Below are positions 1-64,000 of a stretch of 64,000 bases of DNA, in pieces. The stretch spans positions 5,882 to 69,881 of the forward strand of contig CAVQYV010000014.1 of the NCBI GenBank assembly GCA_963718295.1. The letters are read 5' to 3'. The stretch's first letter is position 1; the number at the start of each line of letters is the position of its first letter. Below the pieces are notes generated by a model. It made no database searches, had not been told where the DNA came from, and worked only from the letters and a program-made list of their open reading frames with translations. A program made the translations under genes and the position numbers. This DNA is from CAVQYV01 sp963718295 [NCBI: uncultured Methylomirabilota bacterium] (GTDB taxonomy: Bacteria > Methylomirabilota > Methylomirabilia > CAVQYV01).

Positions 1-232
1 TGCCAAAACTCGCTCTAACTTCGGGTTCCTTCAAGATCATCGACGCCTGCTGCGCCGCGCCCTTGTGACTTATCCCAGTCTCGATTGCTGCCTTGGTCAC
101 ATCCCCGCCCTCAACAGCTGCTTTCAGGATGTGAGCCCTCCGAAGCATACCTGTGATCTTGTCTTTCCGGACGTGGTGCTTTGGTTGGACCCCTCCCTGA
201 GGCTTGGGTGCGGGGAATTTTTTTGTCGGCAT
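1..232 (-). CDS. Phage terminase small subunit-like protein (3' end outside window)
   Basis: Reading leftward from an ATG at 232, an open frame of 77 codons runs off the window edge. A basic N-terminus rich in Lys and Pro is followed by a helix-turn-helix-like stretch (around residues 30-65). The pattern of 'leader helix, TKAAIETGISHKGAAQ, then ILKEPEVRA' resembles the DNA-binding half of phage terminase small subunits, which mark viral DNA for packaging. An AAAGGA ribosome-binding site lies about 9 nt upstream. No other phage gene is visible in the window, so this may be a prophage edge or a stray gene. A different HTH protein is possible because only the N-terminal part can be seen. Confidence 0.45.
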   Translation of the reverse strand, partial: MPTKKFPAPKPQGGVQPKHHVRKDKITGMLRRAHILKAAVEGGDVTKAAIETGISHKGAAQQASMILKEPEVRASFG

Positions 233-281
233 CCTATTGTTCCTTTAGACAAAGAAAGGGAATGTTCCCTTCGATCCAGAA

Positions 282-491
282 ATGGTTTTCCAAATCGGAA
301 TTGTGGTCAAGGATATAGAACAAACCATCGAGTTCTACGAAGAAGTGTTCGGTATCGGGCCCTTCGAGCGAGTGGGAAAAGATGGGTTTGGCTTCGCCTA
401 CGTGGATTCAGATAGGATTGGAGGCACGATCTTCGAGTTGATCCAATCGGCCTCCAAAAAAGAAGCAGGGGCTGAGAAGGATACCAGGTAG
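282..491 (+). pseudogene. VOC-fold (glyoxalase/epimerase-like) protein, internally deleted
   Basis: The 69-residue frame opens with the first strand and helix typical of vicinal-oxygen-chelate proteins (IGIVVKDIEQTIEFYEEVFG). It then passes directly into a segment resembling the last strand of the same fold (GFAYVDSDRIGGTIFELIQ). VOC proteins are usually 130-150 residues, so roughly the middle half appears missing. No convincing ribosome-binding site precedes the ATG. The likely ancestor is a methylmalonyl-CoA epimerase or lactoylglutathione-lyase-type protein, but the metal ligands cannot be assigned. It is probably inactive. Confidence 0.5.
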
Positions 492-586
492 AGGAAGGGA
501 GGGGGTCCATACTAATCGAGCGGAACTGCCCCGTACGTGAACCGTCCCACGGGCATGGAATCAGTGAATTATGGATCTGGCCTCTT

Positions 587-985
587 TCACAGTTCCTGGA
601 GGTTGATCACAGCCTGGGATACTGCAAAGAGCGATATATTATTGCTCTCGGGATCTGGGGGGATGAGGAAAAAACCCGATCGTTGAGCATCGTAACCTAT
701 GATTGTTCCTTGCATCTCCTCGCCATCCACAAATTTTATCTCTACCTTCTGACCCAGGGCCTCATCCGATTTCAGAAACCTCTTCCGCTCGTTATAATCC
801 GGATTTCCCTCAAAAGTCTTAACGAGAAAAACCGCTTTCAAATCATCAATTGCCATCCTCACCGGCGAGTCTCCTACGGCATCGCTATACACACGAAGAA
901 AGGGCCTATCGGGGTCAAAATGGTCAGCGTAACCCTTAGCTATCCGCCCATCCTTGTATCGCACGACAATTTTCATCAGCTCCAT
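587..985 (-). CDS. Conserved small cytoplasmic protein of unknown function
   Basis: A 132-residue soluble protein with no signal peptide or membrane segment. It has two strand-rich halves: residues 5-50 contain VVRYKDGRIAKGY and residues 80-125 contain VEIKFVDGEEMQGTIIGYD. Each half looks like a small SH3/Sm-like barrel with a 'strand, DG turn, G-strand' pattern. The ATG has a good AGGAGA site about 7 nt upstream. A candidate promoter facing it lies at 1266-1294. I do not recognise a named family with confidence; it resembles short uncharacterised proteins common in Desulfobacterota genomes. No catalytic residues stand out. Confidence 0.7.
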   Translation of the reverse strand: MELMKIVVRYKDGRIAKGYADHFDPDRPFLRVYSDAVGDSPVRMAIDDLKAVFLVKTFEGNPDYNERKRFLKSDEALGQKVEIKFVDGEEMQGTIIGYDAQRSGFFLIPPDPESNNISLFAVSQAVINLQEL

Positions 986-1265
986 ATCGGTTCTCCTATC
1001 CCATAGGTTAAGAAGGGAGAGAAACTCACAGCCGAAAGGACTGAAAGAAATCGAACCCTATGAAAGTGATGGATAGTGTCCACGGAGCCAGGCCATGGTG
1101 CAAACCCAAAAAGGCACCGGGATCCCTTCCTTCTGCAAGACCGATTCGGTGCCTTCTGTCAAACTCACCTCCTGCCGATCACGCGGTGATCCCGGTCACG
1201 CGTGACGAGGAATATTCAGCCTATTAGGAAAGCCTCATGTGTTCAAGCCAGTTCCCTTTTTCGCC

Positions 1266-1294
1266 TATTTACTCCTATCTGTTTTTCCTGTCAA
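1266..1294 (-). promoter_or_regulatory. Candidate sigma-70 promoter for the leftward gene
   Basis: On the minus strand TTGACA (1294-1289), a 17-nt spacer and TAAATA (1271-1266). The spacer end and -10 box read GGAGTAAATAG, also found in the promoter at 5015-5043. It would give a leader of roughly 270 nt before the gene at 985. Confidence 0.4.
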
Positions 1295-1319
1295 CTGATT
1301 TTGTGGTGTCGAAAAGCAA

Positions 1320-1348
1320 TTGACAGCAGGACAGGGAAAAGGTACATA
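1320..1348 (+). promoter_or_regulatory. Candidate sigma-70 promoter, divergent from 1266-1294
   Basis: TTGACA at 1320-1325, a 17-nt spacer, then TACATA at 1343-1348 (weak -10). It points at the DUF4440-type gene starting at 1506 and would leave a leader of about 150 nt. Confidence 0.3.
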
Positions 1349-1505
1349 GCAGCCAAGAGATCTTATGGGGCATAAAGAGAGGGCCGAGCCGAAGGAAACG
1401 CCCATCATGTTTGCAGTCATCACTGTCGCATGTTTCGATGTTCGTCTGCATCGCGGACGCGTGGGAACTCTGTTCACCATTTCAATCAAGGAGGCTGAAA
1501 GAATC

Positions 1506-1949
1506 ATGAAAAAGATTCTCTGGACCACTTTGAGCTTATCCCTGCTGCTGTCGTTTTTCGTAACCCCCCTGTTAGGTCAGAACAACCTGGCCGGCGAGGT
1601 TCTCCAGGCAGAGGAGAGGTGGATCTCTGCCATCACCAACCAGGACCTGGCCGCCCTGGAGGAGATCTTGTCCCAGGACTTGATCTACACTCACTCTTCC
1701 GGCACCGTCGAGGACAAGAGCCAGAACATCACGGCCATCAGCAGCGGGAGCCTGAGATACGATGTCGTGAAATATGATGCCCCGGTGATCCGGATCTACG
1801 GGATGACTGCGGTGGTTGCGACGAAGGCGATGATGTCCGGCTCCAATAAGGGCCAGCCCTTCAATGTGCAGTTGAGGCTTCTCCATGTCTGGGTGCAAGA
1901 GGCAGGAAAATGGGCGCTGGTGGCGCATCAGACCACCCGACTTCCTTGA
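1506..1949 (+). CDS. Exported DUF4440/SnoaL-like (NTF2 fold) protein
   Basis: A 147-residue protein with an N-terminal signal peptide (KK, then a Leu-rich core ending near TPLLGQ). The mature part shows the cone-shaped NTF2-fold pattern of DUF4440 proteins: a helix with VLQAEERWISAITNQDLAALEEILSQDLIYTHSSG, then strands ending in LRLLHVWVQEAGKWALVAHQTTRL. Family members bind or isomerise small molecules, but most are uncharacterised. Start chosen at 1506 because AAGGAGG sits 11 nt upstream and the signal peptide begins there; an upstream in-frame ATG lacks such a site. It is probably periplasmic and appears to be transcribed alone. Confidence 0.8.
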   Translation: MKKILWTTLSLSLLLSFFVTPLLGQNNLAGEVLQAEERWISAITNQDLAALEEILSQDLIYTHSSGTVEDKSQNITAISSGSLRYDVVKYDAPVIRIYGMTAVVATKAMMSGSNKGQPFNVQLRLLHVWVQEAGKWALVAHQTTRLP

Positions 1950-2241
1950 CCTGCTGAGTTCTGCGACCCTGATTACGGGCGAACCTCAGCCGCCTGAAAA
2001 CTGGCAGACGGCTGAGCCCTGATCCGCTGCAAAGCGGGCGAAAGCCCAACTGGCATCCTCCCTCCTTATCCTCCATCCCGTAAGCCCACCGGATGGTTGC
2101 CTCCTTGCGGGCCATCAGGGCATCGCCGAGAGAAATCAATGGGAGGCCATATGTCTTCCTCCCTCTCCCGAGGGTTGCCTGGCAAATTCGACCTCTTGAG
2201 GAACTTGCAGGGGAATTCATCGTAAGGACGGAGATTCAACC

Positions 2242-3441
2242 ATGGACCCGAAAGCAACATCAGACAATAGATCCCATGTCTATTCCGCCAAGGGGAACAA
2301 CACCCCGGAACACAAAGTTGCTCATGTCGTGGAGATGATGGGCGGGGTTGAGAAAACGATAGACAGATCGGATATCGTCATCATCAAGCCCAATTGCCAG
2401 TGGACGGGCCATGCCACAACCAACACCAATGCCATCAGAGGATTCATCGACCTCGTCTTGCAGATCCGGGGCTTCGAGGGGGAGGTCATCATCGCCGACA
2501 ACCACCACTATGACCCTGATGATTCTCGGGCATGGACCACAGCCAGTCGGAACGGGGAGTTCAATCTCAATGAGCTGGTTCTTTCCTACCAGGATAGAGG
2601 TTACGCCAACATCACGAAGTGTCATTGGAGAGACGGGGGTCCCAATCCCCGACCGATCCATGGCAATGCGGCTGGCGGAGGCCTTGTCCAGGGGCCCGAG
2701 GAAGGGGACGGCTACGTGTGGTGTCAGGAAGATTATGGTTTCAACGGATTGAAGGCCAAGATGACCTATCCCATTTTCACATCCCGGTATAGCGGGGTTA
2801 CCGTTGATTTTAGACACGGTGCCTGGCGGGACGGCAAATATACTGAGCAACCCGTCAAACTGATCAACTTTGCAGCCCTCAACCACCACGGAAACTCGGG
2901 AATTACCGCCGCAATCAAAAACTATATGGGTATTGTGGATCTGTCCTGTGGTTTCCACGGTCCGACGCCGCCAGGATACTTCAATTTTCATTATGTCGGA
3001 TTCCGGTGGCCCAAGTCCAAAGGACTTCAGCGCTTGCTGCAAACCCTTCTGGTGAATCCTACTCTGAATCAGAACAGGTATCTGAGGAGATTGATAGCCT
3101 TTGCCGGTCCTATGACCGGGGCGTTAGGGGGTGCGATCGGGTATTTTATGAAGAACATCAGGATGGCAGACCTGAACGTCATTGCGGCAGAACATGTGGG
3201 CCACGAGAGTCGGTGGGGGAATCCCGTCCATGCGAAAGCCGTCCTGGCATCAGATGATCCAGTTGCCTTGGACTATGTTGCCGCCAAATATATCATGCTG
3301 CCTTCAGGAGGTCAGAAGGTGAAGTACCACAATCCGGATGATTTGCACAGACCGCTTCGAAGAACGCTGGAGGGCTGCCACAATCAGGGGATAGGAAACA
3401 TCGCCGAAGAAAATATGGTGGTCCATGAGTCCCTTTGCTGA
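2242..3441 (+). CDS. DUF362 domain protein
   Basis: A 399-residue protein. The IKPN motif in SDIVIIKPNCQ (around residues 48-57) and the later 'DDPVALDYVAAKYIM' segment are typical of DUF362 proteins, which are common in anaerobes and often linked to iron-sulfur or nickel chemistry. Here no Cys-rich ferredoxin module is present, unlike many relatives. No signal peptide is seen at the chosen start, and an AAGGACGGAG sequence lies upstream of the ATG. The neighbours give no operon context: the next gene is convergent. Biochemical role unknown. Confidence 0.75.
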   Translation: MDPKATSDNRSHVYSAKGNNTPEHKVAHVVEMMGGVEKTIDRSDIVIIKPNCQWTGHATTNTNAIRGFIDLVLQIRGFEGEVIIADNHHYDPDDSRAWTTASRNGEFNLNELVLSYQDRGYANITKCHWRDGGPNPRPIHGNAAGGGLVQGPEEGDGYVWCQEDYGFNGLKAKMTYPIFTSRYSGVTVDFRHGAWRDGKYTEQPVKLINFAALNHHGNSGITAAIKNYMGIVDLSCGFHGPTPPGYFNFHYVGFRWPKSKGLQRLLQTLLVNPTLNQNRYLRRLIAFAGPMTGALGGAIGYFMKNIRMADLNVIAAEHVGHESRWGNPVHAKAVLASDDPVALDYVAAKYIMLPSGGQKVKYHNPDDLHRPLRRTLEGCHNQGIGNIAEENMVVHESLC

Positions 3442-3545
3442 TGCCGGTGGGTAATGGGCATTTGGCTATGGCTGGCGCCCTTTTGTGGCTATGGAAAACG
3501 GCGCCGTGAGACATCGGTTTCTGACCTTCGGCGGACTCTATCGCA

Positions 3546-4859
3546 CTATTTCAGGACACCTGCAGAGTCATATTTCACCAGGAAGATGTCGAAGTTTCCG
3601 GCATTGGGTTTTCCGTCCAAGTCCCCGCCCGTGGATCCGGTCACATAGATGTTGTTCTTGCTATTGATCGACAGCCCGCGGCCTACGTCGTCCGATATGG
3701 TCCCCAGTTGCCGGGTCCACTGTTTGACTCCTGTGGAGCCGTACTTGACCAGGAAGATGTCGAAGTTTCCCGCGTTAGGGTTCCCGTCTAGCGTCCCGCC
3801 GGTGTATCCGGTCACATAGACGTTATCGTAGCTGTCCAGATTGGCTCCATTGCCTACGTCATCGGCCGCAGTCCCCAGCTGCTGAGTCCAAAGCAAGAGG
3901 CCGGAAGAATCATACTTCACCAGGAAGATGTCTCTAAGTTCTGCTCCGGTGGTGAAGCCTGTTACGTAGAGGCTGTCGCTGCTATCGACGGCTACCCCAT
4001 AGCCTATATCGTCCGCTGTTGCCCCCAGTTGGCGAGTCCATTGCTTGACCCCTGACGAGTTATATTTGACCAGGAAGATGTCCTTGGCGCCCAAATTGGT
4101 GTTTCCATCGAGGCCGCCGGAGGTCTCTCCAGTCACATAAACATTGCCCCTACTGTCAACTGCCACCCCATAGCCCACGTCATCGGCCACGGTGCCCAAC
4201 TGGCGAGTCCATTGCTTGACCCCTGAGGAGTCATATTTGGCCAGGAAGATGTCGAAGTTTCCGGCATTGGGGTTTCCGTCCAAGGCCCCGCCGGTGTATC
4301 CGGTCACATAGAGGTTATTGCTGTCGTCGATGGCCACACCGCGGCCTATATCCTGGGCCACGGTGCCCAGTTGCCGGGTCCACTGTTTGACCCCTGACGA
4401 GTTATATTTGACCAGGAAGATGTCGAAGTTTCCGGCATTGGGGTTTCCGTCCAAGGCCCCGCCGGTGTATCCGGTCACATAGAGGTTATTGCTGTCGTCG
4501 ATGGCCACACCGCGGCCTATATCATCCGCTCCTGTCCCCAGTTGGCGAGTCCATTGCTTGACCCCTACGGGGTTATACTTGACGAGAAAAAGATCCAGAT
4601 TGCCCGCATTCAGGTTTCCGTCCAAAAACCCGCCCGTGGATCCGGTCGAATAGATGTTGCCCTTGCTGTCGACAACCGCCCCATAGCCCACATCATCGGC
4701 CACGGTGCCCAGCAACTGGGTGCTCCAACGAGCCTGGACTGATCCTCCGCCGCCACCGCCATGGCCCCCCCCTCCACTTCCACTGCATCCTGCCATGCAA
4801 ATCGCAAGGAAGCATATCGGAAACAAGATGAGAGACTTCCGGATATTCGTATTGTCCAT
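3546..4859 (-). CDS. SBBP-repeat beta-propeller lipoprotein
   Basis: A 437-residue predicted lipoprotein. Residues 1-25 form a type II signal peptide with lipobox M-A-G-C (Cys25), followed by a Gly-rich linker (GSGGGGHGG). The rest is seven tandem repeats of about 57 residues. Each follows the plan QWTRQLGT..DD.G.G...D...N.YVTG.T.G.LDGN.N.G..D.FLVKY...G, the SBBP (beta-propeller) repeat. Seven blades suggest one closed propeller anchored in an outer or inner membrane. Repeat 5 lacks about eight residues in its loop. The start at 4859 is preferred over an upstream in-frame ATG because it begins the signal peptide and has a GGGGGG-rich site upstream. Function unknown; relatives are surface or periplasmic. 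Confidence 0.85.
   Translation of the reverse strand: MDNTNIRKSLILFPICFLAICMAGCSGSGGGGHGGGGGGSVQARWSTQLLGTVADDVGYGAVVDSKGNIYSTGSTGGFLDGNLNAGNLDLFLVKYNPVGVKQWTRQLGTGADDIGRGVAIDDSNNLYVTGYTGGALDGNPNAGNFDIFLVKYNSSGVKQWTRQLGTVAQDIGRGVAIDDSNNLYVTGYTGGALDGNPNAGNFDIFLAKYDSSGVKQWTRQLGTVADDVGYGVAVDSRGNVYVTGETSGGLDGNTNLGAKDIFLVKYNSSGVKQWTRQLGATADDIGYGVAVDSSDSLYVTGFTTGAELRDIFLVKYDSSGLLLWTQQLGTAADDVGNGANLDSYDNVYVTGYTGGTLDGNPNAGNFDIFLVKYGSTGVKQWTRQLGTISDDVGRGLSINSKNNIYVTGSTGGDLDGKPNAGNFDIFLVKYDSAGVLK
4241..4523 (-). repeat. Two identical 112-bp tandem copies inside the SBBP gene
   Basis: Bases 4241-4352 and 4412-4523 are identical over 112 bp with a period of 171 bp (57 codons). The other repeats of the same gene differ at many positions. 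This points to recent duplication or gene conversion of one propeller blade. Confidence 0.9.
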
Positions 4860-5014
4860 ACCATGCCCCCCTTTCTGCCTCGATCGGCTGAACGCCCGTT
4901 TCCTTTCCCATTGAGATCTTCGCAGAGAAACAGGTGAACCCCATACGGGCTGCCGATCGGGGTAGGATCCCGCATACGGACCTAACTTGTTCAAATCTGG
5001 CCGTTCTATTGGGC

Positions 5015-5043
5015 TATTTACTCCTCTCCATTTCCATTGTCAA
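5015..5043 (-). promoter_or_regulatory. Candidate sigma-70 promoter for the SBBP lipoprotein gene
   Basis: On the minus strand TTGACA (5043-5038), a 17-nt spacer ending in AGAGGAG, and TAAATA (5020-5015). It lies about 155 nt before the start at 4859. It closely matches the promoter at 1266-1294, including GGAGTAAATAG. Confidence 0.45.
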
Positions 5044-5276
5044 TCCTTTTCTGCCCTTTGCATCCTATCGAAGAGGATTTGGAGCCGGTATCCCCCTCCC
5101 GGGAGACGGAAAGGGCGTCCAGGTTGGGGGCGGCCCTTAAAGGATTCGTTACAAGCCGTTCTCCAAGTATGATATACATACCAACCAAGCGAATCTTCCA
5201 TGGATAGGAGTGAATGGATGAATGCTTTGGAGCCTCTGTCTGCGATGAGAATGAGACGCCTGCATAGAGAGCGGGC

Positions 5277-5951
5277 ATGAAGATCGAGTCCATTGAAACC
5301 CGGGGTCGGACACTGGATTATGCGGCCTTCGTCTACGACCTCCTTGACCCCATAGCGCTATTCAAGAAAAGGGCGGAATATGATCGGATGATCGTCTCAC
5401 TCCTGGAATTGGGGGCATCGGACCGGGTCTTGGATTTAGGGTGTGGAACCGGGGTGCTGACCCGAATGATCGCGGATCATCTGCGCGCTGAAGCCGGGGG
5501 ATACTGCCTGGGGATCGATGCGGCCGGAAAGATGGTTCAGGTCGCAATAAAGAGAAGGCAGGGACCGACTTGCCGCTTCCAAGCAGCGGCTGCCGAGGAT
5601 CTGCCCTTCGCAGACGGCTCCTTCGATGCGGTAGTCTCGAGCCTCCTTTTCCATCATCTGCCCCTTGATTTGAAGAGGAGGGCTCTTGACGAGGCTTTTC
5701 GGGTGCTTCGGGGAGGGGGCAAGCTGGTAATCGCGGATATGCATGTCCCCACCACCCGGATGGGGGCATTCCTGTCACACGCATCGAGATGGTTCTTCCT
5801 CCAGCCCCAGATCGGGGAGAACATCAAGGGAGTACTGCCCGGCCTGATTGAATCCGCCGGCTTTTCCCCACCCAGACATATCTCTACGACCTTGGGCTTC
5901 ATCGCCACTTTTGCGGCCGAAAAACCAGACGGGGGAGGGCCGATCCTGTGA
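5277..5951 (+). CDS. Class I SAM-dependent methyltransferase
   Basis: A 224-residue cytoplasmic protein with the Rossmann-type methyltransferase motifs. Motif I is VLDLGCGTG (about residues 51-59), the acidic residue after strand 2 is in GIDAAG, and the post-motif region VSSLLFHHLP then VLRGGGKLVIADMH matches the UbiE/Methyltransf_11 group. It is the first gene of a tight operon: its TGA overlaps the GTG start of the next gene. That gene encodes an isoprenoid-synthase-like protein, so a methylated isoprenoid or lipid product is plausible. The substrate cannot be read from the sequence. Confidence 0.85.
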   Translation: MKIESIETRGRTLDYAAFVYDLLDPIALFKKRAEYDRMIVSLLELGASDRVLDLGCGTGVLTRMIADHLRAEAGGYCLGIDAAGKMVQVAIKRRQGPTCRFQAAAAEDLPFADGSFDAVVSSLLFHHLPLDLKRRALDEAFRVLRGGGKLVIADMHVPTTRMGAFLSHASRWFFLQPQIGENIKGVLPGLIESAGFSPPRHISTTLGFIATFAAEKPDGGGPIL

Positions 5952-6982
5952 GCTTTGTGGAAAAAATCAAACCTCCTGACCGGGGAAGGGCCAAAGAGCT
6001 ATTTTCCCTCCTGGAAGGAGAGCTCTCTGGGGCGCTTCGCCTTTATTGGTCAATCGCCGAAGGCATCCTGAAAGACAGCGGGATCAAACTGCTGGATCCT
6101 GCATCTGGGTTTCTGTCATTGGAACGAAACTTCTTTTCGACCCTCTTTCTCTATTCCTACCACCGGGCCGGTATCCCGCAGCCCAGGAGGGTTTTGTATG
6201 CAGCGATCAACCAATGTTTGAGAGGAATGGTCACGGGGTGTGACAATCTGCTGGATGATGAATACAAGCCGACGCTGGCGACTGATCTTCCGGTCACGGG
6301 GATCCGGTTTCGCTCGGTCCTGGATATCATGATATCCGATCGGGTCCTATTCGAAATCCTGTTGCGGGAATTCCGAGAAGATCCAAGGGATGCGGCGCTG
6401 ATCTCGGCAGCCAGTTGTGCTACGCTGCGAACACTCGCCAGGAGCGGAACCCAGGAGGCCAGCGAAGAGGGAGGAGTCGGGGAAATCCTCGATCCTCAGA
6501 CCATCCTTCACTCCATCCACCCTCAGAAGACGGGTCTGCTCTTTCAATCTCCATGGGCGGTCCCGGAGCTGATGGAGAGGAACCTCTGCGAAACGGACCT
6601 TTCCTCAATCAAGGATGCCCTGTGCCGGATCGGAATGGGATGCCAGATCATGGATGACATGGTGGACCTGGCCGCCGACATTCAAGGCAGACGTCATAAT
6701 TACATTCTGTCTCTCATACACCACGGTACCGATCCGGAGGAGCGGATCAGGCTGCAGAAGGCCCTCGATCTGGGCATACGAGCGGACAGCAAGGACGATT
6801 TCATCCTGGAGTTTCCCCAGGCCCTGAGATCTTCGGCCCAAGCGGCCCAGAACTATCTTGAGGAAGGGCTGCTTGCCCTTTTTGCCGAGGAATATCGCTT
6901 CCTCCTCCCGCCTGTATTGGAAATGCTCGCAGACCTAATTGGTGCAGATCGTTTCATGCTCCAAGGTGGCAGATTGTGCTGA
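5948..6982 (+). CDS. Class I isoprenoid-synthase-like (trans-prenyltransferase fold) protein
   Basis: A 344-residue all-helical protein. A first Asp-rich motif, CDNLLDDE (about residues 98-105), and a second, GCQIMDDMVD (231-240), are spaced as in trans-prenyl diphosphate synthases. These bind Mg-diphosphate. A KT pair near residue 194 also matches the family. The first motif is D-x3-DDE rather than DDxxD, so substrate or chemistry may differ from ordinary prenyl synthases. The GTG start overlaps the upstream methyltransferase stop (GTGA), giving translational coupling; its own 3' end overlaps the permease gene by 7 nt. It might be a terpene cyclase or short prenyl synthase whose product is methylated and exported by the neighbours; this is inference. 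Confidence 0.7.
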   Translation: MSFVEKIKPPDRGRAKELFSLLEGELSGALRLYWSIAEGILKDSGIKLLDPASGFLSLERNFFSTLFLYSYHRAGIPQPRRVLYAAINQCLRGMVTGCDNLLDDEYKPTLATDLPVTGIRFRSVLDIMISDRVLFEILLREFREDPRDAALISAASCATLRTLARSGTQEASEEGGVGEILDPQTILHSIHPQKTGLLFQSPWAVPELMERNLCETDLSSIKDALCRIGMGCQIMDDMVDLAADIQGRRHNYILSLIHHGTDPEERIRLQKALDLGIRADSKDDFILEFPQALRSSAQAAQNYLEEGLLALFAEEYRFLLPPVLEMLADLIGADRFMLQGGRLC

Positions 6983-8145
6983 AGGACTTCCCTTTCTGGG
7001 CCCAGATCGCCTCCCGGTTCCTAATTCGATCGACCCGGGCCACCTTCGTCCTATCCCTTATGGTCCTATCTGCGGTTTCCGTTATGATCTTTCTATCCGC
7101 GATGGCTGTTGGGATCAATGATGCCATGATTCGAAATTCAGTCGGCCTTTATTCTGGACACATCACGGGCCTTGATCTTCCCCCTGATCTTGCCCAGAAA
7201 GACCTGCAGGTAGAAGGGGTCAGGCATGTCCTGAAACGGACGACTACCCCCGGTATCCTATTTCACGAAGGCCGTGTTGAGACCATTGCCCTGATCGAAG
7301 TGGATCCGGAGGAGGAGGCAAAGGCCACCGCGATGCCAAAGAAGACCATTGCAGGGAGATACCTGCGAAATGGCGAGCGAGGCGTCTTTTTGAGCCTCTT
7401 TACAGCCGAAGGGCTGAGGGTCGAGCCAGGGGATACCGTCAATTTCAGCCTTGGCCTGCGCGAGCAGGGATTTCCCCTGACGGTAGCGGGCACTTATAGA
7501 ACGGGGTTTGAGCAGCTGGATCGAGGAGTAGCATTTTGTCCCCGAAATGCAATCGACCTCCCGGAGGCCGAATGGTCAGCTGCCATTTTCCTGAAGGAGG
7601 GGATTGATCCGTCGGTCGTGACCGGGGCCTACCAGCGGAGGCTGGCCGAGGCCGGCCATTTCAAACCCTGGGCGGATCTGATGCCCGATTTGCGGCAACT
7701 CATCGATCTCAACTATATTTCCATCGGGATTGTCTTGATACTGGTATTCGGGGTAGTTTCGCTGGGCGTAGGTTGTGCTTTTGTGATCTTCATCCTGAAG
7801 AACCTACGTGAATTCGGCATCATGAAGGCCTTGGGGGTCACCTCCCAGGAAATGGTGACCCTTATCACTTTGCAGGTAACCTTGGTGAGCCTGGCCGCCT
7901 CTGGCCTGGGGGTACTCTTAGGCACACTGGCCACCCTGCTCTTTGGTGAGGTGGGAATTGACCTCACCCATCTGACCTCCCAGAATCGGTATTTTACCGT
8001 CTCAGGGATGATATTCCCCCGGCTGACTTCTTTCTCTCTCCTGACTCCACCCCTGCTCTCCTTGGGTTCCGGGTTAGCGGCGGCCCTCTGGCCTGCTGTC
8101 CTCGTGATCCGGAAAAGGGCGGCCGATATTTTGAGGGCAATCTGA
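6976..8145 (+). CDS. FtsX/MacB-type ABC transporter permease
   Basis: A 389-residue membrane protein with the four-helix FtsX-like layout. There is one N-terminal helix (about 20-45), a large periplasmic domain, then three helices near residues 245-275, 300-325 and 355-380. The segment LREFGIMKALGVTSQEM is the typical coupling region of this family. The GTG start lies inside the 3' end of the preceding gene. With the ATPase 4 nt downstream it forms a LolCDE/MacB-like transporter. Such exporters move lipids or lipoproteins, or act mechanically without transporting. Pairing with isoprenoid and methyltransferase genes suggests export of a lipid-like product. Confidence 0.85.
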   Translation: MLKDFPFWAQIASRFLIRSTRATFVLSLMVLSAVSVMIFLSAMAVGINDAMIRNSVGLYSGHITGLDLPPDLAQKDLQVEGVRHVLKRTTTPGILFHEGRVETIALIEVDPEEEAKATAMPKKTIAGRYLRNGERGVFLSLFTAEGLRVEPGDTVNFSLGLREQGFPLTVAGTYRTGFEQLDRGVAFCPRNAIDLPEAEWSAAIFLKEGIDPSVVTGAYQRRLAEAGHFKPWADLMPDLRQLIDLNYISIGIVLILVFGVVSLGVGCAFVIFILKNLREFGIMKALGVTSQEMVTLITLQVTLVSLAASGLGVLLGTLATLLFGEVGIDLTHLTSQNRYFTVSGMIFPRLTSFSLLTPPLLSLGSGLAAALWPAVLVIRKRAADILRAI

Positions 8146-8149
8146 CATC

Positions 8150-8818
8150 ATGATCCAGTTAGAGCACGTTTCGAAGAGGTTCCGCTCGGGCAGGGGCACG
8201 GTTCAAGCCCTGAGCGATGTGTCCCTATTGCTCGATAGCGGGAAGACTATGGCAGTTGCCGGAAAGTCCGGATCCGGCAAGACAACCCTGCTAAACATCG
8301 TGGGCGGGCTGGAGCGGCCCGATGAGGGAAAGGTCACCTGCTTTGGCATCCGGATGGCTGCGCTATCCGAAAGGGAGGTGAGCCTCTTTCTGCGGCGAAA
8401 GGTGGGGTTTGTCTTCCAATATGGCAATCTTCTTTCCTATCTGTCGGTCTTCGAGAATATTGCTTTTCCCCTCAAATTGAACGGCATGGAGCGAAAAGAG
8501 AGGGAAAGGCGAGTAGTCGAGCTGCTGGAGCAGATCGATCTCCCGGGAGCCGCCAGGGCTCTGCCATTCGAGCTTTCCGGAGGGGAGGTGCAACGCGTCT
8601 CGATCGCCCGGGCCCTCGCTCATTCCCCCAGGATGCTTCTGGCCGATGAGCCCACGGCAAGCCTTGATTCTGCCACGGGTTGCAGACTCATCGAGCTGCT
8701 ATTTGAGATAAGCAAGTATCAGGGATGCACTACGCTGGTGTGTACCCACGACTCAGAGATCATCAGACTGGCAGATACCTCGATCCAACTCAAGGATGGA
8801 ATGGTGGTAGCCGGATGA
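8150..8818 (+). CDS. ABC transporter ATP-binding protein (LolD/MacB type)
   Basis: A 222-residue ATPase with Walker A GKSGSGKTT, signature LSGGEVQRVSIARAL and Walker B MLLADEPTASLD, followed by a conserved His in VCTHDSE. The length and sequence match LolD/FtsE-type subunits that drive FtsX-fold permeases. It starts 4 nt after the permease stop and closes the four-gene operon that begins at 5277. Confidence 0.9.
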   Translation: MIQLEHVSKRFRSGRGTVQALSDVSLLLDSGKTMAVAGKSGSGKTTLLNIVGGLERPDEGKVTCFGIRMAALSEREVSLFLRRKVGFVFQYGNLLSYLSVFENIAFPLKLNGMERKERERRVVELLEQIDLPGAARALPFELSGGEVQRVSIARALAHSPRMLLADEPTASLDSATGCRLIELLFEISKYQGCTTLVCTHDSEIIRLADTSIQLKDGMVVAG

Positions 8819-9009
8819 GCCAAAGGGGACGGCCGCCTTCCCACACGATGGCTTTCCAATTCGTTGAAGGAAAATGATCTTGATTTGGGCGAGGCTCCAG
8901 GGTATGTTAGAGAGGGTTTGACCCCGGACAGCCGGAGGATGGCCTTTCCGGAGCCCTGGGGAAGACCGTAGATGAGAAGGGAGAAGAACAGATAAGGAGG
9001 AAGGAAAAG

Positions 9010-9465
9010 ATGGCACTGATCAAGAGGCATCTTTGTTTTTGTATCGTGGGACTGAGCTTGGTTTTCCTGGCAACGACCAGCCCGGCACTCGCTGCAGACC
9101 CGGTAGCCGCTGCGGTCGATGAATTTCTGAGCAATCTCCCCAAGGACTTCCACATGCTCTCCTCAAAGGGATTGAAGGCTGCCTTGGATGCCGGAGAGCC
9201 TTTGGTGGTGGTGGATGTGAGAGAGGCATCCGAGTTTGAGGCCGGCCATATCGAGGGGGCCATCCACATTCCCCTGCGCCAGCTTGCCAAGAAACTGAAT
9301 CAGCTTCCCTCGGACAAGAATGCTCCACTGGCTGTCATTTGCCGGACGGGCGCAAGGGCCTCCTACGGCACCATGGCCTTGTGGTTGTTGGGCTATCGAA
9401 ACCTGAGAAATATTGCAGGAGGGATGCAGGGCTGGGAAAAGGAGGGATACCCGGTCGTGAAATAG
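9010..9465 (+). CDS. Exported single-domain rhodanese
   Basis: A 151-residue protein with a signal peptide (residues 1-28, ending SPALAAD) and one rhodanese domain. The CDC25-like signature DVREASEFEAGHIEGAIHIPL precedes the active-site loop CRTGARAS, whose Cys carries the persulfide. GMQGWEKEGYPV is the usual C-terminus. Periplasmic rhodaneses handle reactive sulfur species. AAGGAGG lies just upstream of the ATG. It is followed by a perfect palindrome between convergent genes. Confidence 0.9.
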   Translation: MALIKRHLCFCIVGLSLVFLATTSPALAADPVAAAVDEFLSNLPKDFHMLSSKGLKAALDAGEPLVVVDVREASEFEAGHIEGAIHIPLRQLAKKLNQLPSDKNAPLAVICRTGARASYGTMALWLLGYRNLRNIAGGMQGWEKEGYPVVK

Positions 9466-9532
9466 CCTTCCCCCCTCCAGGAGCCTGTTTCCCCCAGGAT
9501 GACCGGCCAAAACGGTTTCATGGGCATGAGCA

Positions 9533-9568
9533 AATGGAAAGGGGCCTGACATCAGGCCCCTTTCCATT
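9533..9568. terminator. Perfect 17-bp palindrome between convergent genes
   Basis: Arms 9533-9549 and 9552-9568 are exact inverse complements around a 2-nt centre (core GGGGCCTGA/TCAGGCCCC). There is no clear T-run on either side. It lies between the 3' ends of the rhodanese and superoxide reductase genes, so a bidirectional terminator is likely. Confidence 0.5.
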
Positions 9569-9657
9569 ACGGCTTACGTGGCTTGCCTACAGGCGGCATC
9601 GGGACGTCCTGAGGGGTACGCCCACGTGGATTGTGCGGTTCTTGGACCCCTAACTCC

Positions 9658-10125
9658 TTAAACCTCCAGGGCCTCTTCCCACACCCCATGCAGGTTGCAT
9701 TCCTCTACGGCCCTGAGGGTGGTGGGTCCAGCAAGGACCACCATGAAGGTTACCACCGGCCGGGAGACCTCGGGTACCAGCTCTACCCGAGCGATCTTCT
9801 GGTCTCTGGCATAAAGCTCAATCCAGTTGATATGGTGCTTTCCCTCCATGGGATGCATGGCCCTGCCCACGGAAACCGTGACCTTTACCGGCTCTCCCGG
9901 CTTCACCGGCCCTTCCACCTGGATGAGGGGCGAGTGCTTCTTCTCCGCCGGGGTCAGGTTGGCCGGATCCTTGATCTTCTGGACCTTAGCTTCCGATTCC
10001 TCCGTTCCATAGTCTGTATAGCCTGCCGCCCGGTCCTTCACGGCTGTCATCACGCCCAAAAACCCCAGTGATGCCGTAGTGGCTATCCCCGCCTTCAGAA
10101 AATCCCGACGATTCAACTCCTTCAT
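9658..10125 (-). CDS. Tat-exported superoxide reductase (desulfoferrodoxin/neelaredoxin type)
   Basis: A 155-residue protein starting with a twin-arginine signal (NRRDFLKAG) and a hydrophobic stretch. The mature part carries the superoxide-reductase iron site: HSP in KKHSPLI, the His cluster MHPMEGKHHINWIEL, and the C-terminal ECNLHGVWEE. These give the four His and one Cys that bind the catalytic Fe. The enzyme reduces superoxide to peroxide without making oxygen, typical of anaerobes. No N-terminal desulforedoxin (Cys4) domain is present, so it is the one-iron form. Export by Tat fits folding with the metal in the cytoplasm. The downstream gene is convergent; the upstream neighbour is the frameshifted PfpI gene. 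Confidence 0.88.
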   Translation of the reverse strand: MKELNRRDFLKAGIATTASLGFLGVMTAVKDRAAGYTDYGTEESEAKVQKIKDPANLTPAEKKHSPLIQVEGPVKPGEPVKVTVSVGRAMHPMEGKHHINWIELYARDQKIARVELVPEVSRPVVTFMVVLAGPTTLRAVEECNLHGVWEEALEV

Positions 10126-10227
10126 GCCTATCCTCCTCTCTCTTGCCCCTGGTTGCTTTTTTCATCGTCTCCCGAAGGGGCTATTTGGGAAACGAGGTGA
10201 GGGAATGATCTGCTCTATCGTGCCCGG

Positions 10228-10751
10228 TCATTCCCCTTTGAGGGCTCTAATGATCTCCCGACAGAAGGCCGGCAGGTCCATAGGATTGCGGGAGGTGATC
10301 AGGAGGCCGTCGCGCACCACTTCCTGATCCAAGAAATGCGCCCCCGCGTTCACCAAATCATCTTTGATCGAATAAAACAGGTGGCTTTCTTGCCCCTCAG
10401 GATATCAGCGGAAACGAGCATCCACCCCGCGTGGCATATCGCCGCCACGACCTTGCCCTTCTCATGGCATTCCTTCACCAGCCTTACCATGTCCGCGTTT
10501 CTCCGCATCAAGTCCGGAGCAAAACCGCCGGGTATGATGAGGGCATCCAGATCCTCTGCCTTGATGCCTGCCGCGGCGAGGTCACTGACGGCAGGATAGC
10601 CATGTTTGCTTTGATAGGTCTCTTTGGCCTGCGGTCCTATCGCCCTCACCTCAGCTCCCTCCTCCTTGAGCCGCAGCAAGGGATACCAGAGCTCCAACTC
10701 CTGGTAGTTGTTCTCCACCAAAATGCCGATCTTCTTGCCTTCTAAGGACAT
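10228..10751 (-). pseudogene. PfpI/DJ-1 family protein with a frameshift
   Basis: The frame from the ATG at 10751 encodes a DJ-1/PfpI domain. It begins KKIGILVENNYQELELWYP and holds the nucleophile elbow AAICHAGWML (Cys). It stops near 10350 just after GKKATCF. Shifting by one base at a TTTT run near 10374 restores the expected C-terminus (YSIKDDLVNAG ... SRNPMDLPAFCREIIRALKGE) down to 10228. So the gene is either a recent single-base deletion mutant or a sequencing error. Relatives are deglycases or stress-induced proteins. A GAGAGGTAAGGA stretch precedes the start. The gene follows the ferritin-like gene in the same direction. Confidence 0.75.
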
Positions 10752-10768
10752 GTCCTTACCTCTCTCCT

Positions 10769-11263
10769 TTACTCCCGGACCCATAGGTCCAGTTCGAGAT
10801 CGTCCCAGGGGTGTCCGAGCCGCGCTTGATACTCGGCTTCGAGCAACTTCCTATGGTTGTCCTCAAATCCTACGAAACTGAGCAGGATCTTTTTCAGATT
10901 CGGATCCTTAGCCGTTTTTCCGGATTCCTGGTAGAAAGCCATCGCGTCCTTCTCGGCCTTGATGCCCAACGCGATAGCCCCTAACTCGTCCAGGTCTTGA
11001 GCCAGATGTCGGTGCAGGATATTGGTGCCCGCTCGGTAGCTGAATTTCCTATCTTCCATTAGATGACGATATTGGGCCTCCAGTTGCAGGCGATGTCCCT
11101 CTTCATCGCCGGCAAGGGCCAGGAAGGTTGTTCTGGCTTTGGGATCTTTTACCTGGTCGGCTGCCCTGAGATAGAACTGATGGGCATCCATTTCTGCGCT
11201 AATGGCCAGCTCCAACACCTCACCGGGACTTGTTACCTCCAAGCTCTGTTTTTCGGGCTTCAT
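10769..11263 (-). CDS. Ferritin-like diiron protein (rubrerythrin-domain)
   Basis: A 164-residue four-helix protein with diiron motifs in two symmetric halves: EMDAHQFY and EEGHRLQLE, then EKDAMAFYQE and EDNHRKLLE. The E...ExxH pairs are the metal ligands. There is no C-terminal rubredoxin domain, so it is of the erythrin or 'YhjR-like' short type. The likely role is peroxide or iron handling. It is transcribed with the PfpI gene (17 nt gap) and lies close to superoxide reductase, which together form an oxygen-defence group. Confidence 0.82.
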   Translation of the reverse strand: MKPEKQSLEVTSPGEVLELAISAEMDAHQFYLRAADQVKDPKARTTFLALAGDEEGHRLQLEAQYRHLMEDRKFSYRAGTNILHRHLAQDLDELGAIALGIKAEKDAMAFYQESGKTAKDPNLKKILLSFVGFEDNHRKLLEAEYQARLGHPWDDLELDLWVRE

Positions 11264-11451
11264 TTCCTCTCTCCTTGCCGACGGATTGGGAAAACGAACC
11301 GACGCCTACCGAGGAAGAGATGATGCCTGAAATATATCACGTGGATCTGAATCGAGTCAACTTAAAGGGAGAAAAGGAAGAAGGTGAAGGGAATGGTAGG
11401 CTTTCTGACTCAGATTGAGGAATGCTTCAATTGAGCGAGTTCGATCGGCCT

Positions 11452-11685
11452 TCAGTCCACCAAGACATCGGTCTCTGTCCTCAGGATCCCGGGGATGGCA
11501 TGGATGCGGGAAGACAGGATGCGCCCCAACAAGCTCATGTCGGAGGTCTCCACAAAGACAATGATGTCGTGGGGGCCGGTTACGCGGTGAGCCGACTTCA
11601 CCCCTGAGATCTTCAGGAGTTCCTTCGCAACCCGATCACTGGTGCCGGGAGTCACATCGATGAGGATATAGGCAGCAATTGGCAT
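11452..11685 (-). CDS. Stand-alone Lrp/AsnC ligand-binding (RAM) domain
   Basis: A 77-residue protein made only of the alpha/beta RAM domain that binds amino acids in Lrp/AsnC regulators. The opening AAYILIDVTPG and the central HRVTGPHDIIVFVET, with final IPGILRTETDVLV, fit the family. The DNA-binding domain is absent. The ATG at 11685 is chosen because GAGAGGG lies upstream and the fold starts there. It lies near a glutamate dehydrogenase gene on the same strand, so sensing of an amino acid is plausible. Confidence 0.85.
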   Translation of the reverse strand: MPIAAYILIDVTPGTSDRVAKELLKISGVKSAHRVTGPHDIIVFVETSDMSLLGRILSSRIHAIPGILRTETDVLVD

Positions 11686-11747
11686 GGATTTTCCCTCTCT
11701 TGGTAGTTTCCCTGCTCGCTCATTGGGCAACCGTCAATTCCGGTAAG

Positions 11748-11939
11748 TCAGGACTGATGGACCTCCTCCAATGGGGACTTGTAGCCCATCTTATAGAGGA
11801 TGTTCTTCAATTCCCGGATCAAAAAGACAGCTTGTTCTTTGCTGAGCAGGATCTGCTGGGTCTTCTTTTCTTCATCGAAATAGCAGACCAGCAGCAGACC
11901 GTCAACATGAGGGACAACAGCCAATTCCTTGACTTTCAT
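11748..11939 (-). CDS. Small unknown protein
   Basis: A 63-residue soluble protein of two parts: a strand-rich N-terminus (AVVPHVDGLLLVCYFDEEKK) and a helical C-terminus (SKEQAVFLIRELKNILYKMG). GAGGGAG precedes the ATG. It lies between the RAM-domain gene and glutamate dehydrogenase on the same strand. I do not recognise the family. It could belong to the same transcript as its neighbours. Confidence 0.55.
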   Translation of the reverse strand: MKVKELAVVPHVDGLLLVCYFDEEKKTQQILLSKEQAVFLIRELKNILYKMGYKSPLEEVHQS

Positions 11940-12064
11940 GATTCCATAGCTCCCTCAATTCGGATTGTGGGCGGCTGGCCCGAAGTCCAGGCAAACGAAA
12001 TTGGAGACCCTGACCCAAGGCCAGCCACCTATCAGATCGGCGACGCAGCCCGCCTCCTGAGTCC

Positions 12065-13342
12065 CTAAATCCATCCACGCAGCTTCATCGCCTCGGCCAC
12101 CCTCGACATGGCAACCATATAGGCTGCCATTCGCATATCGACCTTCTCTTTCCGGGAGACCTCCAGGACATCATAGAAGGCCTTGATCATCTTCTTGTTC
12201 AGTTTATCATGGACCTCTTCCAGATCCCAGTAGTAATTATACAGGTTTTGGACCCATTCAAAATAGGAGACTGTCACACCCCCTGCGTTGCAGAGGAAAT
12301 CGGGGATCACGAAAACGCCCTTCTTGTACAGGATATCATCGGCCTCCGGAGTAGTGGGACCATTGGCCAGCTCTCCCACGATTTGGGCCTTGATATTGGC
12401 AGCGTTCTTCTCGGTGATGACCAGCTCCAATCCCGAAGGATAGAGGACCTCTACGTCAAGCTCCAGGAGTTCCTCGTTGGAGATGAATTTCGATCCCGGG
12501 AAATTGACTACCGAGCTGGTCTTCTGCTTGTGTTTTGCGACCGCTTCGGGGTCCAATCCCTTGGGATTGTAGATTCCCCCCTTGGAATCGGAGACGGCCA
12601 CGATCGTCGAGCCGTCCAGATCTTTGGTCAGAGAAGCGGCATATGAGCCGGCGTTTCCATATCCCTGAATGGCCACCCGGGCCTTGGCCAGGTTCAACTT
12701 CAAGTGCCGGGCGGCTTCCCGCAGCGTGATCAGGCCACCGCGGGCCGTGGCGTCACCGCGCCCCAGAGACCCGCCCAATGGGATGGGTTTTCCGGTGATG
12801 ACTCCAGGGGTATTATACCCTCTCAGCTTGCTGAATTCATCCATCATCCAGGCCATGATTTGAGGGGTGGTGTAAACGTCGGGGGCCGGGATATCCTTTT
12901 CCGGGCCCAGAATCATTCCAACGCGATCGATATAGGCCCGGCTCAACCGCTCCAATTCGTGGGTCGACATGGCCTTGGGATCGCAGATGATCCCCCCCTT
13001 GGAGCCTCCCAGTGGGATGTCCACAGTGGCGCATTTCCAGGTCATCCAGCAGGCCAGGGCCCTCACCGTGTCAATCGTCTCCTCAGGATGATAGCGGATG
13101 CCACCCTTGTTCGGGCCGCGGGCATCATTGTATTGTACCCGGAATCCTCTGAAGACTTTGGGAGAACCATCGTCCAACTTGATGGGAATGGAAACATGAA
13201 GCTCCCGCATGGGCTCCCGCAGCAGGACGTGGGTCTCTGAATCCAGTTGCATCTTCTTCGCTGCCCTGTCGATTTGCGATTGGGCGATCTTGAAAAGGTT
13301 TACCCCCTGCGCAGCGTTAGCTGCATTCTGTTTTTTCTCCAC
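12065..13342 (-). CDS. gdhA: Glutamate dehydrogenase (Glu/Leu/Phe/Val dehydrogenase family)
   Basis: A 425-residue enzyme of normal length for hexameric glutamate dehydrogenases. It interconverts glutamate and 2-oxoglutarate plus ammonia. The substrate-site segments [11 protein letters not shown] and PLGGSKGGI contain the conserved lysines. The dinucleotide fold shows [14 protein letters not shown]. The C-terminal SYFEWVQN is also typical. The specificity (NAD or NADP) cannot be decided by eye. Leucine or valine dehydrogenase is less likely because these are shorter. Same strand as the small genes downstream (11452-11939). Confidence 0.92.
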
Positions 13343-13627
13343 GGCCGCTCCTCTCTTTCCTTCCTGAAAATGAAGGATGATGGGTTAAGTGAAATCTGCC
13401 CTTAATTGCGCAATTATCATACCAAGCGCTAAGTAATTGGTATTCAACTATGGATCTGATCTCCCGGTCTGGAACTGAGTTAAAAAAGGAAACAGGATTT
13501 CGTTAGTTTTCTATGCCAAAGGTAGAAGGGGAAAGGAGTGATCGGAGCCAAGTCGAGGCGTTTACTTGCGGAGTTCACCGGAGCAGAGGTCAGGAAACGG
13601 AGACAGAAGGGAGTTTTGCCTTGCAGA

Positions 13628-16465
13628 TCACTGGGTGATCCGGACCGTTTTGTAAAGGAAGTTCTTGAAGCGGACGAATTTTCTTTGTTCTTCGGGTGCC
13701 TCGCCAAAATTCGGAAGACATGCCTTCAGGGCCACCGCCATCTTGGGCAAAGAGTTTCCGCCCTGACTGCGGGCTTTGTTGCATACGAGCTTTACCGTCT
13801 CTCGAGTGATCTCATTGCGGGAGTAGGGGCGATAGACCGCTTGCCAGAAATCCTCTCCCCCCCTTTCGATCCTCTCCAAGACCTCAAGAGAGACCTTCTC
13901 GTTGAGTCCATCCGCTCGCTCACTCCTCCTGCCGTTCTCCAAGGCTTGGATCGCCGCGAGGATCTCTTTCCCCCCCATCCGTGACTGGGAGCGGAGGAAA
14001 AGGGCCCGAAGGAGGATGCTGCGAAGTTCTCTCACATTCCCCTCAAAACTGCGGCTCAGCAACAGAGCCTTCGCCTCTTTGTCCAGATAGGGCGCATCCC
14101 GTCCCCCCTCCCCCGGTCCCCTGTAGGTCTGGTAAAGCTGTCCCAGGAAATGCACGGCCAGATCGGGAATATCCTCCCGTCTCTCCCTGAGAGGCGGAAC
14201 AGAGATCGTCAGCTCGCTGAGTCGATGGTAAAGATCCTCTCGAAAACGCCTCTCCCGGATCATCTCTTGTAGATCCCGATTGGTCGCAGCCACCAGCAGG
14301 ACCCCAGCATAACGGGTCTGATTCTCTCCCAATCGCACAAAACTGCCATTGTCTAAAAAGCGGAGAAGTTGCACCTGAGTTTTGGGGTCAGCGTCTCCGA
14401 TCTCATCCAGAAAGACGATGCCTCCATCCGACTCTTCCAGAATCCCCCGGCGGTCCGAGTAGGCACTGGTGAAGGCACCTTTCTTATGGCCGAACAGCTC
14501 GCTGTAGGTAAGCTCTCCGCTATAGGCAGCAATGTTGCACTTTCGTACCGGGAGTTCGTTGCCGGGGCCCCGATCCCGCTCATAGAGCTCGTTGAGGAGG
14601 GAATAGATGTGGTTGAAGATGAACTCCTTGCCCGAACCCGTCTCTCCGGTAATCAGGATTGAAGGCAGACCCAGGGGGGATTCCGGCACCTTCCTTTTTT
14701 CCCACTGGGAGATCCGATTATACAGATAGGGAACAAAGGTGTTGATGAGGCGAATGGTCTCTTGGGATTTGGGACTGTTCCCGATAATAGTCCCCAGGCG
14801 ATAGGAGGAGACTTTGGGGTCCCGGTAGTTGATGTCCCTCTTGAGCCGATTCACCTCCTGCTGCAGCTCATCAATTCTCTGGAGGTCCTGGATATGACGG
14901 CCTACCAGCCTAGCTATGATCTCAATGATGCGCTTATGCTCCTCGGTAAAGAAGGACCTGCGGAAGCTATCCACATTGATTACCGCAATCACTTCCTCGT
15001 CGACCAGCACCGGAACCGCAAGCTCCGATCTTACACCCGGAGAGATCTCTCTGAAGAACCCCCCTTTTCGCTTCTCCTCCTCCACATCGGACAAAAGATG
15101 GGATTCGCGGGTAAAGGCGACCAGCCCGGTGAGGGAGCGGTCCTCTCGACTGAGATCCTCGGCTCCGACCCGGAGAGGAAGGATATTCCTCTTCCTCCAT
15201 TCTCTCGACTTGGCGCCCAGCAGCGTTCCGTTTTCATCCTCCACATAAAGCCATCTTTCTCCCTCTTTCTCTCGGAGGAGGGCGATCGAGCCAGTATCCG
15301 TGCCTATGAGCTCGCAGACCTTGGAAAGGACCTTCCCCAGGAAAGAGGGAAGGTCTTCCTCCTTCTGAGTCAGCAGCTCGTTGATCTCCGAGAGGACCCG
15401 GATCTCCACGTGCTCCCGGCCGACTTCCTGGATGGCCTTTTCCACCATTTCCGCATGGCTCTCCAATAGCTTCTTCTCAAAGGCAGAGAACTCATAGGGC
15501 TGGCAGGTGTAATAGTTCAAAATACAGACCAGCCTTCGATGGGTGGGATCATAGCGGGGCACGGTATAGAGGGAGGCAAGGCCAATCTTCTCTGCCATGA
15601 GCCGACGCTGGGATAGATCCTTCTTCACGTCGGGATAATAGAGGGGGGAGGCAAACTCCTCCTGACAGAGGATCCCCTGATGGCCATCATGGGAGAGCAA
15701 GTGAGAAAAGAGGCTGTCCCCTTTCCTGAGGCTGATCTTGCTCCTGTCTTCATAGATGTTCTTGTGGCCTGGATCCCGGGAGTAAGTGGCGAGGATCTCC
15801 AGGTGGGGCTGTGATTCCCGGGAACTGCTGATTTCTCCTGGGACCAGGACCGATGCCAAACATAGCTTGTCCACCAATTTCACAGCGGATCGCACCATTC
15901 GGAAGGCGGCTTCCCTCTTCTTGACTTCATCCACCTGTTTTCCCAGTACGATCTGCTGGTGGTATTTGCGGGCGATATTGATGGATGGGGCTATCGCTTC
16001 CAGGAACTTGTTGATGGCCTTCAATTGCTCTCGGCCCAGGGTCTCTTCCGTCCTGTCCGAATCGACACAGATCACCCCGATCGCCTCTTCGTCCTGGAGG
16101 ATGGGGATCATCGTGGAGGATTTGATCCCGAATCTTGCCTCCAGCTCGGCCTCCACAGTTCCTTTGCTGTCTCTTGAGGCAGTGCCGATCAGGAGTTCCT
16201 TATCGATGAAGGCACGGGAGATCAGAGACTGCTTGGGGTCGAATAGCAGCGAGGTGCCCCGAATGTCCGATTCCCGTTCCCCCCGGACATAGGCACAGGT
16301 CAGCATCCCCTCGGTCATATCCTCCAGGTAGATGCGATAGCGGGCCAGCCCGGTGATCAACTCCATCCCATCGGTTACGAAGTGGAGGATTTCCTGGAGG
16401 TTTTCCTTGCCGTAGGATCTGATCTTGTGCTGGAGCTGATAGAGTTGTGGCATTCTCTTTTCCAA
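13628..16465 (-). CDS. GAF-domain sigma-54 activator-like AAA+ protein
   Basis: A 945-residue protein. Residues 1-570 hold what look like three GAF sensor domains. The AAA+ module follows: Walker A GETGSGKE (near 605), the sigma-54 loop read as GAFTSA rather than GAFTGA (near 662), Walker B IVFLDEIGD, and the sensor segment VPPLRERREDIPDL. The C-terminal 140 residues show no obvious Fis-type helix-turn-helix. The altered loop and missing HTH suggest either an activator that works without specific DNA binding or a protein that no longer drives sigma-54. The TTG at 16465 has AGGAAAGGA upstream; an in-frame ATG 12 nt later is the alternative. The gene follows argS in the same direction. Confidence 0.85.
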   Translation of the reverse strand: MEKRMPQLYQLQHKIRSYGKENLQEILHFVTDGMELITGLARYRIYLEDMTEGMLTCAYVRGERESDIRGTSLLFDPKQSLISRAFIDKELLIGTASRDSKGTVEAELEARFGIKSSTMIPILQDEEAIGVICVDSDRTEETLGREQLKAINKFLEAIAPSINIARKYHQQIVLGKQVDEVKKREAAFRMVRSAVKLVDKLCLASVLVPGEISSSRESQPHLEILATYSRDPGHKNIYEDRSKISLRKGDSLFSHLLSHDGHQGILCQEEFASPLYYPDVKKDLSQRRLMAEKIGLASLYTVPRYDPTHRRLVCILNYYTCQPYEFSAFEKKLLESHAEMVEKAIQEVGREHVEIRVLSEINELLTQKEEDLPSFLGKVLSKVCELIGTDTGSIALLREKEGERWLYVEDENGTLLGAKSREWRKRNILPLRVGAEDLSREDRSLTGLVAFTRESHLLSDVEEEKRKGGFFREISPGVRSELAVPVLVDEEVIAVINVDSFRRSFFTEEHKRIIEIIARLVGRHIQDLQRIDELQQEVNRLKRDINYRDPKVSSYRLGTIIGNSPKSQETIRLINTFVPYLYNRISQWEKRKVPESPLGLPSILITGETGSGKEFIFNHIYSLLNELYERDRGPGNELPVRKCNIAAYSGELTYSELFGHKKGAFTSAYSDRRGILEESDGGIVFLDEIGDADPKTQVQLLRFLDNGSFVRLGENQTRYAGVLLVAATNRDLQEMIRERRFREDLYHRLSELTISVPPLRERREDIPDLAVHFLGQLYQTYRGPGEGGRDAPYLDKEAKALLLSRSFEGNVRELRSILLRALFLRSQSRMGGKEILAAIQALENGRRSERADGLNEKVSLEVLERIERGGEDFWQAVYRPYSRNEITRETVKLVCNKARSQGGNSLPKMAVALKACLPNFGEAPEEQRKFVRFKNFLYKTVRITQ

Positions 16466-16519
16466 GAGAAGTCCTTTCCTACTTCTTCCCTGTCCGCCGA
16501 CGATGGAAGACCATCGGGT

Positions 16520-18199
16520 TTACATCCTTTCCGGTGCGGCAACCCCCAGCAGGGAGAGAGCCTGTCTGAGGACGATCAGGATCGCCTGCGCCAGATAGAG
16601 GCGGGCATCGGAAAGGGCTCTATCCTCAGTGATAAAGCGGTATTTGTTATAATAGCTGTGGATGCGGGCGGCGAGATCCTGCAGATAGGCAGTCATGCGA
16701 TGGGGCTCGTAGGCGAGGGCAGAGTTCAGGAGGATCTCCGGATAAAGAACCAGGGACTTGATGATGTGAAGTTCCTCATCCTGTGACAAAAGGGAAAGAT
16801 CGGGCTCCAGGGTCGCAAGATCAAATCCCGACTTGACGGCCTCTCTCAGTACGCTGCAGAGTCGGGCGTGGGCATATTGGACATAATAGACGGGGTTCTC
16901 CATCGACTGGGCCTTCGCTACTTCGAGATCGAAATCCAGATGGGAATCGCACCGGCGGGTGAGGAAGATGTAGCGCGCTGCGTCAGCTCCCACTTCGGCG
17001 ATCACCTCTCGCAGCGTGACGAACTCTCCGGCCCGGGTAGACATGGCAACCGGCTTGGATGCCCTGAGCAGATTTACCAGCTGCACCAGAAGCACCTGAA
17101 AGGAGTCAGGAGCGTGACCCAGGGCCTTTACCAGTGCCTTCAGGCGGGGAATGTAGCCGTGATGGTCCGCTCCCCAGATATCGATGAGAAGGCTGAACCC
17201 CCGGTGGTATTTGTCCACATGATAAGCTACATCGGAGGCAAAATAAGTCGGCTCTCCCGTCTCCCGAATGAGGACGCGATCCTTGTCATCTCCGAAATTG
17301 GCAGAGGAGAACCATAGAGCGCCCTCTTTCCTATAGACCAAGCCCATCTCCTCCAATTCCCCAATGGATTTGCGGATCGCATCGCGCTCATAGAGGGATG
17401 TCTCGGAGAACCAATCATCGAAGCTGACCCCGAACTGGCGCAGGTCGTCCTCGATGCTCTTGAGGATGCGGTCTTTTGCGAATCGCCCGCAGAACTTCGT
17501 GCCTTCCTCGGCTGGCAGATCCAGAAGCCCTCTCCCCTTCTCCTTCATCACCTCAGAGGCGAGGTCTCGGATGTATCCGCCCCGGTAGCCATTCTCGGGG
17601 AAAGGGGCATCGATCCCCAGAAGCTCCTGATAGCGAGCCCAGACGGATTTTCCCAGGATCTCCATTTGGGTTCCTGCATCGTTGATGTAATACTCCCGCT
17701 TGACCTCAAAACCTATCGACGAGAGCAAATTGGCGACCGCATCTCCTACTGCGGCCCCTCTTCCATGTCCCACATGGAGAGGACCGGTCGGGTTGGCGCT
17801 CACGAATTCGACCAGTGCAGATCTTCCGCCCCCCAAGTTTTCCTGGCCATATTTCTCCTGCTGCCGAAGGATTTCAAGCAGTCCCCTGCGCCACCAATCA
17901 GGGTTCAGATGGAGGTTGATGTACCCTGCCCCTGCCACCTCCACCCGCTCTACAGAATCTGGAGAAACATCCAGGCGGGCAGCCAGCTCTTCCCCTAAAA
18001 ACCTGGGAGGCCGCTTGGCCACCTTGGCCAAGGAAAAGGCGATGGGGGTGGAGAGGTCCCCAAAAGATGGATCGCTCGGAATCCCCCAGGAGGCGGTCGG
18101 ACCATGAGAAACTTCCGCTCCCAGTTCTCCCAACAGCGATGTGGTGATCTGTTGCAGTTGCTCGTTCAGTCGGTCTCTCAGTTGTCGGATGGCGCTCAT
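16520..18199 (-). CDS. argS: Arginyl-tRNA synthetase
   Basis: A 559-residue class I synthetase that charges tRNA-Arg. The N-terminal Add-1 domain is followed by the HIGH-type motif in ANPTGPLHVGHGRG. The KMSKS-type motif is replaced by AMSTRAGEFVTL, as is normal for many ArgRS. The C-terminus ends in ALSLLGVAAPERM, the anticodon-binding domain. This is a core housekeeping gene. It sits between the surface-fibre operon and the GAF regulator, all leftward. Confidence 0.96.
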   Translation of the reverse strand: MSAIRQLRDRLNEQLQQITTSLLGELGAEVSHGPTASWGIPSDPSFGDLSTPIAFSLAKVAKRPPRFLGEELAARLDVSPDSVERVEVAGAGYINLHLNPDWWRRGLLEILRQQEKYGQENLGGGRSALVEFVSANPTGPLHVGHGRGAAVGDAVANLLSSIGFEVKREYYINDAGTQMEILGKSVWARYQELLGIDAPFPENGYRGGYIRDLASEVMKEKGRGLLDLPAEEGTKFCGRFAKDRILKSIEDDLRQFGVSFDDWFSETSLYERDAIRKSIGELEEMGLVYRKEGALWFSSANFGDDKDRVLIRETGEPTYFASDVAYHVDKYHRGFSLLIDIWGADHHGYIPRLKALVKALGHAPDSFQVLLVQLVNLLRASKPVAMSTRAGEFVTLREVIAEVGADAARYIFLTRRCDSHLDFDLEVAKAQSMENPVYYVQYAHARLCSVLREAVKSGFDLATLEPDLSLLSQDEELHIIKSLVLYPEILLNSALAYEPHRMTAYLQDLAARIHSYYNKYRFITEDRALSDARLYLAQAILIVLRQALSLLGVAAPERM

Positions 18200-18291
18200 T
18201 TCCCTAACCTACCTTCTACGATTCCGGAGAAAGAAAAAGATGAGTTCAAGACGCGGAGTGCAAGCTCTGATGGGGCGAGTGTGTAAAAAAA

Positions 18292-21072
18292 CTACACGAA
18301 GGCGGGAAAAAAGTCAAGCCAAATGCGGACTTGGGCAAATGGGAACTTCGCGGACGAGGACCCTGATTCCTCCGGCTGCTCATCTGGCTGCGGCAGCTCT
18401 TCGTTTTCTTGTTGTTTCTGTTCCTCCACCGGCCCGGGCTCAGGGTCAGGAGGAAACTCTTCCTGCCTCAGCTCCTTTCGGTCCTGCCCGTCTTCCTGGG
18501 GCGCCTGAGGTGAGTCCTGTGGTGAGTCCTGTTTCTCTGGTTCTTCTTCCCTCTGCTCCTCATCTGGCTGCAGCTCCGGCTCCAGAGGAGGCCCTTCTTG
18601 CTTCAGGATCTCTGGCTCCCTCTCCTCCTCCTGCGGCGCCCTGGGCGAGTCTATTCTCTGCTCCTCCTGTGGCCTCAGGTCCTGCTCCTCCTCTTTTTGT
18701 GGCTCCGGCTGAAGAAGAGGCTGTTCCTCCTCCGCCCCTGTCGGCTTCTGCCCCTGGGGTTCCTCTGGTCCTCCAAAGATCTTCTTGATCACCGGCCGGG
18801 GCTTGATATGGACCAGGAAATCGAGATCTTTCACCTCCCCTCCCACCGGCACGGCCGCCTCCAGCGTCTCCTTCGAGGTGATCTCCCCCCCCTCCGGCAG
18901 GGAGGCCAGATCCAAGCCGAGTCGATAGCTTCCTCCCCGCAGGTTCTCGATCTGGAAATTGCCATCCTCATCGGTATAGGTCAAGAAGGTCTTCTCCCCC
19001 AAGGTGGCAACGACCAGAACATTGGCGAGCCCCTTCTCTCCCTCCTCCGATTTCCCGTTGCCATTCGCATCCTCTATCACCCTGCCAGCCATTCTTCCTA
19101 ACAGCAGGAAAGCGAAGTCCGTCTGGGAGGTTCCCCGCCGCTTCACCTCCAGCACCCTCTTGGGTTCTCCCACGAAATCATATTCGATGGGGACCTTCTT
19201 GGTGTCCAAAGCCACGGTATGTTCCCCCATCTCGACATTCAGGAAGGAGAATTTCCCTTCCTCGTCGGTGGTGGCGAGGGACCCATCCTCCAGTTTTAGA
19301 CGGATGCCAGAAAGCAGGGGTTCTCCTTTATCTTGAATGCCATTCCCATTGCGGTCATCGAAGGCAACCCCCAGAATGGTTCCATAGCCGGGAGGAGGCT
19401 GGCCCGAAACCACAGGCTTGGCGGTCACCGGACGCTCTCCCCATCCGAAACGCTGAGATAGGCGCAGATAGAGGCGATGCTCGTCCCGATCTCTCCCGCC
19501 GGCCTTCTCGTCTACCTTGGCATAGCCATATTCCGCATAGAGGCTGAGGTTCCAGGGGAGATAGGCGTTCACGGAGGCCAGGAGGCCCTTTCGCTCGGTG
19601 TCGATCAGATGAAGATCGTCTTTGGAGCGGGAGTAAGTCAGTTCCCCCCGTAGATCCAGGGTGGAAGAAGGGCGATAATCGGTGCCGAGTCGGACGGTGT
19701 AGGTATTGGTGACCGATTCGGCAGATCGGCTCCAGTACCGATTCCAGTCACCGCTAATCCAGGAATAGGAACCGTTCCCAAAGGTCTTTCGAAGCTCCAG
19801 GTAGCAAAGATCCGAATTATATTCGGAGGCCCGAGTTGCCGAATCGCGATAGTCGTAGTGTTGATAGCGGAGGATGGGAAACCAGCCCCGATAGCTGTAA
19901 GTGATTTCCCCCGTGTAGCTCTGGAGCCGGTTATCCGTCTTCGATGGCTCGTCGTGTCGGGATTTCCGTTCCGTGAAGCCATAACGGACGGTCAACAAGG
20001 GCAGGGAAGTCCCTCCCAATTGAAGGCCCAGGATCGCGTTTTTGGTATCGATCGCGGCCAGGTCCGGATCATCCTGCAGGTTGTTGCGATAGAAGTCTCC
20101 GCTCCCGAAGACGGAGAGAAACCACCAGGGCCAATATTGACCCGAGAGGAAAAAGCCCTCCTGATCACTGTAATAGTATCGACTAATGGGCTGATAGTTC
20201 GAGCCAATGTGCCGGAAATTGGCCTCCAGGTAGAGCTTGGAATTCCGGATGTAAGGCCCTAAGATCACTGCATAATCCCACCCTTTGTCTTGTCCGTTGT
20301 TTTTCTCCCGCTTTTGATAGTGCGAAAGGCTTAGCTCTCCCTGCAATAGCCTATAGCCTGGCCAGGGCTCCAACTCGACGCTGAAATCGTAGACGTCATT
20401 TCTGCGGTATATGGGATAGCTGGTCTCCTCCCCGTCGTCGGATCGTTCCGACCACAGGAATTGAGCCCCCAATCTCAGTTCCGGCAAGATGCTGTAGCGG
20501 GACCGTATCCCCACCAGCTTTTCATCCAAGTAATCTACCCCAGTACCGTAAGACCCCGTCAGCAGGACCAGGTTCCCTCCGAAGACATCCACCTCTCCCC
20601 GGTCGGAGCTGAGACGCAGGCGTGGACCCTCCACCGTGATATCGGGATCGGGCAGGTTGGAAAACCGAAACGGGTAATCTCCGATCAACATGTAGTGAAT
20701 GATGTTATCTCCCACGGCACAGTCCAACTTGGCGCCGTTGAAATATAGATCCCTATATTCAACCAGCCAGCTCCCCAGACGATGATACGAGGGCTCATCC
20801 ACCCAGTTGATGAATCCGGACAGGTTGCCCCAGTTGATGGAGTCCTGGAAAAAGGAGAGGCGGTAATTGGAGAAGGGTTGGGAATCGGAGGGTCCTTCCT
20901 GGAAATCGATTCCGAGAAGGCGGTATTGATATTCGAGGGTAGCGCTGCCCGGAGGAATTGCCTCAGATTCTGCGGGGAAGAAAGCGACCAGGCAGAGGAC
21001 AACTGATAGGCCTAAGAGCAGAAGAGAGAAGGGGGAATTCGATCTGTAGAAATGGAAGTCGGTTTTGGCCAC
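18292..21072 (-). CDS. Outer-membrane barrel with SdrD-like domains and Pro/Glu-rich tail
   Basis: A 926-residue exported protein. A signal peptide ends near residue 38 (SEAIPPG). Residues about 40-570 are rich in alternating aromatic strands (EYQYRLLGIDF, YRLLQGELSLSHYQ, SLYAEYGYAKV), as in a large beta-barrel. Two SdrD_B-like domains follow, each with a Ca-binding-like DxNGNG loop (DDRNGNGIQDKGE; EDANGNGKSEEGE). About 160 residues of Pro, Glu and Gln repeats end the protein. It starts 14 nt after the chaperone gene, so it is the last gene of the pilin operon. By position it takes the place of an usher, but the classical usher plug and plan are not evident. It could export or anchor the pilin-like subunits; this is inference. 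Confidence 0.75.
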   Translation of the reverse strand: MAKTDFHFYRSNSPFSLLLLGLSVVLCLVAFFPAESEAIPPGSATLEYQYRLLGIDFQEGPSDSQPFSNYRLSFFQDSINWGNLSGFINWVDEPSYHRLGSWLVEYRDLYFNGAKLDCAVGDNIIHYMLIGDYPFRFSNLPDPDITVEGPRLRLSSDRGEVDVFGGNLVLLTGSYGTGVDYLDEKLVGIRSRYSILPELRLGAQFLWSERSDDGEETSYPIYRRNDVYDFSVELEPWPGYRLLQGELSLSHYQKREKNNGQDKGWDYAVILGPYIRNSKLYLEANFRHIGSNYQPISRYYYSDQEGFFLSGQYWPWWFLSVFGSGDFYRNNLQDDPDLAAIDTKNAILGLQLGGTSLPLLTVRYGFTERKSRHDEPSKTDNRLQSYTGEITYSYRGWFPILRYQHYDYRDSATRASEYNSDLCYLELRKTFGNGSYSWISGDWNRYWSRSAESVTNTYTVRLGTDYRPSSTLDLRGELTYSRSKDDLHLIDTERKGLLASVNAYLPWNLSLYAEYGYAKVDEKAGGRDRDEHRLYLRLSQRFGWGERPVTAKPVVSGQPPPGYGTILGVAFDDRNGNGIQDKGEPLLSGIRLKLEDGSLATTDEEGKFSFLNVEMGEHTVALDTKKVPIEYDFVGEPKRVLEVKRRGTSQTDFAFLLLGRMAGRVIEDANGNGKSEEGEKGLANVLVVATLGEKTFLTYTDEDGNFQIENLRGGSYRLGLDLASLPEGGEITSKETLEAAVPVGGEVKDLDFLVHIKPRPVIKKIFGGPEEPQGQKPTGAEEEQPLLQPEPQKEEEQDLRPQEEQRIDSPRAPQEEEREPEILKQEGPPLEPELQPDEEQREEEPEKQDSPQDSPQAPQEDGQDRKELRQEEFPPDPEPGPVEEQKQQENEELPQPDEQPEESGSSSAKFPFAQVRIWLDFFPAFV

Positions 21073-21086
21073 ATCCGTTCATCCAT

Positions 21087-21896
21087 TTAATCGCCGATGG
21101 AGAATTTCCTTTCCCCGCCCAACAACTCCTTCCGGCCGATGTCCATGGTCAACTCTGCCACATATTCCCCGGAGGGGAGCTTACTCTCCATGGTGACCTT
21201 GAAATCGCGGCGAGAGTGCGGGAGGATGGGAAGATCGGGAAGCGGGAGCCTGGCGATTTCCTTTCCCCCCTGGTCCCGAATGGCGATCTCGCCCCGGGTG
21301 CGGATATGAACCGGGCCCGCATTCTGGAAGGAAATGGTGAACTCGGGCTTTCCCTCAGGGTCCAGCTTGAAGGACAACCCAGTGATCTCTCCCGCCGGAA
21401 CAGGCCTCCCCACCGTTTGATAAACGATGGTGGCGATGCGACCTTCGAACATCATCTGCTTCCGTTTTTCTCCGGGCCGGGGAGGAGGCACATTGGCAAA
21501 GAGGATGGCTGCCCGATAGCCCCCGGGGACTGCATCCCTGGGAACGGAAAGGGAATAGCGAACACTCTGGGACTGGCCCGGCCCCAGATCGAATTCCCGG
21601 GGGTTCACCCTGATCCAGGAGGCAGCCGAATAGGATTGGCTCCCGGCTCTGCCGAAGGCGATGGCCCCATCCTGAGTCAGCCACCAGTCCTCTACCTTCA
21701 CCCGAATATGTGCAGGTGCAGTGTCGGCGTTGGCGATCGTGATGGCTTCCGTAATCGTGCCCCCGGCAGGAACGGAATGCTCCACCCGGATAGGTGACAC
21801 GCTGAATGAGATCGCCTCCAATCGGCCCCAAGGAATCAACAAGGCCAGGATCATTACCCAGGCAAAATGATGTCTATTCCTAATGTCTTTCTTCAT
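21087..21896 (-). CDS. PapD-like periplasmic fimbrial chaperone
   Basis: A 269-residue protein with a signal peptide (ending near LEAISFSVSP) and two immunoglobulin-like halves. The N-terminal half starts with FSVSPIRVEHSVPAGGTITEAITIANAD, the strand pattern of pilus chaperones and related molecular chaperones. A SVRYSLSVPRDAVPGGYRAAILF segment follows. These proteins hold pilin subunits by donor-strand complementation before export. It lies between two secreted pilin-like genes and the outer-membrane barrel gene, with short gaps, which supports that role. Confidence 0.8.
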   Translation of the reverse strand: MKKDIRNRHHFAWVMILALLIPWGRLEAISFSVSPIRVEHSVPAGGTITEAITIANADTAPAHIRVKVEDWWLTQDGAIAFGRAGSQSYSAASWIRVNPREFDLGPGQSQSVRYSLSVPRDAVPGGYRAAILFANVPPPRPGEKRKQMMFEGRIATIVYQTVGRPVPAGEITGLSFKLDPEGKPEFTISFQNAGPVHIRTRGEIAIRDQGGKEIARLPLPDLPILPHSRRDFKVTMESKLPSGEYVAELTMDIGRKELLGGERKFSIGD

Positions 21897-21914
21897 AGTT
21901 GTTCTTCCTCGATC

Positions 21915-22424
21915 CTAAGGTGCAGTCAGGGTATAGGTAATGATCTGCGAATAGTTACCGATCCAATAGTCCCAGCTATTCTTGAAAAAAAAGGAAATGC
22001 TTCCATTCAGGTTGGCATTGCCTGTCCCATTGGCGACCGTCTGGGGAGCGGTCTTGTCCAGCCTTCCATCGATGAAGGGAAGGGGACTCGCGGTCCAGGA
22101 GACATTGGAAATCGCAATGATATCGGACCCGGACACCAGATCACCGGAGGCGAGCACTTGCAGACGCCATGGGCCATCGGGGGGTCCGTTTCCAGTCACC
22201 TTCACTTGGATTCCTAAGGGGTTCTCTGAGGCCGGCACCGAAGGGACTGTGTCGGGATCATCACTCGGGAAATTGATTGCGGCCCGATTCAAGGTCAGGG
22301 TTACTTTCACGGCGGCCAGCGCCGTTTCGACGGCGCAGAGCAACAGGAGGCAGATGACGATCGTGAGTATGTGAGATAGCCTCTTCATATTGGGCGCTTT
22401 CTTTGAGGAGATGAGGGCTTTCAT
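21915..22424 (-). CDS. Secreted pilin-like subunit B
   Basis: A 169-residue protein with a signal peptide (ending near TALAAVKV). It is a paralogue of the product at 22524-23027: both share INFP..DPDTVPS...EN, SGSD.IAISNV.WTAS and the ending NSW.Y..GNY....TYTLT.P. The C-terminal alternating hydrophobic strand resembles those of subunits assembled by periplasmic chaperones. It carries no Cys pair for a pilin disulfide in the mature part. Gap to the chaperone gene is 18 nt. As the second subunit it may be an adaptor or minor subunit. Confidence 0.7.
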   Translation of the reverse strand: MKALISSKKAPNMKRLSHILTIVICLLLLCAVETALAAVKVTLTLNRAAINFPSDDPDTVPSVPASENPLGIQVKVTGNGPPDGPWRLQVLASGDLVSGSDIIAISNVSWTASPLPFIDGRLDKTAPQTVANGTGNANLNGSISFFFKNSWDYWIGNYSQIITYTLTAP

Positions 22425-22461
22425 TTTCCGGCGTTTATATCACAACCAAATTCATCGAGCC

Positions 22462-22503
22462 AATAAAAAAGGGAGGATGGGGCCCCCCATTCCCCATCCT
22501 CCC
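22462..22503 (-). terminator. Rho-independent terminator/attenuator between the two pilin genes
   Basis: Read leftward, a 12-bp stem (arms 22503-22492 and 22482-22471, GGGAGGATGGGG with its complement) and a 9-nt loop are followed by TTTTTTATT. It falls after the first subunit gene and before the second. Partial read-through would make subunit A more abundant than the chaperone and barrel. Confidence 0.8.
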
Positions 22504-22523
22504 TTCGGCTACACCCCTTCTTC

Positions 22524-23027
22524 TCAGGGAGAAGTCAGGGTGTAGGTCGCCGTAGCAGTGTAGTTCCCCACTGCATAAGCCCAACTATTGGCCAAGAAGT
22601 AGGAGAAGGTACCGGTTTTGTTCCCCGGGCCGCTCCAACTCCCGGCATTCTGGGCAGTCACCCTGTTCATGGTTCCGGCCACGTAGCCGCCCCCGCTGGC
22701 GGTCCAGGTAACATTGCTGATCGCGATGGTATCCGATCCGGACGTAAGTTCCGAACCGACCAGCACCGTGAGGGTTGATGCGCCGCTGGCGCCGGTTCTC
22801 GCCTTGCAAGATACGGCCACCGAGTTCTCAGTGGCGGCTATCGATGGAACGGTATCCGGGTCCGCGTCGGGGAAATTGATCGTTCCGACTCCCAATGTTA
22901 ACTTAGCGGCATTGACGACACTGGCATTGATGACCAGGGTTTCGGTATCAGTAGCCGCCAGCGCCTGAGCCACTCCCAAGAGCAGTGTTGCCGCCAGCAT
23001 GAGGGTTAGGGTTTTCAAAGTTTTCAT
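22524..23027 (-). CDS. Secreted pilin-like subunit A (probable major subunit)
   Basis: A 167-residue protein with a clean signal peptide (MKTLKTLTLMLAATLLLG, cleavage near ALAATD). The mature part is small, Thr/Ser/Gly/Ala-rich and strand-forming, ending in the alternating TATATYTLTSP. It is paralogous to the next gene. First gene of the operon, 66 nt downstream of the transcription start predicted from a sigma-54 promoter. It is followed directly by a strong terminator, the arrangement usual for a major structural subunit. A GGAGGAACACGAT site precedes the ATG. Confidence 0.72.
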   Translation of the reverse strand: MKTLKTLTLMLAATLLLGVAQALAATDTETLVINASVVNAAKLTLGVGTINFPDADPDTVPSIAATENSVAVSCKARTGASGASTLTVLVGSELTSGSDTIAISNVTWTASGGGYVAGTMNRVTAQNAGSWSGPGNKTGTFSYFLANSWAYAVGNYTATATYTLTSP

Positions 23028-23103
23028 ATCGTGTTCCTCCTTTCAAAGGTTCCTAATGGGTTGCCGTTAGATTGAGGAGTTCAACGTGCTGCTCCCTGTG
23101 GAG

Positions 23104-23119
23104 TGCAACGGCTGTGCCA
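23104..23119 (-). promoter_or_regulatory. Sigma-54 (-24/-12) promoter of the pilin operon
   Basis: On the minus strand TGGCAC (23119-23114), 5 nt, TTGCA (23108-23104). This is an exact match to the core sigma-54 consensus, with GG and GC dinucleotides 12 bp apart. Predicted start of transcription is near 23093. ACGGCTGTG recurs about 90 bp upstream (near 23198), a possible activator site. Confidence 0.85.
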
Positions 23120-23236
23120 ATTCGGAAATCACCTTTCCTTCGGTCTGGAGGAGATCCTCATAAGGCTATTGATTTTATTGAAAGAAATGCACAAGCTACG
23201 GCTGTGTCTGCGACTCCCTTTTCCTGCCTCCGCAAA

Positions 23237-23311
23237 ACAAAAAGGCAATAGTTGCCGCCTCGTTGCGTGCCTCTTGCGGTGCTGTCCGGGTTAATCCGGC
23301 AACTATTGCCT
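23237..23311 (-). terminator. Terminator of the response-regulator gene
   Basis: Read leftward, a 15-bp perfect stem (arms 23311-23297 and 23257-23243, core GGCAATAGTTGCC) with a 39-nt loop is followed by TTTTGTTTT. It lies just after the stop at 23316 and insulates the regulator transcript from the sigma-54 promoter. The long loop makes it less typical. Confidence 0.6.
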
Positions 23312-23315
23312 GCTC

Positions 23316-24740
23316 TCAGCTGGATCCGTCTGGGTCCTGGGTATAGCCGTATTCTTTTAGCTTGTCGCGGAGCCCGCGGACGCTGATCCCCAAAGCCTCT
23401 GCCGCCCGCGTGCGGTTCCCTCCCACCTCCTTGAGAGTCCTCAATATATAGCTTTTCTCCACCTCTCTCATGGTTCGGCCCAACTGCAGCGAGACCGTAT
23501 CGCCGGTTTTCTCCGGGCGCAAGATCACATCTTCTGCCCCGCCGCCCTGCAAGGCCAAGGGCAGATCAGCCAGATGGATCGAGTCGGACTCTGCCATCAC
23601 CACCGCCCGCTCCATGCAGTTTTCCAACTCGCGCACGTTGCCCGGCCAATCGTAGGATAGGAGAGCCTGGATAGCCTTGGACGATATTCCCTTGATCTGC
23701 TTCTCATTCTCCTTGCTGTATTTCCTCAGAAAATGCTCGGCCAGGGTGGGGATATCCTCTTTCCTTTCCCGCAGAGGAGGGATCCGTAGGGGGATCACGC
23801 TCAAACGATAGAACAGATCTTCACGGAAGTTCCCCTCTTTCATGGCCCTTGTGAGATCCTTGTTGGTGGCGGCGATGAGCCGGATATTGACCCGGATGGG
23901 TCGGGTTCCGCCGACGCGCTCGAACTCCCGCTCCTGCAAGGCCCGCAGGATCTTGGCCTGCAGAGGAAGTTCGAGATCTCCGATCTCATCCAAAAAGATG
24001 CTCCCTCCGGTGGCCATCTCGAACTTGCCCCTTTTGTCGGCGATAGCCCCGGTGAATGACCCTTTCACGTGGCCGAAGAGCTCGCTTTCCATCAACTCCC
24101 GGGGGATGGCCGCGCAATTGACTGCGATGAAAGGCTCCTCCTTCCTCGGGCTATTGAAATGGATGGCGCGGGCCACCAACTCCTTGCCAGTCCCGCTCTC
24201 TCCGTGTATGAGGATGCTGGCATTGGAGTTGGCCACCTTGGAAATCAGGGAGAAGACCTCCTGCATGCGTCCGGAGGAGCCGATGATATTCTCGAAGCGG
24301 TATTTCTTGCCCAAGGCCTCCGATAGTTGCCGGTTCTTCTTGATCAGGGAGTACTTCTCCGCGCCCTGATGAATTGCCAAATTGAGGAAATCGAAATCGA
24401 TCGGCTTGGTGATGTATATGAAAGCCCCCTTCTCCCAAGCCTGGCTCCTGATTTGATCGTCTCCTGATCCGGTGATGATGATCACCGGCATCTCGGGTTC
24501 CTTTTCCTTGATCCGCCCCAAGAGCTCGATGCCACTCATCCTGGGCATGAGGACATCGGTGAGGACCAGGTCTATTTCCTCTGTGGCGAAGATCCTCTCC
24601 GCTTCTACGCCATCGGCGGCCAGCACCGGCTCAATTCCCTTCTGTTTCAAAAAATCCTCCAGCATCTGGAGGATGAGCCGGTCATCATCGACCACCAAGA
24701 CCCGTATCTTATTTGTCGTCTTCTGATCTCCGGTTTTCAT
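23316..24740 (-). CDS. NtrC-family sigma-54 response regulator
   Basis: A 474-residue activator in three parts. The receiver domain (about 10-125) has the phospho-acceptor Asp in VLTDVLMPRMSG. The AAA+ domain has Walker A GESGTGKE, the loop KGSFTGAIADKRG (GSFTGA, an accepted form of GAFTGA) and Walker B GGSIFLDEIGD. A Fis-type helix-turn-helix ends the protein (NRTRAAEALGISVRGLRDKLK). No partner histidine kinase is in the window. It lies upstream of, and on the same strand as, an operon with an exact sigma-54 promoter, so it very likely controls that operon. Confidence 0.93.
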   Translation of the reverse strand: MKTGDQKTTNKIRVLVVDDDRLILQMLEDFLKQKGIEPVLAADGVEAERIFATEEIDLVLTDVLMPRMSGIELLGRIKEKEPEMPVIIITGSGDDQIRSQAWEKGAFIYITKPIDFDFLNLAIHQGAEKYSLIKKNRQLSEALGKKYRFENIIGSSGRMQEVFSLISKVANSNASILIHGESGTGKELVARAIHFNSPRKEEPFIAVNCAAIPRELMESELFGHVKGSFTGAIADKRGKFEMATGGSIFLDEIGDLELPLQAKILRALQEREFERVGGTRPIRVNIRLIAATNKDLTRAMKEGNFREDLFYRLSVIPLRIPPLRERKEDIPTLAEHFLRKYSKENEKQIKGISSKAIQALLSYDWPGNVRELENCMERAVVMAESDSIHLADLPLALQGGGAEDVILRPEKTGDTVSLQLGRTMREVEKSYILRTLKEVGGNRTRAAEALGISVRGLRDKLKEYGYTQDPDGSS

Positions 24741-25156
24741 CTGTAGATCAACCTTGATCCATTCTGATGTGTTTGTTCGCGCCTTCGGCGCGAATGCCGA
24801 GAGGCCAACTCATTTCATCATGGATAGACTGCGATGCTGACCCGATTATATACAATGACCCCTCAGTAGAAGTCAACCTTTGAGTTTCAATGGATCCCTC
24901 TTCTTTGGCCTTGGACTCATGGCCAGCCCACCTCGTCTTGGCCATCTACCGTGCCCGGATGCCAGATGAAGGAAGTGGTCCCATGCATCCTTCCTATTCT
25001 GTTCTGTGGATAATTTTATCCGATCATCGGAGGGATCTTGTTGGGTATTGCATTCGGCGGTGGAGGTATTCTATATGTATCATAGATTTCGGTGAACCGA
25101 AGCGACCGCCCCCGGCGGAACAGATCCGGACGAGCGTTACCCATTCGGCAAGGTGG

Positions 25157-26005
25157 ATGCTCAATGCTCAGACCTTCTTCGCCTTCTTCGCCGCCAAGAG
25201 TTGCATGGCATTCCTTGTCTATTGTTGTATCCCATTAGGGCTTCTCGGGCCGATGATGACTCTCGCCCAAGCGGCGGGATCGGATGAGATTCAAGTCTAC
25301 ACCGACGATATCAACGATCCGGGGCAAATCGGCCTTGAGGTGCATGCCAACTATATCATCGATGGCGACCCGAAACCTGCCTATACCGGTGATATCCCGT
25401 CTGATCACCTGCTTCGGATCACCCCGGAGTTTTCCTACGGATTGACGGAGGCCTACGAAGCCGGCCTCTATCTGCCCATGTCCTTGGATAGAGACAGCAA
25501 TTTCTGTCTGGATGGCGCCAAGATACGCTTGAAGTTCATTCCTTCCCTGGGAGACGATCCCTATTTCGGGGGCGTGAACTGGGAGCTCGGGTGCGTTGCC
25601 AAACGCCTGGAAGAAAGTCGCTGGAACATGGAATTGAGGCCGATTTTGGGCTTCAGGCAATCTCCCTGGCTGATTTCCTTCAACCCGATATTGGGATGGG
25701 CGCTGTCCGGTGACGACGGCAGTGGGTGGCCCACCCTGGAGCCAGCGCTCAAGGTGCAATTCGATATCGCATCGGGAATCGGGATCGGCTTCGAGTACTA
25801 TGCTAATCTGGGTAGACTGGATCAGATCCAGCCTCTGCACGAAGAGGAGCATACCATTTATGCGGCCGTCGATCTCAAGAAGGGCCTTTTGGATCTCAAC
25901 CTGGGCCTGGGATATGGTTTGACGGAGAGCGTGGATAAATGGACCGTCAAGCTGATTGCCTCCATACCGATCCCCTCCTGGAATCCTTCAGCGGCTATCC
26001 AGTAG
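25157..26005 (+). CDS. Exported outer-membrane-like protein (transporter/barrel family)
   Basis: A protein of about 282 residues with an N-terminal hydrophobic export signal ending near TLAQAAGSDE. The mature part has the repeated strand pattern (ITPEFSYGLTEAYEAGLYLP, RPILGFRQSPWLISF, LGLGYGLTESVDKWTVKLIAS) typical of small outer-membrane barrels with a final strand ending in an aromatic-poor tail. The start is uncertain: 25157 (AAGGTGG abuts it) or the ATG at 25205. Function unknown. A strong terminator follows at 26129-26190, and metal-transport genes lie beyond it. Confidence 0.65.
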   Translation: MLNAQTFFAFFAAKSCMAFLVYCCIPLGLLGPMMTLAQAAGSDEIQVYTDDINDPGQIGLEVHANYIIDGDPKPAYTGDIPSDHLLRITPEFSYGLTEAYEAGLYLPMSLDRDSNFCLDGAKIRLKFIPSLGDDPYFGGVNWELGCVAKRLEESRWNMELRPILGFRQSPWLISFNPILGWALSGDDGSGWPTLEPALKVQFDIASGIGIGFEYYANLGRLDQIQPLHEEEHTIYAAVDLKKGLLDLNLGLGYGLTESVDKWTVKLIASIPIPSWNPSAAIQ

Positions 26006-26024
26006 AGCCAATGAAAAAAAGAGA

Positions 26025-26053
26025 TTGACAAGGGGCACCCTTTTGGGTTAATT
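26025..26053 (+). promoter_or_regulatory. Weak candidate promoter ahead of the nickel/cobalt transport genes
   Basis: TTGACA (26025-26030), 17-nt spacer, TTAATT (26048-26053, poor -10). A TACAAT lies at 26060-26065 but at the wrong distance. If used, the leader would include the terminator at 26129-26190 before cbiM. Confidence 0.25.
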
Positions 26054-26128
26054 GGAAGGTACAATGGATTATGGGCCCGAAGGCCCGGTCGGCAAGCAGG
26101 ACTAATAGAAGATAAATCATAGAAGATA

Positions 26129-26190
26129 AAAGAGCCACGAAGGCTCATTGCTGTCTGAAGACAGAATGGCTTCGTGGCTCTTTGTTTTTT
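26129..26190 (+). terminator. Strong rho-independent terminator
   Basis: A 14-bp perfect stem (26129-26142 with 26170-26183, AGAGCCACGAAG core) closes around a smaller hairpin (TGTCT/AGACA) and is followed by TTTGTTTTTT. It may end the 25157-26005 transcript or act as a leader attenuator for the cbiM operon. Confidence 0.85.
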
Positions 26191-26278
26191 AGGAAGGTCG
26201 GCCAGGGTTGCCGAAGCTATGGGCCGATGCTGAAATCCCATCGGATCCCTCTCGGGGGTGCGTGAAAGGAAAGAGGAA

Positions 26279-26974
26279 ATGCATATTCCGGACGGATATC
26301 TTGGACCGCCCACCTATTTGAGTCTCTATGCAGCCTGTGTACCCTTCTGGGTGGCCGCATCGGCCAAGGTGAAGAAGGGGTTGAAGTCGGTTCAAGTCCC
26401 CTTTCTGGCGTTGGGGGCAGCCTTCAACTTCGTGATCATGATGATCAATGTCCCGATCCCGGGCGGGACCACAGGCCATGCCACCGGTGTGCCCCTGGTG
26501 GCGATGCTATTGGGCCCATGGCCCGCGATCATCACTTCCTCTATCGCTCTGGCCATTCAGGCCCTGCTCTTTGGCGACGGGGGAATCATGTCCTTGGGCG
26601 CGAATTGCTTCAACATCTCTATCGTCGGGGCCTTGGTAGGGTATTCTCTGTACCGTTTCATTTCCTGGAATTCCAGCGAGAAGTCAAAGAGGAGATTGGT
26701 CGCAGCTGGCCTCTCCTCTTACATTGCCGTGAATCTGGGAGCCCTGTTGACCGCGGTAGAGGTGGGCATTCAGCCCCTCCTGCACACGGGGGCTGATGGC
26801 AGGCCCCTCTACAGCCCCTTTCCCATTCAGATCACGGTCCCCGGCATCATGATTCAGCATCTGGCGATCTTCAGTTTTATAGAGGTGATCATGACCGTTT
26901 TAGCCATGGCCTATTTTCAACGATCTCACCCGGAATGGCTCAAGGGTGCTCTTTACGGGTCGGCGGGAGACTGA
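26279..26974 (+). CDS. cbiM: ECF nickel/cobalt transporter S component CbiM
   Basis: A 231-residue membrane protein. The start MHIPDGYLG is diagnostic: the N-terminal Met-His is part of the metal site in CbiM/NikM, so the ATG at 26279 (after AGGAAAGAGGAA) is chosen over an upstream frame. About six to seven membrane helices are visible, with the conserved PIPGGTTGHATG loop and LFGDGGI. It has no fused CbiN domain. It is the first gene of a metal-uptake locus that continues to the CbiO gene at 30439. Confidence 0.95.
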   Translation: MHIPDGYLGPPTYLSLYAACVPFWVAASAKVKKGLKSVQVPFLALGAAFNFVIMMINVPIPGGTTGHATGVPLVAMLLGPWPAIITSSIALAIQALLFGDGGIMSLGANCFNISIVGALVGYSLYRFISWNSSEKSKRRLVAAGLSSYIAVNLGALLTAVEVGIQPLLHTGADGRPLYSPFPIQITVPGIMIQHLAIFSFIEVIMTVLAMAYFQRSHPEWLKGALYGSAGD

Positions 26975-27139
26975 GGAAGGATTAGGACCAAGAAGATCTA
27001 TGGGCGGGCAATCCAACAAATTAGCTCGGGGAGGAGGCGGAAGGTGTTTTGCGAGAGCGATTCTCGCAGCCTGCTGCCGGGAGCTCCGATTTCCCGGGGC
27101 CAGACTGGGAGCATCGTCACCCATCACAGGAGGAGAGAA

Positions 27140-27853
27140 ATGCACAATCGAATTGCTATCTTCGCTCTATCCTTTCTCCTAATGGTAGTCAGCGGCTCTT
27201 TCGCCCATGATTTCTGGGTGGAAAAGGCAGGGACGACCCTCAAGGTAGTTTATGGCCACGGCGCCCAGAGGCTTCCCTACGATCCTTCCACGATCAAGGA
27301 TGTAAGAGGATTTGATGGTCAGGGGAAAGAGATTCAGGTCGGAGTAGAGAAGAAAAAGGATAGCGCCCTGTTGGTTCCGAAAGGGGAGGCCGCAGTGATC
27401 ACCATGATGGTGGATGACGGGTTCTGGGTGAAGACCATCATGGGTCTAAAAAAGATGTCCAAGAGACAGGCAGGCAAGAGGGTGATCGATGCCTATCAGG
27501 CGATGGATTGCTCGAAGGCAGTCCTGGCTTGGGGGGAGGCAGTAGGGAAGCCCCTGGGACTCAAGCTGGAGATCGTTCCCCTGCAAAATATCTTCGAGGT
27601 GAAGGCGGGCCATAAGTTACCGGTAAAGGTCCTTTTGGACGGAGAGCCTCTGGCGAATGTAGAAGTGGAGTCCGTCGAGCACACCAGGACAGCGAAGACA
27701 GATGCGAGGGGCATCGCAGAGGTCCCGCTTTCCGGAGAGGGGTTGAAGGTGATTACTGCCCGGCACCGGCTGCCACTGAAGGGAAATCCGGACGCCGATT
27801 CCTTGAAGCTCACTGCTACCCTGACCTTCGGGGAAAAGGGAGGGGGCAAGTAG
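27140..27853 (+). CDS. DUF4198 periplasmic protein (NikK-like)
   Basis: A 237-residue protein with a signal peptide (ending SFAHDFWV). The start of the mature part, His-Asp-Phe-Trp, is the hallmark of DUF4198 proteins. A second Ig-like module near the C-terminus has PVKVLLDGEPLANVEVE. Such proteins occur beside CbiM/NikM transporters as extra periplasmic components (NikK) and probably deliver or sense Ni or Co. AGGAGAGAA precedes the ATG. It lies 165 nt after cbiM and 1 nt before the NikL-like gene. Confidence 0.8.
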   Translation: MHNRIAIFALSFLLMVVSGSFAHDFWVEKAGTTLKVVYGHGAQRLPYDPSTIKDVRGFDGQGKEIQVGVEKKKDSALLVPKGEAAVITMMVDDGFWVKTIMGLKKMSKRQAGKRVIDAYQAMDCSKAVLAWGEAVGKPLGLKLEIVPLQNIFEVKAGHKLPVKVLLDGEPLANVEVESVEHTRTAKTDARGIAEVPLSGEGLKVITARHRLPLKGNPDADSLKLTATLTFGEKGGGK

Positions 27854-27854
27854 G

Positions 27855-28310
27855 ATGAAAAAGCTGATATTGCTCATCATCACCTGCTTTTTCTGCTTGG
27901 CCGTGCCCCTCTTTTCTTATGCCCACACGGTCAACTATCAGGTGGAGAACAAAGGCGTGACTGTCAGGGTATTCTATGCGGAGAATGACCCTGCGAGTTA
28001 CGCCGAATATGAAGTTCATGGCCCTGGCGACGATCTTCCGCACCAGAAGGGGCGAACGGATAAGAACGGCTGCGTCAGCTTCCTGCCGGACAGAAAGGGG
28101 GTCTGGAAAGTCAAGGTGTGGGGGGAGTCTGAGCATGGTTTCCACGGCACTGACGTATCCGTGGAGATCGAGGAGGGGCTGATGGTGAAAGGCTTCAAGA
28201 AGCCCTTGGTGGCGACCCATCTCAAGCTATTCGTTGGAGTGAGCCTCATCTTGGGCCTCTTCGGTGTGATCACCCTTTGGAAGAACTGGAGAGGGAGGAA
28301 AAAGGCTTGA
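27855..28310 (+). CDS. NikL-like membrane-anchored periplasmic protein
   Basis: A 151-residue protein with a signal peptide (ending FSYAHTVN), an Ig-like domain (about residues 25-110, YEVHGPGDDLPHQKGRTDKNG) and one C-terminal membrane helix (LKLFVGVSLILGLFGVITLW). It ends in a basic tail. This is the layout of NikL, an accessory part of some nickel ECF transporters. The mature N-terminus starts with His after the cleavage site, a possible metal ligand. Tightly linked to the DUF4198 gene. Confidence 0.72.
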   Translation: MKKLILLIITCFFCLAVPLFSYAHTVNYQVENKGVTVRVFYAENDPASYAEYEVHGPGDDLPHQKGRTDKNGCVSFLPDRKGVWKVKVWGESEHGFHGTDVSVEIEEGLMVKGFKKPLVATHLKLFVGVSLILGLFGVITLWKNWRGRKKA

Positions 28311-28373
28311 GGCTTGAGCATGGATGACGCAGGTTATTTCCTCTGATTTCACTTTCACCTATAGGAGGAGCGC

Positions 28374-29369
28374 ATGTTCAGGATGAGATGGTTCGGCTTG
28401 AATCTCTTCGCAGCTCTAATCATCAGCTCTGGGGTTATTCTACCCGCCCAGTCCTGGGCCCATCACGGAGCAGTGAGCCTGGTGTACGGGCCCGGGGCGC
28501 CCATCTCCACCAGCTCCGCCCTGACCCTTCCTCAGGGAGGGTTTCTGGTCATGGCCAAAGTCGAGCAGGCTGAGTGGAGGAAATTCGACTGGGCCAGGCC
28601 GGAGAACAAGGACGAGTTCACTTTCGCTTCCCTCGGCCTGGGTTATGGTTTCACCCCCTATCTGACGAGCACCCTCTTTATTCCCTATGTGGTCAAGCAG
28701 CAGGACAGGCTCGGAGACTCCTATGGGGGAGGGGATGCCCTCGCCCTCTTTCAATTGGGATTCAATTACGATTCCGGCAAGGGGTTTGGTTTGAACACCC
28801 CGGATGAGACGGCCATGTCCCTCGAGGCGTCTACCAAGACCTTCTTTTCCATATACGCGGGCGGCTCGGCCCCCAGCGGCGAGAGCCACAACGAGGACGA
28901 GTTCGGAGAGGAGTTCGAGCGGGGGATGCAGCCGGGGTTTCGCAGCCCCACCTTCTTGATCGGTCTGTCGGCGACCAAATATCTCTTTCACGGCTTGACC
29001 CTATGCGCCGATGCGGAGTATACCATCTTCACCGAGAAGGACGATTTCAAGTTCGGCAACGAGTTCAAGGTGGACCTGGCGGGGGTATACGATCTCGTGA
29101 CCAAGCCGGGAGTGGCGGGCCTGCAGGGTATCCTCGAGCTGAATCTGCTCAATGTGGCTAAAGACGAAGAAGGGGGGAAGGGAATTCCTAACTCCGGAGG
29201 GACGATCCTTTATGTATCCCCGGGGCTCCGCGTCAATTTCCCTCCGGTGAGCCTGGGATTCCTGTTGAAATTTCCTGCCTGGAAGGATTTGAACCGCCAG
29301 AGCGAGCAGCAAGGGGCGGAGGGACTGGAGAAGTATCGCGCTATTGTCAGCCTGTCCGTTTTCTTCTAA
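28374..29369 (+). CDS. Outer-membrane barrel in the nickel/cobalt locus
   Basis: A 331-residue protein with a signal peptide ending AQSWAHHGAVSL, so the mature protein begins with two His. Strand-rich sequence with repeated aromatic girdles (FTFASLGLGYGFTPYLTSTLFIPYV ... FLIGLSATKYLFHGLTLCADAEYTIF) and a final IVSLSVFF, ending in Phe as outer-membrane barrels do. It lies within the ECF transport locus between the NikL-like gene and cbiQ. It could be a metal-specific outer-membrane channel. A GGAGGAG site lies just upstream of the ATG. Confidence 0.7.
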   Translation: MFRMRWFGLNLFAALIISSGVILPAQSWAHHGAVSLVYGPGAPISTSSALTLPQGGFLVMAKVEQAEWRKFDWARPENKDEFTFASLGLGYGFTPYLTSTLFIPYVVKQQDRLGDSYGGGDALALFQLGFNYDSGKGFGLNTPDETAMSLEASTKTFFSIYAGGSAPSGESHNEDEFGEEFERGMQPGFRSPTFLIGLSATKYLFHGLTLCADAEYTIFTEKDDFKFGNEFKVDLAGVYDLVTKPGVAGLQGILELNLLNVAKDEEGGKGIPNSGGTILYVSPGLRVNFPPVSLGFLLKFPAWKDLNRQSEQQGAEGLEKYRAIVSLSVFF

Positions 29370-29438
29370 TAGGCGGAATGAAGTGGCAAACTTTGGCGCG
29401 AGGAAGGGATTTCTTTCCTGCAAAGGAGAGCGACGATC

Positions 29439-30389
29439 TTGACACCCAAGTGGATGATATCATCAGAGCCGGCGGCGAATCAGCCCCTGCAGCTACCCCT
29501 TCACTCAGGGAACAAGGGACTACGCAAGAGGTCTTTTCTCGAAAAAACCCTGGTGGAGCTCACCTCCGTGCTCCAGGAGTCCGTTTTCTCGGAGGCCTAT
29601 GCCTCTCTCCCCGGCCTTCTGCAGGGTCTCGACCCTCGGGTTAAATTCGCCGCGCTCCTTTTCTTTCTGGTTGTAGCCAGCCTGGTGCATTCGATCCCGG
29701 TCCTGGTGGGGATCTATCTTCTCACCCTGGTGCTGGCCCAGCTCTCCCGGATTGGTCTGCCCTTCTTCATCAAGCGGGTCTGGCTGTTCATTCCGATCTT
29801 CGCAGGGATCATCGCGCTGCCTGCCATCTTCAATGTGATCACGCCGGGGGAGGTTTGGGTGCCCATATTTCATCTGCCCCGGGCCTATTCCTGGGGACCG
29901 TATCATATCCCCCAGGTGGTGGGCATCAGCCGGCAGGGAACCATGGGGGCCCTGGTATTTTTGTGCCGGGTGGCGGCCTCGGTCTCGTTGGTGGTGCTGG
30001 TTACCCTGAGCACTCGTTGGGACCATCTGTTAAAGGCCCTTCGAGTAGTCAGGATTCCCCAGATCTTCGTCCTGACCCTGGGGATGACCTATCGCTACAT
30101 CCAGCTTCTGGCCAGGCTGGTTCAGGAGATGTATTGGGCGAAAAAGAGCCGGACCCTCAAGTTCTCGAAGATCAGGGCGGAACAGGGCTGGATTGCCTCG
30201 CGCATGGCAACCCTGTTTCGCAAATCCCTTCAGCTCAGCCAACAGGTGCATGGGGCCATGCGCTCCCGGGGGTTCGACGGAGAAGCAAGGACCCTGCAGA
30301 CCTTCCAGGTAAGGGCCAGGGACTATGTGGCGATCCTTACCTCTGTGTTCCTGGGGAGCCTCCTTCTCTGGTGGGATCGCCTTCTGTGA
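29439..30389 (+). CDS. cbiQ: ECF transporter T component CbiQ
   Basis: A 316-residue membrane protein with the EcfT pattern: five or so helices (SIPVLVGIYLLTLVLAQL, VWLFIPIFAGIIALPAIF), then the cytoplasmic coupling helices ending in HGAMRSRGFDGEA, whose ARG-type motif contacts the ATPase. The N-terminus is longer than in most CbiQ. The TTG start is supported by AAAGGAGAG 7 nt upstream. It couples CbiM to CbiO. Confidence 0.9.
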   Translation: MTPKWMISSEPAANQPLQLPLHSGNKGLRKRSFLEKTLVELTSVLQESVFSEAYASLPGLLQGLDPRVKFAALLFFLVVASLVHSIPVLVGIYLLTLVLAQLSRIGLPFFIKRVWLFIPIFAGIIALPAIFNVITPGEVWVPIFHLPRAYSWGPYHIPQVVGISRQGTMGALVFLCRVAASVSLVVLVTLSTRWDHLLKALRVVRIPQIFVLTLGMTYRYIQLLARLVQEMYWAKKSRTLKFSKIRAEQGWIASRMATLFRKSLQLSQQVHGAMRSRGFDGEARTLQTFQVRARDYVAILTSVFLGSLLLWWDRLL

Positions 30390-30438
30390 TCCCAATGTCC
30401 CAATGGGGTTTTCAAATCAGGGTGTTGCGGAGGAAGAC

Positions 30439-31284
30439 ATGTCCACCCCGGTATTTCGGCTGACAGGCGTCAGCTACTACTATCTAAACAAAATACCCGC
30501 GGTTCGAGATGTGAGCCTGGAGGTGCTGCCGGGGGAGCGCATCGCCATCCTGGGTGCCAATGGATCGGGGAAATCAACCCTCATGCATCTCTTGGATGGA
30601 CTCCTTCTTCCTTCCTCGGGCGAGCTTTTGGCCTTCGGCCAGGAGATGACGGAAAAGAGATTGGAGGATCCGGAGTTCAATCGCCTTTTCCGGGCCAAGG
30701 TGGGATTCCTGTTCCAGAATCCAGATGTGCAGCTTTTCTGCTCCAATGTGTGGGATGAGGTGGCCTTTGGCCCACTCCAGTTAGATCTGCCGCGGGAGGA
30801 GGTCTTGCGTCGCGTCGAAGATGTGATGGAGATGTTAGGGATTGGGGAATTGAGGGATCGGCCCCCCTATGCCCTGAGCGGAGGGGAGAAGAGAAGGGTA
30901 GCCATCGGCTCCATCCTTTCCATGAATCCCCAGGTGCTGATCCTGGATGAGCCCACCAACGGCCTGGATCCACGGACCCAGCAATGGCTGATCGAGCTGC
31001 TGGCCGAGCTGCATCTGGCGGGGAAAACCCTCATCACCGCCACCCACGACCTCTCCATCGTGGATGAGATCGCAGACCGGGTCCTGGTCATGAATGAGAG
31101 CCATAGCGTAGTGGCCGAGGGACCCGCCTCCAAAATCCTGAATGACTTCGACCTGCTCCTGGAGGTGAACCTCATCCACGAGCATGTTCACCGCCATGGG
31201 GATATCATCCACCATCACGGACATACCCATTTCTTTACCCATGACCACCCTCACAGCGATGAGGGGGAATCGAAAAGGAAATAG
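30439..31284 (+). CDS. cbiO: ECF transporter ATPase CbiO with His-rich tail
   Basis: A 281-residue ABC ATPase: Walker A GANGSGKST, Q-loop FLFQNPDVQLF (typical of EcfA/CbiO), signature LSGGEKRRVAIG, Walker B LILDEPTNGLD and a switch His in ATHD. The last 35 residues contain about 14 His, a likely metal-binding tail for Ni or Co. The ATG at 30439 is used because CGGAGGAAG precedes it. It closes the transport locus. Confidence 0.93.
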   Translation: MSTPVFRLTGVSYYYLNKIPAVRDVSLEVLPGERIAILGANGSGKSTLMHLLDGLLLPSSGELLAFGQEMTEKRLEDPEFNRLFRAKVGFLFQNPDVQLFCSNVWDEVAFGPLQLDLPREEVLRRVEDVMEMLGIGELRDRPPYALSGGEKRRVAIGSILSMNPQVLILDEPTNGLDPRTQQWLIELLAELHLAGKTLITATHDLSIVDEIADRVLVMNESHSVVAEGPASKILNDFDLLLEVNLIHEHVHRHGDIIHHHGHTHFFTHDHPHSDEGESKRK

Positions 31285-31385
31285 CAGCAAGGCCTCTTAA
31301 GCTTCCCTGCCCTTCCGTTGTTCCCTCCCCTCCCCATTCGGTGAGATCCCCTGCCGGCGGCCCTTAATGCGGTTCCATGAGGGCC

Positions 31386-31772
31386 CTACTTCGGCTGGGC
31401 GGCTGCCCTCTCCCGCAGCAGCTTCTCGATCCCCGGTGGCGAGTAGAAGAATGCGATGCATAAGTTATCCGTGGAGGTGTTGGTGAAACCATGTTGACAT
31501 CCTTGGGGTGTCAGGACGACGCTACCTTTGCTGACCTTATATTCTTTTCCCTCCACGGTAGCGATGCCACGGCCGTCATAGACGAACATGATCTCCTCTT
31601 CCCCGGTATGGGCGTGGTAAGGAATACTGCTTCCGGGAGGCACATCCACGGTCCCCATCAAGAACTCCTTGGTATCGGAGTTTGCGGGTTCCACGATCAG
31701 ATGGACGGTCCGGTCCGGCCCCCTGAACTCTAACCTCTCTCCCTCTTCCTTGCGAAATACGAGCTTTTTCAA
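31386..31772 (-). CDS. Single-domain cupin
   Basis: A 128-residue protein with the cupin metal motif: YHAHTGEEEIMFVYDG (His-x-His, Glu) in the first box and the second His in TPQGCQHGFTN. Such small cupins are dioxygenases, isomerases or sensors. Its ATG overlaps the stop of the upstream acyltransferase-like gene (ATGA), so the two are translated together. The substrate is unknown. Confidence 0.87.
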   Translation of the reverse strand: MKKLVFRKEEGERLEFRGPDRTVHLIVEPANSDTKEFLMGTVDVPPGSSIPYHAHTGEEEIMFVYDGRGIATVEGKEYKVSKGSVVLTPQGCQHGFTNTSTDNLCIAFFYSPPGIEKLLRERAAAQPK

Positions 31773-32554
31773 ACCTCTTCTCCTTTCCTTTCCTCAAGTG
31801 ATCCGGCCGAGGTTCTTTCCTCGGGACCGCATCCCTTCGAAGATGCCGCCTCAGAGTCAAAGCCTGCAAGCGTGCAGGTCGGCTTTTGATAGCCCACGAC
31901 TGCTCCATCGGGTATCCTGAAATAGTACGGAGAGAGCACCGTGTTGGGCAACGTCCTCACGTGATCTCCAATTTCAATCATGCCCATCGCCGCGCCGGTG
32001 GAAATCTTACAATCGGAGCCGATGGAGACGACCCCGAAACGAAACTTGCCCAGCCCTTCATAGGCATGGACGGTGACCCGGGTGAAGGCCCCGAGCAGGG
32101 TGCGATCGCCAACAAAGATGAGCTCTGGCCGGAAATGGTCCAGCCAGACCCCCATCATGATTTCGGTATCCCGTCCAATATGGACACCTAAGAGGCGATA
32201 AAGGCGGATCTTGAAGGGAGAGCCTTTCAGCACCATGGCCGAAAAGATCGCCAGCAGGTTGACAGTGCGCCGGAGCCAACCCAAGTTCACATCACGCCAG
32301 TTCACGGCGTTTTTCTCCGAGGGATTTCCCAGTCCATAGATCGTATAGTGCCGCTTGCGTACCTTGAAAAAGGCCTCCAAATTGGCCCTCCCCTCCGGAG
32401 TCCGGGGATCGAGTTCCTTCACATTTATGCCTCTCCCCGAGGAGGTCTTGGAAATGAAGATATCCCGACCCTTCCGCTGGGAATATTGGATGCAGCGGGA
32501 GAGGATCTCGCGAGTCACCCGCTCCATCGTCTCTTGGATCTCTTTCTCCCACAT
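31769..32554 (-). CDS. Left-handed beta-helix (hexapeptide) acyltransferase-like protein
   Basis: A 261-residue protein. The N-terminal 90 residues are helical and charged. The middle shows imperfect hexapeptide turns (GVHIGRDTEI, IFVGDRTLLG, VVSIGSDCKIS, MIEIGDHVRT, DGAVVGYQKP) of the LbH fold found in O-acetyl and acyl transferases. A conserved catalytic His can be proposed only loosely (HAYEG). Start at 32554 chosen for GGCGGAG 8 nt upstream. It is followed by a cupin, which suggests modification of a sugar or acyl compound. A promoter lies at 32602-32630. Confidence 0.75.
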   Translation of the reverse strand: MWEKEIQETMERVTREILSRCIQYSQRKGRDIFISKTSSGRGINVKELDPRTPEGRANLEAFFKVRKRHYTIYGLGNPSEKNAVNWRDVNLGWLRRTVNLLAIFSAMVLKGSPFKIRLYRLLGVHIGRDTEIMMGVWLDHFRPELIFVGDRTLLGAFTRVTVHAYEGLGKFRFGVVSIGSDCKISTGAAMGMIEIGDHVRTLPNTVLSPYYFRIPDGAVVGYQKPTCTLAGFDSEAASSKGCGPEERTSAGSLEERKGEEV

Positions 32555-32601
32555 GATGTGAACTCCGCCCCTCAATGGTTCAAATGTCTTCTGTAGGCGG
32601 A

Positions 32602-32630
32602 AAGATATAATCTCTTGCTGCTCCTGTCAA
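32602..32630 (-). promoter_or_regulatory. Candidate sigma-70 promoter for the acyltransferase-cupin pair
   Basis: On the minus strand TTGACA (32630-32625), a 17-nt spacer and TATCTT (32607-32602, 4 of 6). The leader to the ATG at 32554 would be about 40 nt. Confidence 0.45.
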
Positions 32631-32690
32631 TGAGCAGGAGGAGGCTCGCCCTGCAAATCTCATGTCAGGCTCTACGGCGCGGCACCCATC

Positions 32691-32719
32691 TTGACAGGGG
32701 GTTGCGATTATTGTATGAA
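32691..32719 (+). promoter_or_regulatory. Sigma-70 promoter of the cobalamin gene cluster
   Basis: TTGACA (32691-32696), exactly 17 nt, TATGAA (32714-32719). It starts a leader of about 155 nt before cobU that ends in a terminator-like hairpin. Confidence 0.55.
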
Positions 32720-32832
32720 ACACACAGATCTGGCATTTAGGGTAAGGATGCAGGATGCGGTGGGCCTGTTGGGGCTCGCTTCACGAGAGGCTTCTTCGAT
32801 GTTCGGACAGATGGAGATAATCTGCTGAAATC

Positions 32833-32869
32833 AACCCTCAGCCGGAAGAAGGCAGAGGGTTTTTCGTTT
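32833..32869 (+). terminator. Terminator-like hairpin at the end of the cobU leader
   Basis: A 7-bp stem AACCCTC/GAGGGTT (32833-32839 with 32855-32861) encloses a GCC/GGC stem and is followed by TTTCGTTT. It lies 12 nt before the cobU start and overlaps nothing else, so it looks like an attenuator. I do not see a cobalamin-riboswitch B12 box in the leader. Confidence 0.6.
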
Positions 32870-32880
32870 AAGGGGATGAT

Positions 32881-33405
32881 ATGATGACTCTCATTCTCGG
32901 TGGGGCCCGCAGTGGCAAGAGCGAGCTGGCCCTGCGATTAGCCCAGGAGGTCCCGGGGCGCAGGGCGTTTGTGGCCACTGCCCAGGCCAGCGACGCGGAG
33001 ATGGTGGAGCGCATCGAGCGCCATCAAAGGAGGAGAGGGCCAGGCTGGGAGCTCTTCGAGGAACCCCTGGAGGTCGGATGTCTCCTGCGGCGGATCGGAC
33101 CCCAATTCGAGGTCATCCTGGTGGATTGCCTTACCCTCTGGATCTCCAATCGTCTCATGGCCGCGGGGGAAAATCGGGACGAGGAGACCCTGGGGGAGGA
33201 ATTGGAGCGAATCCGGGAAATCGGCGACCAGCCCGGCCTTCAGCTCTTCCTGGTGAGCAACGAGGTGGGGATGGGGATCGTGCCGGATAATGCCCTGGCC
33301 CGAGCCTTTCGCGATTGGACCGGCAGAGCCCATCAGAGCCTGGCCCAGGCCGCGGATGTCGTCTATTTCTGTGTGGCCGGCCTGCCCATGAAGCTGAAAG
33401 GCTGA
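32881..33405 (+). CDS. cobU: Adenosylcobinamide kinase / cobinamide-phosphate guanylyltransferase
   Basis: A 174-residue enzyme. The P-loop GGARSGKS at the N-terminus and the His in IERHQRRRG (the guanylylated residue in CobU) identify it. It phosphorylates adenosylcobinamide and attaches GMP, the first steps of nucleotide-loop assembly. AAGGGG lies 5-8 nt before two consecutive ATGs. It is the first of five leftover-loop genes cobU, cbiX, cobT, cobS, cobC in one direction. Confidence 0.95.
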   Translation: MMTLILGGARSGKSELALRLAQEVPGRRAFVATAQASDAEMVERIERHQRRRGPGWELFEEPLEVGCLLRRIGPQFEVILVDCLTLWISNRLMAAGENRDEETLGEELERIREIGDQPGLQLFLVSNEVGMGIVPDNALARAFRDWTGRAHQSLAQAADVVYFCVAGLPMKLKG

Positions 33406-33408
33406 GCG

Positions 33409-33790
33409 ATGAAGACGGAGGAGGCAGTCATCCTGTTGGCCCACGGGAGCCAATCCTCCGGGGCCGGGGAGGGCGTGCAGGAGGTCACTTCCCAGGTGAG
33501 AGAGCGCCTGGGTGGGAGTCAGGTGATCCTGGCCTTTCTGCAGTTCAATCACCCAAACCTGGCAGAGGCGATCGAGCAGGCCGTGGCGGAAGGAATGAAG
33601 AGGATTGTTGTCGTTCCCTTCTTCCTGGCCTCTGGCGTTCATGTGAGAGAGGACGTTCCGGAAGGGCTAAAGCAGGCCCGGCTCAGGAATCCTGGGGTAG
33701 AAATCCTCCTCTCTCCCCCTGCTCCCTGATCCCCGGATCGCCGAGATCCTGGTGGATCGGGTTGGGGAGGCGCTGACCAAGGAGCGATGA
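33409..33790 (+). pseudogene. cbiX: Short CbiX-type sirohydrochlorin chelatase with a frameshift
   Basis: From the ATG at 33409 the frame reads a small (CbiXS) chelatase: LLAHGSQ holds the catalytic His and GVHVREDVPE the second. The frame stops at 33729 after LSPPAP. A one-base shift near the C-run at about 33715 restores the usual C-terminus (LPDPRIAEILVDRVGEAL) ending with TGA at 33788-33790. The restored protein has about 126 residues, the normal length. CbiX inserts cobalt (or nickel/iron) into sirohydrochlorin. The lesion may be real or a sequencing error; both catalytic His precede it. Confidence 0.75.
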
Positions 33791-33864
33791 GAGGAAGATG
33801 AGCGCGCCTCCACAAGAGACGGGTGGGAATGGATATGGATGCGGGTGAGCGCTGAGGAGTGATC

Positions 33865-34923
33865 ATGAGGAAGTTGGAACAGGTAGTAAAGGGGATCCGA
33901 CCCATCGATCAGGACCTATCCCGGCAGGCCCAGGAGCGGTTGGATAGTCTGACGAAACCCAAAGGATCCTTGGGGCGGCTGGAGGAGGTGGCCCGACGGG
34001 TGGTGGCCATTACTGGAAATCTCAGGCCGAGGATCGAGAAGAAGCAGGTCCTGCTCTTTGCCGCGGATCATGGGGTGGTGGAGGAGGGGGTGACCCTCTA
34101 TCCCCTGGAGGTCACCGCCCAGATGGTCTTCAATTTCCTGCGGGGAGGGGCGGCCATCAACGTGCTCGCCCGCCAGGCCCGGGCCGAGGTGCTGGTGGTC
34201 GATATTGGCGTGAGATCCGACTTCCCCGAGCTGCCTGGCCTGAGGCAAGCCAAGCTGGCCCGTGGGACAAAGAACTTGGCCAGAGGACCTGCCATGACCA
34301 GGGACCTGGCCGTTTCCGCCCTAAAGACGGGCATCCAAATCGCGGAGGAGGCCATTCAAGAGGGGGCTGATCTGCTCGCCACCGGCGACATGGGGATCGG
34401 GAATACGACGGCGAGCAGTGCAATCCTGGCCGCCTTCTCCGGCCTTCCGGTCTCCGAGGTGACCGGAAGGGGCACGGGCATACCGGATGAGATCTGGAAA
34501 AGGAAAGTCAAGGTCATCGAAAGGGCCCTGGAGGTGAATTCCCCCGATCCCGCCGACCCGCTCGATGTGCTCTCCAAGGTGGGAGGACTGGAGATTGCGG
34601 GCATCGCAGGGGCCGCGTTGGGTGGGGCATTGCATCGCGTTCCGGTCATTTTGGATGGCTTTATTTCAGGGGCGGCGGGCCTGGTTGCCGCTCGCTTGCA
34701 GCCGCGGGTGGCCGAGTACCTTTTTGCTTCCCACCTCTCCTTTGAGCCTGGACATAAGGAATTGTTGAAGCTGATGGATCTGAGACCGCTCCTCGATCTG
34801 GACCTGCGCCTGGGAGAGGGAACCGGAGCCGTGCTGGCCATGGGGCTGGTCGAGGCGGCGGTAAGGATCCTGACAGAGATGGCGACTTTTGAAGAGGCAG
34901 GGGTTTCCCAGGAGTCCACTTGA
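33865..34923 (+). CDS. cobT: Nicotinate-nucleotide-dimethylbenzimidazole phosphoribosyltransferase
   Basis: A 352-residue enzyme that makes alpha-ribazole phosphate, the lower-ligand precursor of cobalamin. Diagnostic segments are SLTKPKGSLGRLEE near the N-terminus, AADHGVVEEGVT, GDMGIGNTTASSA and the C-terminal SHLSFEPGHK. The ATG at 33865 is chosen because GAGGAG lies 5 nt upstream; an in-frame GTG 6 nt earlier has no such spacing. Its stop overlaps the TTG start of cobS. Confidence 0.96.
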   Translation: MRKLEQVVKGIRPIDQDLSRQAQERLDSLTKPKGSLGRLEEVARRVVAITGNLRPRIEKKQVLLFAADHGVVEEGVTLYPLEVTAQMVFNFLRGGAAINVLARQARAEVLVVDIGVRSDFPELPGLRQAKLARGTKNLARGPAMTRDLAVSALKTGIQIAEEAIQEGADLLATGDMGIGNTTASSAILAAFSGLPVSEVTGRGTGIPDEIWKRKVKVIERALEVNSPDPADPLDVLSKVGGLEIAGIAGAALGGALHRVPVILDGFISGAAGLVAARLQPRVAEYLFASHLSFEPGHKELLKLMDLRPLLDLDLRLGEGTGAVLAMGLVEAAVRILTEMATFEEAGVSQEST

Positions 34924-35657
34924 GATCCTTCTTTCTTGCCCTCCAATTCCTGACCATTTTCCCCTATCCAAAGGGACTCACCACCCAGGACGGGGATCTG
35001 GCAAGATCCATGGGTCATTATTCCACGATCGGAGCTCTCCTGGGAGCCGGCCTGTACCTGGGCGATCGGCTCCTCTGGGGCCGTATTCCGCTGGATATGA
35101 TCAATCTCCTCCTCCTCGCGGCGTTAGCCATCCTCACCGGGTGTCTTCACTGGGATGGCTTCGCAGATACGATCGACGCTTTGGGTGGAACGCGGACCCG
35201 GGAGGAAAGACTGGCCATCATGAAGGATAGCCGGCTGGGGGCCTTCGGCGCCTTGGGCCTCATTTTCTTGATCCTCTGGGACCTGGCTGCACTCCATCAC
35301 CTGACATCTCATCGAGGCACCTACCTTTTTCTGGCACCATTGCTCTCTCGATTCTCCATGGTAACCCTCGCCCTGACCCAGCCTTACGCCCGGAGGGAGG
35401 GGGGACTGGGGAGATCTTTCGTGGAGCAAGTAAGCCTCAAGGAGCTGGGGCTTGCGGGAGGGGTGGCAGTGGTTGCCTGTACCGCTCTCCTGGGGATTCC
35501 GGGGATCTTCCTTTTCTGCCTGGTCAGCGGCTTCGCCCTGCTCCTGGGAGCTTTTTTCCGCAGCCGATTCGGGGGGATCACCGGGGATACTTTAGGCGCC
35601 AGTAACGAAATGATGATGGCCCTGGTCTGGTTCTTCGGGTGCATCCAGGGGAGATGA
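34920..35657 (+). CDS. cobS: Adenosylcobinamide-GDP ribazoletransferase (cobalamin synthase)
   Basis: A 245-residue polytopic membrane protein. The motif LHWDGFADTIDALGG is the metal/substrate signature of CobS, and LALQFLTIFP near the start is also typical. It joins the corrin ring to the ribazole. The TTG start overlaps the cobT stop (TTGA), and its 3' end overlaps cobC. The protein probably sits in the inner membrane with the other loop-assembly enzymes. Confidence 0.95.
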   Translation: MRSFFLALQFLTIFPYPKGLTTQDGDLARSMGHYSTIGALLGAGLYLGDRLLWGRIPLDMINLLLLAALAILTGCLHWDGFADTIDALGGTRTREERLAIMKDSRLGAFGALGLIFLILWDLAALHHLTSHRGTYLFLAPLLSRFSMVTLALTQPYARREGGLGRSFVEQVSLKELGLAGGVAVVACTALLGIPGIFLFCLVSGFALLLGAFFRSRFGGITGDTLGASNEMMMALVWFFGCIQGR

Positions 35658-36280
35658 TGGCGAAACAGATGCCCATCAGGCTCTATCTGATCCGCCACGG
35701 GGAGACCTCCTCTGCCCAAGATGGGAGATGCTATGGTCAGACGGATCTGCCCCTCTCTGAAAAGGGCAGGGAGCAGATGGCGCTCCTGGCGAATCGGCTT
35801 TCAGGAATCCAGCCCCCGCCCTGCCGCATCTATTGCAGCGATCTGGCTCGATCCAGGGAGAGCGCCGGGGTGCTGGCCGCGAAGTGGGGCCTGGACCCCA
35901 TCGTCTTTCCCGAGCTCCGGGAGATCGACATGGGCCTCTGGGAAGGCCTCGACTTTGAGGAAATCAACCGCCTCTATCCCGGGGAGGCCGTAAAGTGGGC
36001 AACCGGATCTTCAGGCTTTCGCTTTCCCCAGGGGGAAAACCTGCATGATCTGGAGGCCAGGGTGTTGCGGATTCACCAAAAGATCATCTCAAAGAATCGG
36101 GAGGGCGACCTGGCTATCGTCGGCCATGCGGGGCCCAACCGGATCATCCTCTGTCAGGCATTGGGGGTCCCTCTTGCCCACCTCTGGCGCTTGGGACAGG
36201 ACTACGGCAACCTCAGCATCATCGATTACCATGGAGATTTTCCCCTGCTCTCCCTGATGAACCTTACGCCAGCCCAATGA
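35654..36280 (+). CDS. cobC: Histidine phosphatase CobC (alpha-ribazole phosphatase)
   Basis: A 208-residue phosphoglycerate-mutase-fold phosphatase. The RHG motif is in LYLIRHGETS, the second Arg in YCSDLARSRESA, the acidic ELREIDMGLWEG, and the final catalytic His in AIVGHAGPNR. It removes phosphate from alpha-ribazole phosphate or from cobalamin phosphate. The start overlaps the cobS stop as ATGA (an ATG 3 nt later and MPIRLY are alternatives). Position after cobS supports CobC rather than another histidine phosphatase. Confidence 0.88.
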   Translation: MMAKQMPIRLYLIRHGETSSAQDGRCYGQTDLPLSEKGREQMALLANRLSGIQPPPCRIYCSDLARSRESAGVLAAKWGLDPIVFPELREIDMGLWEGLDFEEINRLYPGEAVKWATGSSGFRFPQGENLHDLEARVLRIHQKIISKNREGDLAIVGHAGPNRIILCQALGVPLAHLWRLGQDYGNLSIIDYHGDFPLLSLMNLTPAQ

Positions 36281-36436
36281 TCAGCCCCTGAAGGGCAAGA
36301 GAACGGAGCATGCTATGACCGATGAGAAATCCCATCTACCTCCTTACTCTCCCGGCCTCAAAAGCGTCCTCGGCGCCCAGGCTGCTCTCAGCTCCACCTC
36401 CTCAGTTGGCGACACTCGATCGAAAGGGGGACTCCC

Positions 36437-39193
36437 GTGGGAAAGGCGATGAGGAGCGATCTTTTTGGCGCCCGCGATCGCTTCGAGACCGGCAGCGGCC
36501 CGGCCACGCTCTATCGCCTCAGCGCCCTGGAAAAGGAAGATGGAGGCGTCCATCTGGACCGCCTGCCCTTCTCGATCAGAGTGTTGTTGGAGGCTCTGCT
36601 TCGCGCCGGCGATGGCTTGGAAGTGAAGCGAGAGGATGTGGCGCGCCTGGCCCACTGGAACGCACGCCAGATAGAGCCGGTTGAGGTTCCTTTCAGGCCC
36701 GCCCGCGTTTTGATGCAGGATTTCACCGGAGTCCCGGCAGTGGTGGATCTGGCGGCGATGCGCTCGGCTGCCAGGCGATTGGACAGTGACCCCAAACGCA
36801 TTAGCCCGCTGGTGCCAGTGGATCTGGTCATTGACCACTCGGTGCAGGTGGACTTCTTCGGATCGGCGGAGGCGGCTCCATGCAATGAGGAGTTGGAATT
36901 CAGGCGCAACCGGGAACGCTACCAATTCCTCCGCTGGGCTGAGAGGGGCTTTGACAACTTTCGCATCATTCCGCCGGCTACTGGCATCATCCACCAGGTC
37001 AACCTGGAGTTTCTGGCCAAAGTGGTCATGGTACGAGGGGGCATCGCCTTTCCCGATACCCTGGTGGGAACCGATTCGCATACCACGATGATCAACGGCC
37101 TGGGAGTGCTGGGATGGGGCGTGGGAGGCATCGAGGCCGAGGCGGCCATGCTGGGCCAGCCCGTTTACCTGGTCACCCCGGCGGTGGTTGGCGTCAAGCT
37201 GACCGGGCGACTTAGGGAGGGGGTGACCGCTACCGACCTGGCCCTGACCGTGGTGGAGATCCTCCGCAGAAAAGGCGTGGTGGAGAAGTTTGTAGAATTC
37301 CATGGTCCCGCCCTGAGGTCGATGCCGGTTGCGGATCGGGCGGTCCTTGCCAATATGGCCCCGGAGTATGGTGCCACAGTGGGTTTCTTTCCCATCGATG
37401 AGGAGACCTTGTCCTACCTGCGCCTGACCCATCGCTGCCCGGCCGAGGTCCTATTGGTGGAACGCTACGCCAAGGAGCAGGGGCTCTTTCGCACCGAGGA
37501 CACGCCCGACCCCGAATTCAGTCAGATCCTGGAAATCAACTTGGCTGAGGTCGAGCCCGCTTTAGCGGGTCCCAAGCGCCCGCAAGACCGCATTCCCTTG
37601 GCCGACATGAAGTCTTCTTTCCGCGGGGCCCTCCTTGCCCCGATCCAGGAGCGTGGCTTCGGCCTCTCGGAATCCGATCTCGCCAAATCCTCAATCGCCA
37701 ATCCCCGATCCGAAATCCCCGATCCGCAGTCCGCAATGTTCCATGGCTCCGTCCTCATTGCCTCCATCACCTCCTGCACCAATACCTCCAATCCTGGTCT
37801 GATGCTGGCGGCGGGTCTCCTGGCCCGTAAAGCGGTGGAGCGGGGACTCAGAGTTTTACCCCATGTCAAGGCCAGCCTGGCGCCTGGGTCGAGGGTGGTG
37901 ACCGAATACCTGAAAGAGAGTGGCTTGCTGCCTGACCTGGAGCGGCTCGGCTTCTACCTGGTGGGCTACGGCTGCATGACCTGTATCGGCAACAGTGGCC
38001 CCCTGCCGCCGGAAGTTGCCCGGGCGGTGACCGAAAGCGGCCTGGTGGCTGCGGCGGTGCTGAGCGGCAATCGCAATTTCGAGGGGCGCATCCACCCCCA
38101 CATCAGGGCGAATTATCTGGCCTCTCCTCCCCTGGTCGTAGCCTACGCGCTGGCGGGGACGGTGGATATCGACCTCGTCAACGAGCCCCTCGCAATCGCC
38201 TCCAACGGCCGACCGGTCTTTCTGCGCGACATCTGGCCCACCCAGGCAGAGATCGGCGAGTGGATGAAAACCGCCCTTCGGCCTGAGATGTTCGCGCGAA
38301 TCTACACCCAGGTATTCGGCAGCAATCCCGCCTGGAACGCGATTCAAGTGGATCCAAGCGATCTCTATCCCTGGGATGAGGCATCCACCTATATCCAGGA
38401 GCCTCCCTTCTTTATCGAAATGCCACTGGCACCTGCCCGATTGCAACCCATTCGCGGGGCACGCGTCCTCGCCCTGCTGGGCGATTCAGTGACGACCGAT
38501 CACATCTCACCGGCGGGCGAGATTGCAGCCAATAGCCCGGCGGGCCGATACCTGACGGAGCGAGGGGTTCCACAGTCGGACTACAATTCCTATGGCTCAC
38601 GGCGGGGTAACGACCGCGTCATGGCGCGCGGCACATTCGCCAATCCCCGGCTGAAGAATCTGCTGGTGCCGGGATTCGAAGGCGGCGTAACACGGTATTT
38701 TGACAGATCGGTCCAGGAAGGGATTGGGGATCAGGGCGAGATCATGCCCATCTTCGATGCGGCCCAGCGGTACAAATCCGAGGGTACACCCCTGATCATC
38801 ATCGCCGGAAAAGAATACGGGACCGGCTCCTCCCGTGACTGGGCAGCCAAAGGGGTCGCGCTCCTGGGTGTGAAGGCCGTCCTGGCCGAATCCTTCGAGC
38901 GCATCCACCGCAGCAACCTGATCGGGATGGGCATGTTGCCCCTCCAGTTCCAGGCGGGGGAGAATTCCGTATCCCTGGGTCTGACCGGCCATGAGGCCTT
39001 TTCCATCGAAGGAATGGACGGCGAGATCGAACCTCGCCAGGAAATCAGGATCCGCGCCGAGAGGGCAACCGGCCCGCCCGTGACATTCTCCGCTTTCGTG
39101 CGGCTGGACACGCCCGTGGAGGTGGAGTATTACCGCAACGGAGGAATCTTGCATACCGTATTGAGAAAGCTGATCGGGAAGGAGAAGGCATGA
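36437..39193 (+). CDS. acnA: Aconitate hydratase (AcnA type)
   Basis: A 918-residue aconitase that isomerises citrate to isocitrate. The [4Fe-4S] Cys are in [11 protein letters not shown] and [14 protein letters not shown]. The swivel domain has [13 protein letters not shown] and [13 protein letters not shown]. It is slightly longer than usual because of a low-complexity linker insert ([17 protein letters not shown]) just before the first cluster Cys. The GTG start has GGGGGA upstream; ATG at 36449 is an alternative. Its 3' end overlaps the icd start by 4 nt, so the two Krebs-cycle genes are co-expressed. Confidence 0.96.
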
Positions 39194-40419
39194 TGTATGA
39201 CAAAGTGGTTGTGCCCGGCGAAGGCGAGAAGATCGTAGTCGAAGACGGCAAGCTGAGGGTTCCGGACCATCCGATCCTTTGTGTGATCTGGGGGGACGGC
39301 ATCGGCCCGGACATCATGTCCGCCTCACTCCGCATCTGGGATGCCGCGGTGGAGAAGACCTATGGAGGCCAGCGTAAGATCGCCTGGATGCGCCTCTATG
39401 CCGGCGAAGAGGCGATGGCCCTCTACGGAGAGCCCCTGCCCCAAGATACGCTCAAGGCCATATCCGAGTTCATTGTGGCCATCAAAGGCCCCCTCACCAC
39501 ACCCGTGGGAGGTGGAATCCGCAGCCTGAATGTCGCCCTGCGGCAAAAGCTGGACCTCTATGCCTGCGTCCGGCCGGTCAGGTGGTTCCCGGGCGTGCCC
39601 AGCCCGCTGCGCGAGCCCCACAAGGTGGATGTAATCATCTTCCGGGAAAATACCGAGGATGTCTATGCCGGCATCGAATGGCAGAGCGGCAGCCAAGAGG
39701 CACGCCGGGTGGCCCGCTGGCTCAACGAGACCATGGGCACATCCATTGACGAGATGGCGGGCATCGGGATCAAGCCGGTCACCGAGTTCGGGACCAAACG
39801 GCTGGTGCGCAAGGCGATCCGTCATGCCCTGGAGAGGGGACGAAGGAGCGTGACCCTGGTCCATAAGGGCAACATCCAGAAGTTCACCGAGGGCGCCTTC
39901 ATGCAGTGGGGCTATGAGCTGGCCCGGGAGGAATTCGGCGATGTAACCGTGAGAGAGCAGGAGGTGGGAGGGCGGGGGGCGGGGGGCAAGATCGTGATCA
40001 AGGACCGCATCGCCGACATCATGTTCCAACAGATGCTGCTTCGGCCCGAGGAATACGATGTCATCGCCACCTTGAACCTCAACGGCGACTACCTCTCCGA
40101 CGCGGTGGCCGCCGAGGTGGGCGGGGTGGGCATCGCGCCCGGGGCCAACATCGGCGACTTCGTGGCCCTCTTCGAGGCCACCCACGGAACTGCCCCCAAA
40201 TATGCCAATCAGGACAAGGTCAATCCGGGCAGCCTGCTGCTCTCCGGGACGATGATGCTGGACTATATCGGCTGGAAGGAGGCCGCCCAGGCCATTGTCG
40301 CAGCCTATGTCAAGACCGTCGGGCAGAAGATCTTCACCTATGACTTCGCCCGGCAGACGGAGGGTGCCCGTGAGGTGAAGACCAGCGAATTCGCCAGCGC
40401 GATAATCGGTAATCTTTAG
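39190..40419 (+). CDS. icd: Isocitrate dehydrogenase (NADP-type)
   Basis: A 409-residue enzyme that decarboxylates isocitrate to 2-oxoglutarate. The start matches the bacterial Icd family (PGEGEKI then [11 protein letters not shown]). Active-site segments are [13 protein letters not shown], the substrate Ser/Arg region, [12 protein letters not shown], and [10 protein letters not shown]. The coenzyme site [16 protein letters not shown] suggests NADP use. The ATG overlaps the acnA stop. Confidence 0.95.
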
Positions 40420-40489
40420 CACCTCTACGTTTTGCTACGTCTTGCGCCTTCCTCCGGTGGCGAGGGATAAAGAAAGCAAAAACAGAGCA

Positions 40490-40578
40490 AAATCAGGGAC
40501 ACATCCCATTTATTCCTATTCGATCCTCATCCTGGGTCTTCCCGCGAGGCCTTGAAAAATGGGATGTGTCCCTGATTT
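40490..40578. repeat. Long perfect inverted repeat at the edge of a GC-rich block
   Basis: Arms 40490-40511 and 40557-40578 are exact 22-nt inverse complements (core AATCAGGGACACATCCC) with a 45-nt loop. It lies between icd and a truncated gene. The sequence style resembles intergenic REP-type elements; it might also terminate icd transcription, but no T-run follows. Confidence 0.8.
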
Positions 40579-40611
40579 CCCCCCCCATTTCCCCTGATTT
40601 CCCCCACTGCG

Positions 40612-40751
40612 AACGAGGAGGAACGGAATTCCTCGCGGCCCACGAGAGCGAAGAGCGGGTAGTGGACGATCTGGACGAACCAGATCAGCCCGCAGAGCGC
40701 CAGCGTGGTACCTGCCTGCACGAGCAGGAGAACCTGGTCCCTGGGGCTCAG
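40612..40751 (-). pseudogene. N-terminal fragment of a small membrane protein
   Basis: Directly after the SDR gene, sharing its stop as CTGA, a frame reads a helix (LLLVQAGTTLALCGLIWFVQ) then IVHYPLFALVGREEFRS. This is the start of a known type of approximately 150-residue membrane protein. Family-like sequence ends near 40615, where the inverted-repeat region begins. The rest of the gene is missing. No ATG is present; CTG at 40751 or GTG at 40721 could start it. Confidence 0.55.
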
Positions 40752-41488
40752 CTCTTCGGGCGCACGCGGGCAAGTCCGCCGTCGATGCCGATGACCTGCC
40801 CCGTGACCCAGCCCTGCTCCGGATCGAGGAGCCAGGCCAGGCCCGAGGCGACCTCTTCGGCCTCGCCGATGCGGCCGAGGGCGTGCATCGCGGTCGTGGC
40901 TCGCATCGAAGCCTCCGAACCGGTGATGCGGGCGGTGAGCGGCGTCCGCGTCAGGCCGGGAGCGACACAATTGACACGGATGCCCCGCGACGCGTAGGAG
41001 GCGGCGGCCGCCAGGCAGAGGCCGATCACGCCCCCCTTGGCCGCAGCAATCGCCTCGTGGTTCGCCAGTCCCACCCGGGCCGCCGCCGAGGCGACGAATA
41101 CGATCGATCCGCCGTCCGGGGGGAAGTTCCGCACCGCCGCCCGCAACAGGTGAAAGCAGGTCGTGAGATTCAGTGCAAGCGTCCGGCTCCACTCTTCGTC
41201 CGTCGTGACGTGGGCGGGCTTGAGGAGCAGGGATCCGATGCAGTTCGCCGCGCCGCTGAGCGGTCCGCGCTGTTCCACCGCTTCGCGGAGGCACCGCTCG
41301 ATCTCCTCGGGCCGGGTCGGATCGAGGATGCTCTCAACCACCGGGACTCCCGCGAGGCGCTCTTGCAGCTTGGCCCGGTCGCGCGCCGCGGCGATCACGG
41401 TGGCCCCTTCCTGGGCGAGCCTCCGGCAGAGGGCGGAACCGATCCCGCCCGATGCGCCCAGAACCACGTAGGTGCGACCCGTCTTCAT
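40748..41488 (-). CDS. Short-chain dehydrogenase/reductase
   Basis: A 246-residue Rossmann-fold enzyme. The cofactor motif is VVLGASGGIGSAL, the structural NNAG is replaced by AANCIGS, and the C-terminal GQVIGIDGGL is typical. The usual catalytic YxxxK reads H-E-A-I-A-A-A-K, so the Tyr is replaced (NHEAIAAAKGG). Start at 41488 chosen because AAGGAGAG precedes it. It is GC-rich like its neighbours. Associated with photolyase and SRPBCC genes, an association common in other bacteria. Confidence 0.85.
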   Translation of the reverse strand: MKTGRTYVVLGASGGIGSALCRRLAQEGATVIAAARDRAKLQERLAGVPVVESILDPTRPEEIERCLREAVEQRGPLSGAANCIGSLLLKPAHVTTDEEWSRTLALNLTTCFHLLRAAVRNFPPDGGSIVFVASAAARVGLANHEAIAAAKGGVIGLCLAAAASYASRGIRVNCVAPGLTRTPLTARITGSEASMRATTAMHALGRIGEAEEVASGLAWLLDPEQGWVTGQVIGIDGGLARVRPKS

Positions 41489-41569
41489 GGTGGCTCTCTC
41501 CTTCTGCTGGTGCGCTCCAGCCGGCATTCGACTCGGCAGAGACGCCCTCGGCTCCGTGCCGGCTCGGTT

Positions 41570-43084
41570 TCAATCCGCCGCGCCGCGCAGCTTCTCCGCC
41601 CGTCGCCGGATCTCCCGGAGGGCGCTCACATCCAGCCGGTCGAGATTGCGGACCTGCATGCGCATCCGCGGGTTCTTCTGCAGCAAGGCCCGGTGACGCC
41701 GCAGGAAGTCCCAGTAGAGCGTCGTGAAGGGGCAGGCGCCCTCACCCGCCGCCCGGCCGGGATCGAAGCGGCAGCGGCGACAATAATTGCTCATCCTCTG
41801 AATGTAGCGGCCGGTGGCGACGTACGGCTTCGAGGCCGTGAGCCCGCCGTCGGCGTACTGCGACATGCCGACGACGTTCGGGAGCTCCACCCACTCGACC
41901 GCGTCGACGTAGATCGCAAGGTACCACTCGTGAACCTCGATCGGGTCGACGCCCAGGAGGAGCGCGTACAACCCGGTCACCATCAGCCGTTGGATGTGAT
42001 GCGCATAGCCGTGGTTCAGCGTCTGCTTGATGACCTCGCGAAGGCAGGCCATCTCCGTCTCGCCGGTCCAGTAGAACCCTGGCAGCGGGCGATCGGCCCC
42101 TAGCGCGTTTCCCTCGAGGTAGGCGGGCATCCGCAGCCAGTAGATGCCGCGGACGTACTCGCGCCATCCGAGCACTTGCCGGATGAAGCCCTCAACAGCC
42201 TCGAGCGGCGCGGCGCCGGCCCGCCAGGTCCGTTCCGCCTCGCCGATCACCTCGCGCGGGTCGAGGAGCTTCAGGTTCATCGCCGCGCTCAGGCGGGAGT
42301 GGTACAGGTACGGCTCGCCGGTCCACATGGCGTCCTGGCGGAGGCCGAAGCGGGGCAGGCGATGCCGGACGAAATCCCGGAGCGCCTGCCGCGCCTGGGC
42401 GCGGGTCACTGGCCAGTCGAACTGCCGGAGACTTCCCGGATGCGTGGGGAAGCGTCCGTCCACCAAGCCGAGCACCTCTTGCGTCAGCGGGTCGGGCGGG
42501 AACGAGCGCGGTGGCCGCACGACACCCGGGCCCTCGGCGCCGAAGGCGGCGCGATTCGCCAGGTCGAAGTTCCAGGCGCCGCCCTGGGGCCGCCCGTCCT
42601 CCATGAGGACTCCGGTCTTCCGCCGCATCTCGCGGTAGAAGAACTCCATTCGCAACTGCCGGCGCCCGGCGGCGTGCTCGGCGAACTCCTCGGGCGAGCA
42701 CAGAAAGTGCCTGTCGGGCCGGATCTCGAGGCCCGGCACGGCACGGCGAAGCTCCTCCCGCACGCGCCACTCGCCCGGCTCGACCACGATCACCTTCATC
42801 GGGTGCAGCGTGCGCACCGAATTCGCGAGCTCCGCTCCGAGCGTCGACTCGGCGAGCTCGACGTACTCGACCTGGAGGCCGCGGGCGCGAAGCTCCTCGC
42901 GGAAGTGCCGCATGGCGGCGAGGAACAGCGCGATGCGCGCGCGATGCGAGAAGACGTGCTCGGCCTCCGCGGCCACCTCCGCCATGAAGACCCGGTCGTG
43001 CTCCGGATCGAAGCCGTCGAAAGCAACCGATTCCGGATCGAGCTGGTCGCCCAGCACCACGACGAGATGTCGCAGCCCGCTCAC
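41570..43084 (-). CDS. FeS-containing photolyase/cryptochrome-like protein (PhrB family)
   Basis: A 504-residue protein matching the length of FeS-BCP (prokaryotic 6-4) photolyases. The N-terminal domain starts LRHLVVVLGDQLDPES. FAD-binding motifs include WREYVRGIYW and NHGYAHHIQRLM. The Cys that hold the [4Fe-4S] cluster are seen in NYCRRCRFDPG and GACPF. It repairs UV lesions with light. The GTG start overlaps the stop of the SRPBCC gene. A longer upstream reading is only a shadow of that gene. High GC and third-position G/C bias set it apart from the flanking DNA. Confidence 0.92.
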   Translation of the reverse strand: MSGLRHLVVVLGDQLDPESVAFDGFDPEHDRVFMAEVAAEAEHVFSHRARIALFLAAMRHFREELRARGLQVEYVELAESTLGAELANSVRTLHPMKVIVVEPGEWRVREELRRAVPGLEIRPDRHFLCSPEEFAEHAAGRRQLRMEFFYREMRRKTGVLMEDGRPQGGAWNFDLANRAAFGAEGPGVVRPPRSFPPDPLTQEVLGLVDGRFPTHPGSLRQFDWPVTRAQARQALRDFVRHRLPRFGLRQDAMWTGEPYLYHSRLSAAMNLKLLDPREVIGEAERTWRAGAAPLEAVEGFIRQVLGWREYVRGIYWLRMPAYLEGNALGADRPLPGFYWTGETEMACLREVIKQTLNHGYAHHIQRLMVTGLYALLLGVDPIEVHEWYLAIYVDAVEWVELPNVVGMSQYADGGLTASKPYVATGRYIQRMSNYCRRCRFDPGRAAGEGACPFTTLYWDFLRRHRALLQKNPRMRMQVRNLDRLDVSALREIRRRAEKLRGAAD

Positions 43085-43557
43085 GGAAAGAGCTCCTCCA
43101 GCTTCTTCCCGCGGTAGAAGAAAATCCTCCGCAGGTCCCGCCGGACGAGGAGCCGGTCGACCACCGCCCCGCCGGGGACACGGTAGCGCACGCGATCCAT
43201 GACGAGCGTGCCGCCGTCCCGTTCCTCGAACCGGTGCTCGTGGATCCACGCGCGATAGGGGCCGCGTCGCTGCTCGTCCACGAAGCGATGCGGCGGCTCC
43301 CACGCGGTGATCTCGGTCTGCCAGCGCATCGGCCAGCCGCGCAGGCGAAGTCGGTAGTCGATCAGGAGCCCGGCGCGCATCTCGAGGGGGCCTCGCGAGA
43401 GGATCTCGAACCGCAGCAGCGGCGGCGTGAGGGATTCCAGGTTGCGAGCGTCGGAGAAGAACGGGAAGACCTCGTCACGGCGGTGGGGGATCCACTGCGA
43501 GGTCTCGAGGGTGCGCCAGTCTCCGCTCGAGCCGAGGCGGACGAAGCTCGTGCTCAC
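43081..43557 (-). CDS. SRPBCC (START-like) domain protein
   Basis: A 158-residue protein of the helix-grip fold: SQWIPHRRDEVFPFFSDARNLESLTPP, then FEILSRG and WQTEITAWEPPHRFVDEQ, then YRVPGGAVVDRLLVRRDL. This pattern fits cyclase/dehydrase-like SRPBCC proteins. The ligand is unknown. The GTG start is weakly supported. It precedes the photolyase gene with a 4-nt overlap. Confidence 0.85.
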   Translation of the reverse strand: MSTSFVRLGSSGDWRTLETSQWIPHRRDEVFPFFSDARNLESLTPPLLRFEILSRGPLEMRAGLLIDYRLRLRGWPMRWQTEITAWEPPHRFVDEQRRGPYRAWIHEHRFEERDGGTLVMDRVRYRVPGGAVVDRLLVRRDLRRIFFYRGKKLEELFP

Positions 43558-43635
43558 TCGTGGTCCCTTCGGATCGCGCGACGCGCAGGCGCGCGCTCTC
43601 GCCTTCGCACGGTTAGGCGTCCCCGGCCGCGCGGG

Positions 43636-43970
43636 CTACCGGTAGAGAGCGATTCGGGCAATGGCCACATCGGCGGTGCCTTCCCATTTCGCGGCCGCGA
43701 CGGCCACGCGCTCGAGGCGGGTCGGGTCGAGCGGAGCGCGAAGGCCCTCGCCGCGAAAGGCGGCGAACGGGACCTCGATCTCGCGCCAACCTTCCGCGGT
43801 GGGGATGGGGGCTTGGTAGTACTGCCACGGCAGGCGCGTGTCGGTCGTGCGCAGATGAACCGAGTACGTCCGGCCGTTCCCGGTCACGGTGATGCGGAAG
43901 CCCCGGAAGCCGCCGGCGTCCAGCGGCCCATTCGCGCCGCCGACATGTTCTCTGGCGCATGATCCGCCAA
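43636..43970 (-). pseudogene. C-terminal part of a CIA30-family protein
   Basis: The minus-strand frame reads GPLDAGGFRGFRITVTGNG, then YSVHLRTTDTRLPWQYYQ and IEVPFAAFRGEGLRAP, the second half of the CIA30 (complex I assembly factor 30-like) jelly roll. It continues open to about 43970, but the family's N-terminal half is missing and no RBS is visible. The break coincides with the return to lower GC. It is the first gene of the broken photolyase operon. Confidence 0.65.
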
Positions 43971-44009
43971 GATTTAGGAGGCTCGGTTACGGTTAGGCCG
44001 CATTTCCTC

Positions 44010-44381
44010 ATGGCCGGTGTTGTCAAGTCCCTTGGAATTTCCCGTCACCTTTACGCGCCAGGGGATATCCTGACCCTGCGCTACATTCTCCGCCCCGATC
44101 TCCCTGACCCAATTGAAGATTTGCTTGCCGGCCGCGCCCTGATTTACAATAAGCTGATTCGCAAAGACGAAATGGCTGACGGGAATGAGCCCTATCCTCA
44201 TATCAGGGACGAGCTGCAGGTGATCGAAGTCGTGAAACAACTCACTTTCAGAGACTGTGCTGAACTATTCTTGCTCCTGAGGCGAGCCACCACGGAGGAG
44301 GCTCGGACCTCGGTCAGCCATTACCTCAAGTCGACCGGCAGAAAAGCTTTTCCGTGTCAGGAGCCAGACAGCCGTGAATAG
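44010..44381 (+). CDS. Small unknown protein
   Basis: A 123-residue soluble protein (starting MAGVVKSLGISRHLYAPGD) of mixed helix and strand. The segment ELQVIEVVKQLTFRDCAELFLLLRRATTEEA is helical. GGAGG lies 30 nt upstream, too far for a good start, so the start is uncertain and an in-frame extension to 43959 is possible. It is followed 15 nt later by another unknown gene in the same direction. I do not recognise the family. Confidence 0.55.
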   Translation: MAGVVKSLGISRHLYAPGDILTLRYILRPDLPDPIEDLLAGRALIYNKLIRKDEMADGNEPYPHIRDELQVIEVVKQLTFRDCAELFLLLRRATTEEARTSVSHYLKSTGRKAFPCQEPDSRE

Positions 44382-44396
44382 CATGGGAGTAATGAA

Positions 44397-44822
44397 ATGA
44401 GCTCGATGAAACCCATACCCTTTGATCCCCTAAGAGATCTCGCCCCCACACCCTTCGAGGCTCGGCACGTGAGGCTTGCTGAAAAGCTGAAACGGCTCGG
44501 ATTGGCTTGGGCTCCTCACGTCGGTTGCTTTGTGTGGGACCAACAAGGGATCATCAAGGCCGGTTCGCCCTTCCCAGAAAATATTTACTTCATCCTGAGT
44601 CTTCCGAGATTCATCAGCATATTCGGCAGCATCGAGGCCATTCAAGAGAAAACGGTCTGGCTGCCCACGTGGCACCAGGCCCGGATGCTCTGCCGGCGAC
44701 TGGGCATTGAAAACAGGGAGATCGCGGCCATCTGGACTTCCGACCGGCCGATAAACCCGGGGGATGAGCTCCAGGTCATCTACGAAAAGCTGGCCGCTGC
44801 CCTGCAAGGTCCAGCGTCTTGA
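44397..44822 (+). CDS. Small unknown protein
   Basis: A 141-residue soluble protein. The region LGLAWAPHVGCFVWDQQGIIKAGSPFPENIYFILSLPRFISIFGS suggests an alpha/beta fold; the end (DELQVIYEKLAAAL) echoes DELQVIEVVKQL of the preceding protein. GGGAG precedes the ATG by 8 nt. Two-gene unit with 44010-44381. Function unknown. Confidence 0.65.
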   Translation: MSSMKPIPFDPLRDLAPTPFEARHVRLAEKLKRLGLAWAPHVGCFVWDQQGIIKAGSPFPENIYFILSLPRFISIFGSIEAIQEKTVWLPTWHQARMLCRRLGIENREIAAIWTSDRPINPGDELQVIYEKLAAALQGPAS

Positions 44823-44990
44823 GTTTTGTGTCTTCTCCTATAGAGTTCAGTCAGCGAAAGCCTTTGCCTTTTGTGGGAGAGAGGTTCTCATGCAGAGCTC
44901 GCTGCACACAACCGTCTGTCGCCCCTTTGGGGGAATCGGCGAAGGGAATTCGGGCGAGACAATACCCGGTTCGCCTGCTCGTTCTTGAAC
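44823..44990. other. Intergenic, nothing recognised
   Basis: About 170 bp between convergent units. I see no gene, hairpin with T-run or repeat here. Confidence 0.5.
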
Positions 44991-45379
44991 TCAAAGCTTC
45001 CGTTTCACCTTTTCCAGGAACTTATCCGCGGACACGATCAGCAATTCGTTCCGCCCTTCGGCAATCTTTTCTTTCGGGTGGTAAACGCTTACGTCAAATG
45101 TCAGCTTCCGTCCTCTGATCTCTTTCAAGTGAGACTCGGCCCTGACCTTGAGTCCTTTTGGAACGGCCGCCATATGTCGGACACCGATCTATGTGCCCAC
45201 GACCATCTGGCCCTCTTCCAAGAGGCTTTCCACAGCGTTTCTGGATGCTAGCTCCTGAGCAGCACCACACAATGCGTGGAGAGGACTTCTACGCCCACAT
45301 TCCCCATCATGCTGGCCAGATGTTGCTCTTCAACCAACATTTCTTTCTGGCCGAAAAGACCGGGGCTCAGCAGATCCAT
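44991..45379 (-). pseudogene. FlK-like hot-dog thioesterase, frameshifted with an in-frame stop
   Basis: The minus strand from ATG 45379 (after GGAGGAA) reads GLFGQKEMLVEEQHLASMMG, the start of a fluoroacetyl-CoA-type thioesterase. After a one-base loss near 45255 it continues as ELASRNAVESLLEEGQMVVGT, meets a TAG near 45195, and goes on as RHMAAVPKGLKVRAESHL to the normal end at 44991. The total (389 nt) equals a full-length gene of about 130 codons minus one base. Two independent lesions argue for a real pseudogene. Ancestral role: hydrolysis of acyl-CoAs. Confidence 0.72.
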
Positions 45380-45448
45380 CGCCGATTCCTCCGCCACAAG
45401 TCTTTGAATGCAGAGATCTCTGCCAAACTTCCTTCAGCCGCGGCCGTG

Positions 45449-46024
45449 TCAGTAATTCTCGGCATAGAGCTCAAAAAAAGCTTGTGGGTGTGCACAGGTC
45501 GGGCATTTAAGAGGCGCTTCGAAAGCCTCGACGACACGACCGCATTCCCTGCATTTCCAAAGGGCTTTGTGGGGCTTTTTGAAGAAGCTCTTTTTCTCCA
45601 ACGCCTCGGCCAGCTTATTGTACCGTCTTTCGTGCCATTCTTCGACGGCGGCGACCTGCTTGAACGTCTCTGCTACATTTTGGAAGCCTTCCTGAATGGC
45701 GTCTTCGGCAAAGCCCCTGTAGAGAGTCGTCCACTCGTGTCGTTCACCGGCCGCAGCCGCTCTCAGGTGGGCCAGAGTGTCGCCCTCCACGCCCGCCAGG
45801 TAGCCCGCAGTGATCGTCACCTCGCCCCCTTGGAGGTGTTTGAAAAAAAGCTTGGCATGTTGTTTCTCTTCATCCGCGGTTTCGAGAAAAAGGCTGCTGA
45901 TCTGCTCAAAACCCTCTTTTCGAGCAACGCTTGCTGCGAAGGAATAACGGTTGCGGGCCTGAGACTCGCCCGCAAAAGCTGCAAGCAGATTCTGTTCGGT
46001 CTTGGATCCTTTCAGCGTCGTCAT
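45449..46024 (-). CDS. rbr: Rubrerythrin
   Basis: A 191-residue peroxide-reducing protein. The diiron domain has GESQARNRY, ADEEKQHAKLF, and later GERHEWTTLY and VEEWHERRY (Glu and ExxH ligands). The C-terminal rubredoxin-like domain has WKCRECG and CPTCAHP (Cys4 iron). Full family length. AGGAAAGGAG lies just upstream of the ATG. Together with superoxide reductase and bacterioferritin genes in the window it supports an anaerobic oxidative-stress response. Confidence 0.95.
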   Translation of the reverse strand: MTTLKGSKTEQNLLAAFAGESQARNRYSFAASVARKEGFEQISSLFLETADEEKQHAKLFFKHLQGGEVTITAGYLAGVEGDTLAHLRAAAAGERHEWTTLYRGFAEDAIQEGFQNVAETFKQVAAVEEWHERRYNKLAEALEKKSFFKKPHKALWKCRECGRVVEAFEAPLKCPTCAHPQAFFELYAENY

Positions 46025-46080
46025 GCTTTCACTCCTTTCCTGCTTATGGGTCTATAATAACTTATCGGATGAGACACGCC

Positions 46081-46677
46081 CTATTCGTCATGGTCACCCA
46101 CGGCAAAACCAGGTTCCACCACATTACGCAAATCTTCCCAGAACTTGATTCTTTTCGCCGAGTCCGCAGGCGAAAGGGCAGGAAACTCCAAAAAAGGAAC
46201 CTGGATGCTTTCCTTGGCGAACTCTTCCATGAGTATTTCAGCCATTATTCCTGCGAGCACCGGATCACCGGGCGCAGGATGATCAACCGGATTCGGCGAT
46301 TCGGTTTGATACTTATTCACCTTGTGTTTTCCCCAATGGATGCCGCATGTAGGGCTATTCTCTAAGCCAATAAAACAGACGAGGCGGTACTTGTTCTTAA
46401 TAAATTCCTTGACCATGAGAATTGGGGCTTTGATAAGCTCCTTGCAGTGATTTCTGAAAAAAACATTGTCATACTGCTGGCGGCCTTGCGGGTTACGCAT
46501 GAGGCCCATGGCACTCGTTTCAGGACAAAGGTATTGGATTATCCCTACATGCTTCTCCATAAGATAGTTAGTCAAATCCTTGGAGAGGGGGAAATTTTGG
46601 CCTAGAATATGAACCCTGCAATAAGGATTAACCAGACACTGCGCTATGAGTACAATCTTCCTATCTTTTTTGCTCAT
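46081..46677 (-). CDS. TudS-related (DUF523-like) putative desulfidase
   Basis: A 198-residue protein with three conserved Cys in the order seen in thiouracil desulfurase TudS: AQCLVNP (residue about 14), YLCPE (about 50) and SPTCGIHWG (about 110). They would hold a [4Fe-4S] cluster. The GLENSPTCG segment is diagnostic for the DUF523 superfamily. Likely role: removing sulfur from thiolated compounds, such as thiolated bases. Some relatives are annotated as CD3072-family. It lies next to rubrerythrin on the same strand. Confidence 0.75.
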   Translation of the reverse strand: MSKKDRKIVLIAQCLVNPYCRVHILGQNFPLSKDLTNYLMEKHVGIIQYLCPETSAMGLMRNPQGRQQYDNVFFRNHCKELIKAPILMVKEFIKNKYRLVCFIGLENSPTCGIHWGKHKVNKYQTESPNPVDHPAPGDPVLAGIMAEILMEEFAKESIQVPFLEFPALSPADSAKRIKFWEDLRNVVEPGFAVGDHDE

Positions 46678-46737
46678 TTTGAACCCTTTCCTTCCAGCTT
46701 TCCAGTATCTTAGGCCGAGTGAAGTATGATGAACTCG

Positions 46738-46797
46738 TGAAAAAAATCGTCACCCCGGTTCCCAGCTTTTGCCGTGAAAGGGTCACCGGGGTCCAGT
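46738..46797 (-). terminator. Candidate terminator after the PNPOx-like gene
   Basis: Read leftward, an 8-bp stem ACCCCGGT/ACCGGGGT (46791-46784 with 46758-46751) with a 25-nt loop is followed, after a few bases, by a run of T. It lies about 130 nt beyond the stop at 46926. Confidence 0.35.
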
Positions 46798-46925
46798 GAA
46801 TACGTAACAACAATATGAAAATACTTGATTCCAGTGCCTGCCGGGATGACAGAGAAGGGGGCTTTCTGACTTTTCACAAGAACGTGAAGGAGTATCTGCC
46901 AAGCTTTGTAGCTCCTCCTGCTGGC

Positions 46926-47312
46926 TCATTTCTTCCCCAACAAGGGCCGAACCGACTGGACTCTAAAAGTGACGAGGAAGGTTTTCTTCAGGTATCTCGG
47001 CTCACAGATCGATCCGGCGTATTCGATTTTGCAGGTCTCGGCGATGAGCTCCTGGTCTTCGGTTTCACTCAGTTTTTTGAGATACAACCGCTGACCTCTA
47101 TAATCGGACCCCTCTTCCTTAAACAGGAATATGGCGTAGGGGTTCTTGTTCGTGTTGGCGTGAGTAAGTCTGTCCGCCATGATAAAGGCGACGTGTTTGT
47201 CGTCAATCACGTGGGGTTTTGAATAAACCGCCGCGTTGACTTTGCCCTTTTCGTCTGCCGTGCTCAACACACCAAGTCCTTTCTTGCTTCCGAAATACTT
47301 TTTCAAATCCAT
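46926..47312 (-). CDS. Pyridoxamine 5'-phosphate oxidase-family (split-barrel flavin) protein
   Basis: A 128-residue protein with the PNPOx-like split barrel: GLGVLSTADEKGKVNAAVYSKPHV, then VAFIMADRLTHANTNKNPYAIFLF, which is typical of the FMN-binding core. Small single-domain members bind FMN, F420 or haem; the cofactor cannot be fixed here. A GGAGG-rich site (AAAAAAGGAGGGCACCAA) precedes the ATG. Its neighbours are redox and iron proteins. Confidence 0.8.
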   Translation of the reverse strand: MDLKKYFGSKKGLGVLSTADEKGKVNAAVYSKPHVIDDKHVAFIMADRLTHANTNKNPYAIFLFKEEGSDYRGQRLYLKKLSETEDQELIAETCKIEYAGSICEPRYLKKTFLVTFRVQSVRPLLGKK

Positions 47313-47540
47313 TTGGTGCCCTCCTTTTTTCCTGAAAGTTTAGTATTGGGTGGTAACTTCCAATAAACAGAGAGCAAGTTGCAGCCCCAATGGAGGCCCA
47401 TCCCGCTCCGCAGACTAATCTCGGGTTTTTGGGTCAATGTTTTTATCTCCTCAAAGTTCTAATTGCTCGCCGAAACGCAGATGTGACCGGAATGGTCTCC
47501 TCGACAAGTCTGTTCTGCCATTTGCTCCCCCTTTAAGATT
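47313..47540. other. Intergenic, nothing recognised
   Basis: About 230 bp between two leftward genes. No gene or clear hairpin is seen; it may carry the promoter of the PNPOx-like gene. Confidence 0.4.
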
Positions 47541-47993
47541 TCATTTTGCCCGTTCTCGCATTTCCCGCTGACGCATGGGCATTGCATCAATGACTGAAAA
47601 AATCTCCGAAAGTTCTAGCGGCAATTCTCCCCGGAGTTTTGCTTCTCCATCCTTGCCGATTAAGATCACAATGAGTTGTCCGGGCATAATGGAAAATTTT
47701 TTTCTTAAGGAAATGCCCTGTTCCTTATTCAAAGGGAGATTGGCCAACCGATTCTCCTCGGTTTCAAGAACATGAAAAATGAGGAGATCGCGTTCCTGGA
47801 CCTCCTGGGCGCGTCTCTGAAGTTGCTCCTTGAAGGACTGATAAATCAGATCTTTTTCGGAGGGTGCAAACAGAATCAAAAGACGATTCTTCCACTGATA
47901 AGCCTTCAAATCAACCCTATCCCATTCTTTACCCGAGGCTGAACCAAGCAGCATGCCTGCCAGGAGTATCCATATTAAGAGATATCGAGTCAT
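47541..47993 (-). CDS. Exported DUF4174 protein
   Basis: A 150-residue protein with a signal peptide (MTRYLLIWILLAGMLLGSASG). The mature part has a thioredoxin-like pattern without Cys: WKNRLLILFAPSEKDLIYQSFKEQL, ERDLLIFHVLETEENR, and MPGQLIVILIGKDGEAKLR, as in DUF4174. These are probably periplasmic and of unknown function. The ATG at 47993 is preferred over an upstream TTG because it starts the signal peptide, though no strong RBS is visible. Confidence 0.8.
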   Translation of the reverse strand: MTRYLLIWILLAGMLLGSASGKEWDRVDLKAYQWKNRLLILFAPSEKDLIYQSFKEQLQRRAQEVQERDLLIFHVLETEENRLANLPLNKEQGISLRKKFSIMPGQLIVILIGKDGEAKLRGELPLELSEIFSVIDAMPMRQREMRERAK

Positions 47994-48096
47994 AAACAGA
48001 TTTGAAGGCAAAGACAGGCTTGACCGACGCCCTCATATGTCATGCCCGCCCACCAACCTTTTTTGCTGACCGAAAACTGAAGCATCAAGCCTGAGT

Positions 48097-48558
48097 CTAT
48101 TTACCTGTGAGGGTTGCGAGATAGGAAGCCCCCAGTTTGTCGACGTGGTCCTTAATGTTTTCAAACATGTCCAAGTGGCCTTCCTCGTCTTTCAGAAGTT
48201 CCTCAAAGATCTCCTTTGAAATCTGGTCCTTCTCAGCGGCACAGGTTAATGCGGCCTCGTTGTACATCCTGATCGCCTCGGATTCAAGACCGATGTCGGT
48301 CTTTAGCATCTCCGCAATCTCCTGACCTTTTATGGCCGTAGCGGACGGCTTTGAGATCGGCTCACCCTTCAGAAAGAGGATCCGTTCAGCAAGCTTCTCG
48401 GCATGCTTCATCTCGGCAATGCCGGTATCCTTCAATCTCCCGGCTAACTTGCCGAAATCCTGATCATCCAGTTCATAATGTTGCGCCATGTACTGGATGA
48501 TAGCTGTCAACTCCCTTGCCCTCGCGTCATTCAGTAAATCGATCACCTTTTTGCTCAT
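48097..48558 (-). CDS. bfr: Bacterioferritin
   Basis: A 153-residue four-helix ferritin. Ferroxidase ligands sit in ELTAIIQY, EMKHAEKLAERI, ESEAIRMYNE and DEEGHLDMFE. The Met in the EMKH motif is the haem axial ligand of true bacterioferritins. It stores iron and removes peroxide. The start at 48558 follows AAAGGAATAAAT; an upstream extension in frame is not protein-like. It belongs with rubrerythrin and katG as iron/oxygen defence genes. Confidence 0.93.
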   Translation of the reverse strand: MSKKVIDLLNDARARELTAIIQYMAQHYELDDQDFGKLAGRLKDTGIAEMKHAEKLAERILFLKGEPISKPSATAIKGQEIAEMLKTDIGLESEAIRMYNEAALTCAAEKDQISKEIFEELLKDEEGHLDMFENIKDHVDKLGASYLATLTGK

Positions 48559-48776
48559 ATTTATTCCTTTCAGAATGGGGTAATGGATGCATTCCCTATG
48601 AGTGTGCCATGGGAGACCGACCAAACCCACCTGATGAATTGGTTTGGCCGGTGCTGTAAGAACCCGATTCACTTAACCATTTTGAACATCAAAGTGGCTA
48701 TCGTCTTTCTTTCCTCCAAGGAAGGAGGACACCGCCATGGGACATATGAGACGTTGCGGAGACTATGCTGTGTTAC
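48559..48776. other. Intergenic with a possible 23-codon reading frame
   Basis: A strong AAGGAGG precedes ATG near 48736 on the plus strand (MGHMRRCGDYAVLL...), but the frame closes after 23 codons. It may be the beginning of a lost gene. Nothing else is seen. Confidence 0.3.
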
Positions 48777-48869
48777 TTAGGACGCTGTGTATAGTTGAAA
48801 TTTGGTAGTGGCTCCTGTAAAAATGACCTCAACATTTGTCCTACAATCGATTTTCTGGCATCGGTCCAT
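48777..48869 (-). pseudogene. Possible N-terminal remnant of a PilZ-like protein
   Basis: A 30-codon frame after a GAGGGGA site reads MDRCQKIDCRTNVEV then FQLYTAS and a stop. The pattern resembles the first strand of PilZ domains (R..R, then TAS before the conserved D/N-S-x-G-G), cut off before the core. Too short for certainty. Confidence 0.25.
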
Positions 48870-48912
48870 ATCCCATATCCCCTCAAGCACCACAGCCCGC
48901 TCATGTGCCCCG

Positions 48913-48996
48913 TCACGAGGGAGGGTGGAGGTCCGAGAAGCACTGCCGATGCAAACCACCAGTGGCAGATAGGGCGTTAGTGTTGACTATCAGCTC
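48913..48996. repeat. 84-bp dispersed repeat, left copy
   Basis: About 77 of 84 positions match the block at 52937-53020 in the same orientation; the last 34 bp (GTGGCAGATAGGG... to ...CTATCAGCTC) are identical. The two copies bracket katG and the IS256-type transposase. Flanking sequences differ at both ends. Confidence 0.85.
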
Positions 48997-49064
48997 GCCC
49001 CGCGGGCTCGCCCGGACGTGCTGGACATCGGGAGAGGTGTTCTCGGCCGGTCAAGCCGTTCGAG

Positions 49065-51497
<2,433 letters not shown>

Positions 51498-51537
51498 CTA
51501 GACAAGATCTAAACTCCTGAGAAGAAGGGCCTCGGCC

Positions 51538-51763
51538 CTATTTCTCCTTCTTCCGGCGCTTCTTCGAACCGCGCATCACGACATGGTATTCCAAGACGTC
51601 GTACCCTTCGAGCGGATAGTCCGAATGAGCGGGCGTTTCGCTTCGTCCTCCGAGTAGCGACACCCGGGTCGTGCCGGGTCGAGGTCCGATAATGAGTGAT
51701 ATGCAATCTTCGGCGGCGCCCTGAGTCAAGCCCATCTTCAGTTGAAATCTTGAGGCGGCCCAT
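51538..51763 (-). CDS. Small basic-tailed ORF of unknown nature, apparent frameshift
   Basis: Seven nt after the transposase stop, an ATG at 51763 starts MGRLKISTEDGLDSG. One base later in frame the sequence becomes coherent (CISLIIGPRPGTTRVSLLGG, then YDVLEYHVVMRGSKK and a Lys/Arg tail to 51538). An ATG at 51735 starts the second frame directly. It may be an IS-linked reading frame, a programmed shift or a broken gene. A GGGCC/GGCCC hairpin lies at its 3' end. Confidence 0.3.
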
Positions 51764-51769
51764 CTTTCT

Positions 51770-52933
51770 CTATGCGGCCTTCTTCTCTTCGTTCTTCTCG
51801 ATCTTCAGTTCCCTCCTAATGGCTTCTTGGAGTTTGGCAAGGTGGCGATACCCGAGGAGTTTCCTCAGGCGGGGTTCGATATCGAGGAGCGCGGCAGCCA
51901 GCGGTGACGCTGGTTCGAGGACTTCCAGGCGTCCACCTTGGCGCAGCGCTCTTCGACCATCGCGTTCACGGACTCGAGGTAGTTTCTTAGGAGTCCGGAG
52001 CGACCGGCCCAGGAGCGCCGCGACGCCCAGGCGGTGAAGGGTCAGCGTCTCCTCGAGGCCTTCGGCCAGACTGGCGGCCGCGTCCTGGTTGCGATCCAGG
52101 AGCTCGCGGTGGAGGCGGGTGAGGGCGTCGTGGGCTTCCTTGAAGGTCGGGCGGCTATAGGCCTGCTGGAGGCACCGCCGCCAAGCCGCCTGCTCGTCGC
52201 GGGCCAGATGGCTCACCACGTTCTCCCGCTTGTGCCAGTGGCAGCGGTGGACCAGCGCCCGGCGGGCCCACACCTTGCGCACCGCCGCGCGGAGCCCCTT
52301 CGACCCATCGAGTACCACCAGGATGCCTCCCCAGACATCCGGCTCCCGGTTCAGCAGGGAACGAAGGAACCCGGTGAGCACCCGCTCGTTCTCGGTCGTC
52401 GTCTCCACAAACCCGAGAAACCGCTTGTCTCCCTCGACCGTCACCCCGAGCGCGATGACCATAGTCTCCTCGGCGAACGTCTTGCCATCGAGGATCAAGG
52501 CCACGAAGGTCTCACCGGAGAGGTTCCGCTCCTGGAACTTCCGAAGCTCCTCGGCGCTCGCCTCCACGAACCCTCGCGAGACCGAGGAACTGGAGAGCCC
52601 CAGCGCTCCAGGGATCGCCTCGGCGGCCGCCTCGTAGTTCCGACAGGAGATCCCGCAGAGCACGCGCTGAAGCAGCGTATCATCGACTTCCCCGCGCGCC
52701 TGGAGCATCTGGTAGAACCGCAGCGGAACCTCGCCCCGAAGACCCCGCACCCGGGGCACCCAGATCGGCACCCGCTGCCCGGCCAAAGCCGGATACGACC
52801 CGCGGTTCTTCCGGTACCGGTACATCTCCCCCTCGACCTTCCAGGTGTACCGCTCGCCGGCCAGGGCCACCACCTTCTCGTCCAGCAACTCCCTCACGTG
52901 CATGAGTCCCAACGGCACCAGGCTCCGGATCAT
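51770..52933 (-). mobile_element. IS256-family (Mutator-type) transposase
   Basis: A 387-residue DDE transposase. The catalytic Asp residues lie in ALILDGKTF and LVVLDGSKGL, followed by RCHWHKRENV, a mark of the IS256/Mutator group; the final Glu is further on. The N-terminal region has VPRVRGLRGEVPLRFYQML. The frame seems intact. I cannot assign the terminal inverted repeats: the 84-bp block at 52937 begins just before the start codon but has only a direct, not inverted, partner. GC-rich like katG. Confidence 0.9.
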
Positions 52934-52936
52934 CTC

Positions 52937-53020
52937 TCACGAGGGGGGGTGGAGGTACGAGCAGCACTGCCGATGCGAATTACCGGTGGCAGATAGGGCG
53001 TTAGTGTTGACTATCAGCTC
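52937..53020. repeat. 84-bp dispersed repeat, right copy
   Basis: Partner of 48913-48996 in the same orientation (seven mismatches, all in the first 50 bp). It sits immediately upstream of the transposase start. Confidence 0.85.
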
Positions 53021-53071
53021 ATCCTCGCACACTACCGATGATCATCAGAGTGAGGCCACTTGGCCAGCTAA

Positions 53072-53161
53072 TAATAACGCCGCGCGCATGAGCGGCCGGC
53101 GCACGGACGACCGCGATGAGTGGCGCACCACATGCCGGGCAACGCGATGCGCGTGTTAGAC
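53072..53161 (-). other. attC-like recombination site 3
   Basis: Read leftward, it opens with GTCTAAC (53161-53155), an exact R'' box (RYYYAAC). It closes with GTTATTA (53078-53072), a degenerate R' box. CGCGCAT/ATGCGCG pair just inside. The 90-bp length and imperfect palindrome fit integron attC sites. It follows the stop of the 113-codon gene at 53210, as expected for a cassette. Confidence 0.45.
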
Positions 53162-53209
53162 CGTCTCAGGACACCACCTCCTTAACAACCTTCTCTACAG
53201 CTTTCGGGG

Positions 53210-53551
53210 TCACGTCCGATCTTCGAGGGCCGATAACATCTCAGCGAGCAATCGTTGGCGTTTGGCGTCTGACTCAAGGCGAAGGGCTGTGGTCCGCACC
53301 TCTGTGATACTCTGCTCGAGTCGCAGCTTTCTCGCCAGCGCTATGCCCGCATGGATCGCGCCACCAAGGCCGGCACCGAGCCCCACGGTAGTCGCGGCCA
53401 ACGGTCCCGCCACGACGGCACCCGCGACAAGCCCGACAACGGCCGCCGCTGCACCGAGCGCGCTTGATGTCTTGGCCCTTGATGACAGTTTATCAACAAC
53501 GCCTTGAATGCGCGGTACGTCAATTTTAATTTCCTCTGGAGCTCTTGTCAA
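53210..53551 (-). CDS. Small Gly/Ala-rich membrane-associated protein (possible cassette gene)
   Basis: A 113-residue protein. The middle is a Gly/Ala-rich hydrophobic stretch (AAAAVVGLVAGAVVAGPLAATTVGLGAG) resembling a glycine-zipper membrane segment. A charged helix follows (ARKLRLEQSITEVRTTALRLES). The TTG start has no good RBS, so the N-terminus may be lost. An attC-like site lies 48 nt after the stop in the orientation of a gene cassette. Function unknown. Confidence 0.45.
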   Translation of the reverse strand: MTRAPEEIKIDVPRIQGVVDKLSSRAKTSSALGAAAAVVGLVAGAVVAGPLAATTVGLGAGLGGAIHAGIALARKLRLEQSITEVRTTALRLESDAKRQRLLAEMLSALEDRT

Positions 53552-53775
53552 TAGGTGCGTAAAACCCCAAAAACAGCGATAGGATTTCCAACAGGTCCTC
53601 CTAAGGGACCCAAAGATCTTTTAGAGGCTCAAAATGGCCCTTGCAGGTGTCCTCGACCGAGCCAGATGGGGTGGATCGGCCTCTTCAGGAGGCATTGGGG
53701 TCCTCTCCTGGCCGATGGAGAGACACCCCTCCCCGAGAGAGATCCCCAAGGGTTCTAGGCATGTTTGTCGCGGCT

Positions 53776-53988
53776 TCAGGTTGCGGTCACCAGCTCGTAG
53801 CACCGCTTCCGGATGGAGCGGAAGAGCAGGAGCTTCTCTTCCTTCAGGGCCAGCCTCAAGATCATCTGTCGGGCACCGGATACGATCCGACCCGCTACCT
53901 GGATCAGCTTCCAGCGAAAGGCGGCGATGGTGTGCTGCCACCAAGACTTCGGACAGGCCAGGCGTTTGAAGCCGATGAAGAGATTGTG
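53776..53988 (-). pseudogene. C-terminal remnant of an IS1380-type transposase
   Basis: Seventy codons read HNLFIGFKRLACPKSWWQH, then FRWKLIQVAGRIVSGARQMILRL, and end LFRSIRKRCYELVTAT. This matches the end of IS1380-family transposases (WFKR ... GR..R..R ... LF). The fragment is cut at 53988 exactly where the GTGGAGGGGACG repeats begin. The catalytic part is gone. Confidence 0.6.
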
Positions 53989-53990
53989 GG

Positions 53991-54071
53991 GTGGAGGGGA
54001 CGGGGGTGGAGGGGACGTTGTTCAAGGTGAGGTGGAGGGGACGGTGAGGTGGAGGGGACGTTGTTCAATAT
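53991..54071 (+). repeat. REP-like repeat cluster left of the RAYT gene
   Basis: GTGGAGGGGACG occurs four times (53991, 54006, 54032, 54049); two copies continue as TTGTTCAA. The last copy ends GGGGACGTTGTTCAATAT (54054-54071), an exact inverse complement of 55107-55124 on the far side of the transposase gene. Confidence 0.85.
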
Positions 54072-54079
54072 CATCACTT

Positions 54080-55063
54080 TTATCCCCTTTCCTCTTCCTT
54101 TCGGATGGCCATCGCAATCGCTGATGTCCCCACGCCTACCTTCCGGGCGATCTCGGCCATGGGAAGTCCCATTTCTCGGGCCAGATGACATGCGATCTGA
54201 GCCCTCACCTGGGACACCTTCCTCCTTCGCCCACCGCGCAGAAGCTCCTGTTCGTTCACGCCTTCTGCCTTGCACGCCTTCTTGATGATTGCAGCAGCCG
54301 AGTCGTTCCCACCCTGATACCGTATCTGCCGTGCTATCTTTTCCTCCGCTTCCTGCAACACGGCCTGGACGAAATCGCCACTCCCCAGGATGCGGGCATC
54401 GTGCTCTATCTCTCCCCTTTTCCTTCCGAGGGACAGGACCTGCGACCAGCCCCCGAGGCTTCGGATCAGCCCTCCTCCCACGAGTTCAGGGCGTCTGCCC
54501 CAGTCTTTTCCCTCCGATAGGAACTCGTGGTAGATGCGAATCGCTTTCTTCCGGTCGGGGCTGAATTGCCCGAGCACATATTCCTTTTCCTGCCAATCGT
54601 TGGGATGCTTTCCCACCAAGGCGCTGTGGCCACTCCAAGGGTAGCGATCCAGCTCCTGCACACTTTTGACCACCTGGGCCCGCAGGGGATTCAGGTGAAT
54701 ATAGCGGACCAGCTCCAGCAAGTAGGGGTCTTTTTCGCAGACGATGGACTTGAATCGATTCTGAAAGAGATGACCGCTCCTTCTATGCTTCCGGTTAAAC
54801 CAGATTGCATAGCCCGTCAACAGCCTGCGCATGAAGGTGGAAATCCCTTCCTTGCCGCTGAAGAGCAGCAGGTGGACATGATTGTCCAGGATCGCCCAGG
54901 CCAGGATGCGGGTTTGGGTCTCCTTCACCAAGATGCGCACCCGAGAGAGGAAATGCTCGCGATCCTCGTCCCCTTCAAAGATCCGTCGGCCTTCGATGCC
55001 TCGAATCATGGCATGGTGAAGGGTTCCGGGTGCGTCGAATCGAGCTTGTCGCGGCATGGTCAT
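54080..55063 (-). mobile_element. REP-associated tyrosine transposase (RAYT, Y1 family)
   Basis: A 327-residue protein. The N-terminal Y1 (HUH) domain shows MPRQARFDAPGTLHHAMIRG, the metal-binding HUH in DNHVHLLLF and the nucleophile Tyr region LVRYIHLNPLRA. The C-terminal 80 residues carry a DnaA/HTH-like domain (QVRAQIACHLAREMGLPMAEIARKVGVG). Such single-copy transposases spread REP elements. It is flanked by an 18-bp inverted repeat (54054-54071 and 55107-55124). It sits within a probable cassette array and interrupts it. Confidence 0.92.
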
Positions 55064-55106
55064 CCCTTACCATAGAGCAGAAGGTTTTTCAAGACATATT
55101 TTGAAC

Positions 55107-55124
55107 ATATTGAACAACGTCCCC
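55107..55124 (-). repeat. REP-like inverted partner right of the RAYT gene
   Basis: Exact 18-bp inverse complement of 54054-54071 (ATATTGAACAACGTCCCC). Together the two arms define the edges of the RAYT insertion, about 1.07 kb. Confidence 0.85.
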
Positions 55125-55148
55125 CTCAACGTTCCCTGGCGGCCGAAC

Positions 55149-55298
55149 GGGGCGGCGGATCATCCGCGCGGGCGAAGGCGAGCCAACTCGCCGCAGCCCG
55201 TGGCGGCTGCATCCGTGTGATGGGCCGCGCCCTGCGTCGGCCCGAACGCGGATGACCATCCGCCGCCCCGATGAGCCGATGCGAAGCGTCGGCTCATC
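55149..55298. repeat. Structured non-coding block with nested inverted repeats
   Basis: GGGGCGGCGGAT-CATCCGCG (55149-55168) is inverted at 55247-55269 with a 3-nt insertion. A 10-bp perfect hairpin GATGAGCCGA/TCGGCTCATC follows (55270-55279 with 55289-55298). No gene is seen here. It lies between the RAYT edge and attC-like site 2. Confidence 0.7.
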
Positions 55299-55372
55299 GT
55301 TCCACTTGAGGGGCTGGCCGAAAGCAGGCAACGCCCGCTCTTGGGCAGTCCCGCTCGAAGTGATCGTTAGGT
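55292..55372 (-). other. attC-like recombination site 2
   Basis: Read leftward, ACCTAAC (55372-55366) is an exact R'' box directly abutting the stop codon of the PhzF gene. L'' CACTTCGAGCGGG pairs with CCCCTCAAGTG leaving two unpaired bases, the extrahelical bases typical of attC. The R' box is degenerate (ACGATGAGC in place of a CGTTRRRY-like core). Length about 81 bp. Confidence 0.5.
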
Positions 55373-56152
55373 TTAGAAGGCTATTTCTGCCTCCATGAAT
55401 GTCACGGCATTGCCAGATAGAACCACTCGGTTGCCTCTTACCTCGCAAGTGAGATTGCCACCACGCTTAGACACTTGTCTTGCGGACAAAAAGTTTTTGC
55501 CAAGTTTGCTGGCCCAGTACGGAGCAAGCTCACAATGGGCAGAACCGGTGACGGGGTCTTCCGGAACACCAAACTTGGGAGCAAAGAAACGGCTAACGAA
55601 ATCTACTTCAATGCCTGGGGCAGTGACGATGACACCACGCAAATCTAGCTGGGCAAGCAGGATGTGGTTTGGCGCGATGGCGCGCACGGTTGCCTCACTA
55701 TCGAATACGGCCAAGTAATCCTCGGCAACCAATACCTCAATTGGGCATATGCCTAGAGCCTTAACCAGGGTGTCGGGAATCGCGCAGGAGGTTGGCGGAC
55801 AAGCCGGGAAGTCCATTTGCAGGCGATCTTTATGCTTTTCCACGAACAACTCACCACTACGCGTTTCAAAAGTAATGACTGGTTCGGTGTAGCCAAGCAT
55901 TTCGAATATGACGTGCGCCGTTGCAAGGGTGGCGTGGCCACATAAATCAACTTCCTTTACGGGGGTGAACCAACGCAGGCTAAAAGAATTTCCAGAGGGC
56001 ACGAAGAAAGCGGTTTCTGACAAATTGTTTTCTTCCGCGATGGCCTGAAGCTGGCTATCGTCCAGCCAGCTTTCTAGCGGGCATACAGCCGCCGGGTTCC
56101 CCTCGAATGCGCGGCTTGCAAAGGCATCCACTTGGTATTGTTTGATTTTCAT
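55373..56152 (-). CDS. PhzF family protein (probable cassette gene)
   Basis: A 259-residue isomerase-like protein of the PhzF/YddE fold. It begins KQYQVDAFASRAFEGNPAAVCPL, has the catalytic Glu region AEENNLSETAFF and the HATLATAHV segment, and ends with the mirror GVPEDPVTGSAHCELAPYW. PhzF relatives are frequent in integron cassettes. The stop abuts an attC-like site and another lies 30 nt upstream of the start. The substrate is unknown; a role in phenazine synthesis is not implied. Confidence 0.9.
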   Translation of the reverse strand: MKIKQYQVDAFASRAFEGNPAAVCPLESWLDDSQLQAIAEENNLSETAFFVPSGNSFSLRWFTPVKEVDLCGHATLATAHVIFEMLGYTEPVITFETRSGELFVEKHKDRLQMDFPACPPTSCAIPDTLVKALGICPIEVLVAEDYLAVFDSEATVRAIAPNHILLAQLDLRGVIVTAPGIEVDFVSRFFAPKFGVPEDPVTGSAHCELAPYWASKLGKNFLSARQVSKRGGNLTCEVRGNRVVLSGNAVTFMEAEIAF

Positions 56153-56183
56153 GTCCGGTATGCGTGGGGAAAACCGAATGCTG

Positions 56184-56241
56184 GGCTAACCGGCGCAAAA
56201 GGGTGGAGCGTGAGTGGAGCCCTTTTGCGTCCGAGTTCAGC
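56184..56241 (-). other. attC-like recombination site 1
   Basis: Read leftward: R''-like GCTGAAC (56241-56235), L'' GG(A)CGCAAAAGGG pairing with L' CCCTTTTGCGCC with one extrahelical A, a 16-nt loop, and R'-like GTTAGCC (56190-56184). The 58-bp size is that of a minimal attC. It lies between the aldo/keto reductase stop and the PhzF start, same orientation as sites 2 and 3. Confidence 0.6.
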
Positions 56242-56296
56242 GCCTTGCTAGATGGAAAGCTGTTGCCCCCAGGCTGGGAGTCAGGGCCCGCAACTG

Positions 56297-57292
56297 TTAC
56301 TGGTTGACCGCCGCCATCCTTTCAGGCGGGTATCGATCCCCGAGCACCTGATCTGCCAATTCATTGAGCGTAGCTCGATTCTCCTCTGTGAGGCGACAGT
56401 CAAGTGCCCCCAGGTTGGTCTGGAGATTGGCGAGCTTGGTCGTGCCTGGAATGGCTACAACATGATCTCCTTGGTCCAACACCCAGGCCAATGCAACCTG
56501 CGCTGCCACGCATCCCTTTTGGGCAGCAATCTCCTTGATCGCCTCCACCAGTTTGAGGTTAGACTCGATATTTCCCGGCTGAAACCGAGGCTGCATCTGG
56601 GCCCGGAAATCAGTCTCGCTGGTGGGCCGATCGCTGGTTGAGGTGTAGCGGCCGGTCAGCATTCCCCTACCTAAGGGCGAGTAGGCTACCAAGCTGATGC
56701 CAAGCTCCACACATGTGGGGAGTATGTCCTTCTCAATATCACGGCTAAATATCGAGTACTCGGTCTGAAGGGCGGCAATGGGATGAACAGCATGTGCCCG
56801 CTCAATCGTCTTGGCTGAAGCCTCTGACAAGCCAACAGCCCCGATCTTGCCCTCTTGAACTAACTTCGCCATCTCACCCACTGTATCCTCGATCTGCGTG
56901 GCCGGATCAACACGGTGGAGATAATACAGGTCAATCTTTTCGGTACCCAGACGCTTAAGACTCTTTTCGCAAGAGTTCCGGACATTGGCCGGAGAGCCGT
57001 CCACCCCCACGAAGGCGCCCGTGGCCGGGTCCCGTTGGGGACCAAACTTGGTCGCCAGAACAATTTGGTCCCAACGTCCGGCAAAAGCCTTACCCAGTAG
57101 TTGCTCATTGTGTCCTTGGCCGTAGATTTCCGCCGTATCAAAATGAGTGATACCCAGATCTACGGCCCGGTGGAGTAGATTGATGGCCTCCGACTCTTGC
57201 GTGGGTTCCCCGTAAAACTCGGAAAGTCCCATACATCCAAGTCCAATGGCCGATACTGAAATCCCTGATTGCCCAAGATTACGTGACAACAT
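56297..57292 (-). CDS. Aldo/keto reductase (probable cassette gene)
   Basis: A 331-residue NADPH-dependent reductase of the YhdN/AKR13-like group. The catalytic tetrad is visible: Asp and Tyr in FDTAEIYGQGHNE, Lys in ATKFG, and His in YYLHRVDP. The NADP region LVAYSPLGRGMLTG and GTTKLANLQTNLGA are present. Start at 57292 chosen for AAAGGAGG five nt upstream. An attC-like site follows its stop. Substrate unknown. Confidence 0.93.
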   Translation of the reverse strand: MLSRNLGQSGISVSAIGLGCMGLSEFYGEPTQESEAINLLHRAVDLGITHFDTAEIYGQGHNEQLLGKAFAGRWDQIVLATKFGPQRDPATGAFVGVDGSPANVRNSCEKSLKRLGTEKIDLYYLHRVDPATQIEDTVGEMAKLVQEGKIGAVGLSEASAKTIERAHAVHPIAALQTEYSIFSRDIEKDILPTCVELGISLVAYSPLGRGMLTGRYTSTSDRPTSETDFRAQMQPRFQPGNIESNLKLVEAIKEIAAQKGCVAAQVALAWVLDQGDHVVAIPGTTKLANLQTNLGALDCRLTEENRATLNELADQVLGDRYPPERMAAVNQ

Positions 57293-57355
57293 AACGCCTC
57301 CTTTACCTTTACCCTTAAACATAGACTTGATCCCTAGTCCCTCATTTAGCACCTA

Positions 57356-57430
57356 ATCGGGATAGGGAGGGGCCTCACGGCCTCCCCCCTCCCACACCAC
57401 CTGGCATACGGATCACGTACCAAGGCGGTT
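57356..57430 (-). ncRNA. Group II intron domains V-VI and 3' splice end
   Basis: Read leftward, the helix CCGCCTTGGTACG-TGAT-CCGTATGCCAGGTGGTG (57430-57396) has the size and form of domain V. A GGGAGGGG-rich hairpin (domain VI) follows and ends in CCCGAT at 57356. The exon after it reads TAGGTGC, as in an attC R' box (GT|TAGGT). The 5' part of the intron is missing. Confidence 0.6.
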
Positions 57431-57442
57431 CGGCAGATTCAG

Positions 57443-57862
57443 TCAAGAAGGATGGCGTTGATATAAGCGGGGAACCCCGAGCTGGTCGAAGTAGCCGCCG
57501 GGAAGGGCAAAAGCGAGGGCGGGGCTTCGGCTCAACCGCCACGGCCCGTGCGCAGACTTACAGGTATTCCAGGCAAGATCACGGCTTACCCCGCGCTTGA
57601 TGAGCTCCCGATATCCACGACGCCCCCACTGCTTCCACAGGTAACACCGCAGCCGACGCCGCACCCAGGAGTCCAGTTCCTTGAAGGCCGACTTCGCCTC
57701 AGCTAACCCAAAATAGCCGTGCCAGCCAACCAGGTACTCGCGGAGATCCCGGACTACCACCTGCAGCGAGACGCCACGGGTGCGCTGGGCCAGTCGTCGG
57801 ATCTCATCCTTAAACCCCTTTAAGGCCTTCTGGCTCACAGTCAGCCGGTTTGACCTCTGCGC
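57443..57862 (-). pseudogene. Maturase (X domain) remnant of a group II intron
   Basis: About 135 codons starting inside the protein: RLTVSQKALKGFKDEIRRLAQRTRG, then YLVGWHGYFGLAEAKSAFKELDSWVRRRLRCYLWKQW and HGPWRLSRSPALAFALP. This is the maturase-specific C-terminus of intron-encoded reverse transcriptases, most like group IIC-attC types. The RT domain is absent; coding sequence stops at the TGTTACC repeats near 57862. Confidence 0.85.
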
Positions 57863-57889
57863 TGTTACCTGTTACCTGTTACCTGTTAC
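57862..57889. repeat. Four tandem copies of TGTTACC
   Basis: A perfect 7-bp tandem repeat marks the join between the truncated intron and the GC-rich ruvX region. Confidence 0.9.
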
Positions 57890-57967
57890 CTGCTGTATGC
57901 TGTCGACTGTTGGCTATTGCCAATCTATCCTTGCGCACGGCCCCCCTATCCTTTATATATACCCCCC

Positions 57968-58423
57968 ATGAGAATTCTCGCGATCGATTACGGGGAGAAA
58001 CGAATCGGCCTGGCCGTCTCCGACGAGATGGGGATCACGGCGCGGGGGATCTCCGTCATCGAGCGCAAGTCGAAGCGCGCGGACCTGGACGCCATCGCAG
58101 CGGCCGTCTCGGAGTACGGCGCCGGCGCGGTCGTCGTCGGCTACCCCCTGAGGCTTGACGGATCGGCGGGCATCCAGTGCGGGAAGGTGGACCGCTTTAT
58201 CGCCTCCCTCAGAGGGCTCTTTTCCGTTCCCGTCATCGCCTGGGACGAAACGTTGTCGACGAAGGAAGCCGAGGAGCTGATGCGCGAGGCGGGCGTGAAG
58301 CGCAAAAAGAAGCGGGGCATGGTGGACCGGATCGCCGCCGCCGTCATCCTGCAGGACTACCTGAACAAGAAGACCCGTCACGAGGCTGAACGTCCGGCGA
58401 GTCTTGAAGATAAAAGCCGATGA
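57968..58423 (+). CDS. ruvX: Holliday-junction resolvase-like RuvX (YqgF)
   Basis: A 151-residue RNase H-fold protein. The catalytic Asp is in ILAIDYGEKRIGLAVSD; later motifs are VVVGYPLRLDGS, WDETLSTKEAE and the final Asp in VDRIAAAVILQDYL. YqgF proteins process pre-16S rRNA ends or nick junctions. The ATG at 57968 starts the fold; no strong RBS is visible. Its stop overlaps the mltG start (ATGA). First gene of the cell-wall cluster. Confidence 0.92.
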   Translation: MRILAIDYGEKRIGLAVSDEMGITARGISVIERKSKRADLDAIAAAVSEYGAGAVVVGYPLRLDGSAGIQCGKVDRFIASLRGLFSVPVIAWDETLSTKEAEELMREAGVKRKKKRGMVDRIAAAVILQDYLNKKTRHEAERPASLEDKSR

Positions 58424-59448
58424 AGCCCTTCGAGTTTCTCCGCCATCGCCGCCTGTGGATCGTTGCGCTCATCGCGACGACGGGAATCCTTGCCGCAGTT
58501 TGGTTTCTCGGCACCCTCCAGCGGCCCGCCACCGGCAACGACGAGATCGTCCTCGTGCATATCCCGCGGGGCACGCCCTTCGCCCAGGTCGTCAATCTCC
58601 TCGACGAGAAGGGTCTCGTCAGGAGCCGGCTTCTCTTCCGGGCCATGGCTTATTTTTACAGCGCCCCCCAGCAGATCAAGGCCGGCGAGTATGAATTCTC
58701 CAGAGCCCTGCCGCAGGGGGAAATCCTGAGGAAGCTCATCGACGGGGATGTCAAGAAACACACCGTCGTGGTCCCCGAGGGGTTCACCGTGCGCAAGATC
58801 GCCGAGCGCCTTGCCGCGAAGGGTCTCGTGGATGAGAAGGAGTTCCTGCGCCTCGCCAGGGACAAGGAATTCCTGGCCACCCTGAAGATCCCGGCGGCCA
58901 GCGCCGAAGGGTTCCTCTTCCCCGACACGTACCACTTCGACCGGACCATGGACGCCCGGATGATCCTGAAAGCGATGTCCGACCGGTTCTGGGTCAAGGT
59001 GACAGGTGCGATGGTCGAGAAGGCCCGCGCGCAGGGGCTCGGCCTCAAGGAGTGGGTGACGCTCGCCTCGATCATCGAGAAGGAGACGGGCCGCAAAGAG
59101 GAGATGCCGCTCGTGTCGGCCGTCTTCCACAACCGCCTGCGAATCAAGATGCCGCTGCAGAGCGACCCGACGGTGATTTACGGCATCGAGAATTTCGACG
59201 GAAATTTGACGCGCAAACACCTGGAGCGCCAAAATCCCTACAACAGCTACCTCAACCGGGGGCTCCCGCCAGGCCCCATCTGCAACCCCGGCATGGATGC
59301 CCTCACGGCAACCCTGAACCCCGCCCCGGTCCCGTATCTCTACTTCGTCTCCCGCAATGACGGGTCCCACCAGTTCTCCGCGACGCTCGCCGAGCACAGC
59401 CGGGCCGTCCGGAAGTACCAGATCCTTCGAAAATCCAGCGGAAATTAA
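58420..59448 (+). CDS. mltG: Endolytic murein transglycosylase MltG
   Basis: A 342-residue inner-membrane protein. One N-terminal helix (LWIVALIATTGILAAVWFL), a LysM-like segment (VVVPEGFTVRKIAERLAAKGLV) and the YceG catalytic domain with the active Glu in ASIIEKETGR. SDPTVIYGIENF, NPYNSYLNRGLPPGPICNPG and the ending YLYFVSRNDGSHQFSATLAEH are diagnostic. It cuts nascent glycan strands during peptidoglycan synthesis. Overlaps ruvX by 4 nt. Confidence 0.96.
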   Translation: MKPFEFLRHRRLWIVALIATTGILAAVWFLGTLQRPATGNDEIVLVHIPRGTPFAQVVNLLDEKGLVRSRLLFRAMAYFYSAPQQIKAGEYEFSRALPQGEILRKLIDGDVKKHTVVVPEGFTVRKIAERLAAKGLVDEKEFLRLARDKEFLATLKIPAASAEGFLFPDTYHFDRTMDARMILKAMSDRFWVKVTGAMVEKARAQGLGLKEWVTLASIIEKETGRKEEMPLVSAVFHNRLRIKMPLQSDPTVIYGIENFDGNLTRKHLERQNPYNSYLNRGLPPGPICNPGMDALTATLNPAPVPYLYFVSRNDGSHQFSATLAEHSRAVRKYQILRKSSGN

Positions 59449-59457
59449 AGTTTTTTC

Positions 59458-59486
59458 TTGACAGGGATGGAAGACGGCCCTACTAT
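59458..59486 (+). promoter_or_regulatory. Promoter of the mraZ-dcw operon
   Basis: TTGACA (59458-59463), a 17-nt spacer, TACTAT (59481-59486, 4 of 6). The predicted start near 59493 abuts the MraZ operator repeats. Confidence 0.7.
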
Positions 59487-59495
59487 TGCATCCAA

Positions 59496-59520
59496 GTGGA
59501 GCAAAGTGGATGATTGTGGA
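59496..59520 (+). promoter_or_regulatory. MraZ operator repeats
   Basis: GTGGA occurs at 59496, 59506 and 59516, exact 10-bp period. MraZ binds repeats of GTGG(G) spaced one helical turn upstream of its own gene, so these likely allow autoregulation of the dcw operon. Confidence 0.75.
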
Positions 59521-59532
59521 GGAGTATCTCGT

Positions 59533-59979
59533 ATGTCTGTGTTCCGGGGGAGATATTACCATACCATTGACGACAAAGGAAGAATCATCTTCCCCGCCAA
59601 GCTCCGCGAGGTCTTCTCAGAGAAGTACGACAACCGGATGGTCATCACGAACTGGGATGGCTATCTCATGGTCTTCCCCTTCGACGAGTGGCAGATCCTC
59701 GAGGAGAAAATCTCCCATCAATCCGTCCTGAAAAAAGAAGTCCGCGCGTTTCAGCGCTTCTTCATGTCCGGGGCGGTGGACTGCACCTTCGACAGCCAGG
59801 GCCGGATCCTGATCCCCCCGCCGCTCCGCGATTACGCCAAGCTGGAAAAAGACATCGTCCTGGCCGGCATGGTCCGGGTCATCGAGATCTGGGGCAAGGA
59901 ACGCTTCGAAGAGGAGATCCGAAAGTCAGGCGAACAGATAGAGAGCTTCAGCGATTACATGGCCGACCTGGGAATCTGA
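59533..59979 (+). CDS. mraZ: Transcriptional regulator MraZ
   Basis: A 148-residue AbrB-like regulator with two swapped-hairpin repeats: [24 protein letters not shown] and [22 protein letters not shown], each with the D-x2-G-R motif. It controls the division/cell-wall cluster. The ATG at 59533 is chosen because GGAGGAG lies upstream and the first repeat starts there; an earlier in-frame ATG would lie inside the promoter. Confidence 0.96.
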
Positions 59980-60041
59980 CGGGCCAGCTCCCCTGGCGGG
60001 ATTCCCGCGTTTGCATCCACCGATGATCCTTGAAAAGAGAA

Positions 60042-61007
60042 ATGGACAGCGCAGGGGTGACGTCTACCTATCACGAACCGGTCATGCTGCAGGAGGTCCT
60101 CGAGTCGCTTGACCTGAAGCCCGGCGGCATCTATGTGGACGGCACCGTGGGCGGCGGCGGGCACGCGCGGGGAATCCTTTCCGCCACGGCCCCCGACGGA
60201 ATCCTGGTCGGCATCGACCGGGACGACGACGCCCTCGCGGAATCGGGTCGGGTCCTGGAACCCTTCGGCACGCGCAAGCTCCTCGTCAAGGGGGATTATG
60301 CCGATCTGGAGGAAATCCTCTCCCGGCTCGGGATCGAGCGTGTCGACGGCATCGTGCTGGACCTCGGGGTGTCCTCGCATCAGCTCGAGACGGCCGAGAG
60401 GGGCTTCAGCTTCACGAAGCCCGCACCGCTCGATATGCGGATGGACCGGGACGCGCCCCGGACGGCACGACAGATCGTGAACACGGCCGATGCGCGGGAG
60501 CTCAAACGGATCCTGCGCAATTACGGCGAGGAGCTGCTCGCCGGTCGCATCGCGCGGGCCATCGTCGAGAAAAGAGAGGCGAGCCCTATCGAAACTACGG
60601 ATGAACTCGCGGGCATTATCGCCTCTGCAACACCGGCGCGCATGAGCCACGGGAGGATCCACCCCGCAACAAGGACCTTTCAGGCGCTCAGGATCGCCGT
60701 CAACGATGAGCTGACAAGCTTGGAGGGGGGCATCGCCTCGGGAATCGAGCATTTAAAGGAAGGCGGGCGGTTTTCCGTCATCTCCTTCCACTCGCTGGAA
60801 GACCGGATGGTGAAGGATCTTTTCCGCGATGCCTCGCGGGGATGCACCTGCCCTCGCGATCTTCCCGTTTGCGCCTGCGGGGGCAAACCCAGGCTTCGGG
60901 TCATCACCCGCAAGCCGCTCCGTCCCGGCGAGGACGAGGTGGACCGAAACCCCAGGGCGCGCAGCGCGAAACTTCGAACGGCGGAGAGGATTGGATCATG
61001 CCCGTAG
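60042..61007 (+). CDS. rsmH: 16S rRNA (cytosine-1402 N4) methyltransferase RsmH
   Basis: A 321-residue SAM-dependent methyltransferase (MraW). Diagnostic features: YHEPVMLQEVLESL at the start, the SAM loop DGTVGGGGHARGIL, LDLGVSSHQLE, and FSVISFHSLEDRMVK near the end. A Cys-rich insert (CTCPRDLPVCACGG) is usual. ATG at 60042 is preferred over the TTG 12 nt earlier, though the RBS is weak. Its 3' end overlaps ftsL. Confidence 0.96.
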   Translation: MDSAGVTSTYHEPVMLQEVLESLDLKPGGIYVDGTVGGGGHARGILSATAPDGILVGIDRDDDALAESGRVLEPFGTRKLLVKGDYADLEEILSRLGIERVDGIVLDLGVSSHQLETAERGFSFTKPAPLDMRMDRDAPRTARQIVNTADARELKRILRNYGEELLAGRIARAIVEKREASPIETTDELAGIIASATPARMSHGRIHPATRTFQALRIAVNDELTSLEGGIASGIEHLKEGGRFSVISFHSLEDRMVKDLFRDASRGCTCPRDLPVCACGGKPRLRVITRKPLRPGEDEVDRNPRARSAKLRTAERIGSCP

Positions 61008-61318
61008 CGAAAATGGCACGGCCCAGAACGGCAGCAGTCGGGAGGGAGACGACGGGACTGCGCGTCTCCACGCTCATCCTGTCGCTTCTGGTGCTGGTGG
61101 CCGTGGCGCTCGTCTACGTCTGGTCCCATCTCTACAACACACAGCTCAAGTACCGGATCGCCGAGGAAATGACCGTCCGGGACAACCTCACCGAGGAAAA
61201 CCGCAGGCTGAAAGTGGAGATCGCCACCCTGAAATCGCCCCAGCGGATCGAGTCCATCGCCCGGGACAAGCTGAAGCTTCAATACCCTGAACGCGAGCAG
61301 GTGGTTCTCATCAAATGA
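60998..61318 (+). CDS. ftsL: Cell-division protein FtsL
   Basis: A 106-residue bitopic protein: short basic cytoplasmic tail, one membrane helix (LILSLLVLVAVALVYVWSHL), then a leucine-zipper-like coiled coil (IAEEMTVRDNLTEENRRLKVEIATLKSPQRI). This layout, and its place between rsmH and ftsI, identifies FtsL. GGAGAGGA precedes the ATG. Its stop overlaps the ftsI start (ATGA). Confidence 0.85.
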   Translation: MPVAKMARPRTAAVGRETTGLRVSTLILSLLVLVAVALVYVWSHLYNTQLKYRIAEEMTVRDNLTEENRRLKVEIATLKSPQRIESIARDKLKLQYPEREQVVLIK

Positions 61319-63303
61319 GCGCAAAGTCCAGAAAATGGTTCCGCTTCCGGATCGCCACCCTGCTGGCGATGTTCCTGGTGCTGTTCTGCGTGCTCGTCTT
61401 CCGGGCCTTCCACCTCCAGATCATGACGGGGAAGACCTACAAGAACCTTGCCGATAAGCAGCACAATAAAACCCTCCAGCTCCACCCCGAGCGAGGGATC
61501 ATCTTCGATCGAAACGGCGAGAAGCTTGCCGCGAGTATCCTCGCCGACTCCGTCTTCGCCGACCCCTCCAAGATCGACAACGTCGAAGAGGCGGCCGCAC
61601 AGCTGGCCGCCGTGACGGGTCAGCCCAAAAAAACGATCGTCCAGCAGATCACGAAAGCGAAGAATTTCTGCTGGGTCGCCCGCATGATCACCCCCGCCCA
61701 GTCTGAACAGATCAAGAACCTCAAACTGGAGGGGGTCTACCTGATCCAGGAACCCAAGCGCTTCTATCCGAACAAGGAACTGGCCGGCCACCTGATCGGC
61801 TTCGTGGGCATGGACTCCAACGGCCTCGAGGGCCTCGAGATGCGCTACGACAGCTACCTCCGGGGAGAGCCGGAGAAGATCCTCTGGGGCCGTGACGCCC
61901 GGGGGAAGAAGCTCTACCTGCCGGAGCGCGCCGTGACAGGCAAGAAGGACGAGCAGCTGAGCCTTGTCCTCACCCTCGACAGCCGCATCCAGCATGCCGT
62001 GGAGTCGAACCTGAAGGAGGCCGTTCTCCGGACCCGCGCCCGCGGCGGTTTCATCATCGTCATGGACCCCCGCACGGGGGAGATCCTCGCCATGGCCAAC
62101 AGTCCTGTTTTCAACCCGAACGCCTACGCGAGCGCCACGGCGGACAACAAGCGCAACAAGGCCATCACGGACTGCTTCGACCCCGGCTCCACCTTCAAGC
62201 CCTTCCTGGTGGCCGCCGCCATCGAGGAGGGTGTCGTGAAGGAGGAGGACCGCTTCAATTGCGAAAACGGCGCCTACCGCGTGGCCAACGCGACCTTCCA
62301 CGAGGCGAACCGCAAGCGGCACGGGGTTCTCACGGTGCGAGAGATATTAAAGTATTCGAGCAACATCGGCTCCGTGAAGATCTCCGAGAAGCTGGGCCGC
62401 GAGAAGTTCCACCGCTACATCAAAGATTTCGGCTTCGGCCAGAAAACGAACATCGAGATGCCCGGCGAGATTTCGGGGCTGCTGAGGCCCTGGCAGAACT
62501 GGACGCAGGTCGACACCTCAACGGTCGCCTTCGGCCAGGGAATCTCGGTGACGGCCATCCAGCTCGTCTCGGCGCTTTCGGCCATCGCCAACGACGGGGT
62601 GCTCATGCAGCCCCACATCGTGAAGAAATTCGTCGACGTCAACGGGGAGACGGTCCGGGAGTTCGCCCCCACTGCCGTGCGCAGGGTCATCTCCGCCGAC
62701 ACGGCCCGACGGATCACAACCATGCTGACCAACGTCGTGGGCGAGCAGGGCGGCACGGGAAAGAATGCGGCCCTCGTGAACGTGGATGTGGCCGGCAAGA
62801 CCGGCACGGCCCAGAAATTCGACTTTGCGCAGAAGCGTTTCTCCAGCGAGCGGGTCCGGACCTCCTTCATGGGGTTTTTCCCCGCCGAGGCCCCGCGATT
62901 CGTCATGCTGATCTCCATCGACGAGCCCCAGCTGCACAAGTGGGGCGGAGAGGCGGCGGCCCCCGTGTTCAAGTCCATCTCCCAGCAGATCATCCGCTGC
63001 TTCGAGCCCGACATCGGGGAGACGCCCCCCGTCCAGGAAACGCAAATCAACACGGGCGCGAAGATCCAGCTCGTGTCGACCCCCGCAGGGATCCCGGCGG
63101 CTCAAGCCGCTGCAACGGTAGAGGAGGCCGTCATACCCGACTTCCGGGGCATGACGGTGCGGCAGGCCCTGAAGGCGGCCCAGGAGAAAGGCCTTGAGAT
63201 GAAAGTCACGGGAAGCGGATGGGCATCGAGCCAGAAACCGGCGCCAGGGACCCCGCTCAAGGGCCACCGGTTGTGCGCCGTATCCTTCAGCACCGAGGAC
63301 TGA
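61315..63303 (+). CDS. ftsI: Septal transpeptidase FtsI (PBP3) with PASTA domain
   Basis: A 662-residue class B penicillin-binding protein. One N-terminal helix (IATLLAMFLVLFCVLVFRAF), the non-catalytic domain with RGIIFDRNGEKLA, and the transpeptidase domain: active Ser in DPGSTFKPF, SSN in KYSSNIGS and KTGT in VAGKTGTAQ. A single PASTA domain ends the protein (VIPDFRGMTVRQALKAAQ). It crosslinks septal peptidoglycan. Confidence 0.96.
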   Translation: MSAKSRKWFRFRIATLLAMFLVLFCVLVFRAFHLQIMTGKTYKNLADKQHNKTLQLHPERGIIFDRNGEKLAASILADSVFADPSKIDNVEEAAAQLAAVTGQPKKTIVQQITKAKNFCWVARMITPAQSEQIKNLKLEGVYLIQEPKRFYPNKELAGHLIGFVGMDSNGLEGLEMRYDSYLRGEPEKILWGRDARGKKLYLPERAVTGKKDEQLSLVLTLDSRIQHAVESNLKEAVLRTRARGGFIIVMDPRTGEILAMANSPVFNPNAYASATADNKRNKAITDCFDPGSTFKPFLVAAAIEEGVVKEEDRFNCENGAYRVANATFHEANRKRHGVLTVREILKYSSNIGSVKISEKLGREKFHRYIKDFGFGQKTNIEMPGEISGLLRPWQNWTQVDTSTVAFGQGISVTAIQLVSALSAIANDGVLMQPHIVKKFVDVNGETVREFAPTAVRRVISADTARRITTMLTNVVGEQGGTGKNAALVNVDVAGKTGTAQKFDFAQKRFSSERVRTSFMGFFPAEAPRFVMLISIDEPQLHKWGGEAAAPVFKSISQQIIRCFEPDIGETPPVQETQINTGAKIQLVSTPAGIPAAQAAATVEEAVIPDFRGMTVRQALKAAQEKGLEMKVTGSGWASSQKPAPGTPLKGHRLCAVSFSTED

Positions 63304-63312
63304 GAGGCCGAC

Positions 63313-64000
63313 GTGGACTTGCTTGAACTGCTGGAAAAGGTCGATGTCCTGGAGGTTCACGGGACACGGGCCCGGGAGATCGAGGGCATCTGCTTCGACT
63401 CGCGTCGCTGCGAGGCGGACTTTCTGTTCGTCGCCGTCGCGGGGATGAAATTCGACGGGCATCTCTTCGTCCCCGAGGCCGTCCGGCGCGGGGCGAAGGC
63501 CATCGTCTACGAGAAGGAGATCGCCCGCCACGCCAGCTACACCTCCATCCGGGTTCGCGACAGCCGCAGGGCCCTGGGGGTCCTGGGAAAGAATTTCTTC
63601 GAGAATCCCTCGGGCGCACTCGGCCTTGTCGGCGTGACCGGCACCAACGGCAAGACGACAGTCACCTACCTCCTGGAGTCGATCTTGCGGGAAGCGGGCC
63701 ACGAGCCAGGCGTCATCGGGACCGTCAACTACCGCTGGGGTACAAAGGTGCTCCCCGCCTCGCACACCACCCCCGAGTCCTTCGATCTGCAGCGACTGCT
63801 CGCCGAGATCCGCAGCGCGGGCATCACCCACCTGGTCATGGAGGTGTCCTCTCACGCCCTGGAGCTCAGGAGGGTGGAGGACTGCGAGTTCGACCTTGGC
63901 ATCTTCATGAACCTCACCCGGGATCACCTCGACTTCCACGGCACCATGGAGGACTACTACGCCTCCAAGAAGCGCTTCTTCACGGATTTGCTGGCAGGCG
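63313..64000 (+). CDS. murE: UDP-MurNAc-tripeptide synthetase MurE (5' part)
   Basis: A GTG at 63313 (GAGAGG upstream, 9 nt after the ftsI stop) opens a frame that runs off the window: at least 229 codons. It reads GICFDSRRCEADFLFVAVAG and VTGTNGKTTVTYLL (ATP loop), then ASHTTPESFDLQRLLAEI and MEVSSHALELRRV, all typical of MurE. It adds the third residue (usually meso-diaminopimelate) to the peptidoglycan stem. The place after ftsI is the standard dcw order. Confidence 0.95.
   Translation, partial: MDLLELLEKVDVLEVHGTRAREIEGICFDSRRCEADFLFVAVAGMKFDGHLFVPEAVRRGAKAIVYEKEIARHASYTSIRVRDSRRALGVLGKNFFENPSGALGLVGVTGTNGKTTVTYLLESILREAGHEPGVIGTVNYRWGTKVLPASHTTPESFDLQRLLAEIRSAGITHLVMEVSSHALELRRVEDCEFDLGIFMNLTRDHLDFHGTMEDYYASKKRFFTDLLAG

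What the first reader, a model, noticed from the sequence alone, without database searches (positions are those of the whole stretch)
18292..24740. Possible new chaperone-assembled surface-fibre system under sigma-54 control
Seen: two paralogous secreted strand-rich subunits, a PapD-like chaperone and a 926-residue outer-membrane-type protein with two SdrD-like domains lie in one leftward unit with short gaps. An exact TGGCAC-N5-TTGCA promoter precedes the first subunit. An NtrC-type response regulator with an intact activator core lies directly upstream. Known: in chaperone-usher systems the order subunit-chaperone-usher is usual. Here the usher position is taken by a barrel of about 530 residues plus Ca-loop domains and a 160-residue Pro/Glu tail, which does not look like a PapC-type usher. 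Inference: a distinct chaperone-dependent fibre or coat secretion system, switched on by a two-component signal.
Basis: partly seen in the sequence, partly recalled or inferred. Interest (0 to 1): 0.78.

Follow-up and report, generated by a model that had tools for sequence, protein, structure and literature searches.

The report
Unannotated chaperone-usher-like surface-fibre system
A short gene cluster, found again in distantly related bacteria and mostly left unnamed, looks like a machine that builds and exports a protein fibre in the manner of bacterial pili, but with an unusual export channel and a helper protein that links two families that barely recognise each other.

Summary
In detail: two 42%-identical secreted subunits, a two-Ig-domain chaperone and a 926-aa outer-membrane-type protein form one leftward unit (gaps 99, 18, 14 nt) behind an exact sigma-54 site, next to an NtrC-type regulator. 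Profile-profile, the chaperone matches Gram-positive WxLIP (99.5%) and archaic chaperone-usher chaperones (99.3%), which match each other at 54%. Subunits match archaic spore-coat-U pilins in the N-terminal half (93%). The barrel is no PF00577 usher: its model has 26 strands, no N-terminal domain, no plug; but two C-terminal domains sit where ushers carry CTD1/CTD2, the first aligning with usher CTD1 (44-88%). Sixteen of 22 subunit sets contain exactly one subunit without the N-terminal donor-like segment (SubB here), the expected tip; a strong terminator follows SubA, the expected major subunit. Best reading: a chaperone-usher-like fibre system with a reduced usher. Not shown: donor-strand pairing (the joint model does not show it), fibres, export. 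The listed paper searches found no description.

The parts
23316..24740 (-). NtrC-type sigma-54-dependent response regulator, 474 aa
   Evidence: Pfam Response_reg, Sigma54_activat, AAA_lid_14, HTH_8; homologues (33-42% identical) in 8 of 16 loci scanned, in 7 of them upstream of and near the subunit genes on the same strand
23243..23311 (-). terminator-like hairpin between the regulator and the first subunit
   Evidence: -30.9 kcal/mol, z -2.8, 2 of 200 shuffles as good
23104..23119 (-). sigma-54 (-24/-12) promoter-like site TGGCAC-N5-TTGCA
   Evidence: expected 0.04 per window; comparable sites in other loci
22524..23027 (-). SubA: secreted subunit with an N-terminal donor-strand-like extension; proposed major subunit
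22465..22504 (-). strong terminator/attenuator-like hairpin (13 pairs) with T run between SubA and SubB
   Evidence: (-32.6 kcal/mol for the 56-nt stretch, z -3.4, 0 of 200 shuffles)
21915..22424 (-). SubB: paralogous subunit without the N-terminal extension; proposed tip (first) subunit
   Evidence: model
21087..21896 (-). periplasmic chaperone of two Ig-like domains, between WxLIP and archaic chaperone-usher chaperones
18292..21072 (-). usher-like outer-membrane barrel protein, 926 aa (whole gene)
19441..20949 (-). barrel domain, residues 42-544, 26 predicted strands, no N-terminal domain, no plug
   Evidence: AlphaFold2 model
18793..19386 (-). two C-terminal beta domains (SdrD_B/carboxypeptidase-regulatory type), where ushers have CTD1 and CTD2
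   Evidence: the model was cut at residue 745, inside the second domain
18295..18792 (-). Pro/Glu/Gln-rich C-terminal tail of about 165 aa
   Evidence: relatives in L003, L005, L006, L008 end at 746-762 aa without it

Best explanation
This is a chaperone-dependent surface-fibre assembly system that works like a chaperone-usher pathway but has a different export pore. Subunits with Sec signal peptides enter the periplasm. A two-domain chaperone, related to both WxLIP and archaic CU chaperones, caps each one, probably by lending its F1-G1 edge to an incomplete Ig-like fold. Capped subunits are delivered to an outer-membrane barrel that has two C-terminal periplasmic domains like an usher but neither the N-terminal recruitment domain nor the plug. 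The C-terminal domains alone would do capture and handover. SubB, which has no N-terminal donor segment, would go first and sit at the tip; SubA, which has one and is probably made in excess because a terminator follows its gene, would form the shaft by donor-strand exchange. Transcription starts at a sigma-54 site, most likely driven by the adjacent NtrC-type regulator. Shown: genes, conservation, homologies, promoter- and terminator-like signals. Inferred: capping, exchange, export, tip and shaft roles, regulation.
For: Gene set conserved: 19 loci besides the window hold subunits, chaperone and barrel together, and Deinococcus plasmids a likely variant. Chaperone: hhalign 99.5% to WxLIP over 238 columns and 99.3% to archaic CU chaperones over 217; VIA Z 17.3 to WxLIP 9i25, 13.3 to CfaA, 12.9 to CsuC and FimC, over both domains. 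Subunits: 93% to spore-coat-U pilins over 64 N-terminal columns; against chaperones, barrels and ushers the subunits score 22% at most. Barrel: the ten best Foldseek hits are FimD/PapC ushers, E down to 2e-17; C-terminal domains to usher CTD1 88% in the whole profile, 44% alone, against 1.3% or less for two generic SdrD-type profiles. Exactly one subunit without the extension in 16 of 22 sets. A hairpin of -19 kcal/mol or stronger before a T run follows a subunit gene in 8 of 22 gaps tested, in eight different loci, each with 0 of 200 shuffles as good. Sigma-54 site scores of 17.5 or more of 20.5 in 12 of 21 loci, window included.
Against: The joint SubB-chaperone model does not show donor-strand complementation: the chaperone stretch that should donate (about residues 276-292) has no strand, part of it has pLDDT under 50, and pTM is 0.59. 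The barrel region has no significant sequence match to ushers (12% or less); the barrel profile against PDB sequences finds SdrD and NOMO domains and no usher; the barrel fold alone is as close to MtrB, porins and TonB receptors as to FimD. Only 3 of 17 single family members exceed the best generic domain against ushers. Unrelated Ig domains (glycoside hydrolases, about 100 residues) reach the same Z, 13, as the CU chaperones. The place of CsuC Arg89, a carboxylate anchor, is Arg in 7 of 23 chaperones. L007 has subunits without a detected chaperone or barrel within 20 kb, and 8 of 30 barrel-profile places have neither neighbour. Six of 22 subunit sets lack the one-without-extension pattern, and the cut (18 against 20 residues) was set after seeing the numbers.
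Confidence: 0.67

Rival explanations
1. A Gram-negative counterpart of the WxL/WxLIP surface complex: the WxLIP-like protein stays bound to its subunits as part of a non-polymeric coat, and the barrel only anchors or exposes the complex.
For: The chaperone is closest to WxLIP by sequence (E 7e-5 over both domains), by Pfam (17 of 23) and by structure (Z 17.3); the order small WxL - WxLIP recurs in the Gram-positive plasmids read.
Against: No C-terminal membrane helix follows the second domain in the window protein; WxL is not among the families shown for 69 subunits (25 of 27 shown) and the profile link to WxL is weak (32% over 18 columns, background up to 22%); most subunits carry a donor-like N-terminal segment, like archaic pilins; all 21 loci here with the chaperone also hold a barrel hit (most loci were found through the barrel or the subunits, so this is biased).
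Confidence: 0.15
2. An ordinary archaic (sigma-type) chaperone-usher pilus whose usher has diverged beyond Pfam recognition but keeps the full usher anatomy.
For: Chaperone and subunit profiles, CTD1 match and usher-first Foldseek list; subunits first, barrel last.
Against: No room for an N-terminal domain (barrel strand 1 at residue 42, right after the signal peptide by reading) and no insert larger than about 20 residues in the barrel model; relatives of 746-762 aa have the same short architecture. Archaic ushers, also one from a Deinococcus plasmid, are separate genes, and the one tested is readily found by PF00577.
Confidence: 0.12
3. The barrel is an MtrB/porin-like channel with a separate function, and the four genes are joined only by chance or co-regulation.
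For: Best VIA match is MtrB (Z 18.6, 444 aligned residues, 5.1 A), with porins close behind.
Against: The barrel shares a locus with the chaperone in 21 of 30 distinct barrel places; Foldseek ranks ushers first; usher CTD1 match with controls.
Confidence: 0.04

Closest known systems
Archaic (sigma) chaperone-usher pili, e.g. Csu
   Same: Subunits first, outer-membrane protein after the chaperone; two-domain Ig-like chaperone (hhalign 99.3%); subunits with an N-terminal extension and a related N-terminal half (93%); barrel followed by two beta domains, the first like usher CTD1.
   Different: No PF00577 usher; no usher N-terminal domain or plug in the model; 26 instead of 24 strands; a one-domain subunit without the extension where Csu-type clusters have a long last subunit; the chaperone is as close to WxLIP.
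WxL / WxLIP (DUF916-DUF3324) surface complexes of Gram-positive bacteria
   Same: Closest relative of the chaperone by sequence and structure; small subunit gene beside it; WxLIP is predicted to complete the WxL sandwich with a hairpin strand (PMC10599100, abstract, Results and Discussion read).
   Different: No membrane helix at the end of the chaperone, no WxL motif by reading in SubA and SubB, no WxL family hit seen, and an outer-membrane barrel, for which Gram-positives have no outer membrane.
FimD/PapC ushers
   Same: Ten best Foldseek hits of the barrel model; FimD barrel Z 15.7-15.8.
   Different: No NTD, no plug, two more predicted strands; C-terminal domains that Pfam calls SdrD_B.
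MtrB of the Mtr complex (26 strands, recalled)
   Same: Best geometric match of the barrel, Z 18.6.
   Different: No subunit or chaperone partners (recalled), different context.

Membership tests
Chaperone-usher pathway (archaic type) | Periplasmic chaperone of two Ig-like domains homologous to CU chaperones | tested here: met
   hhalign 99.3% over 217 columns; VIA Z 12-13 to CsuC, FimC, CfaA over both domains; but only 3 of 23 hit Pfam PapD_N, best 4e-4
Chaperone-usher pathway (archaic type) | Usher of family PF00577 | tested here: not met
   0 of 17 barrels, 0 of 18 genomes (the E. coli control rings); an archaic usher from a plasmid is found by the same library
Chaperone-usher pathway (archaic type) | Usher N-terminal domain and plug domain, 24-strand barrel (listed in PMC8410936, passages read) | tested here: not met
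   AlphaFold2 model, pLDDT 78, pTM 0.57: strand 1 at residue 42, 26 strands, no insert above about 20 residues; a prediction from 6 sequences. The longer Deinococcus and L041 variants have an N-terminal extension not examined further
Chaperone-usher pathway (archaic type) | Two C-terminal usher domains, CTD1 and CTD2 | tested here: inconclusive
   Two beta domains in the right place; hhalign to usher CTD1 44-88%, generic profiles 1.3% or less, single generic domains up to 5.7%, single family members 0.2-23.5%; CTD2 not separately matched
Chaperone-usher pathway (archaic type) | Subunits with an incomplete Ig fold and a donated N-terminal extension | tested here: inconclusive
   93% to spore-coat-U over the N-terminal half; extension absent in exactly one subunit of 16 of 22 sets; strand donation not seen in the joint model
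Chaperone-usher pathway (archaic type) | Carboxylate anchor Arg89/Arg174/Tyr196 of CsuC (PMC4654587, passages read) | tested here: inconclusive
   Places taken from the hhalign alignment and by counting along an Acinetobacter relative, not CsuC itself: Arg at 7 of 23 (Arg89 place) and 20 of 23 (Arg174 place); no Tyr at the Tyr196 place by reading
WxL/WxLIP complex | DUF916-DUF3324 protein | tested here: met
   hhalign 99.5% over 238 columns; 17 of 23 hit WxLIP_PGBD (best 3e-6) and 3 of 23 WxLIP_HBD; the scores shown are below the curated cut-off; structure Z 17.3
WxL/WxLIP complex | C-terminal transmembrane helix of WxLIP (PMC10599100) | tested here: not met
   The window protein ends with the second Ig domain in the model, and most of the 23 relatives end at the same place in the alignment
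WxL/WxLIP complex | Partner with a WxL domain (dual Trp-x-Leu) | tested here: not met
   SubA and SubB have no Pfam hit at E 1 and no Trp-x-Leu by reading; for 69 subunits WxL is not among the 25 of 27 families shown; hhalign 32% over 18 columns
Sigma-54-controlled unit | -24/-12 site and an enhancer-binding activator | tested here: met
   activator binding sites and RpoN not looked for

The most novel reading that the evidence does not exclude
The system is a living link between Gram-positive WxL/WxLIP complexes and Gram-negative chaperone-usher pili: a chaperone stock from which both WxLIP and CU chaperones descend, working with a simpler usher (barrel plus C-terminal domains, before a plug and N-terminal domain were acquired). 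Donor-strand assembly of surface polymers would then predate the split of the two envelope types.
Probability: 0.25. Interest if true: 0.88.

Novelty: new variant of a known kind. Interest (0 to 1): 0.72.

Why it matters
If it exports a fibre, it shows that an usher can work without the plug and the N-terminal recruitment domain, both held to be central to gating and catalysis, which makes the minimal requirements of usher catalysis testable. Its chaperone gives a sequence bridge between two surface-assembly families that barely recognise each other (54%). It also gives a likely function to genes that the annotated records read here call 'hypothetical' or 'carboxypeptidase-like'.

Tried and rejected
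Single-sequence and Pfam searches for the subunits gave nothing convincing, and their profile against PDB one chance hit. Single-sequence chaperone against PDB: nothing useful; only the profile found WxLIP. The barrel profile against PDB found SdrD and NOMO domains, no usher. Barrel-only profile-profile comparison with ushers: not significant; a shared Gly-Asp motif before the usher plug was seen by eye but scored 0.3% and is not used. A WxL link of the subunits was considered (similar last strand) and not accepted (32% over 18 columns). Chance clustering rejected by the recurring neighbourhood. No Rfam RNA at gathering scores in the window.

The genome searches overlapped: the 'phylum' of G001, G003 and G005 appears to be one group, so largely sampled the same genomes (7 of 297 with the barrel-only profile, the seed genomes among them; 12 of 297 with the profile that includes the C-terminal domains). 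Phylum of G006 (a Vicinamibacterales MAG by title): 11 of 297, G006 among them. Class of G005: 1 of 23, G005 itself. Class of G002: 0 of 14, G002 itself not ringing. So the system is sparse, a few per cent of sampled genomes. The chaperone tree has weak deep support (84/61) and long branches; its hub-like placing of this family is not used as proof.

Rows dropped before counts: from the 71 subunit rows I left out two cut pieces (L004, L071) and two duplicates (L044), and added the two window subunits: 69. Six weaker subunit-like ORFs (E over 1e-3) were not in the set; read, the one in L039 looks short (no extension) and lies before the chaperone, the five in L065, L067-L070 carry an extension, so they do not disturb the pattern. 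L072 was left out of the chaperone profile used for hhalign and the tree (it has a long extra part), but is in the counts of 23.

Papers: no description of the system appeared in searches (open PMC full text only, no preprints; the longer result lists were seen only in their top rows). I read the abstract, Results and Discussion of PMC10599100 and passages of PMC4654587 and PMC8410936; the rest are listings. The paper behind PDB 9i25/9i1y was not seen.

Full report
What is there. One search confirms five minus-strand ORFs at the stated coordinates: an NtrC-type regulator, SubA, SubB, a 269-aa chaperone and a 926-aa barrel protein, with gaps of 288, 99, 18 and 14 nt. SubA and SubB are 42% identical. 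The sigma-54 site is exact and occurs once in 64 kb, 0.04 expected. Between SubA and SubB lies a 13-pair hairpin followed by a T run (-32.6 kcal/mol for the 56-nt stretch, 0 of 200 shuffles as good); another hairpin follows the regulator (-30.9, 2 of 200). So the regulator is probably transcribed apart from the unit, and SubA is probably made in excess of the genes behind it (inference).

Is it conserved? A profile of the two paralogues found 8 loci in the species-genome collection: by record title three deltaproteobacterial MAGs, one labelled Bacillota, an uncultured proteobacterium, a Vicinamibacterales, a gammaproteobacterium and an Aminicenantes MAG. Five of these 8 hold subunits, chaperone and full barrel in one locus, the barrel last; in L006 and L008 subunits also lie between chaperone and barrel, and L008 has two chaperones. 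L002 has a barrel fragment, L004 ends in the subunits, and L007 has no detected chaperone or barrel. Profile searches of genome groups added more (widened in 24, 29). Of 31 barrel-profile rows (30 distinct places, L002 and L044 being one contig), 19 places have subunit, chaperone and barrel in one locus, 2 have a chaperone without a subunit hit, 1 is a contig-end piece whose other half (L034) carries the genes, and 8 have neither; several of these 8 match mainly by the C-terminal domains. tblastn with one chaperone found Deinococcus plasmids (E 8e-15), where the order is protein - chaperone - small protein - a barrel-type protein of 1018-1090 aa, annotated hypothetical or carboxypeptidase-like; profiles find the chaperone in 3 of 3, the barrel in 2 of 3 and a subunit in 1 of 3.

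Chaperone. For the window protein Pfam shows only sub-threshold hits. Across 23 family members, 17 hit WxLIP_PGBD (best 3e-6), 3 WxLIP_HBD and 3 PapD_N (best 4e-4). The profile finds EfmWxLIP1 in the PDB over both domains (E 7e-5) and no PapD-family chain. The model is nearest to WxLIP (Z 17.3, 231 aligned, 6.9 A), then CfaA (13.3), CsuC and FimC (12.9) over both domains; single Ig domains of unrelated proteins reach Z 13 over about 100 residues. Profile-profile: WxLIP 99.5%, archaic CU chaperones 99.3%, WxLIP against CU chaperones 54% (alignments). The family thus bridges two groups. A tree places WxLIP and CU chaperones as separate branches among its members, with weak deep support and long branches. 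One anchor of archaic chaperones (the Arg174 place) is Arg in 20 of 23; another (Arg89) in 7 of 23.

Subunits. 69 subunits hit no convincing Pfam family. Profile-profile gives 93% to spore-coat-U pilins over 64 columns that include the N-terminal extension and first strands, and 32% over 18 C-terminal columns to WxL; subunits against chaperones score up to 22%, so the WxL figure is near background. Measured from the end of the signal-peptide core to the first strand, subunits fall into a group with 20-37 residues and a group with 7-18; the cut was set after seeing the numbers. In 16 of 22 sets exactly one subunit is of the short kind: directly before a chaperone in 9, directly before the barrel in 5, elsewhere in 2. 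L004, L007, L039, L071, L072 and L073 do not show it; in L039 a short subunit before the chaperone was outside the set for its weak score, and in L071 one subunit sits at the border (20). A chain in which each subunit lends its N-terminus to the one before needs exactly one subunit with nothing to lend, at the tip; that is the reason for calling SubB the tip subunit. A hairpin of -19 kcal/mol or stronger before a T run follows a subunit gene in 8 of 22 gaps tested: after the first subunit in the window and L005, and between a subunit and the chaperone in L008, L065 and L067-L070; in each, 0 of 200 base shuffles of the gap do as well. Four of these eight (L065, L067, L069, L070) are close relatives.

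Barrel. All 17 barrels scanned carry SdrD_B and none hits Usher. The model of residues 1-745 (6 sequences, pLDDT 78, pTM 0.57) has 26 strands from 42 to 544, starting right after the signal peptide, and two beta domains behind; the cut at 745 removed the end of the second domain. No insert is larger than about 20 residues. Foldseek ranks FimD and PapC first (E 2e-17, TM about 0.3); VIA puts MtrB first (Z 18.6) and FimD at 15.7-15.8 among porins and TonB receptors, so the barrel fold as such says little. The barrel profile against PDB sequences finds no usher. Against archaic ushers the profile aligns in the C-terminal part only, with usher CTD1: 88% in the whole profile, 44% for the domains alone, 1.3% or less for two generic SdrD-type profiles and 5.7% at most for 11 single generic domains; 17 single family members score 0.2-23.5%, 3 of them above 5.7%. 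Eighteen genomes with the system or its relatives have no PF00577 usher and no PapD_N above cut-off. Tails differ: Pro/Glu-rich in the window, an OmpA domain in L001, none in L003, L005, L006 and L008.

Regulation. Scores of 17.5 or more of 20.5 for a sigma-54 site upstream of the first or second subunit occur in 12 of 21 loci, window included; 9 have none (weights recalled). NtrC-type regulators lie in 8 of 16 loci scanned, in 7 of them near and upstream of the subunits on the same strand; such regulators are common, and orthology was not tested.

How it works. The best-supported mechanism is chaperone capping, delivery to an usher-like pore through its C-terminal domains, and donor-strand exchange starting from SubB. 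The weakest step is strand donation: the joint SubB-chaperone model does not show it, although AlphaFold2 predicts it for WxLIP-WxL (PMC10599100) and it is established for CU chaperones. The system fails the usher test of the chaperone-usher family and the WxL and membrane-helix tests of the WxLIP family, so it is filed as a new variant that works like chaperone-usher, not as a member.

Noticed in passing
window 13628-16465 (-): GPMC system transcriptional regulator (NF038230, 1338 bits against a cut-off of 1200), a GAF plus sigma-54 activator, next to the argS-like ORF.
   Followed up: partly
window 26258-30389 (+): Cobalt ECF transport genes CbiM and CbiQ with small secreted-looking ORFs and a 331-aa barrel-like ORF between them (by reading), divergent from the fibre unit.
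   Followed up: no
window 24890-26005 (+): 371-aa ORF with a secreted, barrel-like look, divergent from the regulator gene; no convincing Pfam family.
   Followed up: no
L001 12746-15724, residues 888-982: The barrel protein ends in an OmpA domain (PF00691, 3e-12) in place of the Pro/Glu tail, which would tie it to peptidoglycan.
   Followed up: partly
L082, L083, L084, L041: Barrel-type variants of 1018-1090 aa with an N-terminal extension of about 250 aa (an Ig-like Pfam hit in L082), perhaps doing the work of an usher N-terminal domain.
   Followed up: no
L008 10657-11472 and 12474-13250: Two different chaperone genes in one unit (35% and 25% identical to the window chaperone), each behind subunit genes.
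   Followed up: no
L072 9754-11211: Chaperone with a long C-terminal addition (485 aa in all); the one AMIN hit among 23 members is probably this one.
   Followed up: no
C-terminus of the barrels, alignments A2 and A11: A short Arg-Pro-x-Ile/Val-like motif ends many barrels after the second C-terminal domain; role unknown.
   Followed up: no
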